A stretch of 39,089 nt of DNA from Coriobacteriia bacterium. GTDB taxonomy: Bacteria; Actinomycetota; Coriobacteriia; Coriobacteriales; UBA8131. Below, piece by piece: positions 1-39,089 of the stretch. Each line of letters opens with the position of its first letter. Positions within the stretch are counted from its first letter, which is position 1. Location: the NCBI GenBank assembly GCA_009784425.1, contig WRBR01000006.1:1-39089 (forward strand). Reading direction: 5' to 3'. The position numbers were made by a program, and so were the translations under genes. A model generated the notes under the pieces. It saw only the letters and a list, made by a program, of their open reading frames with translations. It had not been told where the DNA came from and did not search any database.

Positions 1-300
1 CTTCAAAATCTTTTTTGGGTAAGAAAGGCGGGTGCACCAGCACTTCTGCTTGAAAAGTATAAAGTGAGGGCGGCTTCGCCGCCCAAAGAGTGTCGCACGC
101 TTGCGCGTGCGCGCGGCGGAATACTAAGGTTCCGCCGCATGACTTGATAGGGTCGCGCTTAGCGCGACGGCTGAGCTGCAAATCTCCGTGCCAGACCTAT
201 TGCAAGGTAACTTGTGCTGGCGGTGGCTTTGTGCAAACACGCGGGGAGCGAAGTGGGCTTATTTCTAATTGACGCTTTACTAAGATAAGCGGTGTCTAGT
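1..300. other. Non-coding edge region with clustered hairpins
   Basis: No convincing gene is visible here; the short ORFs listed in the track are low-complexity readings through palindromes. The stretch holds four perfect inverted repeats within about 100 bp (listed separately) and runs off the window edge, so the left boundary is unknown. It could be a structured RNA, a remnant of a mobile element, or an intergenic palindrome cluster. I do not recognise it. Confidence 0.4.
68..168. repeat. Four tandem perfect hairpins
   Basis: Four short perfect inverted repeats lie in a row: GGGCGGC-TTC-GCCGCCC (68-84), GCACGC-TTGC-GCGTGC (95-110), a 9-bp stem GCGGCGGAA/TTCCGCCGC (113-138) and GTCGCGC-TTA-GCGCGAC (152-168). 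Such spacing of GC-rich hairpins is unlike the neighbouring coding DNA. No T-tract follows any of them, so ordinary rho-independent termination is not the obvious reading. Possible identities are a structured RNA, REP-like palindromes or an attachment-site relic. Confidence 0.75.
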
Positions 301-334
301 AAAGGTACTATCGCGCTGTATTTAGTACTTTTTT
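301..334 (+). terminator. Putative rho-independent terminator
   Basis: GTACTA (305-310) pairs with TAGTAC (323-328), extended by A-T and G-U pairs, and is followed by six T residues on the plus strand. It faces the end of the minus-strand selenoprotein gene, so it would stop plus-strand transcripts coming from the hairpin region. Confidence 0.4.
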
Positions 335-347
335 GTGCTGTAGTGAG

Positions 348-653
348 TCACGGGTTTGGCACGGGCTTTCTGTTGAGGATCTTCAGTTTTGAGAATCCAA
401 AGAGTTTACTGAGCCCCACTTGGATTTCTTCGCCTTTCAGGAGTGCGTGGCTATGTACGCTGATGTTTTCATCAGAGTAAGAGTCATAGTCATCGGGTTG
501 GCCACTCGCGCCGATGATGATTTTGGGTACAAGGACCTGCACCCCAGGCTTACCTCAACAACCGCCCAGGGTCTCATAACCAGCCGTCAGGCTCACCACA
601 CCACCCTTTTTGACGATGTAATCCTTGGCTTCTTCAGAAAAAGTAATACCCAT
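348..653 (-). CDS. HesB-like selenoprotein (in-frame TGA = Sec33)
   Basis: The ORF track shows only the 3' part (348-542). Reading upstream through TGA at 557-555 gives a 101-residue protein starting ATG at 653, behind a strong site (AAGGAGG, 10 bp after the DUF1638 stop). It opens MGITFSEEAKDYIVKKGG, and Sec33 lies in GGC-U-GK, matching the position of the GGCSG cysteine of A-type iron-sulfur carriers (HesB/IscA). The C-terminal part (LLKGEEIQVGLSKLFGF) fits that fold. HesB-like selenoproteins are a known family; the usual C-terminal CGCG cysteines are absent. A hairpin suitable as a bacterial SECIS follows the TGA. It is last in an apparent RACo-DUF1638-selenoprotein operon, so a redox or cofactor role for corrinoid activation is possible (inference). 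The alternative is a gene broken by a nonsense mutation, made unlikely by the coherent protein on both sides. Confidence 0.85.
525..557 (-). promoter_or_regulatory. Putative bacterial SECIS hairpin
   Basis: Directly 3' of the TGA on the minus strand, CCTG pairs with CAGG around the loop GGGTG. An outer GGTA/TACC pairing can form after a bulged segment. Bacterial SECIS elements start at the UGA and present G/U bases in a small apical loop at this sort of distance, so the geometry suits SelB-dependent Sec insertion. Folding was done by eye only. Confidence 0.6.
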
Positions 654-663
654 CCTTGCCTCC

Positions 664-1425
664 TTACTCCGCAATAGTGATGATGTCCTCGCGGTAGCTT
701 GCTTCTACCTTCTTGCCGGGTGGCACCACCAAAAAACGCTCGTTGTCCCAATTGCCCGCAATAAAGCTGCGGAGCAGAGAGCTGTCTCCTTCAAACTCTT
801 CCAGCGTCCACCCCAGCTCTTCAGCGCACTTTCTGGAGAGCTCGTCGTGAAAACGTGTGAACTCCTCGCCGGCAAACTCAGGCCAGTTTATCTTGCCTAA
901 ACGCGTGTAGTTCTCTTGCCACTCCTCATAAATGCTAACCAACTCTTCTGCGGTCTCCAGATCAAACTTCTCCGCATACTGGGCAACCATCATGTCGTGG
1001 CGCTTTTTGCCCGGCATGGGTGAGTTCTCAATCCAGCCGGCGCTGAACCAAAACGTACCGCCGTTTTCAAGGAAGAGTTTTTGATAGCGTTCCTTGGAGC
1101 CAAGATACAAGGTGATGCAGTCATGCGCCCGCGGAATAACCAGAGGGTATTTTGAAGAGGACAGACCTTCAACGCCGTTTGAACAAAGGCCGTATCCCAG
1201 CAAGATGGCATCAAACGGCTGGTCAAAGGGCGGATAACTGGTGTGTAGGTCTTCGCCGGAGTCTATGGCGTTGATCTCGTTTTGCAGGGCAACGGACAAG
1301 CCCCCAATGACATCATGCAAACCCCAGGAGAGCCAGGTGAAGTCGACGATATTCGTTGAGTGCGTAGCGAGCAAACTCAGCTCACGGAATAAAGCCTTGC
1401 AGGCAATAATTTTCAGACGAAGCAT
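664..1425 (-). CDS. DUF1638 family protein (copy 1)
   Basis: A 253-residue soluble protein of the DUF1638 family, which I associate with methylotrophic corrinoid gene clusters in methanogens and anaerobic bacteria; its function is unknown. The ATG at 1425 is chosen over the longer TTG reading because it aligns with the paralog at 24011-24766: MLRLKIIACKALFRELS here, MAYLKALVCKALFREFS there. Shared blocks include IDSGEDLHTSYPP, GYGLCSNGV and LVIPRAHDCITLLLGSKERY-like stretches with conserved Cys and His, which could bind a metal or cofactor (inference). It starts 24 bp after RACo and ends 10 bp before the selenoprotein, so the three genes look co-transcribed. A role in corrinoid handling or activation is likely but unproven. 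Confidence 0.85.
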   Translation of the reverse strand: MLRLKIIACKALFRELSLLATHSTNIVDFTWLSWGLHDVIGGLSVALQNEINAIDSGEDLHTSYPPFDQPFDAILLGYGLCSNGVEGLSSSKYPLVIPRAHDCITLYLGSKERYQKLFLENGGTFWFSAGWIENSPMPGKKRHDMMVAQYAEKFDLETAEELVSIYEEWQENYTRLGKINWPEFAGEEFTRFHDELSRKCAEELGWTLEEFEGDSSLLRSFIAGNWDNERFLVVPPGKKVEASYREDIITIAE

Positions 1426-1449
1426 CGTGTGCGCTCGCAATCTCTCATT

Positions 1450-2922
1450 TCACTCAAGCGACATGTTGCCGAGGAATTGCTCCTGGAACAACTCGTGCCC
1501 ACCAAGATTGATCTCTGTGGCGTTACGCGCTAAATCAACCAGCGGGTCCATCAAAGACGGGTTGAGGCAGATCTTGACAGCCCCAGAAAGCGAGCTGTTG
1601 CCAATGGAATACGTGCTTTCAGCAAGGTTTTTGGGCAGCAGGCCAACACTCACCGCACTGGCAACATCAAGGTTTTGCCCAAATCCACCTGCCAAAAACA
1701 CCTTAGAGGGGACCACACCGCCCATCTCACGCATCAAAATCTCAAAGCCGGAGCGCACAGCACTTTTTGCCAATTGAAACTGGCGGATATCCATCTGTGA
1801 CACATAGACCTCTTCAGTCAAATCAACCCTTCTTGACTCAATGTCCAAATCCAGACAGCCGCTTATGTCAACAATACCCTCACTCACCAACACCGCCATC
1901 AGATCAAGGAGTCCTGAGCCGCAGATACTCTTAGGTTTAGCAGCACCAATGGTATTAAGGGCAAAATCTTCCGGTGTTTTACGCACCTTAGTGATAGCCC
2001 CTCTTACGCTCCCTGATCCACATTCGATACAGCCGCCCTCAAACGCAGGGCCGGCGGCTGAGGCAGTGCAGATAATTCTCCCTTTGTGATTGAAGACCAG
2101 CTCACCATTGGTGCCCATGTCCATGAGCATGTAATCATCTTCATTGCCGAGGGCACAAATACCCGCGCTGAGGTCGCCGCCGATGTAGGCAGACAAAAAG
2201 GGAAGTATCAAACACTCGCAATCCAGGGTATTTGTATGGAAAACATCCCTGTAGGAGTAGCTCTTTTCATAGGTATACGCAGGCACAAAGGGGGCAAAGC
2301 CGAGAGAGCGGCAGGGCAGGCCGAGCAGGAGATAGGTCATGGTGGTATTACCGGCAATCACTATCCGCGTTATGAGAGAGGCATCAAAATCAAGCGCTTT
2401 GAGCATCCCCTTTATGGCACTATCGATCTGGGTGGTAATGACCCTTGAGAGCTCTCCCGCGTCGTCGAGGCTTGCGCTGATGCGCGAGATCACGTCAGCA
2501 CCGTAGGATAGTTGATTGTTGAGTTCTGCAAATGAGGCAGGGCTGTTGCCACTGCCAAGCTCAAGAAGCTTACCTACAACGGTAGTAGTTCCAATATCTA
2601 TGGCAATGCCAAATTCCCTTGACCCCTGACTTGCCGTGGCAACGGGGATTTCCAAATGGGAGTCCAACAGAATCTCGTATTCCTCAGCAGTGTCAGCATC
2701 ACAAATGACCACCTCAATGTCTTCTGTGATATGACTGGTGCAGGCAAGACGGCGCTGACCATTAATCTCAACCAGACACTTGCCACATTGCTTGACCCCG
2801 CCGCAATCTGCATTAATGGGAAGCTCCGCCTTGCGGATGACATCCAGTAGGTTGTCCCCCACCTCAACCTCACAGGTCTTTTCGTGTTGAGGAAATATCA
2901 CACGTTTTTTTGTGTTGGACAC
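1450..2922 (-). CDS. RACo-type corrinoid activation protein (2Fe-2S, ASKHA ATPase)
   Basis: This is a reductive activator that uses ATP hydrolysis to return Co(II) corrinoid proteins to the active Co(I) state. The N-terminal 2Fe-2S ferredoxin domain carries Cys40, 46, 49 and 61 in the C-x5-C-x2-C-x11-C arrangement (ADCGGVKQCGKC, then RRLAC). It is followed by an actin-like ATPase domain with FGIAIDIGTTTVVGKL, MDMGTNGE and VFLAGGFGQN. The track ORF begins at 2982, but a GTG at 2922 has AGGTGA in front and starts straight into the ferredoxin fold (VSNTKKRVIFPQ), giving 490 residues; I prefer it. The gene is divergent from the hydantoinase-like gene across a 120-bp gap and heads an operon with DUF1638 and the selenoprotein. 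It is the only such activator in the window, so it probably serves all three corrinoid proteins. Methanogens would use RamA instead. Confidence 0.93.
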   Translation of the reverse strand: MSNTKKRVIFPQHEKTCEVEVGDNLLDVIRKAELPINADCGGVKQCGKCLVEINGQRRLACTSHITEDIEVVICDADTAEEYEILLDSHLEIPVATASQGSREFGIAIDIGTTTVVGKLLELGSGNSPASFAELNNQLSYGADVISRISASLDDAGELSRVITTQIDSAIKGMLKALDFDASLITRIVIAGNTTMTYLLLGLPCRSLGFAPFVPAYTYEKSYSYRDVFHTNTLDCECLILPFLSAYIGGDLSAGICALGNEDDYMLMDMGTNGELVFNHKGRIICTASAAGPAFEGGCIECGSGSVRGAITKVRKTPEDFALNTIGAAKPKSICGSGLLDLMAVLVSEGIVDISGCLDLDIESRRVDLTEEVYVSQMDIRQFQLAKSAVRSGFEILMREMGGVVPSKVFLAGGFGQNLDVASAVSVGLLPKNLAESTYSIGNSSLSGAVKICLNPSLMDPLVDLARNATEINLGGHELFQEQFLGNMSLE

Positions 2923-3042
2923 TGGGTCACCTCGTTCACTCCCAGAAGGGCACTGCTTTTTGGAGCTAGTATACCTCACCAAGTGTGTAAAATGTGAGAA
3001 TCTCCCGAGTGTTGGAGAGGTGTGACTTGCTGGAGGTGTTTT

Positions 3043-5052
3043 GTGAAGATTGGGATTGGAATTGATACCGGGGGGACCTACACGGATGCGGTTATCTATG
3101 ATTTTGAGAGTAAAGAAATCTTGGGGAGTTCAAAGGCTTTAACCACGAGGGAAAATCTTACCGTAGGAATCCTGGCAGCACTTGATGCCCTTGACCATGA
3201 CTTGGTTAAGGATGCCTCAAATGTCTCACTCTCCACAACGCTTGCTACCAACGCCTGCGTTGAAGACAGGGGTGGAAATGCCAAACTCATCTTCCTTGGC
3301 ATCGATGCCAGGGTCATAGACGAATACGGCGGCGCCTACGGGCTGCCACCTTCAAGCGAGATGTACCTACAGGAGAGCTTTACCAAATTCTCAGGCGAGA
3401 TGGAGCGCGAGCCCAACTGGGACCTGTTCCGCCAGAGCATCAAAAGTGGCTTTGAGGGCCTGGACGGTGTTGGCATCATTGAGAACAATGGCGTAAGAAA
3501 CGGTGGGATCATCGAGAAAAAAGCACGTAACATCTTTCAAGAGGAGCACAGGATTCCCGTTGTCTGTGCCCATGAACTCTTTGGTGAGCTCAACTGCTTG
3601 CAGCGGGGCGCCAGCACACTATTGAATGCCCGCTTGTTTCCTATAATCCACGAGTTTTTGCAAGCCATAAAGCTGGCTATGACGCTCCGCGGCATCAATG
3701 CAACTATCAGCATCGTCAGAAGCGACGGCAGCCTCATGACGGATAGCCTTGCCTATTCGCGCCCTGTTGAGACATTGCTCTGTGGTCCTGCTGCCAGTGT
3801 GATAGGCAGCGCCTATCTTGCAACAACGCAAAACTCCCTTATCATCGACATGGGTGGAACAACAAGCGACATAGCCCTGATACAAAACAAAGTGCCGGTT
3901 AAGGTCACCAACGGAATCGACATAGGAAGGTGGAAAACCTTTGTTGATGGTCTCTACATCAAAACCATTGGCCTCGGCGGTGACACTGCCGTTCATTATG
4001 ATGCCAAGGGTGTGTATCTGGAGGAGTATCGGATTGTCCCCCTCTCGGTGGCTGCTGATAAGCATCCCTGCATCATAGAAAACCTCAAGCGGCTGCCCAT
4101 CAGCAAAAAGAAGTTCAAGAGCTTTGCCTATGAGCACTACACTTTGATAAAAGACATCAAGGAGAGCGTGCGCCACTCAGCGAGAGCAAAAGAGCTTTGC
4201 GCCTCCTTAATAGAGGAGCCAGTCAGTCAAAGAGAGTTGACTATCAGAGCACACAAGCTGGGAGTCTCTACGGCAGAACTCTCTCAGTTGATTAAAGAAG
4301 GCATTATCCAGGTAATTGGACTCACCCCTACCGACATCATGCACATCAAGGGTGATTTCAGTGGATTCTCCACACAGGCCGCTAGCTTGGCGGCAGAGTA
4401 CGTAGCGCAGGAGTTGAATGAGTCCGTTGACGAGCTCTGCTACCACGTGTATGACAGGGTCAAACAGAGGATGTACGCCAGCATCGTTAACGCCCTGCTG
4501 GAGAACAAGAGTGGCTCAGCCTTTAGCATAGACCTACAAGAGAGCATAAGCAGCATGATCTCTGAAAGCTACAAAGAGGTGAGTTCTCCTGAGCCTGATG
4601 TGCCGATTACCCTGACCTATCAGACAGATTACTCGCTCATGGGAGTTGGTGCCCCTACGCACATCTTCTTAAGTGACGTTGCCAGTCTGCTCAACACAAA
4701 GGCAATGCTGCCAAAACACCACGAGGTGGCTAATGCCCTGGGTGCTATCGTCAGCAATGTGCAAGCAAGCTGCGTGGTGGAGATTCGCCCAAGCGCCAAG
4801 CCGGATGGAAGCGTTTACTATACCGTGTTTGGCCCCGGAGAAAACAAGAGTTTTGGCGGACTCCCCAAAGCCGAGGAATATGCACTGGCTCAGGCGGAGT
4901 TGGGAGCACAGAATGAGGTTTACAAACGTGGAGCTGCCGGCAAGGTCTTGATAAGCAGCAAAGTGGAGCGCAGTGAGTTTAAAGAAGATGGTCTAGAAGT
5001 ATTCTTAGGCTCAAAGGTTAGAGCCCAGGGAGTTGGTTCAATAGGTCTCTGA
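3043..5052 (+). CDS. Hydantoinase/oxoprolinase-family ASKHA protein
   Basis: A 669-residue protein with an N-terminal hydantoinase A domain (IGIGIDTGGTYTDAVIYD), a central LIDMGGTTSDIALI and an IGLGGDTAV segment, all typical of the ATP-binding HyuA/oxoprolinase superfamily. The GTG at 3043 has GGAGGT seven bases upstream and begins VKIGIGIDTGG; the track start at 3022 would add seven residues without a site. Unlike the 12521 gene it has no HyuB partner beside it. Stand-alone members of this family recur next to methyltransferase and corrinoid genes, where their role is not settled. Either ring-opening of an N-methylated substrate or an ATP-dependent activation role is possible. It is transcribed away from RACo toward the mtt/mtb genes, with a 226-bp gap that holds the conserved 145-nt element. 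Confidence 0.8.
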   Translation: MKIGIGIDTGGTYTDAVIYDFESKEILGSSKALTTRENLTVGILAALDALDHDLVKDASNVSLSTTLATNACVEDRGGNAKLIFLGIDARVIDEYGGAYGLPPSSEMYLQESFTKFSGEMEREPNWDLFRQSIKSGFEGLDGVGIIENNGVRNGGIIEKKARNIFQEEHRIPVVCAHELFGELNCLQRGASTLLNARLFPIIHEFLQAIKLAMTLRGINATISIVRSDGSLMTDSLAYSRPVETLLCGPAASVIGSAYLATTQNSLIIDMGGTTSDIALIQNKVPVKVTNGIDIGRWKTFVDGLYIKTIGLGGDTAVHYDAKGVYLEEYRIVPLSVAADKHPCIIENLKRLPISKKKFKSFAYEHYTLIKDIKESVRHSARAKELCASLIEEPVSQRELTIRAHKLGVSTAELSQLIKEGIIQVIGLTPTDIMHIKGDFSGFSTQAASLAAEYVAQELNESVDELCYHVYDRVKQRMYASIVNALLENKSGSAFSIDLQESISSMISESYKEVSSPEPDVPITLTYQTDYSLMGVGAPTHIFLSDVASLLNTKAMLPKHHEVANALGAIVSNVQASCVVEIRPSAKPDGSVYYTVFGPGENKSFGGLPKAEEYALAQAELGAQNEVYKRGAAGKVLISSKVERSEFKEDGLEVFLGSKVRAQGVGSIGL

Positions 5053-5063
5053 ACAACCAATCT

Positions 5064-5208
5064 GTCCCAAAATAATCAAATTAGTCATAGTGGCAAACGC
5101 GTCAAGATAGGCGCTCAACCAATGTGGCTGATAAGTCCTATATTTTCATACAAACAACCAGAGACGTTTTTAGCCTGCGTTTGTATCCTCTTTAATGAGG
5201 AATTGTAG
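5064..5208 (+). promoter_or_regulatory. Conserved 145-nt intergenic element, copy A
   Basis: This block aligns without a single gap to 27166-27310 and 38572-38716. The most conserved part is CAAACAACCAGAGACGTTT, preceded by GGCTGATAA at fixed spacing and followed by TTGTAT and ATGAGGAA. TACAAAC can pair with GTTTGTA. It ends 71 nt before the corrinoid gene start, in the same orientation. It is probably a cis-regulatory element (operator set, promoter or leader RNA); see findings. Confidence 0.8.
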
Positions 5209-5278
5209 CGTGTGGAAAGGTGTGCGCCCTGCAACTCATTTAAATATTTGAAGCAAGTTCGTAGTAAGGAGGCCGCTT

Positions 5279-5920
5279 ATGACAAGGACCGAAGAAATCT
5301 TTGAGTTAATACTCAGAGGCAAAGCAAAGGATATCTCTGACAAAGTTACTGAGGCAATCAATGCCGGAGATGACCCAAAGGAGTTGATGAATGCTGGGAT
5401 GATTGCCGCAATGGATGAGATTGGAGAAAGGTTTGCGCAAGGCGAGATCTTTGTCCCGGAGATGATGGTATCGGCTAAAGCCATGCAAAAGGGCCTTGAG
5501 ACACTTAAACCTTTTCTGTCTGAAGATGACAGCGTAGGTATCGGCACCCTGGTCATTGCCACCGTTGCCGGCGACCTGCACGACATTGGCAAAAATCTCG
5601 TAGCCATGATGCTTGAGAGTGCCGGATTTGAAGTAATCGACCTTGGCTGCGATGTTCCTGTTGATAGCTTCATCAACGCAGTTAAAGAAAACCCCAAAGT
5701 ATCGATAGTGTGCTGCTCTGCTCTGCTCACCACCACCATGCCTGCCATGAAGGAGGTCATCAACGGTCTCATTGAAGCCGGTGTGAGGGAGCAGGTCAAG
5801 GTGCTCATAGGCGGCGCTCCCGTTTCACAGAGTTTCTGTGACGAGATTGGTGCCGACGGCTACGGTGAAGATGCCGCAGCTGCCATCAAGCTCGCAAAGG
5901 CAATAGTAGCCGCTGCGTGA
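5279..5920 (+). CDS. mttC: Methylamine-type corrinoid protein (MttC/MtbC family)
   Basis: A small methyl carrier of 213 residues. Residues 1-85 form the helical cap domain (B12-binding 2 type). The Rossmann-like B12 domain follows, with the cobalt-ligand motif DLHDIGKNL, the His being residue 101, and later SALLTTTMPAMKEVI and GGAPVSQ. It accepts the methyl group from an MttB or MtbB enzyme and passes it to the folate methyltransferase. The start has AAGGAGG eight bases upstream. It lies two genes before mttB, with only the permease between, so trimethylamine is the likeliest source. Assignment to TMA rather than DMA rests on this context, and the symbol is therefore tentative. The conserved 145-nt element sits just upstream. 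Confidence 0.9.
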   Translation: MTRTEEIFELILRGKAKDISDKVTEAINAGDDPKELMNAGMIAAMDEIGERFAQGEIFVPEMMVSAKAMQKGLETLKPFLSEDDSVGIGTLVIATVAGDLHDIGKNLVAMMLESAGFEVIDLGCDVPVDSFINAVKENPKVSIVCCSALLTTTMPAMKEVINGLIEAGVREQVKVLIGGAPVSQSFCDEIGADGYGEDAAAAIKLAKAIVAAA

Positions 5921-5998
5921 CACTTAAACAAAAATGATGAGATTTGAGTTTATTCAGAAGAACAATAATCATGATTCTTCATCAGGAAGGGATTTATT

Positions 5999-6907
5999 AT
6001 GGAGATAACACCTTTGTTTGTTTTTCAGATTTTGGTTGTGGTAATGGGTGCGGTTTTTCTCGTAATTCTATTTGTTGACTTAAGAAAGAACAGAGACGAA
6101 CTCAAAGGAAAGAAGGGGTGGCTTAATCTGAGTATTGCCGGTGTTATTACCCAGTTCTTTGATACTTTGGGTATTGGTTCTTATGGACCTCTCACCGCAT
6201 GGTTCAAGATAACAAAGGCAATGCCGGACAAACTGATTCCGGGAACTCTTAATACCTGTACTGTTGTTACCTGCCTCTTTATGACCTTGGCGTATACAAC
6301 AGTCATAGAAGTTGAAGTTGTCACTCTCTTTACCCTGGTTGCAGCCGCCACCCTGGGCGCCGTCATAGGCGCGGGCATTGTCAGTAAGCTGAATCAAACA
6401 TTCATCAGAATTGGCATGGGCGTAGCACTGATCATCGTGGTATGCGTTATGCTGGCCGGCATCTTTGGCTTAATGCCCGTTGGTGGCGAGGCCATAGGTT
6501 TGGCTCTTCCGCAATTGATTATCTCTGCCGTAATCTGTTTTGCTCTCGGCGCGCTAATGACGATCGGCGTTGGCTGCTACGCACCGATGATGGCCCTGGT
6601 CTTTGCCATGGGACTCAGCCCTGCAGTGGCCTTTCCCATCATGATGGGATCCTGCGCCTTTTTGATTCCTGCCGCCGGCATGAGATTCATCAGAGAAAAC
6701 AAGAAGGACAACCCCACGTATAACAAAAAAGCGTCTCTCTGTGTCAACTTTGTTGGCTGTATAGGCGTGGCTGTAGCCGTTTTCATCGTGGTATCCATAC
6801 CGCTTACGGCACTGAAGTGGCTCGTCTGCGCAGTACTTATCTATACCTCCATAATGTTGCTCAGAGACGGCTTTAAGGGCAGAAAAGCTGCCAAAGAAGC
6901 TGCTTAA
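5999..6907 (+). CDS. TauE/SafE-like membrane permease
   Basis: A 302-residue integral membrane protein with about eight hydrophobic segments in two halves, resembling the sulfite exporter TauE/SafE family of anion and small-organic permeases. Notable stretches are LIPGTLNTCTVVTC in the first half and GVGCYAPMMALVFAMGLSP in the second, which look like the repeated re-entrant motif of the family. The gene lies between the corrinoid gene and mttB, 78 bp and 49 bp from its neighbours, in one direction. Import of tri- or dimethylamine, or of a precursor, is the most economical role (inference); substrate and direction cannot be read from sequence. Confidence 0.8.
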   Translation: MEITPLFVFQILVVVMGAVFLVILFVDLRKNRDELKGKKGWLNLSIAGVITQFFDTLGIGSYGPLTAWFKITKAMPDKLIPGTLNTCTVVTCLFMTLAYTTVIEVEVVTLFTLVAAATLGAVIGAGIVSKLNQTFIRIGMGVALIIVVCVMLAGIFGLMPVGGEAIGLALPQLIISAVICFALGALMTIGVGCYAPMMALVFAMGLSPAVAFPIMMGSCAFLIPAAGMRFIRENKKDNPTYNKKASLCVNFVGCIGVAVAVFIVVSIPLTALKWLVCAVLIYTSIMLLRDGFKGRKAAKEAA

Positions 6908-6956
6908 TGCTCACTAAACGATAAGAAAGAAAACCATCAGGAAAGGAGGCGACCAT

Positions 6957-8426
6957 ATGAGAACGAACGTAAGGGCTGGTTTTAAGCAGTCCGGAGGCTT
7001 TGGCATCAACATGTTCACAGATGATGAGCTCTACGCCCTCCATCTCTCTACTATGGAAGTCATGAACGACGTGGGCATCGGGATCAAGGATCCAGTTGCT
7101 CAAGAGGCATTGTATTCCGTTGGCTGTAGAGTCGACAAAGCAAAGGGGGTAGTACGCTTCCCAGCTTATGTGGTGGAAGACGCCATTCGTAAGGCACCGG
7201 CTTCTGTCACCTTTGCGGCAAGAAACCCCGAAAAAGACCACGTGCTCGAGGACAACCGTGTAGGATTCACCAATTTTGGTGAAGGCATCATGATCAATGA
7301 CATCTACACAGGTGAACACCGTCAAACGGTGAAGAAGGATGTTGCCCAGGCTGCCCTCATGGCTGACTGGTGTAGCGCCATCGACATCCATGAGCGCGCG
7401 ATTGCCGCCCAGGATACACCGGCCATCATCGCTCCTCTACATGAGTCACAGGTCAACATCACCAACACTTCCAAGCATTTGACGCAGGGCTGCGGAAACG
7501 TCCGTAATCTGCGGAGAATCCACAAGATGATGAGCTACATCGCCGGGTCTGAAGAGGCTTTCAGGGCTCGCCCAATCTATAGCACCATCACCTGCCCCAT
7601 CAGCCCCCTGCAAATAGCTCCTGAGTCGAGTGAGTTGATTATGGAATGTGCCCACTTGGGTATTCCCATCACCATTATCTCCATGGCGCTGGCAGGCGGC
7701 ACCACTCCCGTGACCCTGGCAGGCACCTTGATAACCCATAACGCAGAGGTGCTGGCTGCCATAACCTTGTCGCAGGCAACGGTTCCCGGCGCTCCCATAG
7801 TCTATGGTAGCTCCACCACCATCATGGACCTGAGGTACACCACCTCACCGGTAGGCTGTCCAGACTTGGCCATTATCAATGCAGCAGTAGCTAAACTGTC
7901 CCAATTCTATCGTTTGCCGAGCTGGGTTGCCGGTGGATAGGGGGATAGCAAAGTCGCCGACGGTCAAGCTGCTCACGAGAAGACACTCACCGCCTTATTA
8001 CCCGCCTTGGCAGGTGCCAATGTGATTTATGGTCTGGGAATGTTGGAAATGGGCATCACATTTGACTTCGCACAGCTCGTGATAGACAACGAGATCGCCG
8101 AAATGGTCAAGTACATAGTTAAGGGTATTGATATCAGCGATTACAACATGGCAACCAATGTGATCAAGGAGGTCGGCATTGGTGGCGAATTTGTAACGCA
8201 TGAGCATACCTATGACAACTTCAGAACCGCTCAGTCTCACTCTACCCTCTTTAATCGCGCCATGCGCGAAAGCTGGATGGCAGCAGGAGGAAAAGATCTG
8301 CTGGAGGCGGCAACTGAAAAGGCAAAATGGGTTCTGGAGAACCACAAGCCCGACCCACTACCCAGTGGCGCTGCTGAGCTGATGGAAGATATCATCGCCG
8401 AAGCCGCTGCTGAAGAAGGCGTTTAA
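6957..8426 (+). CDS. mttB: Trimethylamine methyltransferase MttB with in-frame amber (Pyl328)
   Basis: It transfers a methyl group from trimethylamine to the cognate corrinoid protein. The track splits it into 6957-7940 and 8007-8426, but both parts share one frame. TAG at 7938-7940 is flanked by PSWVAGG and GDSKVADGQAAHEK, the usual setting of pyrrolysine in MttB. The joined protein has 489 residues with Pyl at 328, close to the size and Pyl position of methanogen MttB (about 495 and 334). The start ATG has GGAGG at good spacing. The C-terminal part continues the TIM-barrel family through ANVIYGLGMLEMGITFD. A complete pyl cassette is present downstream, so this is a functional recoded gene rather than a pseudogene. 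Pyl is thought to orient and activate the methylammonium for attack by Co(I). Confidence 0.97.
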
Positions 8427-8481
8427 CCGTCTGAATGCAAGAAACCTATCCTTACGCACTTGAAAGAGGAAGGAAAAAAAT

Positions 8482-9870
8482 ATGACCAAAAAGTATCTAA
8501 CCAGATACGGAGATAACTACGTAGGAGAGCTCACCGAGGCTGAAATTCGCCAGGACATCGAAGACGGCACCCTGGATGCAGCTGATCGTGGACAAATCCC
8601 TGCCATGAGCCAAGACGAGATGGACTATCTCTACGAGATCATCACGAGTCCCCAAAAGATTGTCTCGGTTGAGCCCGGCAAGGAAGTGGTTGTTTCCTTT
8701 GATGCAGGAACCTTGAAGTTGCCAACCAGAAACGGCATCCCTATGGATCGCCTGCAGGCAGTCATCACGCAGGAGCGTGCCCTGGCTTCGGACAGCACTG
8801 AGCTCTGTCATGTTGACTACAGCTACAAGCCCATTAAACCCATCATCTCTGAAGAGCGCCAAGCCATGGAGCAGATTCAGCTGATGACGACGATTCCGGT
8901 GCTCTACGGTGCCATGCCCAATCTGGGGCTTTATACCAAGCCCGATGGACCCTGCGACAACTGGGCTGAACTCTTGCCTGCTGGCAAGATAACCGAGGCA
9001 ATGGAAGCCCAGGAAGAAGCGGTTGAACACGCAATCAAGGACATCGTCTTTGTGGCTTCTTCCATGATTGAAAGTGGAGCTGACGGCATCAATCTCGACA
9101 CCGTTGGTGCTTCCGGAGACGCCGATGTCAAGGCCAGCCTTGAGGCGGTTAGGATTCTGAGCAAGAAGTATCCCACCACCGGTTTTGAGGTGGGCATGGC
9201 CGGCGAGTTCAACCTTGGCATGCACGGTGAGCTCACCTTTGATGGCGAAGTACTTGCCGGTATGTACCCCCACAAGCAGGTGTTAATGGCCCAGCAGGCA
9301 GGTGTGGGCATTTTTGGCATGGCTGTTAACACCAACAGCAGTCAATCCCTTGCCTGGAACCTTGCCCGAGTGGTTACCTTTGCCAAAGAGACCGCAAAAG
9401 TTGCGACGATTCCCGTCCACGCCAATGTGGGCATGGGAGTGGGAGGCATTCCGCTTTCTATCATTCCTGCAGCAGACGCAGTCTCACGCGTGGACAAGGC
9501 ACTGGTAGAGATTGCAGGCCTTGACGGCCTCTAGGTAGGTGCCGGAGATACCTTCGGCATGGCAGTGACCCACGAGAGCACCGCTGGAATGGGCGGCATA
9601 AGAAGTGCCGGCGATCTGGTGTTCAGGATGGAACTGCAAAAGATGAAAATCAACGAAGCCAAGAAATATGTGGCTGAAAAACTACGCGTAAGCGTTATGG
9701 ATCTGGCTGACTGCGCCGTAATGAAAGACCTCCGTGAGGAGCTCAACATAGGCACCGTTCAGTCACGACCTGATGCAGGCGTGGGTATCCAAACAAAGTT
9801 CCGCATTGCAGAGCTGTTGGGTGTTCCTATTAACAGCGTTGATATGTTCAAAAGACAAGCTGGTCTTTGA
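8482..9870 (+). CDS. mtbB: Dimethylamine methyltransferase MtbB, copy 1, in-frame amber (Pyl351)
   Basis: It demethylates dimethylamine onto a corrinoid protein. ORF 8482-9534 ends IAGLDGL-TAG and continues in the same frame as VGAGDTFGMAVTHESTAGMGG to 9870, giving 462 residues with Pyl at 351, near the usual MtbB length of about 467. The first 20 residues (MTKKYLTRYGDNYVGELTEA) and the whole body are nearly the same as copy 2 at 14742. It lies 55 bp after mttB and 26 bp before a corrinoid gene, so it is in the same operon. A 7-bp stem loop starts six bases after the TAG (9541-9558), identical in design in copy 2. The start ATG follows AGAGGAAGG. Confidence 0.97.
9541..9558 (+). promoter_or_regulatory. 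Post-amber hairpin in mtbB copy 1
   Basis: GCCGGAG pairs with CTTCGGC (one G-U pair) around a four-base loop, six bases after the in-frame TAG. The same stem occurs after the TAG of mtbB copy 2. It may help amber read-through, or may simply reflect conserved protein sequence. Confidence 0.4.
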
Positions 9871-9896
9871 TTTACTGATATGAATGGAGGAAGAAA

Positions 9897-10547
9897 GTGA
9901 GTAAAGAAGATATCATCCGCGATGCGATAGAGTCCATGCACAAGGGCAACGAAAAACTTGCCATAGAGGCCATGGAGCGCGCTATTGCCGAGGGATTGGA
10001 TCCAGTAGAAATTTTGGCCGATGGGTTTTCTGCCGGCATACGCGAGGTTGGAGATCTCTTCAGTAGGGGCACGGTTTTTTTGCCACAGCTGATGATGACC
10101 GCCGACGTGATGCAAAAGGTCTCAGCACTGGTTGACAAGGAAATTGCCAGCAGAGGGCTCACAGCAGAGAAGAAAGGTGTCATGGTCATTGCCACGGTGC
10201 AGGCTGATGTGCACGACATTGGCAAGGGCATAGTGGCATCGCTCGTCAAAACCCAGGGTATTGAGGTAATCGACTTGGGCCGCGACGTACCGGTAGAAAC
10301 CATCATAGAAAGGGCCGAAGAACACAAAGCTGACATCATCGGCACTTCTGCTCTGCTCACCACAACCTTGAACGAACAAAAGAAGCTTGAAGAGATGCTC
10401 AAAAGCGAGGGCCTGAGAGATAAGTACAAAACGATGGTGGGAGGCGCTCCTGCCACACAGCGTTGGGCTGATCGCATTGGCGCTGATGCTTATGCTGAAG
10501 ATGCCGGCGAGGCCGTAGTCAAGGCTCTTGCTCTCCTTGGGCACTAA
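9897..10547 (+). CDS. mtbC: Dimethylamine corrinoid protein (MtbC family)
   Basis: A 216-residue corrinoid methyl carrier. The N-terminal helical cap domain is followed by the B12 domain with DVHDIGKGI (His106 as cobalt ligand), IDLGRDVPVE, TSALLTTTLNEQK and MVGGAPATQRWADRIGAD. It starts with GTG behind AATGGAGGAAGAAA, 26 bp after mtbB copy 1, which makes it the probable partner of the MtbB enzymes. It differs clearly from the proteins at 5279 (more acidic, DLHDIGKNL) and 24797, so the three carriers probably serve different methyltransferases. The Rossmann domain ends in a GIDAYAEDAGEAV-like segment common to this family. Confidence 0.92.
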   Translation: MSKEDIIRDAIESMHKGNEKLAIEAMERAIAEGLDPVEILADGFSAGIREVGDLFSRGTVFLPQLMMTADVMQKVSALVDKEIASRGLTAEKKGVMVIATVQADVHDIGKGIVASLVKTQGIEVIDLGRDVPVETIIERAEEHKADIIGTSALLTTTLNEQKKLEEMLKSEGLRDKYKTMVGGAPATQRWADRIGADAYAEDAGEAVVKALALLGH

Positions 10548-10588
10548 TTGAGGTTTAACAGACCAATCGAATCAGAAACGGCGTTCAC

Positions 10589-10692
10589 GGGCCTGTTGAT
10601 ATGAAGAGACTGAAGACAGCTTCGGCACTATCAACAGGCCCTGCTCGAGGCAAGGGTGCTCCAGAGCCTGAAGCCACCTTTGCCCCGAGCAG
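10589..10692 (+). repeat. Two consecutive long hairpins between mtbC and hyuB
   Basis: A perfect 13-bp inverted repeat GGGCCTGTTGATA / TATCAACAGGCCC (10589-10601 and 10629-10641) is followed at once by CTGCTCGAGGCAA / TTGCCCCGAGCAG (10641-10653 and 10680-10692, one mismatch). The first loop contains a smaller GAAG/CTTC hairpin. No T-tract follows. The pair may set transcript ends or stability between the mtb operon and hyuBA, or act as a leader RNA for hyuBA. I cannot match it to a known riboswitch. Confidence 0.7.
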
Positions 10693-10730
10693 AATCTGAA
10701 CACCAAGAGGAGGAATAGGAGGGGTGCACT

Positions 10731-12524
10731 ATGACTAAACAGATGGAACCTTACCTCATGTCCGTCATTTCAAGTCGCCTGCAAAGCATCTGCCTCGAAA
10801 TGACCAACACCTTGATGCGCACGGCACGCTCTCAACTGATGAGTGTTTGCCACGACCTTTCAACCGCTATATGTGATCGCAATGGCGATGTGCTTGCCCT
10901 GGCTGAAAGCATACCGGTACATTGCGCAAACATGGGGTTAACCGTTAAGTACTGCTTTAATCACCCTGAGGGCATTAAAGCCGGTGATATGTTCTTGAAC
11001 AACTCTCCTTATCATGGCAATACCCACCATGCTGACTTCACCTATATTGCTCCCGTGTTCTCAAACGGAGAACTTCTGTTTTTTGCGGTAGCCAAGGGAC
11101 ATCAGGCAGACGTGGGTAATTCTATTCCCAGCACCTATCATGCCAACGCTAAGGACCTCTACGAAGAGGGTGCTATCAGCTGGCCTTGTGTAAAGGTTGA
11201 GAAGGATTACAAAGAGGTCCCCGATATTATCTCCATTGCAAAGGCCCGTATCAGGGTGCCGGAGATTTGGTACGGCGATCATCAAGCTTGTGTGGGCTCA
11301 GCCAGAACAGGCGAAAAGCGGCTCCAAGACCTGTGCTCTGAATACGGCAACAACCTCATGAAGGACTTTTGCGACGCCTACCATGCCTACGGCAGCAGGC
11401 GCATTCAAGAAGAGATTGCAACCTTGCCGGCTGGCACCTGGCACTATGACATAAAAAGTGACGCTATCAAAGGGCTCACTCCGGAGATAAACATCCACAT
11501 CAGTTGTGAGATAAAGCCGGATGAAGGCCGCATGATTATTGATTTAACTGACAACATAGATTCATTGCCCTGTGGCTTGAATATGTGTGAGGCTACGGTG
11601 CGTGGCAGCGCCGTGACCGGTATATTGAACCGCCTACCCAACGACATCCCCAGCAATGAAGGCTCTATGAAGCATATTGAGGTATTGATGCGCGAGGGGT
11701 GCATGATAGGAAAGGCGGTGGCTCCCTACTCATCATCTCTTGCAACCACAAATCTGGCTGACAGGCTTATCTCCGGGGTACAGGCTCTCATGAACCAGGT
11801 CACCGAAGAACGCGGTGTGGCTGAAGGCGGCGCAGTGCAGTGCCCTGCCGTATCGGTCATCTCGGGCAAGGACTGGCGCAGAAACAACCATCCCTTTGTC
11901 AACCAGATGTTTTGCGGCATGACCGGTGGCCCGGGTGTAAATGGCTTTGATGGGTGGGTTACATATCAGTATCCTTGCACCGGCGGAGCCTTGAACTGGA
12001 ACTCCGTTGAGACCTTGGAGCAACAGTATCCCATTCTCATTCTTGAAGAAGAGATTATCCCTGACTCCGTTGGACCCGGAAAGTTTGACTCTGCGCCCGC
12101 CTGCAAATTTGTACTGGCTCCGCGAGGGCACCCGGTAACCTGTGCCTATTCCTGCGACGGAATAGACAATCCGCCTATGGGAGCAGTTGGTGGCGGCAGA
12201 GGACGCGCCTCTGCAGCGTGGAAGTACACGGTGGCCGAAGGAGAGGCTTCGGCGCAGATCCTGCCGCCCTTTGCTGAGCCGACCATTGAGCTGGGTGACG
12301 CTATTGTCTCTGAGAGCTCCAGTGGCGGCGGTTATGGCGACCCTCTCACACGCGATCCTGCCCTGGTATGTCATCGTGTGAGAGAGGGCTGGATTACCGA
12401 GGAGTTTGCGCAACGGACCTACGGCGTAGTGGTTGATACCAGCGCTGAGAAATATCTCGTGGATGAGGAAGCAACCGCACGTCTACGCAAGGAACTTGCA
12501 GCTGAGAGGGGGGATGCTTTATGA
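10731..12524 (+). CDS. hyuB: Hydantoinase B / oxoprolinase family subunit
   Basis: A 597-residue HyuB-type catalytic subunit, the partner of ATP-binding HyuA. Together they catalyse ATP-dependent opening of N-methylhydantoin, 5-oxoproline or related rings. Typical family stretches include SVCHDLSTAICDRNGDVLALAESIPVH near the N-terminus, DMFLNNSPYHGNTHHADFTY with metal-binding His/Asp, and near the C-terminus GGGRGRASA and SSSGGGYGDPLTRDP. The ATG follows GGAGGAATAGGAGGGG. It overlaps hyuA by four bases (ATGA), so translation is coupled. Its place between two dimethylamine methyltransferase genes suggests that it releases a methylated amine or N-methyl amino acid precursor; the substrate is inference. 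Confidence 0.88.
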   Translation: MTKQMEPYLMSVISSRLQSICLEMTNTLMRTARSQLMSVCHDLSTAICDRNGDVLALAESIPVHCANMGLTVKYCFNHPEGIKAGDMFLNNSPYHGNTHHADFTYIAPVFSNGELLFFAVAKGHQADVGNSIPSTYHANAKDLYEEGAISWPCVKVEKDYKEVPDIISIAKARIRVPEIWYGDHQACVGSARTGEKRLQDLCSEYGNNLMKDFCDAYHAYGSRRIQEEIATLPAGTWHYDIKSDAIKGLTPEINIHISCEIKPDEGRMIIDLTDNIDSLPCGLNMCEATVRGSAVTGILNRLPNDIPSNEGSMKHIEVLMREGCMIGKAVAPYSSSLATTNLADRLISGVQALMNQVTEERGVAEGGAVQCPAVSVISGKDWRRNNHPFVNQMFCGMTGGPGVNGFDGWVTYQYPCTGGALNWNSVETLEQQYPILILEEEIIPDSVGPGKFDSAPACKFVLAPRGHPVTCAYSCDGIDNPPMGAVGGGRGRASAAWKYTVAEGEASAQILPPFAEPTIELGDAIVSESSSGGGYGDPLTRDPALVCHRVREGWITEEFAQRTYGVVVDTSAEKYLVDEEATARLRKELAAERGDAL

Positions 12525-14644
12525 GCAAGCACGTATGTGTTGATGTGGGTGGCACCTTTACCGACGCCGCAGTCTTAGATGCACGAGGGGTAGTACGCGT
12601 GTTTAAGGCTCCCACCACTCCCCATGATTGGACTGAGGGCATCATCGGATCCCTCAAAACTGCTGCTGAGTATTATCAGGAGGAGTTCTCTGACTTTTTA
12701 GCGAGTGCCAGCGTTGAGCTAGGCGGCCACCTCACCCACGGATCCACTATTGCCTCAAACGCAATCGTGGAGAAAAAAACCGGCAAGGTGGGCGTGCTGT
12801 GCACCAAGGGTTTTAGAGACGTATTCCTCTTTAGAGAAGGACCTAACAAGGGCCCCTTTGATATAGAGATTGCGTATCCTGAGCCGTTTGTGCCGCGTTA
12901 TCTTACTTTGCCCGTAGAAGAGCGCGTCAACAGCGAAGGCGGCGTTGAGACCCCTTTAAACGAGGATGATGTACGCAAGGCAGTAGAAACGCTTAAGGGT
13001 TACGAGGTAGAAGCTCTCTGTGTCTGCTTTCTCTGGTCTACCGTAAACGACAGCCATGAGCAAAGAACGGCAGCACTCATCAAGGAACTTTGGCCCGAGG
13101 TGGATGTGGTACTGAGCTCAGAGGTCAATCCGAGCGACCGGGAATACCGCCGCTGGGTTTCTGCTGTTATGGATGCCTCCCTCAGAAGGCTGATTTCTAC
13201 CTATGTAAGAACATTGAATGAGCGGCTGAGAGCATGTGGTTTTCTTGGCGAGATAGGCATGCTCAACACCTCCGGCGGAATCATCAGTGCCAGTGAAGTT
13301 GTGAAGAAGCCTTTGTACTCCCTGGATTCCGGGCCGTCAATGGCTCCGGTTGCGGGCAAGGTTTATGCAGAGCTGGAGTACAAGGATAAGAACGCAGTAG
13401 TCTGTGACATGGGTGGCACCACGTTTGACGTCAGCTGTGTCATCAACAGTCATATCTCTGTTTCTCGCGAGGCCCTGATAGGTGATGAGATTCCCGGCAT
13501 CTCGCGAGTCAGTGTACACAGTATTGGTGCCGGCGGCGGCTCCATTGCCTGGGTAGATAACGGCGGGATGATACGGGTTGGCCCTGTCAGTGCCGGATCC
13601 ATGCCCGGGCCGGCCTGTTACAATCGCGGCAGCGACCTGCCAACGGTTACCGACGCCAATCTGGTGCTTGGTTATCTGAACCCCAATAACTTCAATGACG
13701 GCAAAATGGAGCTGGCACCTGAGCGCTCGTACCGTGCCATTGAAGAACACATAGCCAAGAAGCTGGGCATCAACACACTTGAGGCGGCCTATGCCATATG
13801 GGCAACGGTCAATGCCAACATGATTACTGCCATTAAAGACATCACCATTTGGCAGGGAATCGATCCGCGTGGTTATACGATGATAGCGGGCGGAGGCGCC
13901 TGTGGCCTGCATGCCATCCCGCTGGCTGAGGGTTTGGAGATGCAGCGGCTGCTTATTCCACGTGTAGCCGGAGGCCTGAGCGCCTCTGGTGGTGTGCTCT
14001 CGGATACGGTCTGGGAAGACAGCTCGCGCTCTTTGACCTCAACGCGCAACTTTGACACCGAATCCGTCAACAAAACGCTCAAACACCTGAGAGAGGAAAG
14101 TCTCGACTTCTTTGAGCGCAACGGCATTGCCGAAGAGGATCGGCAAATTGAGTTCTACATGGAAGGGCGCTATCCCTTCCAGGTATGGGACCTGTCCATT
14201 GACATCACCGAATTGCTCAACAACGAACAGCTCTTTGATGAAGGCGGGTCTTTGGCCTTAGAAGAAACCTTCCATAGAGAATATGAACGCACCTTTACCA
14301 TCCGCTCGGATTCTGCAGTTGAGTGCGTATACTGGCGGGTCAAGGCCATTGGCAAAAATCACGCTGCTGATTTAATCAACACCAATCCCTGGCCTGAGGA
14401 TTCTCCTGATGACCCCTTGATTCCCTGCGGAGAGCGCAAGGTGTACTTTAAGCACTGGGGCTGGAACGAGGCAGTCTCCACCCCTATTTACACAGGATTC
14501 GACCTCAGCCGCGGACACAAGATAAAAGGACCGGCCATAATCGAAGAACCTACAACCACCATCGTTGTTCTTCCGGAATATACCCTGCGCGTTACCGACG
14601 CTCACAACTACCTGATAGAAGGGCTAAAGCAATCGCGAAGATAG
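12521..14644 (+). CDS. hyuA: Hydantoinase A / oxoprolinase family ATP-binding subunit
   Basis: A 707-residue HyuA subunit with CVDVGGTFTDAAVLDARG at the N-terminus, VCDMGGTTFDVS in the central ASKHA domain, and SIGAGGGSIAWVDNGG then GPVSAGSMPGPACYNRGG-like blocks that are hallmarks of N-methylhydantoinase A. ATP hydrolysis is coupled to amide ring opening by the partner HyuB encoded just upstream with a 4-bp overlap. It is much closer to classic HyuA than the stand-alone protein at 3043. It ends in TAG; reading this as Pyl would add only four residues before TAA, so here TAG is probably a plain stop. Confidence 0.88.
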   Translation: MSKHVCVDVGGTFTDAAVLDARGVVRVFKAPTTPHDWTEGIIGSLKTAAEYYQEEFSDFLASASVELGGHLTHGSTIASNAIVEKKTGKVGVLCTKGFRDVFLFREGPNKGPFDIEIAYPEPFVPRYLTLPVEERVNSEGGVETPLNEDDVRKAVETLKGYEVEALCVCFLWSTVNDSHEQRTAALIKELWPEVDVVLSSEVNPSDREYRRWVSAVMDASLRRLISTYVRTLNERLRACGFLGEIGMLNTSGGIISASEVVKKPLYSLDSGPSMAPVAGKVYAELEYKDKNAVVCDMGGTTFDVSCVINSHISVSREALIGDEIPGISRVSVHSIGAGGGSIAWVDNGGMIRVGPVSAGSMPGPACYNRGSDLPTVTDANLVLGYLNPNNFNDGKMELAPERSYRAIEEHIAKKLGINTLEAAYAIWATVNANMITAIKDITIWQGIDPRGYTMIAGGGACGLHAIPLAEGLEMQRLLIPRVAGGLSASGGVLSDTVWEDSSRSLTSTRNFDTESVNKTLKHLREESLDFFERNGIAEEDRQIEFYMEGRYPFQVWDLSIDITELLNNEQLFDEGGSLALEETFHREYERTFTIRSDSAVECVYWRVKAIGKNHAADLINTNPWPEDSPDDPLIPCGERKVYFKHWGWNEAVSTPIYTGFDLSRGHKIKGPAIIEEPTTTIVVLPEYTLRVTDAHNYLIEGLKQSRR

Positions 14645-14671
14645 CGATCCCTGTACTAATTCCTATCCGTC

Positions 14672-14693
14672 ATTCCGGCCCCCGAGCCGGAAT
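14672..14693. repeat. 8-bp palindrome, REP-like
   Basis: ATTCCGGC-CCCCGA-GCCGGAAT is a perfect inverted repeat between hyuA and mtbB copy 2. The surrounding GTCATTCCGG...CCGGAATCT resembles dispersed extragenic palindromes found in many bacterial genomes. It could limit transcription from hyuBA into mtbB2. Confidence 0.6.
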
Positions 14694-14741
14694 CTTGAGA
14701 GCTACAGTTAGCAAGCATTATGTGAAAGAAGGTTATGAGAA

Positions 14742-16130
14742 ATGAGTAAAAAGTATCTCACCAGATACGGAGACAACTACCTCGAAGAGATGACAGAAGC
14801 AGAGATTCGCCAAGACATCGAGGACGGCACCTTAGATGCAGCAGATCGTGCGCAGATTCCTGCCATGACCTCGGACGACATGGATCACCTCTTTGAGATC
14901 ATCTCTAATCCCCAGAAGATTGTTTCGGTTGAACCGGGCAACGAAGTAGTGGTGACCTTTGACGCAGGAACCTTGAAGCTCTGCGTAAGAAGCGACATCC
15001 CCATGGACCGCCTGACAGCATGTGTGACCCAGGAGCGTGCGCTGGGCTCAGACAGCATTGAGCTCTGTCATGTTGACTACAGCTACAAACCCATCAAGCC
15101 CATCATTTCCGAAGAGCGCCAGACCATGGAGCAAGTACAGCTGATGACCACCATACCCGTGCTCTACGGCGCCATGCCCAACCTGGGGCTTTACACCAAA
15201 CCCGACGGCCCTTGCGGAAACTGGGCGGAGCTTTTGCCTGCCGGCAAGATAGCTGAGGCCAAGGAAGCCCAGGAAGAAGCAGTGCAGCATTCAATCAAGG
15301 ATATAGTCTTTGTGGCCTCTTCCATGATAGAAAGCGGAGCAGACGGCATCAATCTTGACACCGTGGGCGCTTCAGGTGATGCCGACGTTAAGGCAAGCCT
15401 TGAGGCGGTACGTATCATCAAGCAAAAGTACCCCACAACCGGCATTGAAATGGGCATGGCCGGCGAGTTCAACCTCGGCATGCACGGCGAGCTCACCTTT
15501 GACGGTGAGATACTTGCCGGCATGTATCCCCATCAACAGGTGAGAATGGCAGAACAGGCCGGCGTGGACATCTTTGGCCTGGTAGTCAACACCAACAGCA
15601 GCCAATCCCTCGCCTGGAACCTTGCGCGCTCCGTCACCTTAGCCAAGGAAACGGTTAAGGTGGCCAAAATACCCGTACACGCCAACGTTGGCATGGGAGT
15701 GGGCGGCATTCCGCTTTCCATCATTCCGGCAGCTGATGCCGTCTCGCGCGTAGACAAGGCACTGGTAGAGATTGCAGGCCTTGACGGCCTCTAGGTAGGC
15801 GCCGGAGATATCTTCGGCATGACAGTGACCCACGTGAGCACCGCTGGGATGGGCGGCATAAGAAGTGCCGGTGATCTGGTGTTAAGGATGGAACTGCAAA
15901 AAATGAAAATCAACGAAGCCAAGAAATTTGTGGCCGACAAACTGCGCGTGAGCGTCTCTGATTTAGCAGACTGCGCTGTTATGAAGGACCTCCGCGAGGA
16001 GCTCAACATCGGCACCGTTCAGTCAAGACCTGACGCAGGCGTAGGCATACAGACTAAGTTCCGCATTGCAGAGCTTTTGGGAATTCCTATCAACAGCGTT
16101 GACTTGTTTAAAAAGCACGCCGGCTTGTAA
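14742..16130 (+). CDS. mtbB: Dimethylamine methyltransferase MtbB, copy 2, in-frame amber (Pyl351)
   Basis: A second dimethylamine:corrinoid methyltransferase, 462 residues, exactly as long as copy 1 with Pyl again at 351. TAG at 15792-15794 lies between IAGLDGL and VGAGDIFGMTVTHVSTAGMGG. The two copies differ by scattered substitutions along the whole length (for example TSDDMDHLFEIISNP against SQDEMDYLYEIITSP), so the duplication is not very recent. It follows hyuBA by 97 bp and has no corrinoid gene directly after it; it probably uses the mtbC product at 9897. The hairpin after the TAG is kept (15801-15818). Start ATG with GAAGG upstream. Confidence 0.97.
15801..15818 (+). promoter_or_regulatory. 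Post-amber hairpin in mtbB copy 2
   Basis: GCCGGAG pairs with CTTCGGC around ATAT, beginning six bases after the TAG. Only a loop base differs from the hairpin in copy 1. Confidence 0.4.
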
Positions 16131-16188
16131 GCAATACTCAGGCTGAAACGCTGTATATCTCAGTTGTTACCTGCAGAGGAGGTAGTGA

Positions 16189-16749
16189 GTGCCACAGAAG
16201 ATACTACTGGTAACCGGATCTCCCAGAAAATCCGGAAACACCCATCTGCTGGCAGATGCTTTTGAGAACGGAGCTCTGGCCTCTGGCAATCAGGTGTTTC
16301 GTTTTGATGCGGGAAAGGCACAGATCAACGGATGCATCGGATGCAGCTATTGCCTTTCCCATAAGGGCAAGTGCACACAAGAAGACGACATGCAACAGGC
16401 ATACCAGTACCTGCGCACCTGCGATGTACTTGTTTTAGCAGCGCCTGTCTACTTCTTTGACTTCTCGGCACAGATGAAGGTCTTTATAGACCGACTGTAC
16501 TGTGGCCTGAGCATACACAGCAGCTCTGAGAATCCCTTTACCATTAAGGCGGCGGCACTCCTGCTTGTGCAGGAGCTAACAGATCCTGCAGTTGCCGAAA
16601 GCGCGATCAAGGTGTACCAGAAAACCGCTGCATACGCTTCATGGAAAGACCTCGGAATAATCCTGGTACCCGGAGTAGCCAGAGCGGGAGCCATAGCCAA
16701 CAATCCCCTCTTGACCACAGCATATGAACTGGGAGCCAGTAGCTCCTAA
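16189..16749 (+). CDS. Flavodoxin-like NAD(P)H-dependent FMN reductase
   Basis: A 186-residue flavoprotein of the NADPH-dependent FMN reductase / iron-sulfur flavoprotein superfamily. The FMN phosphate loop is LLVTGSPRKSGNTHLLAD near the N-terminus, and APVYFFDFSAQMKVFIDR is the family's isoalloxazine-side motif. A cysteine-bearing GCIGCSYCLSHKGKC lies between them; this CxxC region binds a 4Fe-4S cluster in iron-sulfur flavoproteins, which is plausible but unproven here. It starts with GTG behind GAGGAGGTA, 58 bp after mtbB copy 2. It could supply low-potential electrons to the flavoenzyme at 19417 or to corrinoid activation. Confidence 0.85.
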   Translation: MPQKILLVTGSPRKSGNTHLLADAFENGALASGNQVFRFDAGKAQINGCIGCSYCLSHKGKCTQEDDMQQAYQYLRTCDVLVLAAPVYFFDFSAQMKVFIDRLYCGLSIHSSSENPFTIKAAALLLVQELTDPAVAESAIKVYQKTAAYASWKDLGIILVPGVARAGAIANNPLLTTAYELGASSS

Positions 16750-17072
16750 TACGTCCCCAGTGACTCATTATTCTCTCGACGAAGTATACAAGGAGCCCTG
16801 CTTGGGCAACAGAGGCAGGATTGACGCTGTGTGTCAATATGTCACCAGGGGATTTAACAACACAAATCCGACAAAATTGGCACGATATTTATAACAAATT
16901 TGACACAAACTTGTTATCCTGCCCTTCTTGGCAATCCTGAATAAAGAGCTTGTCAGAAAAGTAAAAACAGTCAGAAAAACCAGCTTTCTTACACAGGGTT
17001 GACAACTAAGCCTGGAATCATTCTCAAGTCAAAACAGTATAGGTAACCAAAGGAGCAAGGAGGGCGCAGACG
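16750..17072 (+). other. Intergenic region before the SDR gene
   Basis: No ORF of note. It is AT-rich compared with its surroundings and contains TTGAC-GCTGTGT-GTCAA (a small hairpin), several TTGACA-like hexamers and GGAGCAAGGAGGG directly before the next start. It probably holds the promoter for the SDR/PheRS-like/flavoprotein genes, but I cannot pick a single convincing -35/-10 pair. Confidence 0.4.
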
Positions 17073-18068
17073 ATGAGTATCAATTTAGAAGGCAAGGTGG
17101 CTATTGTCACGGGTTCTGGACAGGGCATAGGTAAGGGCATTGCCGTTTACCTGGCGCGCCAGGGAGTCAAGGTTGTCACCAACAATCGAAAGCCGGGAGC
17201 AGGGTATCTGAGGCAGTACAAGAAGGAGGACATGCCCGAAAGCGACTGGAACCAGATGATAGCTCTGGCCGGTGACGCAGAGGACACCGCAGCCCTGATC
17301 AGAGCAGAGGGAGGAGAAGCAACCGCCTGTTTTGCTGACATATCACAGTGGTCGGAAGCAGAAAAGCTGGTCAATTGTGCCGTTGAAACCTATGGCTCAA
17401 TAGACATTCTTATCAACAATGCTGCCGGCATGGGTGGCGGCACCATCGAAGGCTGCACTGAGGAAATCTGGCTGGCACACATTGCACCCAAGCTGAACGG
17501 CTCGTTTTTCCTTATGCACTTTGCAGTGCCTCATATGATCAAGCAGGGCTCGGGGCGTATTCTCAACGCCAGCTCGGAGGCCTGGCTTGGGCTCATAGGC
17601 CAGGACGCCTACAGTGCAGCCAATGCCGGTGTGGTGGGACTTTCCTGGGCAGCAGCCAAGGAACTCTGGCGCCACGGTATCACCGTTAATGTCTTTTGTC
17701 CCCAGGGTGCCTCTCCGGCACATGCGGTTGAGTATAACGCCATGCTCCGCAAGGTCAAGGAAATGACAGGCAAGGATCCCGACCCCAACATACTCAGGGT
17801 TGTAGAGCACAATCATGGCGACCCGGTGGGCATAGGGCCAGCCATAGCCTACCTCTGCACAGAGGATGCAGCGCACATAAGCGGCGCCGTATTCTGCATT
17901 TATGCGTCCGGTATCGTCAAGTACTACAGCGATCCCGCGCCAGTTTCGCAGATTGCCCTGGAAGAAGGGCAAGCCCTCTGGACAATCGAGGATCTCAAGG
18001 TGGCCTTCCACCAGCAACTGCTGGGCGAGGACTATGTTGCTCCCGCCAGCAAGCCGCAATGGGGGTGA
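17073..18068 (+). CDS. SDR-family protein lacking the catalytic Lys
   Basis: A 331-residue short-chain dehydrogenase/reductase fold protein with the dinucleotide motif TGSGQGIG (residues 13-20), the NNAAG structural motif (115-119) and the active-site region NASSEAW...AYSAANAG. Tyr180 is present, but the Lys of the canonical YxxxK is Asn (184), so classical hydride transfer may be impaired or altered. It is longer than typical SDRs (about 250), with an insertion after the first strand-helix unit and an extra C-terminal tail of about 60 residues. The stop is followed at once by the ATG of the PheRS-like gene (TGAATG), so the two are translationally coupled. Substrate unknown. Confidence 0.85.
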   Translation: MSINLEGKVAIVTGSGQGIGKGIAVYLARQGVKVVTNNRKPGAGYLRQYKKEDMPESDWNQMIALAGDAEDTAALIRAEGGEATACFADISQWSEAEKLVNCAVETYGSIDILINNAAGMGGGTIEGCTEEIWLAHIAPKLNGSFFLMHFAVPHMIKQGSGRILNASSEAWLGLIGQDAYSAANAGVVGLSWAAAKELWRHGITVNVFCPQGASPAHAVEYNAMLRKVKEMTGKDPDPNILRVVEHNHGDPVGIGPAIAYLCTEDAAHISGAVFCIYASGIVKYYSDPAPVSQIALEEGQALWTIEDLKVAFHQQLLGEDYVAPASKPQWG

Positions 18069-19367
18069 ATGCAGATGATGCTGGGTAGACACCCCTTACA
18101 CCAGGCTGCAGACAGGCTGAAGAGAGCATTCCGGCAGCTGGATTTTGAGTTGATAGACAACGGCGAGGGCCTCGAAATCGAGAGCTTTGATTTGACGTAT
18201 GCTACCTGGGCAGAACCCGGAGAGCTCTTTGACTGGCAGAGCAGTCCTCTCAAGCTGAGGCACGGGTATTCGGTTTTGCGTACCCGGATTTTGCCAGTAA
18301 GACTTAAATCTGTGGCATCTCTGGCACAGGCTACCGGTTCGCGGTTTTTGGCCTTTGGGCGCGTGTACAAAGACGATGAGCAGCAGCCCATGCATTTTCA
18401 GATCGAAGGACTGGTGCTGAACGAATCCCAGACGCTAGAGGAGTTCCAGGCACTTTGGCAAAAGTTGGCATGCCAGCTCTTTGGCGCTGATGCAGATGCC
18501 CAGGTGGTGCCGCTAAACGAGCAGTCGCACCACATCAGTATCATCGATAAGCAGGAAAACAAGACCTACAGCCTCGGCTATGCAGGCCCGGCTTCTGCGC
18601 AAGCGCTCAAGGCATGTGGAGCCGAGGATGGATACGGCTGGGTCTTTGTCATCAATGTAGACCAGTATGCTCTGCAGTACTTTTCTCTCGAAGAAATATC
18701 GCAGTTCTACGCTAACGACCTTGCGTTGCTTAGTCAGTTCACGAATGAGGAGGCATCAGATGGTGACTCCCCGGCCCACAAGGCCATCGATGCGCTCAGG
18801 GCTATGGGCTATCAGGAAACCTGCGGAGCTGTATTGTACGAGGATGAGGCCTACCGCAAGATGAACATGATTCAAGAAGCCTGGGATAGAAACAACCAGG
18901 GTTATCCTCTGGTCAAGCCGTTGGGAGCGCTTACGGCGCCTCGCACGGTGCTGACTCCGGCACTCGAAGAAACGCTGGGGTTCAACTACAAGCAGGGAGC
19001 TACCGATGTCAAGGTGTTTGAGGTTGGTCACATCTACCTGCCCCAGGACACAGAAATCCTTCCCAAGGAGCACTTTGCCGTTTCAATGGGTGCCTACGGT
19101 CCGGACATGACGATTGAGTCGTTCAAAAAAGAAGTGGAAGCCTTCTTAGGCGCTATGGGCATAGGCAGACTCAAATATATTCCCACCGGCATGGCCACTG
19201 CCTACAAATGGAACGAGTGTCTGATAGTTATGAGCGCAGGTCAGTACCTGCACTGTAACTTTGGACGCATCCATGAGCTGGCTGCCGAGAACTACGGAAT
19301 AGGCTGCCCGGCCTATATGGCCAACTTTGAACTGACCGCCCTGGCAAACGCCCGCACCAACAAGTAA
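18069..19367 (+). CDS. PheRS-like alpha/beta fusion, degenerate synthetase paralog
   Basis: A 432-residue protein whose first 225 residues follow the catalytic core of phenylalanyl-tRNA synthetase alpha: HPL at the start, LRTRILPVRLKSV (70-82), the motif 2 region FLAFGRVYKDDEQQPMHF (93-110) with QIEGLVLNE, then GWVFVINVDQYALQYF (190-205) and FYANDLALLSQF (213-224). The last part corresponds to motif 3, but the normal glycine-rich GxGxxR is gone. Residues 235-425 resemble the PheRS beta catalytic-like domain: LRAMGYQETCGAVLY, LTPALEETLGFNYKQGATDVKVFEVG and GRIHELAAENYGI. No tRNA anticodon- or editing-type domains are seen. It is probably not a working synthetase; an amino-acid or carboxylate binding or ligase-like role with the adjacent SDR is possible. 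I recognise no named homolog. Confidence 0.72.
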   Translation: MQMMLGRHPLHQAADRLKRAFRQLDFELIDNGEGLEIESFDLTYATWAEPGELFDWQSSPLKLRHGYSVLRTRILPVRLKSVASLAQATGSRFLAFGRVYKDDEQQPMHFQIEGLVLNESQTLEEFQALWQKLACQLFGADADAQVVPLNEQSHHISIIDKQENKTYSLGYAGPASAQALKACGAEDGYGWVFVINVDQYALQYFSLEEISQFYANDLALLSQFTNEEASDGDSPAHKAIDALRAMGYQETCGAVLYEDEAYRKMNMIQEAWDRNNQGYPLVKPLGALTAPRTVLTPALEETLGFNYKQGATDVKVFEVGHIYLPQDTEILPKEHFAVSMGAYGPDMTIESFKKEVEAFLGAMGIGRLKYIPTGMATAYKWNECLIVMSAGQYLHCNFGRIHELAAENYGIGCPAYMANFELTALANARTNK

Positions 19368-19416
19368 CCGTGGCTGACCATCCGCGTAGAGATATGCCAC
19401 AAGAGAGGATATTCAT

Positions 19417-21411
19417 ATGTCAGAACAATTTCCACATCTGCTAAAACCTGGCAAGATTGGTAAATGGGAGCTGCCCAACCGGGTTGTTGCCTCACCCATG
19501 GGTACACTTAACGGCGATTCGGGCGGCTTTGTCACCGATAGAGCTACCACGTATTACACCGAGTTGGCCAAGGGTGGCATGGGTCTGCTTGTTGTTGAGG
19601 CAACCCATATAGACACGCATCTCAGCAAAGCAGAAGACAACCAGCTTGGCATCTGGAGTAACGAGCACGTAACAGGAATGGCCAGGCTCGCGTCCTGCAT
19701 ACAGGATCAGGGTGTCAAGGCGGTGCTGCAGCTCTGTCACATTGGTCGACAGATTAGCCTGGCAGACCGCTGTGAGTCGCTCGGGCCGTCCGAGATGGTG
19801 GAAATGATGGGAGGCGTGTATCCTTTTCCCATCAGAGGCATCACCAGAGACGAGATTGCCCAGATGATTGAAGACTTTGCCACCTGCGCCTGGCGGGCAA
19901 AGATGGCGGGCTTTGACGGCGTGCAGGTTCATGGCGCGATCGGACATCTAATCAATATGTTCTGTACGCCTTTTTACAACCGTCGAACCGATGAATATGG
20001 TGGCACACCAGAAAACAGAATCCGCTTCTTTGTTGAGATCGTGGAGGCCATTCACAAAAAATGTGGTAAGGATTTTCCGGTTCTTGCGCGTATCACCGGC
20101 TGCGATTTTGACAGCGACCGCGGCTTGACGCTCGAAGAGGGCATTCTGCACGCAAAAATGCTGGAAGAAGCCGGCTGCGTGGCCATGCACATAGTGGGAG
20201 GCTCTCAGCGTAATATCCGGGTAATTAATTGTCAGTATGATCCCCGAGGCGACTTTGTCTGCATTGCCGAGTCATTGAAAAAGGCTGGAATCAAGGTGCC
20301 GGTTATCATAGACGGCGGGCTCTCTACTCCTGACATAGCAGAAAAGGCCCTGTCTGAAGGCAGGACGGACTTTGTTGGCCTGGGTAGGCCCCTGCTTGCC
20401 GACACGGAATGGGCCAAGAAGGCAAAGGAGGGCAGGCCAGAAGACATCATCCCCTGCATTCGTTGCGTTGTTGGCTGCGTAGGGCCGCTTGAAAAGTTCA
20501 ATGCCGCACACGGTCTGCGTTGCTCCGTCAACCCGCGCTGTAATATGGCAGGCCACCGCGAGGTAGCGCCCATCGATAGAAAAAAGAAGATCTGCGTCGT
20601 CGGCGGTGGACCGGCGGGTATGGAAGCAGCACGGCTGGCAGCGGTTCGCGGCCACGAAGTAACTCTTTACGAAAAGCGCAAGCTCGGCGGCATGATGCAT
20701 GAGGCAGCCTTTGACCTCAGCGTAAAGGAGGACATTCAGCTGCTGATTGACTACTACGTCATACAGATGGGCAAGTTGGGTGTCAAGGTAATTACCACAG
20801 AGGTCACCGCCAACGAGGTGGTTGCGGGGGGCTATGACGCCGTCATTGTTGCTACTGGCGCAAAGCCTGTTAGTTCCTATATTCCGGGATCCGATAATCC
20901 CAAGGTCATACCCCTTGTTGAGTATGCAGGAAACAGAGACTGCGAAGTGGGTGAGACCGTTTTGGTAGTGGGCGGTTGTTTTCCTAATGTGGAGATGGCC
21001 TATGCCCTGGCAAAAAAGGGAAAGCGCGTCATCATCACCACCCGTCGAGGCAAGAAGGGCTTTTTCCTGGAACTCGGCGAGGATAACAGTGGCCCCATGC
21101 AGCAGAGGCTCCTTGCTTTGATTATGCAATACAAAGTAGACGTAAGAATGGGCAAAAACGTAACGGAGATAACCGAGCAGGGTGTCATTCTTACCGATGT
21201 TGATACCAATGACAGTTATGAGCTTGCCTGCGATAGCATAGTGCTTTGCAGGGGCTACTCAGGAGGCGGCCCCAAGCTGTACAAGGAATTGCAGGGCAAG
21301 GTTGCAGAACTCTACAAGGCTGGCGACTGTCAGATGAAATCACGCTGCCTCGAGTACCGGGTCATCGATCACGCCATACTCGAAGGTTGGCAAGTAGGAA
21401 ACCGTGTTTAG
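19417..21411 (+). CDS. Old-yellow-enzyme / 2-enoate reductase-type iron-sulfur flavoprotein
   Basis: A 664-residue NAD(P)H-dependent flavoenzyme of the 2,4-dienoyl-CoA reductase, 2-enoate reductase and trimethylamine dehydrogenase family. The N-terminal FMN TIM barrel includes LPNRVVASPMGT, GVQVHGAIGHLINMF and NRRTDEYGGTPENRIRFF. The 4Fe-4S cysteines follow in CIRCVVGCVG...LRCSVNPRC. The C-terminal FAD/NAD domain has ICVVGGGPAGMEAARLAA and VLVVGGCFPNVEMAYALA. The family includes trimethylamine dehydrogenase, but the neighbours (SDR, MFS) suggest reduction of an organic substrate rather than TMA oxidation. It ends in TAG; reading it as Pyl would add a 14-residue tail. It follows the PheRS-like gene by 49 bp. 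Confidence 0.9.
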   Translation: MSEQFPHLLKPGKIGKWELPNRVVASPMGTLNGDSGGFVTDRATTYYTELAKGGMGLLVVEATHIDTHLSKAEDNQLGIWSNEHVTGMARLASCIQDQGVKAVLQLCHIGRQISLADRCESLGPSEMVEMMGGVYPFPIRGITRDEIAQMIEDFATCAWRAKMAGFDGVQVHGAIGHLINMFCTPFYNRRTDEYGGTPENRIRFFVEIVEAIHKKCGKDFPVLARITGCDFDSDRGLTLEEGILHAKMLEEAGCVAMHIVGGSQRNIRVINCQYDPRGDFVCIAESLKKAGIKVPVIIDGGLSTPDIAEKALSEGRTDFVGLGRPLLADTEWAKKAKEGRPEDIIPCIRCVVGCVGPLEKFNAAHGLRCSVNPRCNMAGHREVAPIDRKKKICVVGGGPAGMEAARLAAVRGHEVTLYEKRKLGGMMHEAAFDLSVKEDIQLLIDYYVIQMGKLGVKVITTEVTANEVVAGGYDAVIVATGAKPVSSYIPGSDNPKVIPLVEYAGNRDCEVGETVLVVGGCFPNVEMAYALAKKGKRVIITTRRGKKGFFLELGEDNSGPMQQRLLALIMQYKVDVRMGKNVTEITEQGVILTDVDTNDSYELACDSIVLCRGYSGGGPKLYKELQGKVAELYKAGDCQMKSRCLEYRVIDHAILEGWQVGNRV

Positions 21412-21550
21412 GAGAGCAGTTGTGTGAACTTTGAGATTTTGAAAGGCCTCCGGTAATCGTTTGTTCTATTAGTGCCGAGAGTCGTTGCCGGTAGCACCGG
21501 AAAAGAGCACGTAGTAATGAACTGGATGGGATCGAATGAAAGGAGTTTAG

Positions 21551-23029
21551 ATGAGTGATACAGCAAGTAATCTGAATGCATTTCAAAGATGCTCTACTAC
21601 CAAGAAAATGCTGACCCTTGTTGGTATTTACGTCTGCACGGTGTTTTCTATCATGCAGTCTTCGGGCGTTTCGATGGTATTGCCTATGGCGGCAGCTGAG
21701 TTTGATTTGGCTGCAGGTATCAATATTGCTGCTGGAGAGATCGGCCCGGCCACGAGCCTTTATTCATTGGCAGCCTCTTTGGCTGGTCCGGTGGGCTTGG
21801 TCCTCATGCCAATCTGGGGATATCTAGCAGCCCGCAGCCCCCACCTCAGGATACCGCTGCTTGCGTTTTCTGTGTTAATGGGTGCCGTAGCGCTTTTGAC
21901 TCGCGCTCTTGCAACCAACATCTTCATAGTAATAGCAACTGGTGCGCTGTACGGTTTTGTATCCGCTGGTGTGTTTGTCATAGGCTTCATGCTTATCAAG
22001 GACATGTTTCCCGCACAAAAGATCGGCATATACATGGGGCTCATTGGCACCATGATGGCCATAGGCTCTTTAGCAAGTCCGGTAATCACCGGCATGGTGA
22101 TTGCCTTTTTTGACTGGCGCGCTGCTTGCCACATGCTGTGGCCCTTCTTTCTTGTAGGCGCGCTATTGTTCTTCTTTGGTGCCAATATCAAGAAGGAGGA
22201 TGGCAAAGAACTTGTTTTTGTTTCAGGTAAGATCGATCTTGCCGGCATTGTTGCAGCAACCATCTTCCTAGCTACCCTTATCTGCGGCATTTCCTTTGGG
22301 TCTACCTTTATTCCCTTTGGAACCATGCAGAGCTTTGCCTGTTTTGGAGTTTCCCTTGTTTCTCTCGTCGTATTAATCTTTATCGTGATGAAGAAGGGCG
22401 CTGGCGCAGTTATTCCTTTGCCCGCCCTGAAGAATCGAAACACGGTTTCGTTCAGTCTGGCCAACTTCATTATGAATTTTGCTAATATGTTTGTGTTTTT
22501 CTTCCTGCCTGCCTATATCATGAACGTCATGCAACCAACTGACTTTGGCCTTGATCCTGCGGCGTGGGCAGGACTCGTCATGGCCTGTTTTGCAGTCTTT
22601 GGCCTATTCCTTGGCCCTATATTTGGCAATATGATCTCAAAATCAGGTAGTGCCCGTACCGTATTGCTCCTGGGCGCTGTTGCCCGGCTGCTTTTCCTGG
22701 TTTGCATGATATTCTTCCTTACCCCAGGATTCAGCATCTTTATTCTCATGGGCTTGGCTCTTGTTCTGGGCGGCGTGTACAGCGTCATGACTACCGCCTT
22801 TACTACCGGGGTGGCCATCATGACCCCCGACACTATTCGCCAACAATCCAATGCCGTGGTTCAGATGGGCCAAAATCTCGGCGGTGCCCTGGGTATTGCG
22901 GTTGGCGGTATCATAGTTGCGTCCTTTGGTTTTGTTGCCGGCATGCCGATAGCCTTTGTCGTGGCTGCAATTGCCGTTATCATCATGTTTGTGCCCATCG
23001 CTCTTTTGAAGAAGAGGCAACAGGGCTAG
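21551..23029 (+). CDS. MFS transporter
   Basis: A 492-residue polytopic membrane protein of the major facilitator superfamily with about 14 hydrophobic segments, as in the DHA2-type group. The loop after helix 2 is WGYLAARSPHLRIPLL and the second-half equivalent is GPIFGNMISKSGSARTVLLLG, both variants of the MFS signature. The N-terminus is a short cytoplasmic stretch. It sits 139 bp after the flavoprotein gene (with a small CCGGT/ACCGG hairpin between) and is closed by a strong hairpin, so it seems to be the last gene of the redox island. It probably moves the organic substrate of that island; the substrate is unknown. Ends in TAG. Confidence 0.9.
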   Translation: MSDTASNLNAFQRCSTTKKMLTLVGIYVCTVFSIMQSSGVSMVLPMAAAEFDLAAGINIAAGEIGPATSLYSLAASLAGPVGLVLMPIWGYLAARSPHLRIPLLAFSVLMGAVALLTRALATNIFIVIATGALYGFVSAGVFVIGFMLIKDMFPAQKIGIYMGLIGTMMAIGSLASPVITGMVIAFFDWRAACHMLWPFFLVGALLFFFGANIKKEDGKELVFVSGKIDLAGIVAATIFLATLICGISFGSTFIPFGTMQSFACFGVSLVSLVVLIFIVMKKGAGAVIPLPALKNRNTVSFSLANFIMNFANMFVFFFLPAYIMNVMQPTDFGLDPAAWAGLVMACFAVFGLFLGPIFGNMISKSGSARTVLLLGAVARLLFLVCMIFFLTPGFSIFILMGLALVLGGVYSVMTTAFTTGVAIMTPDTIRQQSNAVVQMGQNLGGALGIAVGGIIVASFGFVAGMPIAFVVAAIAVIIMFVPIALLKKRQQG

Positions 23030-23037
23030 TCATCAAC

Positions 23038-23069
23038 TACACCGCAGGCAGCTTTCTGCCTGCGGTGTA
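23038..23069 (+). terminator. 14-bp perfect hairpin after MFS gene
   Basis: TACACCGCAGGCAG pairs perfectly with CTGCCTGCGGTGTA around a CTTT loop, nine bases past the MFS stop. There is no immediate T-tract, but its strength and position suggest an operon end. Confidence 0.7.
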
Positions 23070-23188
23070 TCTACAACAGAGGTTCTTTGTCTTCAATTAA
23101 AGTATGCGGTCTCTCTTTTCAGCTCAAGCTTATATAATATTCTGAGTAAGTGCTGGCGCTGGCCAAGCTGACCAGAAGAGGAGCATGT

Positions 23189-23893
23189 GTGATTAACGAG
23201 GCATACACTCTGGATCAAAGCGCACTGAAAAAAGGTGCGGAGCTCCTCACACATTTGTTAAATTGCGTCACGCAGGGCAAAGTCGATGACATCGAGGAGA
23301 GGTTTTCCAAGCCAGACTACTCGGAGCTGGCAGAGCTGACCATAGGAAACGACCTGATTCTCGCGCGTGCTACCCTCGAATTCATTCTTCCGCAGCTGGT
23401 GCGCGCTGCCATAAACGGGGGATTGTCCTGGTCGATTTCCAACGACATCTATTTCAGCTACAAAAAAGAACTGGTTCGCGCCGTGTCAGTGCAGAGAGTT
23501 CTTGAACTGCATGACCAGATATTTATGGAGTTTGCCAAAAAGACAGCGCAGCTCAGAGAGGACTACGGGTTCTCGCCTTTGGTGCGCAAATGCCGTGTCT
23601 ATGTGAGCGAACACATCTATGCGCCAATTACCGTATGCGAGATAGCGCAGGCACACAGCGTAAGCCCAAGCTATCTCTCAAGGACTTACAAAAAGGAGAC
23701 CTCAGAATCCATATCGGACTATATCCGTCGAAAAAAGATCACCGAGGCTCAGTGGCTGTTAACGCATACCTCACTGACGTTGACCCAGGTTTACATTAAG
23801 CTGGGATACTGTTCCCAAAGCTATTTTACCGAAGTCTTTCGCAAGGAAACCGGCATGACCCCCCGCTTCTACAGAACCCTCGGGCGCTCATAG
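23189..23893 (+). CDS. AraC-family transcriptional regulator
   Basis: A 234-residue regulator from the preferred GTG at 23189 (AGAGGAG six bases before it); the track start at 23150 has no site. The N-terminal 130 residues are helical and of unrecognised type. The C-terminal 100 residues are a two-helix-turn-helix AraC domain: ITVCEIAQAHSVSPSYLSRTYKKE, then LTQVYIKLGYCSQSYFTEVFRKETGMTPRFYR. It is set off from the MFS gene by a terminator and is convergent with the minus-strand DUF1638 group. A TATAAT hexamer lies upstream near 23134. It probably controls the redox island or the hyu/mtb genes (inference). Ends in TAG. Confidence 0.85.
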   Translation: MINEAYTLDQSALKKGAELLTHLLNCVTQGKVDDIEERFSKPDYSELAELTIGNDLILARATLEFILPQLVRAAINGGLSWSISNDIYFSYKKELVRAVSVQRVLELHDQIFMEFAKKTAQLREDYGFSPLVRKCRVYVSEHIYAPITVCEIAQAHSVSPSYLSRTYKKETSESISDYIRRKKITEAQWLLTHTSLTLTQVYIKLGYCSQSYFTEVFRKETGMTPRFYRTLGRS

Positions 23894-23902
23894 CTAAGTC
23901 AC

Positions 23903-23988
23903 TCCCCTCTTGTTGTCTTGCGCGTTCGCCGCAAGAGTCACTGACTGGATCCTTCGACTCGCTACGCTCGCTCATGATGACAGAGGGG
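23903..23988. terminator. Convergent intergenic palindromes (bidirectional terminator, REP-like)
   Basis: CTTGCG-CGTTCGC-CGCAAG (23917-23935) forms a hairpin. It is followed by TCCTTCGACTCGCTACGCTCGCTCA, a sequence type seen as a dispersed extragenic palindrome in many bacteria. The whole block is bounded by CCCCTCT (23904-23910) and AGAGGGG (23982-23988). It lies between convergent genes and probably ends transcripts from both sides. Confidence 0.5.
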
Positions 23989-24010
23989 TAGTTGTAACGA
24001 CGGGAGTAGC

Positions 24011-24766
24011 TTAGTAGGTGATGACACCTTCGTCGTAGCTGGCTTTGACGGTTTTGCCGGGTGGTACTACCAAGAAGTGCTCCTCGTCCCAGTTGCCGCT
24101 TAGGAAGTCCTGTAAGAGCTTGCTGTTGCCTTTAAGCTCCTCGTAGGCAAGAGAAGAGTACTCTGCGCTCTCGCGTGCGAGCTTCTTTGTTGCTTCGGCA
24201 AATCCGCTGCCGGCAAACTCTGGCCATTCGATTACTGCCAAGCGGGTATAGGCTTTAATCCACTCCTCGCCCATGTCGGCCAGCATTTCGGCGGTTTCTT
24301 CGTCGTACTTGTCGGCGTAGCGCCTGAGGAAGAACTCGCGCTCCTTGGTGCCGGGTATCCTCTCGCATTCAACCCAGCCGGGGCTGAGCCAATAGGTGCC
24401 CGGTTGATCATGGAACAAGGTGTCGTAGCGCTCTTTTGATCCCAGGAGCAGGGTAATACAGTCGTGCGCGCGCGGGATGACAAGTGGGTAGTGTTGAGAG
24501 GAAAGGCCCACTACCCCATTAGAGCACAAACCGTATCCAATGAGGATTCCCTCAAAGGGCAAACCATAGGGTGGATAGCTGGTATGAAGGTCTTCTCCTG
24601 AGTCTATGAGCTCGATTTCTTTTTTCAGAACCTCATTCAAGGCGCCTACCCTGTTGTGGAGACCATACTCAAAGAAGGAGATGTCGATGATATTTTCTGA
24701 AAGGGCTGCAAAATGGGAGAATTCGCGAAAAAGTGCCTTACACACAAGTGCTTTTAAGTATGCCAT
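24011..24766 (-). CDS. DUF1638 family protein (copy 2)
   Basis: A 251-residue paralog of the protein at 664-1425, colinear over its whole length. It shares CKALFREFS, IDSGEDLHTSYPPYGLPFEG, GYGLCSNGVVGLSS, LVIPRAHDCITLLLGSKERYD and a C-terminal FLSGNWDEEHFLVVPPGK. The conserved Cys, His, Asp and Arg residues suggest an enzymatic or cofactor-binding function, so far unassigned. It follows the third corrinoid gene by 30 bp on the minus strand, whereas copy 1 follows RACo. Repeated pairing with corrinoid genes supports a role in that system. Start ATG with AAGGAAG upstream. Confidence 0.85.
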   Translation of the reverse strand: MAYLKALVCKALFREFSHFAALSENIIDISFFEYGLHNRVGALNEVLKKEIELIDSGEDLHTSYPPYGLPFEGILIGYGLCSNGVVGLSSQHYPLVIPRAHDCITLLLGSKERYDTLFHDQPGTYWLSPGWVECERIPGTKEREFFLRRYADKYDEETAEMLADMGEEWIKAYTRLAVIEWPEFAGSGFAEATKKLARESAEYSSLAYEELKGNSKLLQDFLSGNWDEEHFLVVPPGKTVKASYDEGVITY

Positions 24767-24796
24767 GATTACTTCCTTATTATCCGGCTGACAAGT

Positions 24797-25489
24797 TTAA
24801 AGGGCGTATTGGCTTATGCGATGTTTTATGAGTTCTTCGGCGGCTTCGCCTGCTTCAAAGAGGGTTTCTGCGTAGATGTCGGCTTTGATTTCTCGGGCAA
24901 AGGCTTCTGAGACCGGGGCACCGCCGATCATGATGGTTACTTGGGATCTGAGGCCTTCTTTGACTATCAGCTCGATGATGGTTCTCATCTCGGTCATCGT
25001 GGTGGTGAGCATGGCGGAGATGCCCAGGATTTCTGGATTGAAGCGATGGATGGCATCTACAAAAACCTCGGCGGTTACGTCATTGCCCAGGTCAATGACG
25101 GTAAAGCCCTTGGCCTGCAGTATCATTGCTACCAGATTTTTGCCGATATCGTGAAAGTCGCCGGCAACTGTTCCTATCACCACTGTTCCCAGTACTGAGC
25201 TTTGTCCATAGGTCATGAAGGGTTTAAGGGCATACATGGCCCCTTGCATGGCGCGAGCCGACATGAGGACATCAGGGATGTATATCTTGCCATCACGGAG
25301 CTGTTTTCCCAAGGCTCGCATAGGCGGCAGCAAGGCATTCTTTACAATCACTTCGGTGCTGTAGCCTTGCTGTAAAACGTATTCGGTGCATTCCTTTGCT
25401 TTTTGTGCATCACCGTGAAAGATTGCGCCCCAAAGACCGGCAAGCTCATCATGTGATTCGATGGTTTCGTTGTTGAGGGGGTCCTTCAT
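24797..25489 (-). CDS. Third corrinoid methyl-carrier protein
   Basis: A 230-residue corrinoid protein with the helical cap domain and a B12 domain bearing DFHDIGKNLV (His113), IDLGNDVTAEVF, SAMLTTTMTEMR and IMIGGAPVSEAFA. It has an extra acidic N-terminal segment (about 12 residues) not found in the other two. No methyltransferase gene adjoins it in this window, so its methyl donor is unknown; it may serve a non-Pyl MttB-type enzyme elsewhere. It lies between the PocR/AraC regulator (25-bp gap) and DUF1638. The regulator's TAG stop is in the same frame as this ATG with eight sense codons between, so amber read-through would fuse the two proteins. Confidence 0.9.
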   Translation of the reverse strand: MKDPLNNETIESHDELAGLWGAIFHGDAQKAKECTEYVLQQGYSTEVIVKNALLPPMRALGKQLRDGKIYIPDVLMSARAMQGAMYALKPFMTYGQSSVLGTVVIGTVAGDFHDIGKNLVAMILQAKGFTVIDLGNDVTAEVFVDAIHRFNPEILGISAMLTTTMTEMRTIIELIVKEGLRSQVTIMIGGAPVSEAFAREIKADIYAETLFEAGEAAEELIKHRISQYAL

Positions 25490-25513
25490 GGGTAATCCTG
25501 TGAGCCTTCTCTT

Positions 25514-26833
25514 CTAGTGGCGCTGCAAGTTGCGGTATTGAGTGGGAGTAATCCCCTCTTCTCTTCTAAAGACCTTGGTAAAGTAGCTGGCATCCGAGTA
25601 CCCCACATTTGAGGCTATCTCGTCAATGAGATACATGGGGTTGCGCAGCAGCCTCTTTGCATCTTCAAGGCGCACTGCGGTGAGATATTCCATGATGGTG
25701 CAATCCTGCACCGTTTTAAAGAGCCTGCTCGCATAGCTGGGGCTCAAATACACCGCTCCTGCTATCATCTCGAGAGTCAGATTCTCCCGATGGTTTTCCA
25801 TGATAAAGCGCTTTATTTCGCTGACCTTGCCATTTGTTGGGCGCTCGTTTAAGGTGGCGATGCTCTCAAGATAGTGATCAAGAAGCTTTTGCACTTGGTG
25901 ACAAATCCCCTCACTGGTCTTTTGTCGGTAGATCTCATCAAAGAAAACCCTGTTGGTTGCGATAGTCTGGTCCATACTGACACCAGCATCAACGGCACAG
26001 CGAGAGACGAGAACACACACGGCAATGACGCCGGTGCGCATAAGGTCTATATCCTTGTCACTGGAGACCATGATGTCTGCCAGGAGCTTTTGCAGGAGCC
26101 CTCGTGCGCCTTCTGCATCCCCCAGGGTAATCTTCGTCATCATTTTTTGTTCGTTGGTGAGTGAATACCCTGCTGCCCTGTCGGCAAGCCCCATCTCGAG
26201 CATGTTGCGGTTTTTTATCTCCTCATGCAGCAGCGCCTGTTGATAGGCGATTTCTTTTATCTGGGTAAAATTGTTCCAACCCGCCTTCATGATGTAGTTG
26301 GCGATGATGTGCATCAGGTACGAGGCACTTTGCACCACCTCGGGTGAGATGACCGGTAATTCCTTGACGCAGGCAAATAACTCAGCAAAGTCGGTGGTTA
26401 AGTCTTTATTGAACTCGCGGAGTTCAACCCAGAAAAAGTCCTCGGGCTCCCACATGAGCACTTGCCCACAGATAACTGAACCCAGGTGCTCGCCTTCAAC
26501 GATGATAGGGGCAGCCCACTCCACAAGACCGGAGGGGCATCTAAAAATGCTGGGCTCACCTATGAGAGCCGCCTGTTTGCCATAGCGTTTGTACGCACCG
26601 CGACACCGCTCAAGGCCGCCCTCTAAACTATAGATGTGCTTGCAAAACGAGCAGCTCTTATTAAAATTGGCGCGGGAGAATATAGATCTACCCTCCACGT
26701 CTACGATATTAGCCATGAGATTGGTAGTTCCGGAGAAGGCCTCAAGTATGCCCTTCATAACCTCTATGTCAACAAAGTTGAGGAGCTTCTCACGTTTGTT
26801 TTTCTCGGGGGTGTTTACCGTGTCAACTATCAT
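25514..26833 (-). CDS. PocR-domain AraC-family sensor regulator
   Basis: A 439-residue one-component regulator. Residues about 15-185 form a PocR-type sensory domain, with CSFCKHIYSLEGGLERC supplying conserved cysteines and FRCPSGLVEWAAPIIVEGEHLG downstream. A middle helical region follows. The C-terminal AraC DNA-binding domain shows LTLEMIAGAVYLSPSYASRLFKTV and IDEIASNVGYSDASYFTKVFRREEGITPTQYR. PocR domains are known from propanediol/B12 regulation and are frequent beside corrinoid methyltransferase genes, where they are thought to sense the methyl substrate or a product. It heads the minus-strand group with the third corrinoid and DUF1638 genes, and is divergent from the folate operon across about 575 bp containing nested palindromes. 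Ends in TAG. Confidence 0.92.
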   Translation of the reverse strand: MIVDTVNTPEKNKREKLLNFVDIEVMKGILEAFSGTTNLMANIVDVEGRSIFSRANFNKSCSFCKHIYSLEGGLERCRGAYKRYGKQAALIGEPSIFRCPSGLVEWAAPIIVEGEHLGSVICGQVLMWEPEDFFWVELREFNKDLTTDFAELFACVKELPVISPEVVQSASYLMHIIANYIMKAGWNNFTQIKEIAYQQALLHEEIKNRNMLEMGLADRAAGYSLTNEQKMMTKITLGDAEGARGLLQKLLADIMVSSDKDIDLMRTGVIAVCVLVSRCAVDAGVSMDQTIATNRVFFDEIYRQKTSEGICHQVQKLLDHYLESIATLNERPTNGKVSEIKRFIMENHRENLTLEMIAGAVYLSPSYASRLFKTVQDCTIMEYLTAVRLEDAKRLLRNPMYLIDEIASNVGYSDASYFTKVFRREEGITPTQYRNLQRH

Positions 26834-27165
26834 GAGTTCCTTCTTTGTACCTGGCTTGAAGGCTGAGCGCTTAGCTCATTCTACGCTGGAAGACCGTGAG
26901 GGGTAAATGTAATATCTTGCCCATATTAGCGTTATCTTGACCTGAGCAGCAGTTTAGCACCTAAAAAAGCATGCGTAAAGCGCCTGAGCCACATACTATA
27001 AGGTTACTTTATAGTAATTTTTACGCTTGCTCTCTTGTCCCAACACCTCACGTTTCAATGAAAATAATTGAAAAATTGCACTGGTTTTTTCATCTCGCAC
27101 TGGCTGGCGGGAGGCTTTCGCATACACTTTTTCTGTAGACGAAAGAGACTCTCAATAAGTATTCA
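26834..27165. other. Divergent intergenic region between PocR/AraC gene and folate operon
   Basis: No gene is visible. It is AT-rich, holds the nested dyads at 26968-27031, and probably contains the promoter of the PocR/AraC gene on the minus strand. The plus-strand side continues into copy B of the conserved element. Confidence 0.5.
26968..27031. promoter_or_regulatory. Nested inverted repeats, possible operator
   Basis: AGCATGCGTAAA (26968-26979) and TTTACGCTTGCT (27020-27031) match as an 11/12 inverted repeat. Inside it lies the perfect ACTATAA/TTATAGT dyad (26995-27001 and 27009-27015). This arrangement in a divergent promoter region suits a regulator binding site, for example for the adjacent PocR/AraC protein, though a cruciform or terminator is also possible. 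Confidence 0.5.
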
Positions 27166-27310
27166 GTCCTAAAATAATCAAATAAGTCATAATGGCTTCT
27201 GAGCAAGGATTGGAATGAAAGCAATGCGGCTGATAAATCCTATAAATTCATGCAAACAACCAGAGACGTTTTTGGCCTGCGTTTGTATTCTTTTTCATGA
27301 AGAACTGTTG
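27166..27310 (+). promoter_or_regulatory. Conserved 145-nt intergenic element, copy B
   Basis: Gapless match to copies A and C. By eye the last 85 positions agree with copy A at 73. It ends 99 nt before the metVF start. Here the core can also be read as a 16-codon ORF from ATG (MQTTRDVFGLRLYSF...), but there is no ribosome site and the equivalent codon in copy A is ATA. Confidence 0.8.
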
Positions 27311-27408
27311 GGATTTGCAGCTGTTTCAACGAGCCCAAGCAACAGCAGCTACACAGTCCTCAACTAAGATTTACGCACGATACCCTCTCGGAAAGAAAGG
27401 TGGCTTAC

Positions 27409-29016
27409 GTGGCTAATAAACTGAAAGAGGTTCTCGATAGCGGAGAGTTTGCTGTCACCGTAGAGATGATACCGGGACGAGGAGCTCGAGAGGACGCACA
27501 GATTCACGAGCATGAGGCGATGGAGCAGATCTATGCAACAGGACGCGTGCATGCCATTTCCATCACCGATAACCCGGGGGGTAACCCAGCCATTTTGGCA
27601 GACCAGATAGCCCGTGACTTTGCCAAGAGCAACATCTGCTCACTGGTGCATTTTACCTGTAAGGACAGAAGTCGCAATCAAATGCAGGCGCAACTCTATG
27701 CTTTGGATAGAGAAGGCCTGGATAATGTACTGATGATGTCTGGCGACTACCAAATATCGGGCTTTATGGGCAGAGCACGACCGGTCTTTGACTTGGATCC
27801 GGTGCAGGCTCTTATGCTCGCAAGCGAGATGAACAAGGGGCTGATAGTTGAAGGACCGCGCGGCTCCTCGCAGGAAAAGCCCTCGAGCTTTTTTCCGGGC
27901 GCTGTAGTTAACCCCTTCAAATACACCGAGGGAGAGGCTATCCCCCAGTATCTTAAGCTTGAGCGCAAGATACTCGCAGGAGCTCAGTTCATCATCACCC
28001 AGCTTGGGTACGATGCACGCAAAATGGAAGAACTCATCATGTACACACGCGAGAGAGGCTACAACGTTCCTCTCATTGCAAACGTCTTTTTGCTTACCAG
28101 AGGCGCTGCCAAGCTCATGCAGAAGGGTGCCATAGCGGGATGCTACATCAGCGATGAACTGATGGAGAAACTCGAGGAGGAGTTTTTGGCAGAAGACAAG
28201 GGAAAGGCTGCCCGCATAGAGCGCGCCGCTGTTATCACTGCCATAGCCAAGGGGCTCGGCTATGCCGGAGTACATATTGGAGGATTTGGCCTTGATGCCG
28301 CTATGGTTACCAAGATCTTAGATCGCGCTGAAGAGCTTGCAGGTGAGTGGAGGCAGCTGGTTCCTCTTTTGAGCTTTGGCGATGATAAGGGTTACTTTAT
28401 CTATGAGGCCAAGCGAGATGCCGAGGGCAACCCTACCGGCCTCAACGCCTCCACAAAAGCCCCCGGAAAAGAAGCGCCCAAGAAAAGAAAGATCTATAAG
28501 CGCTACCGCCTCTCACGTTTCTTCCACCACATGGTTCTCACCAAGGATAAGGCCTTCTATGGCATACTTGCGGGCTCAATGGACAGACGAGACAAGAAGA
28601 AGGGTCTTAACCGCCACCACGCACTTGAGCACACCGGCAAGGCCTTTCTCTATGGCTGTATCGACTGCGGAGACTGTGGGCTTGAGGCCTGTGTGTATAC
28701 CTGCCCCATGTCACAATGCCCCAAGTGCCAGAGAAACGGTCCTTGCGGAGGCTCTAACCCCGGTGGATGGTGTGAGGTATATCCTAACGAGCGTTACTGC
28801 ATCCATTACATGGCGTATTATCGCCTGAGGAAGTATAACGAGCTGCAGAAGATGTCCTCTTATACCACCCCGCCTAACAACTGGGATTACTTTGAAACCA
28901 GCGGTTGGTCCAACTATACGCATGAGCGCGATAACGCTGCCAACCGTATTCCCCTGTCCATTGGACTGGATGCACCAAAAGCACAAAGCCTATCATCAGA
29001 TAGTGAAAGCGCATAA
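27409..29016 (+). CDS. metF: Methylene-THF reductase with fused MetV-type C-terminal domain
   Basis: A 535-residue fusion. Residues 1-330 are the MetF TIM barrel (FAVTVEMIPGRGAREDAQ, AISITDNPGGNPAI, GLDNVLMMSGDY). The C-terminal part carries the cysteine-rich MTHFR-C/MetV domain: CIDCGDCGLEACVYTCPMSQCPKCQRNGPCGGS and WCEVYPNERYCIHYMAYYRL. In many acetogens MetV and MetF are separate subunits, so the fusion is notable. In methylotrophic mode it would oxidise methyl-THF to methylene-THF. The second GTG (27409) has AAGGTGG at better spacing than 27400 and yields MANKLKEVL, the usual type of start; I choose it. It is the first gene of the folate operon and is preceded by the conserved 145-nt element. 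Confidence 0.92.
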   Translation: MANKLKEVLDSGEFAVTVEMIPGRGAREDAQIHEHEAMEQIYATGRVHAISITDNPGGNPAILADQIARDFAKSNICSLVHFTCKDRSRNQMQAQLYALDREGLDNVLMMSGDYQISGFMGRARPVFDLDPVQALMLASEMNKGLIVEGPRGSSQEKPSSFFPGAVVNPFKYTEGEAIPQYLKLERKILAGAQFIITQLGYDARKMEELIMYTRERGYNVPLIANVFLLTRGAAKLMQKGAIAGCYISDELMEKLEEEFLAEDKGKAARIERAAVITAIAKGLGYAGVHIGGFGLDAAMVTKILDRAEELAGEWRQLVPLLSFGDDKGYFIYEAKRDAEGNPTGLNASTKAPGKEAPKKRKIYKRYRLSRFFHHMVLTKDKAFYGILAGSMDRRDKKKGLNRHHALEHTGKAFLYGCIDCGDCGLEACVYTCPMSQCPKCQRNGPCGGSNPGGWCEVYPNERYCIHYMAYYRLRKYNELQKMSSYTTPPNNWDYFETSGWSNYTHERDNAANRIPLSIGLDAPKAQSLSSDSESA

Positions 29017-29052
29017 GGAATAATTCATAGAAAAAAAGGAAGAGGTAGACAC

Positions 29053-29859
29053 ATGATCATCATTGGAGAAAAAATTAACGGGTTCATCAAAAAAACCAGG
29101 GAAGCGATTGAAGCAAAAGATGCTGCCTACATCAAAGAGCTTGCCATCAAGCAACAGGAATGCCGGTCATCTTACATCGACATCTGCGCCGGAACGGCAC
29201 AAGAGATTGAGATGGAGACCATGGAGTGGCTCATAGGGCTGGTCCAAGAAGTCTCAGACCTTCCCATCAGCTTGGACAGCTCTGATCCGCAGATCCTGAT
29301 TGACTGTATCCCGCTCTGCAATAAACCGGGCATGATCAACTCAGTGTCAATGGAGGAGGGCAAGGTTGAGAAGATCTTCCCCATCATCGCAGACACCGAC
29401 TGGAACGTTGTGGCACTCACGTGCAACCAGGATGGCATCCCCAACGATGCAGAAACCAAGTTTGCCATCGCAAAGGACATCATCGCTGCAGCCCACAAAT
29501 ACGGCATTGCCGAAAACAGGGTCTACATCGATCCTCTCGTCACCACCCTTGGCACCAGCTCGGACTCCATGCTGAACTTTGTTGGCGCCTTAAAATTGAT
29601 TAAAGCTGAGCTGCCCGGCGCCTTTACCACCTCGGGGCTCTCAAATATCAGCTATGGACTCCCCTACCGCAAAAGCATTAACATGCAGTTCTTGTGCCTC
29701 TGCATGGATGCAGGGCTCGACAGCGCCATTTTGGATCCGCTGGATCCCTACATGCAGTCAGTGATCTATGCCACAAACGCACTTTTGGGCAAGGATGATT
29801 ACTGCATGGAATACCTTGACGCCTACCGAGAGGGCCTCCTGCCGGTTAAGCCTGAGTAA
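29053..29859 (+). CDS. mtgA: Methyltetrahydrofolate:corrinoid methyltransferase (MtgA/AcsE-like)
   Basis: A 268-residue pterin-binding TIM-barrel protein opening MIIIGEKINGFIKKT. SSYIDICAGTAQEIEMETMEWL, ISLDSSDPQIL and TTSGLSNISYGLPYRK are family stretches that bind folate. It transfers methyl groups between corrinoid protein and THF; in this locus the direction is from methylated MttC/MtbC to THF, filling the place of the methanogen coenzyme M methyltransferase MtbA. Related enzymes are MtgA of the glycine betaine system and AcsE of the acetyl-CoA pathway, and sequence alone does not separate them. It lies 36 bp after metF and 70 bp before fhs. Confidence 0.88.
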   Translation: MIIIGEKINGFIKKTREAIEAKDAAYIKELAIKQQECRSSYIDICAGTAQEIEMETMEWLIGLVQEVSDLPISLDSSDPQILIDCIPLCNKPGMINSVSMEEGKVEKIFPIIADTDWNVVALTCNQDGIPNDAETKFAIAKDIIAAAHKYGIAENRVYIDPLVTTLGTSSDSMLNFVGALKLIKAELPGAFTTSGLSNISYGLPYRKSINMQFLCLCMDAGLDSAILDPLDPYMQSVIYATNALLGKDDYCMEYLDAYREGLLPVKPE

Positions 29860-29929
29860 ACAGCATACTGAACAGTACACTGTACCTATGACAAGTTAGT
29901 AAGATTTGCGCACCAGAAAGGAAGACTCC

Positions 29930-31597
29930 ATGCCAACTGACATTGAGATTGCACAATCGGTAACCCCCCGTAAAATAACCGAGGTAGCAGAGGACTTGAA
30001 CCTCAACATGGACTACTTTGAGCCCTATGGCTACTACAAGGCCAAGATTGACTACAACATCCTTGACAAGATTGACCGCCCAGAGGGCAAGCTCATCTTA
30101 GTCACCGCCATTACCCCAACGCCTGCCGGAGAAGGAAAGACCACTACTCTCGTGGGTCTAACCGATGGCCTTGCCAAGCTGGGCAAAAACGCCATAGTGG
30201 CACTCAGGGAGCCTTCTCTTGGCCCGGTCTTTGGGGTCAAGGGTGGAGCTGCCGGAGGCGGCTGGGCACAGATCATACCCATGGAAGACATCAATCTGCA
30301 CTTTACGGGTGACTTTCATGCTATTGGGGCAGCCAACAATCTGCTTGCAGCACTCATTGATAACCACATTTATCAGGGCAACGCTCTTGACATCGATACC
30401 AAAAATGTCACCTGGAGGCGCTGCGTTGACATGAACGACCGCCAACTGCGCTTTGTTGTTGACGGCCTTGGCGGAAAAACCAACGGAACCCCCCGCGAGG
30501 ACGGCTACGACATCACGGTGGCTTCAGAGATTATGGCAATTTTCTGCCTTGCCACCTCTATCACCGACCTCAAGGAGCGCATAGCTCGTATCATCATTGG
30601 CTACAATCGTTCAGGCAAGCCGGTAACGGCAGGAGAGCTCAAGGCTGAAGGTGCCATGGCGGCACTTCTGAAAGATGCACTCAAGCCCAATCTCGTTCAG
30701 ACCCTGGAAGGTACGCCGGCCATTGTGCACGGCGGGCCCTTTGCCAACATCGCCCACGGCTGCAACTCCATCATAGCCACTCGTATGGCCATGAAGCTCG
30801 GTGACTTTGCCGTAACCGAGGCAGGTTTTGGAGCAGACCTGGGTGCTGAGAAATTCCTCGACATCAAATGCCGCGTTGCCGGACTCAAACCCTCTGCAAC
30901 CGTCATCGTCGCCACTGTGCGCGCGCTCAAAATGCATGGCGGAAAACCCAAGGATCAACTGATGAACGAAGATCTTGAGGCCTTGAAGGCGGGGCTTCCC
31001 AACCTACTCCAACACGTCTCCAATATCACCGAGGTCTTTGGGATACCGGCAGTGGTAGCCATCAATGCCTTCCCCACCGACACGGCCGCAGAGCTGCAGC
31101 TTGTAGAAGACGAATGCAAAAAGCTTGGTGTTAACGCTGTTTTGTCTGAGCACTGGGCCAAGGGCGGCGAAGGCGCACGTAAGCTTGCCGAAGAAGTGGT
31201 AAAAATCACTGAAAGCGAGCATGAGCTTACCTATAGTTATGATGAGGATTTATCCATCGAAGATAAGCTCAACGCCATCGCAACTAAGATCTATCGTGCA
31301 GACGGCGTAGACCTCACCCCGCTGGCTAAGCAGCAGGCAGCAATGCTTGAAGACCTTGGTTTTGGCAAGTTACCCATCTGCGTTGCCAAGACACAGTATT
31401 CCTTCTCGGATAACCCGGCTCTCATTGGTGCCCCTAAAGGCTTCAGGGTTGCGGTGCGCAGCCTCAAGGTAAGCGCAGGTGCCGGATTCATCGTTGCCCT
31501 CACCGGCGAGATTATGACCATGCCCGGCCTGCCCAAGGCTCCCGCAGCCGAGAAGATCGATGTGGATGCCACTGGCAAGATTACCGGTCTCTTCTAA
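29930..31597 (+). CDS. fhs: Formate-tetrahydrofolate ligase
   Basis: A 555-residue formyl-THF synthetase, the family's usual size. The nucleotide loop [12 protein letters not shown] lies at about residues 63-73, followed by [27 protein letters not shown] and [17 protein letters not shown], both highly conserved. It joins formate and THF at the cost of ATP or, run backward during methyl oxidation, makes ATP and formate. The track start at 29906 lacks a site; ATG at 29930 ([10 protein letters not shown]) has GAAAGGAAG upstream and fits the family. Near 29875-29885 the sequence GTACACTGTAC is an odd-length palindrome in the short gap after mtgA. Confidence 0.97.
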
Positions 31598-31613
31598 TAG
31601 TTAAGAGGTAGCT

Positions 31614-32243
31614 ATGGACTACACAAAGATGAGTTGCGAGGACTTTGTAGAAGTCCTCGCGTCCAAGGCACCGGTGCCGGGTGGCGGCGGGGCTGCAGCC
31701 CTTGTGGGTGCTCTAGGCATGGCTTTGGGAAGCATGGTGGGCTCACTCACCGTAGGCAAGCCCAAATTTGCAGACGTTGAGGCGGATGTAGCTGAGCTCA
31801 TGAGGCAAGCTGCTGAGCTGCAGTCAAAGCTCCTGGAACTTGTCAAGCGGGATGCAGAGGTGTTTGAACCTCTTTCAAGAGCCTATGGCATGCCCACAGA
31901 AACCGAGGAGCAAAAGGCCGAGAAAGCACGCGTCATGGAAGAATGTCTGCAGGAATGCTGTGCTGTTCCTTTAGAGATCATGAAACGATGTGCAGAGGCA
32001 ATCGACCTGCACGAGCAATTTGGTGAAAAGGGCACTGCCATTGCCATAAGTGATGTAGGATGCGGGGTCATCTGCTGCAAGGCGGCCCTGCAGTCAGCAA
32101 GTCTGAATGTTTTCATCAATACCAAATGGATGGAAGACAAACGCAATGCAGAAGCAATAAACGCTGAGGCAGATCAGATACTCCAAACCTACCTTGCCAA
32201 GGCAGACGCAATCTTTGCCGATGTTGAAAAGCGTTTCAGATAA
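31614..32243 (+). CDS. fchA: Methenyl-THF cyclohydrolase (FchA, FTCD-like)
   Basis: A 209-residue protein of the formiminotransferase-cyclodeaminase-like family. The signature APVPGGGGAAALVGALGMALGSMV lies near residue 20, followed by VGKPKFADVE and later KGTAIAISDVGCGVICCKAALQSASLNVFINT. It interconverts 5,10-methenyl-THF and 10-formyl-THF. It starts 16 bp after fhs behind TTAAGAGGTAGCT and is followed by folD at 18 bp. Its presence matters because the neighbouring FolD lacks the cyclohydrolase Lys (see there). Confidence 0.92.
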   Translation: MDYTKMSCEDFVEVLASKAPVPGGGGAAALVGALGMALGSMVGSLTVGKPKFADVEADVAELMRQAAELQSKLLELVKRDAEVFEPLSRAYGMPTETEEQKAEKARVMEECLQECCAVPLEIMKRCAEAIDLHEQFGEKGTAIAISDVGCGVICCKAALQSASLNVFINTKWMEDKRNAEAINAEADQILQTYLAKADAIFADVEKRFR

Positions 32244-32261
32244 GAGAGGAGAGTTACCTTG

Positions 32262-33152
32262 ATGACTGATTCAAATCTTGATACAAGCGCAGAGACCGTC
32301 CTTTTGAAGGGTGCAGACGTTGTTGCCGCCCTTGACGAAAAAACCTCTCAGAGGATAGAAGCCTTACGCCTCAAAGACATCAGACCAACTCTCGCAATCT
32401 TGAGAGTTGGCGAGCGAGGCGAGGATATCTCATACGAAAGAGGCGCAAGCAAGAGGGCCGAGAAAGTGGGGGTTGAGGTGCATTCGGTTGTGCTGCCAGA
32501 AGACGTATCCCAAGCCGAACTCCTCAACACCGTTGAAAAGCTCAACGCGGATGCCTCGGTGCACGCCGTGCTCATGTTTCGCCCCCTGCCAAAGCATATT
32601 GATGAGGGGCTTGTCCGCAACGCCCTCTCGCCTGATAAAGACATTGACAGTATCACCGACCTTTCACTTGCCGGGGTCTTCTCGGACAGCGCAGTAGGGT
32701 TTGCCCCCTGCACCGCGCAGGCCTGCATGGAGATACTCAGTCACTTTGGCATAGAGACCAAAGGCAAGAAGACTGTGGTGGTGGGAAGGAGCCTCGTTAT
32801 TGGCAAGCCGGTAGCCATGATGCTCTTGAAAGAACATGCCACCGTGACCATCGCTCACTCGCGCACCATAGACCTGGCAGATGTTGTTGCCTCTGCGGAT
32901 ATCGTCATCGCGTGCGTAGGGCGGGCACAGATGATTGGACGAGAGTTTTTGAGCCCCGGCCAAGTGGTCATCGACGTAGGAATAAACGTAGCAGAGGATG
33001 GCTCATTGGTGGGCGATGTAGATACTAACGCGGCTCTCACCTGTGTCTCGGCCATCACTCCGGTACCCGGAGGAGTAGGCACGGTAACTACCTCGGTGCT
33101 CATGAAGCATGTGGTAGAAGCAGCAGAGCGCAGTGTGGAAGAGGCGGTTTAA
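32262..33152 (+). CDS. folD: FolD-type methylene-THF dehydrogenase, cyclohydrolase Lys absent
   Basis: A 296-residue FolD-family protein with [21 protein letters not shown] in the catalytic N-domain, [14 protein letters not shown], the NADP-binding [18 protein letters not shown] and the C-terminal [19 protein letters not shown]. In bifunctional FolD the catalytic Lys sits four residues after the Tyr (YVxxK). Here gapless alignment puts Ala62 at that place after Tyr58 (YERGA). This suggests a dehydrogenase only, with FchA next door doing the cyclohydrolase step. A similar YERGA-type sequence is, as I recall, common in anaerobic Firmicutes. ATG 32262 is preferred to TTG 32259, with GAGAGGAGAG upstream. 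Its last base is shared with the folE start (TAATG). Confidence 0.92.
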
Positions 33153-33724
33153 TGCAAGAAGACAACCGCACACGTGTTGAACATGCGGTGAGGGAGATTC
33201 TCTTTGCCATTGGCGAAGACCCCTCCAGAGAGGGCCTGGTGGAGACACCTGCCCGTATTGCACGAATGTACGAGGAGCTTCTCTCAGGACAAGAGGTAGA
33301 CCCCAGGGAGCACCTCAAACGTTTCTTTGTTGACGATGGGCATGAGGAGATGGTGTTGGTTAAAGACATCCCTTTCTCGTCGATTTGCGAGCATCATCTC
33401 ATGCCCTTTGTAGGTAGGGCACATATTGCTTACATACCTAAGAACGGACGAGTAGTTGGTCTCTCAAAGCTGGCGCGGGTGCTGGAGAGCTATTCCAGAA
33501 GGCTCCAGCTGCAAGAAAGGCTGACGACTCAGGTAGCAGATACCATCATGGAGATGCTCATGCCGCAAGGAGTGATGGTTGTGATTAATGCTGAGCATCT
33601 CTGTATGACTGTAAGGGGTGTGAGAACCCCCGGATCCACCACAACGACCTCCGCGGTGAGAGGCCTGTTTAAGAATGACCAGCGCACACGCTTGGAAGCG
33701 TTGGAGTTTCTGACTATCAAATAG
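33152..33724 (+). CDS. folE: GTP cyclohydrolase I
   Basis: A 190-residue FolE that converts GTP to 7,8-dihydroneopterin triphosphate, the first step of folate synthesis. The zinc and active-site motifs are visible: [43 protein letters not shown] and [22 protein letters not shown]. It overlaps the folD stop by one base. Its place at the end of a folate C1 operon suggests that THF supply rises with methylotrophy. It ends in TAG 43 bp before pylT; if read as Pyl, the frame stays open across the tRNA gene to a TAA at 33841, adding 38 residues after Pyl. Confidence 0.96.
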
Positions 33725-33767
33725 CAGTGGCCAAGTGAAAGACTTGGTAGGAAAATGCTGAATGAAC

Positions 33768-33839
33768 GGAGAGTGAATCGAAGTGATTATGCGGACTCTA
33801 AATCCGCCCAGCCGGGTGCAACTCCCGGACTCTCCGCCA
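33768..33839 (+). tRNA. pylT: tRNA-Pyl (anticodon CUA)
   Basis: A 72-nt tRNA with a perfect 7-bp acceptor stem GGAGAGT/ACTCTCC, discriminator G, encoded CCA, anticodon stem GCGGA/TCCGC around CTCTAAA (CTA at 33798-33800), and T-arm CCGGG-TGCAACT-CCCGG. The D-arm is tiny, ATC-GAAGT-GAT, as is typical of tRNA-Pyl, and only one base seems to separate acceptor and D stems. Its position directly before pylSc is the known bacterial arrangement. It reads the UAG codons in mttB and both mtbB genes. Confidence 0.97.
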
Positions 33840-33879
33840 ATTAACTAGAAGGCTGTGCCTGGATTGGGAACTCGATTTG

Positions 33880-34710
33880 ATGCAATTCACGAAGAACCAG
33901 ATTCAAAGGTTAAGCGAGCTCGGTTGTGATTTTGACGCTGAGCACTCCTTTGCATCCGCAGATGCGAGGGAGCTGGCCTTCAAGGAGATGGAGCGCAGGA
34001 GCGTTGAGAAAAACCGGGCTGCCCTTCGTGATTTGAGGAAGGCCAAAGACGCGCCCTTTGTAAGTGCTCTGAGTGAGAGCATCTCGGCATTCTTGAGGGG
34101 TCTGGGCTTTCTGGAAGTTTCCACGCCCATCATCATTTCAAAGAGTTTTCTTTTGCGCATGACCATCGAAGATGACCATGCCTTGTTCAAGCAGGTGTTT
34201 TGGCTTGATGACAAAAGCTGCCTCAGGCCCATGCTGGCGCCAAATCTCTACGACATCTCCAAGCGGCTGCTTAACGTCTACGAAGCACCTCTCGGCGTTT
34301 TTGAGATAGGCCCTTGCTTTCGCAGGGAATCCCAAGGCAACAAGCACCTTGAAAGCTTCACGATGGTGAACTTTGTGGAATGGGGTGTTCTGGAGTCTCA
34401 GAAGACCGAGCGCCTCAAAGAGCTCATCTCCCTCTTTATGGAGCACGTAGGGCTGAGTGAATACTCCCTTGAAGAAGAAGACTCCGTAGTCTACGGCGAT
34501 ACAATAGACGTTGTTGTTGACGGCGTTGAGATTGCCTCGGGGGCTTTTGGTCCCCATCCACTGGACAGTAATTGGGATTACGCGGGCACCTGGATTGGTC
34601 TTGGCGCCGGCTTGGAGCGCATTGTTCTGATGCAAGAAAACCTGGATAGCATTCAAAAGACAGGGAGAAGCCTGCTCTATCTGGGAGGAATAAGTTTAAA
34701 ACTCAAGTAA
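33880..34710 (+). CDS. pylSc: Pyrrolysyl-tRNA synthetase catalytic subunit PylSc
   Basis: A 276-residue class IIc catalytic domain. Motif 2 is FEIGPCFRRES (141-151), preceded by LRPMLAPNLYDIS, and motif 3 is GLGAGLERIVL (240-250). The Asn that binds the Pyl side-chain carbonyl is kept (Asn164 in FTMVNFVEW), while the Cys two residues on in archaeal PylS is Val166; Tyr205 (VVYGDT) matches the gating Tyr of the mobile loop. It lacks the N-terminal tRNA-binding domain, which is encoded separately as pylSn at 37847. The track start TTG 33877 is only one codon longer; ATG 33880 is chosen, though its ribosome site is weak. It heads pylSc-B-C-D-Sn. Confidence 0.96.
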   Translation: MQFTKNQIQRLSELGCDFDAEHSFASADARELAFKEMERRSVEKNRAALRDLRKAKDAPFVSALSESISAFLRGLGFLEVSTPIIISKSFLLRMTIEDDHALFKQVFWLDDKSCLRPMLAPNLYDISKRLLNVYEAPLGVFEIGPCFRRESQGNKHLESFTMVNFVEWGVLESQKTERLKELISLFMEHVGLSEYSLEEEDSVVYGDTIDVVVDGVEIASGAFGPHPLDSNWDYAGTWIGLGAGLERIVLMQENLDSIQKTGRSLLYLGGISLKLK

Positions 34711-34717
34711 AAGTGAG

Positions 34718-35800
34718 ATGAAGAACATGGACGTCAGTTTAGCGGGCATCAGCTCGCTGTTGAGCACAAATCTGAATAAAGACGAGTTATTCGCAAAAGC
34801 CCGGCAGGCCAGGTTTGAGCATTTTGGCAACGAAGTCTTTGCCTATGGCTTCAACTACTTTTCTACCTATTGCTCAAACCACTGCAGCTTTTGTTACTAC
34901 CAAAGTGATAATGCCCATACCATTCGCTATCGCAACAGCACCGAGCAGGTGGTTGAGGATGCAAGACGCTTGGCGGATTCCGGTGTTCACCTGATAGATT
35001 TGACTATGGGAGAAGATCCCTACTACCAGCAGCACATCGAGAGGCTCGCTGACCTGATCCAGAGCGTTAAAAGCGCCACCGGTCTTCCTGTCATGATATC
35101 ACCGGGTGTTTTGGAGGCTTGGCAATTACGTCTCCTTAAGGAGGCAGGCGCTACCTGGCTTGCTCTCTACCAGGAAACCTTTGACAAGGCTGCATTTGAG
35201 AGACTTCGTATCTGCCAGTCCTTTGAGGCTCGGCTGCGAGTCAAAGAAGAAGCGATAAAAGCTGGGCTCTTGGTTGAAGAGGGCCTTTTGACCGGCTGGG
35301 GCGACAGTTGCGAAGACGCGGCTGCCTCCATCCTTGCTATAAACAGCACTCACCCAACGCAGGTGCGCGCTATGTCTTTTGTTCCTCAGCCAGGTACGCC
35401 ACTTGAGAGCTGGCCTGCAGCTGACAGTGAGCGGGAGCTCTTGATAATCGCTCTTCTCAGGCTGCTGTATCCCCACAAGCTTATCCCGGCATCCCTGGAT
35501 GTTGAGGGACCAAAAGGTCTTGAAGACCGCTTAAATGCCGGAGCAAACGTCATCACTTCACTGATTCCGCCGCAATCAGGCCTTGTGGGGGTAGCGAGCA
35601 GGGATGACATCAAAGACGGAGGGCGGAGCCTGCCTCAGATTCAGACGATACTTGACAATGCCGGGCTCAAGCTGGCTTCAAGCGCTGGTTATCAGGCATA
35701 TATCCAGGCGGCCTTGGACGAGCATGTTCGTTTTGGACGTGCGGACACAGAGACTTCACCTACTGATTTTTGTGCGCGTGAACACGCCAAGGTGTGGTGA
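34718..35800 (+). CDS. pylB: 3-Methylornithine synthase PylB (radical SAM)
   Basis: A 360-residue radical SAM mutase that turns lysine into (3R)-3-methyl-D-ornithine, the first step of pyrrolysine synthesis. The cluster motif CxxxCxxC is Cys52, 56 and 59 in STYCSNHCSFCYY. Downstream DLTMGEDPYY, GLLTGWGDSCED and FVPQPGTPLE suit the BioB/HydE/PylB barrel. The start could be ATG 34718 or ATG 34727; the first lies 7 bp after pylSc and neither has a strong site. The end is eight bases before pylC. Confidence 0.95.
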   Translation: MKNMDVSLAGISSLLSTNLNKDELFAKARQARFEHFGNEVFAYGFNYFSTYCSNHCSFCYYQSDNAHTIRYRNSTEQVVEDARRLADSGVHLIDLTMGEDPYYQQHIERLADLIQSVKSATGLPVMISPGVLEAWQLRLLKEAGATWLALYQETFDKAAFERLRICQSFEARLRVKEEAIKAGLLVEEGLLTGWGDSCEDAAASILAINSTHPTQVRAMSFVPQPGTPLESWPAADSERELLIIALLRLLYPHKLIPASLDVEGPKGLEDRLNAGANVITSLIPPQSGLVGVASRDDIKDGGRSLPQIQTILDNAGLKLASSAGYQAYIQAALDEHVRFGRADTETSPTDFCAREHAKVW

Positions 35801-35807
35801 GAGTGCC

Positions 35808-37061
35808 ATGAGATTACTGGTATTAGGCGGACAACTCCAAGGAACCGAGATCACCTATTTGGCAAAAGAAGCCGGGTGGACAGTTAGCGTTGTCGATAAA
35901 AGAGAAGGTGTCTTGGCTTCAAGACTCTGTGACCACTTCATTTGCCTGGATATCCTTCAGGCCAGCCCTGACCTATTTTGCGGCTTTGACCTTGTTTTGC
36001 CGGCGCTTGAGGATTTGAGCGTCCTCAAACGTGTCCTGGAGCTGACTCAGGAAGCAGAAGTTCCCTTTGCCTTTGATTGGCAGGCATTTGTTCTCTCCCG
36101 TTCAAAGATACGGTCAAATATTTTTCTAGAAGACCTTGGGGTCAGAGTCCCTCTACCCATTGAAGAGTGTGTCCTGGAGAATCAGAAAACCTCAGCTGAA
36201 CTATCTGGCAACAGCAAACTTGAGCAGTGCTATATCGTTAAGCCAAATTGCAGCAGCGGCAGTAAGGGTGTTGAGCGTTACCGTGATATTAATGCAGCAT
36301 ATGCCAGAATCTGCGCTGACCCAAGCGAGGGTCTTTTTGGTCAGGTCTTTTTAGAGGGCCCGATTTATTCGATTGAAGTCATATGCAACTACCAGCTGGT
36401 AAAGCCCTATATGGTTACGGAGGTAGTGGTAGACGATGAATATCACAGCCACCGCATACTTGCGCCGGCACCTATCTCAATTGAGTTGATAGAAAAGATC
36501 GAAGATCTCGGCATGAAAATCGGAAGCGCTCTTAACATGAAGGGCATCTTTGACATCGAGATGGTATACAACGAAGGAAACCTCTCTGTGCTTGAGATAG
36601 ATGCCCGCATGCCAAGCCAGACTCCTATTGCGGTTTACCACGCAAGCGGCATCAACCTAGTTGAGGAACTCGCGAGAGTTTTTCTTGAGATTCCCTCTGC
36701 ATCAAGCCTCACCTTGCCTCCTTTCAGCAAGACCGGCGCAGAGTATTCTCGCCACGTTGTTCTCCAGCATGTTCTTGCTCAGAAAAAGAAGGTGTCAAGC
36801 GCCCACAGTTCTACTGAGCAGCAGCTCACAGCTGAGGAATCTGTTGTACACTTTATTGGTGAGGGGGAGCTGACTCGCGCACCGGCGCTCAATCGGCAGA
36901 ATGGCTTTTGTGGTGCTGATGTAGCGTTAATCGGCAATGACGCAATGCAGAGCTGCTTATTCGCTACCCTCGTGGCTATTGACGAATCAAGCAATTTGGC
37001 GGTTTGTAAAATGGACAGAATAGTAGAAGAGCTCGCTTTAAAGGTGGCTGCAGATGACTAG
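35808..37061 (+). CDS. pylC: 3-Methylornithine-L-lysine ligase PylC
   Basis: A 417-residue ATP-grasp ligase joining 3-methylornithine to the side-chain amine of a second lysine. The ORF in the track is extended at the 5' end; ATG 35808 (MRLLVLGGQLQG) begins the Rossmann-like N-domain and lies just after pylB. ATP-grasp features include CYIVKPNCSSGSKGV, IYSIEVICNYQ, and the metal-binding KGIFDIEMVYNEGNLSVLEIDARMPSQTP. A C-terminal extension beyond position 330 is more divergent. It ends in TAG inside the pylD start (ATGACTAG), so pylC, itself needed for Pyl, would gain a tail of about 29 residues if read through. Confidence 0.95.
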   Translation: MRLLVLGGQLQGTEITYLAKEAGWTVSVVDKREGVLASRLCDHFICLDILQASPDLFCGFDLVLPALEDLSVLKRVLELTQEAEVPFAFDWQAFVLSRSKIRSNIFLEDLGVRVPLPIEECVLENQKTSAELSGNSKLEQCYIVKPNCSSGSKGVERYRDINAAYARICADPSEGLFGQVFLEGPIYSIEVICNYQLVKPYMVTEVVVDDEYHSHRILAPAPISIELIEKIEDLGMKIGSALNMKGIFDIEMVYNEGNLSVLEIDARMPSQTPIAVYHASGINLVEELARVFLEIPSASSLTLPPFSKTGAEYSRHVVLQHVLAQKKKVSSAHSSTEQQLTAEESVVHFIGEGELTRAPALNRQNGFCGADVALIGNDAMQSCLFATLVAIDESSNLAVCKMDRIVEELALKVAADD

Positions 37062-37854
37062 ACTCTCTTCAGACCATATCAACTTGATAAACCAACGCCT
37101 GCCCAAGCTCGAAGAGCATTATCAGTCGATCACCGGCAAAAGCGTTCTTGAGATAGCACACTTTGCCTCCGGCACTGATTTTTTGCCTCTTGAGCAACGC
37201 AGTAAGCTTACCGTTGCCAGTATCCCTATTTCTTGTGGCGACGGAATCATCGGTGATTTTTCTGAGACCGTAGCGTTGGTCTTGAAAGAGTTTGCCGGTG
37301 TGAATACCTTTGTAACCGAATGCACGGATGTGGCCGGCTTCAATGAGGCTCTCGTCAAAAAAGCGGACATGGTCTTTATGGCAGATGACAAAGTTTGCCT
37401 CTGCTTAAACCTCCGCACCGGCGCACATTCCGACAACGGCTTTGCCACGGGTCGCGGCTTTGCCGCACTTCTCTACCTGAGTGCCCACGAGAATATCACC
37501 GAAGAAGTGCTCGTTCTTGGGGCCGGTAAGGTTGGTGCCGGCGCGTATCATTTTCTTCAAGCCAAACATGTCCCGGTTCGCTGGTATGATCTAAAGGAAT
37601 CATCGCCCCACGGTTTAGATGCACAGCTCCTGGCCGGCGACTGGAAAAAGCGGGAGTGGAACTACATCATCGACGCCACTACCAGCCCCTCCTTCATTGG
37701 CGCAGACCAAATCAAGGCGGGCGGGATAATCTCTGCCCCCGGCATCCCCTTTGGCGTGAGCAATGCGGCTTACAAAAAAGCCGGACTGGTAATCCGTGAT
37801 GAGCTGGAGACAGGCATCATGTCAATGTTTTGCGAGGCATCAAAACATGCGTAA
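37054..37854 (+). CDS. pylD: Pyrrolysine synthase PylD
   Basis: A 266-residue dehydrogenase that oxidises 3-methylornithyl-lysine; the product cyclises spontaneously to pyrrolysine. The NAD-binding loop VLGAGKVGAGA lies at about residues 154-164. The N-terminal domain matches the PylD family (SIPISCGDGIIGDFSETV). The C-terminus SAPGIPFGVS is also typical. It overlaps pylC by eight bases and pylSn by eight bases, so translation of the three is coupled. Confidence 0.96.
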   Translation: MTRLSSDHINLINQRLPKLEEHYQSITGKSVLEIAHFASGTDFLPLEQRSKLTVASIPISCGDGIIGDFSETVALVLKEFAGVNTFVTECTDVAGFNEALVKKADMVFMADDKVCLCLNLRTGAHSDNGFATGRGFAALLYLSAHENITEEVLVLGAGKVGAGAYHFLQAKHVPVRWYDLKESSPHGLDAQLLAGDWKKREWNYIIDATTSPSFIGADQIKAGGIISAPGIPFGVSNAAYKKAGLVIRDELETGIMSMFCEASKHA

Positions 37855-38137
37855 CACCAGCAACATCGGAGCAAAATATCGCGAGAAAAATGCCGGTCTC
37901 CTCAAAACCGTTTTGAAAATCAAGCTCTGGCGCTCCCGCACCGGCATCCTCCACGGCATCAAAGAGGTAGAGAGCAGCGGAGAATGGCTCCTCCTCTCAA
38001 CCCACTGCGGCATAAACTTCAAAGTCAGAAACAGCAAAAACGGCCGTGGCCTCCGACAACTAAAAAACAAAAGCTTCAACAAACCCTGCAAAAAATGCGC
38101 CGTCCCTGGGTGGAAACTGGAGAAATTTGGCGCGTGA
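37847..38137 (+). CDS. pylSn: Pyrrolysyl-tRNA synthetase tRNA-binding subunit PylSn
   Basis: A 96-residue basic protein corresponding to the N-terminal domain of archaeal PylS. LWRSRTGILHGIKEV matches the LWMSRTGTIHKIK region, followed by RNSKNGRGLRQLKNKSFNKPCKKCAVP for the RSSRTARALRHHKYRKTCKRC region. It binds the T-loop and variable-loop side of tRNA-Pyl and helps PylSc. The ATG at 37847 overlaps the pylD end by eight bases; the longer track start (37796) lies inside pylD. An N-terminal extension of about 25 residues precedes the conserved part. Downstream is intergenic DNA. Confidence 0.95.
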   Translation: MRNTSNIGAKYREKNAGLLKTVLKIKLWRSRTGILHGIKEVESSGEWLLLSTHCGINFKVRNSKNGRGLRQLKNKSFNKPCKKCAVPGWKLEKFGA

Positions 38138-38246
38138 AAAAGGGGCGTGTTTTGGTTGCAACACTCGACTTCTTGTGACCCTGGGCTGCAACAGACGTCA
38201 CTCCTCCACATCAATACAGTCTAAAGCTACTTCAAAAGCCCAATAT

Positions 38247-38426
38247 AAGATTTTGGTGGCTACTTTTGCTACAAATTTCCACTTGTGCGCGAAATATGAC
38301 TCTTTTTTAAACTGAAAGTGGCAGATTTCATTGCAAAACCACCATTTAGGGGTGTTTAACCTCTTTAAAGCGGCAAATCATCGCGCACAAGTGGAAATTT
38401 GTAGCAAAAGTAGCCACCAAAATCTT
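38247..38426. repeat. Perfect 46-bp inverted repeat with 88-bp spacer
   Basis: Left arm 38247-38292 (AAGATTTTGGTGGCTACTTT...) is the exact reverse complement of 38381-38426. The spacer is 88 bp and AT-rich. I see no transposase and no target duplication. It could be a MITE-like element, a cruciform, or a very strong transcript end for pyl genes. No mismatch in 46 bp points to recent origin or selection. Confidence 0.9.
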
Positions 38427-38491
38427 GTGAGAGCCTTATCGAAAGCTTTTTTACTCCTCAAAACACCCTTTCATCCGGGTGGGTGACTAAA

Positions 38492-38519
38492 GAGAAGTGC
38501 GACGGGAGAAGTGCGACGG
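38492..38519. repeat. 14-bp tandem duplication
   Basis: GAGAAGTGCGACGG is present twice in direct succession (38492-38505 and 38506-38519), about 50 bp before copy C of the conserved element. Confidence 0.8.
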
Positions 38520-38571
38520 CAAGTCAAGCGCATGAAGGAGCTTTGGAAAAGGAGAGGCTTGGCGCATAGCA

Positions 38572-38716
38572 GTCCCGAAAAACGCAAATATGTCATAGTG
38601 TTGACTGTAACAACTTGGGCAAAAAACCAGTGTGGTTGATAAATCCAATTATTTAATGCAAACAACCAGAGACGTTTGGCGGATGCGCTTGTATCCTTTT
38701 TGATGAGGAACTGTAG
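38572..38716 (+). promoter_or_regulatory. Conserved 145-nt intergenic element, copy C
   Basis: The most divergent copy. It keeps the exact length and the spacing between GTCATAGTG, GTTGATAAATCC, CAAACAACCAGAGACGTTT, CTTGTATCC and ATGAGGAACTGTAG. It ends 54 nt before the ferredoxin gene, in the same orientation. The distal pairing partner reads GCTTGTA rather than GTTTGTA, which weakens the simple outer stem. Confidence 0.75.
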
Positions 38717-38769
38717 AATGGTGTCTATAACATTTTGATTGTCATCATTGCTTTTAGAAGAGGACTCGT

Positions 38770-39089
38770 ATGGTTAGAAAGTACGTGCTGGGTAAGTCAA
38801 AGACCTGTGTTGGTTGTAAAACCTGTATGACTGCCTGCCTGACTAAACATTTTGAGGATGATGACATACCACTTTTCCGGATAAATGTGGTTAAGCTGGG
38901 AGATGAGACTATTGCCCTTGCCTGCCGCCACTGTGAAAAGGCGCCCTGTGTAAATGCCTGCCCGGTTGGTGCTCTTTATTACGATTTAGACCGCGTTGCG
39001 GTTAACATGCATAGATGCATTGGGTGTTCAGGTTGTATCAATAACTGCCCCTATGGCTCGCTGGTCCTTGCTAATCGACCTCAAAGCAA
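38770..39089 (+). CDS. 4Fe-4S polyferredoxin electron carrier (3' end outside window)
   Basis: A partial gene, 106 codons visible, not in the ORF track because it runs off the end. MVRKYVLGKSKTCVGCKTC begins a ferredoxin of the HycB/HydN/CooF type. CVGCKTCMTAC, CRHCEKAPCVNACPVGAL and CIGCSGCINNCPYGS give three cysteine groups visible so far, typical of carriers with four clusters that serve formate dehydrogenase, hydrogenase or carbon monoxide dehydrogenase. The ATG has GAAGAGGA before it. The upstream copy C of the conserved element links it to the methylamine regulon, so it may carry electrons from methyl oxidation. The partner enzyme should lie just beyond the window. Confidence 0.88.
   Translation, partial: MVRKYVLGKSKTCVGCKTCMTACLTKHFEDDDIPLFRINVVKLGDETIALACRHCEKAPCVNACPVGALYYDLDRVAVNMHRCIGCSGCINNCPYGSLVLANRPQS

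Follow-up and report, generated by a model that had tools for sequence, protein, structure and literature searches.

What is an open reading frame that resembles both subunits of phenylalanyl-tRNA synthetase (PheRS) doing between two genes for redox enzymes, on a contig that also carries genes for pyrrolysine? We addressed this question for a 39,089-nucleotide stretch of DNA from a Coriobacteriia bacterium (hereafter the window). We use the name PTL for the family formed by the open reading frame at 18069-19367 and its relatives. Very probably, PTL has its role outside translation, lacks adenylation of the PheRS kind, and serves a module made of an OYE-family flavoprotein and an SDR-family protein. 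The features discussed are as follows.

17073..18068, + strand: SDR-family protein of 331 amino acids, first gene of the module (Pfam adh_short, 4e-38)
18069..19367, + strand: PTL open reading frame, 432 amino acids from ATG to TAA, a fusion of a PheS core and a PheT catalytic-like domain
18081..18740, + strand: alpha half of PTL (residues 5-224), homologous to the PheS catalytic module (PF01409 and PheS matches in the PDB)
18357..18386, + strand: degenerate motif 2 (GRVYKDDEQQ), placed by alignment with PheS of known structure
18636..18683, + strand: degenerate motif 3 (GWVFVINVDQYALQYF), with GxGxxR lost, from the PheS alignment
18777..19334, + strand: beta half of PTL (residues 237-422), homologous to the PheT B6-B7 catalytic-like module (PF17759 and PheT alignment)
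18834..18902, + strand: family signature YxKMNMxxxxWDxNNxG (residues 256-278), 11 of 23 positions invariant
19417..21411, + strand: OYE/2,4-dienoyl-CoA-reductase-like flavoprotein of 664 amino acids, third gene of the module (Pfam Oxidored_FMN, 1.5e-69)
21551..23029, + strand: MFS transporter, next downstream of the OYE gene (Pfam MFS_1, 9e-31)
23150..23893, + strand: AraC-family regulator (Pfam HTH_18, 5e-20)

Protein architecture and the synthetase sites

Two Pfam families were identified in the window PTL, PF01409 (67 bits) and PF17759 (75 bits), each scoring well beyond its cut-off. Matches to the NCBIfam models are partial and far below theirs (45 of the 237 bits of the pheS cut-off, and 38 of the 403 bits for pheT). 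A coiled-coil arm and B1-B5, editing or FDX-ACB parts were not identified in the Pfam search, and alignment with PheT places the end of the protein before FDX-ACB. Thus, in PTL the PheS catalytic module leads straight into the PheT catalytic-like module, in agreement with the original prediction of a PheS-like and PheT-like fusion that lacks tRNA-binding and editing parts. The stop codon of the SDR gene abuts the start codon of PTL (TGA|ATG), so the translational coupling that had been predicted for the two genes is plausible.

The class II PheRS fold, on which the original prediction depended, is present in AlphaFold2 models of two different members (pLDDT 77.5 and pTM 0.82 for the window PTL; pLDDT 81.8 and pTM 0.85 for the relative in genome G317), which were built on shallow alignments of 8 and 9 sequences. 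The best PDB matches of both models in Foldseek are PheRS alpha chains (E about 8e-15). PheRS beta chains and SepRS come next, and the search with the G317 model also lists PylRS; each of these single-chain matches covers one half of PTL and not the whole alpha-beta arrangement. At the sequence level, the matches to SepRS (E 4e-5) and PylRS (0.09) are weak.

Nine PTL members were aligned with PheS chains of known structure from Acinetobacter, E. coli and Staphylococcus, and with the PheS of the window genome itself. The roles of the PheS motif residues are established for the T. thermophilus and E. coli enzymes. The ATP-binding arginine of motif 2 (GRVYR) is absent from all nine members (the window has lysine, the relatives have aspartate, histidine or other residues), and the Thr-His that follows it is gone. 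Motif 2, which had been called recognisable, is so only in part. The degeneration described for motif 3 is confirmed in the window, where GxGxxR is lost, and the arginine is missing in eight of the nine members; the ninth (L006) has an arginine at this position but not the glycines. The HTS/QTS and FPFTEPS segments are lost or deleted throughout the alignment, and the QxEG site is complete in the window PTL only. In the Phe-pocket signature (HTS, QxEG and FPFTEPS) and the ATP arginines, PTL departs from PheRS. Given the loss of the ATP- and Phe-site signatures, we infer that PTL makes no adenylate and charges no tRNA.

In common with bacterial PheRS, whose CAM/CLM architecture has been described (PMC3275996), PTL has the fold and homology of both halves (the PheS catalytic and PheT B6-B7 modules) and the alpha-then-beta order of pheST. 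It differs from PheRS in being a single chain, in the absence of the coiled-coil arm, B1-B5, editing and FDX-ACB parts, and in the loss of the ATP and Phe signatures.

Distribution of the family and its gene neighbourhood

Relatives of PTL, alignable over the full length at 32-39% identity, were identified in genomes of Coriobacteriales and Lachnospiraceae. The family is rare, occurring in 6 of the 301 genomes sampled from the order, in two of the 397 genomes of a Lachnospiraceae set (the centre genome included) and in one of 399 sampled genomes of the centre genome's phylum, namely the centre genome itself. PTL was absent from searches of plasmids, phages and viral contigs. Ten PTL loci were examined in all, mostly from metagenome-assembled genomes; one further candidate (L009) proved to be a true PheT. 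The name 'PheS-related mystery ligase SrmL', in use at NCBI, may be a lead, but no SrmL-type NCBIfam family matches any of eight PTL members (E <= 1).

PTL is not the sole PheRS of its host, a possibility that the original prediction had named as fatal to it. A different contig of the window genome carries a complete PheS gene (310 bits) next to pheT, and a separate PheS was found in all ten PTL genomes, although the matches in two of the nine others fall below the curated cut-off (234 bits, or fragments). In one Lachnospiraceae genome (G384) there are two pheS matches (C59:41649-42551 and C110:18354-19265), one of which has an in-frame TGA. An in-frame TGA also occurs in the PTL copy of G061, a complete genome of the order (L029:9664-9666), with the frame open on both sides. 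It may be a recent nonsense change, a sequencing error or something else. Selenocysteine is judged unlikely at this position, as the aligned residue is a variable histidine or arginine and a one-base change from an arginine codon would explain the TGA.

In the window, the genes lie in the order SDR-PTL-OYE in one direction, followed by the MFS transporter and the AraC regulator. The original prediction had proposed a survey for SDR genes paired with PheRS-like genes. This pairing recurs at eight of the nine other loci, and the OYE gene, which like the beta-half signature had gone unremarked, recurs at all nine. Counting the window, OYE (19417-21411 there) is beside PTL at all ten loci and SDR at nine, the tenth being cut by the end of its contig. 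Since PTL was the only query by which the loci were gathered, these neighbours were not selected for. The OYE copies at the nine other loci are 55-61% identical to that of the window, and the window SDR is 49-61% identical to the SDRs at the eight. Among 201 sampled genomes of the order, OYE orthologs scoring above 900 bits occur in four PTL genomes only. SDRs of at least about 1.8 bits per position occur in three PTL genomes (241 genomes searched); the SDR relatives of G092 and G260, neither of which has PTL, are more distant. An OYE protein in G047, considered as a member of a PTL-less module, is a more distant paralog (709 bits) with no SDR or PTL in 3.9 kb. In G092, the SDR relative (L056:9161-10495) continues into a C-terminal region that appears cupin-like by eye, and a TetR-like gene, not PTL, adjoins it.

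Both enzymes have altered catalytic positions, which suggests that the substrate is unusual. The window SDR has Tyr180 but, in place of the lysine of the canonical YxxxK motif, Asn184, and all eight aligned SDRs read YSxx[N/T] here. The loss of the lysine is not specific to the PTL module, because the SDR relatives in G092 and G260 also have asparagine. The OYE protein retains the cysteines of the Fe-S type. The active-site tyrosine and histidine have known roles in dienoyl-CoA reductase; in all nine OYE proteins compared, the tyrosine is replaced by histidine (His177) and the WH stretch reads GG or AG. The best PDB match of the window OYE is 6qkg ('NCR', 300 bits), ahead of 2,4-dienoyl-CoA reductase (234 bits). 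We take 6qkg to be 2-naphthoyl-CoA reductase, a CoA-ester reductase.

The remaining neighbours vary. At the nine loci other than the window, an XRE-type regulator adjoins PTL and is divergently transcribed. This regulator (L046:10356-11378 and equivalents) has a C-terminal region of about 270 amino acids that matches no Pfam family. It was not identified in the window genome, the assembly of which is about 86% complete. The AraC protein of the window is unrelated to it and possibly takes its place. The MFS transporter has no match at the nine other PTL loci and thus, among the loci compared, occurs in the window version of the module only.

The activation residues are lost and the same redox neighbours accompany PTL in all relatives compared; thus, PTL has probably left translation, and the repurposing that had been proposed is supported as probable.

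Possible roles of PTL

Of 432 positions, 52 are invariant among nine members, and they are more frequent in the beta half (34 of 196) than in the alpha half (18 of 224). They concentrate in residues 256-299 (16 of 44, compared with 36 of the other 388; odds ratio 5.6, p = 7e-6, a value that is only indicative because the stretch was picked after seeing the alignment). The signature lies in this stretch. It aligns with a PheT segment that is about three residues shorter, and was thus remodelled rather than newly inserted. Its pLDDT is below 50 in both models, as it should be if the segment is mobile or becomes ordered by a ligand, although with alignments so shallow the cause may be technical. 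Values of dN/dS (0.15 for L005/L006 and 0.17 for G071/G317, both rough since dS is 1.2-1.5) indicate that the gene is under purifying selection. Mean identity between loci is 0.42 for PTL and 0.44 for the XRE-type regulator, compared with 0.66 for OYE and 0.62 for SDR; PTL and the regulator therefore diverge faster than the two enzymes. Divergence correlates between all pairs of module genes, most strongly between PTL and the regulator (r = 0.94), and shared descent alone would produce such a correlation.

Synthetase paralogs repurposed outside translation are already known. HisZ, a HisRS paralog without adenylation activity, regulates HisG, and asparagine synthetase A, PoxA/EpmA and the aa:CP ligases are synthetase cores reused outside translation (PMC9437257). 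Like HisZ, PTL is a class II synthetase paralog without the adenylation residues, and it appears tied to metabolic enzymes through its gene neighbours; unlike HisZ, it derives from PheRS rather than HisRS, and SDR and OYE genes rather than hisG lie beside it. Asparagine synthetase A, PoxA/EpmA and the aa:CP ligases keep the adenylation chemistry, whereas PTL lacks the residues for it and an intact ATP site. SepRS and PylRS, class II relatives with weak profile and fold matches to PTL, are functional synthetases, whereas PTL is closer to PheRS and is unlinked to Pyl genes elsewhere. A 2022 review of the functions of duplicated members in 15 synthetase families has neither PheRS nor phenylalanyl in its main text (PMC9437257). 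In open-access full text (most subscription papers lie outside this scope), we found no PheRS-like protein of the PTL type, and no PheS family protein or gut OYE/SDR/synthetase cluster of relevance. PTL would be a clear case of PheRS co-option with both subunit cores in one chain, and it offers a natural test of the uses of a catalytically degenerate class II core. Gut Coriobacteriia form equol from daidzein with an OYE-family reductase and an SDR. To our knowledge, such gut pathways of OYE and SDR enzymes have no synthetase-like member, and they differ from the PTL module in that OYE and SDR of the latter have altered catalytic positions. The OYE, SDR and PTL genes, usually with the XRE-type regulator, form a redox module of gut bacteria that is small and open to testing.

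The reading that we tentatively prefer is that PTL is a ligand-binding partner in the OYE-SDR redox pathway, neither adenylating nor catalytic, by a logic like that of HisZ. Most likely, a duplicated pheS-pheT pair fused, keeping only the PheS catalytic and PheT catalytic-like modules, and the single chain would mimic the alpha-beta core of PheRS. The presumed working part is the alpha-beta cleft, which the beta half would close with its invariant KMNMxxxxWDxNN segment. The cleft may bind a small pathway metabolite, probably aromatic or amino-acid-like, and PTL could act as a substrate-presenting or allosteric subunit of OYE and SDR. The argument draws on the HisZ precedent, the fate of the active site and the divergence of PTL, which is faster than that of OYE and SDR, as expected of a binding partner more than of a catalyst. 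None of these is decisive. Of the original suggestions, a sensor may hold if it is taken to mean a protein that binds a ligand without being an enzyme.

The invariant polar cluster would also fit a new active site. PTL would then be a true enzyme that needs no ATP, with its site around KMNMxxxxWDxNN, and would catalyse a step that comes between the reactions of OYE and SDR (e.g., isomerisation, hydration or hydrolysis). We consider this unlikely but the main rival: a single segment holds a cluster of invariant Tyr, Lys, Asn, Trp and Asp residues, two enzymes are the constant neighbours, and PTL belongs to the SDR-PTL-OYE operon even in the window genome, where no XRE-type regulator was identified. 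Yet the segment has its homologue in the catalytically inactive domain of PheT and is not a new insert, PTL diverges faster than its enzyme neighbours, and HisZ and other class II relatives that no longer adenylate tend not to be catalysts. The fuller version, in which the formerly inactive PheT-like half gained the new site and gut Coriobacteriales and Lachnospiraceae use it for one step in an OYE-SDR pathway not yet described, seems rather unlikely. A regulatory role, in which PTL detects a metabolite of the pathway and acts with the neighbouring regulator on transcription, would fit the correlation of r = 0.94 and the divergent XRE-type gene adjoining PTL at nine loci. It is nevertheless improbable, as PTL has no recognised DNA-binding domain and still lies between SDR and OYE in the window genome, where the regulator was not found (in about 86% of the genome) and the AraC protein is unrelated to it.

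There is likewise a small chance that PTL is still a carboxylate-activating ligase, adenylating an unusual acid through a rearranged site. The window protein keeps PheS traces (GRVY, QIEG and a lysine at the position of the motif 2 arginine), and no acid-activating enzyme was recognised beside an OYE protein whose best PDB match we take to be a CoA-ester reductase. But the motif 2 arginine is lost in nine of nine members, the motif 3 arginine in eight of nine, and HTS and FPFTEPS in all. The ligase role that had been among the original suggestions is thus disfavoured, because the signatures of both the ATP site and the amino-acid site are lost across the family. Low identity between members and the in-frame TGA in the G061 copy could point to a decaying pheST duplicate without function. 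This is very improbable given a dN/dS of about 0.15, reading frames intact at all but one of the ten loci, a gene order strictly kept across two phyla and the invariant signature.

Pyrrolysine genes in the window

We identified a bacterial-type Pyl set at 33877-38137, consisting of PylSc, PylB, PylC, PylD and PylSn. No tRNA was found in the window by ARAGORN or Rfam. An MttB gene and two MtbB genes (6957-8426, 8482-9870 and 14742-16130) have in-frame TAG codons (at 7938, 9532 and 15792), and each of the three has a match to the PYLIS element. The original prediction had tied the PheRS-like protein to this pyrrolysine system. That tie is not supported at the family level: the window PylSc, PylB, PylC, PylD, MttB and MtbB have no tblastn match in the locus DNA of the nine other PTL loci, where OYE is found nine times and SDR eight times. 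Because these loci lack pyl genes nearby, the shared contig is probably coincidental. Between the methylamine genes (10731-14644) lies a hydantoinase B/A pair that resembles caprolactamase subunits, with matches below the curated cut-offs.
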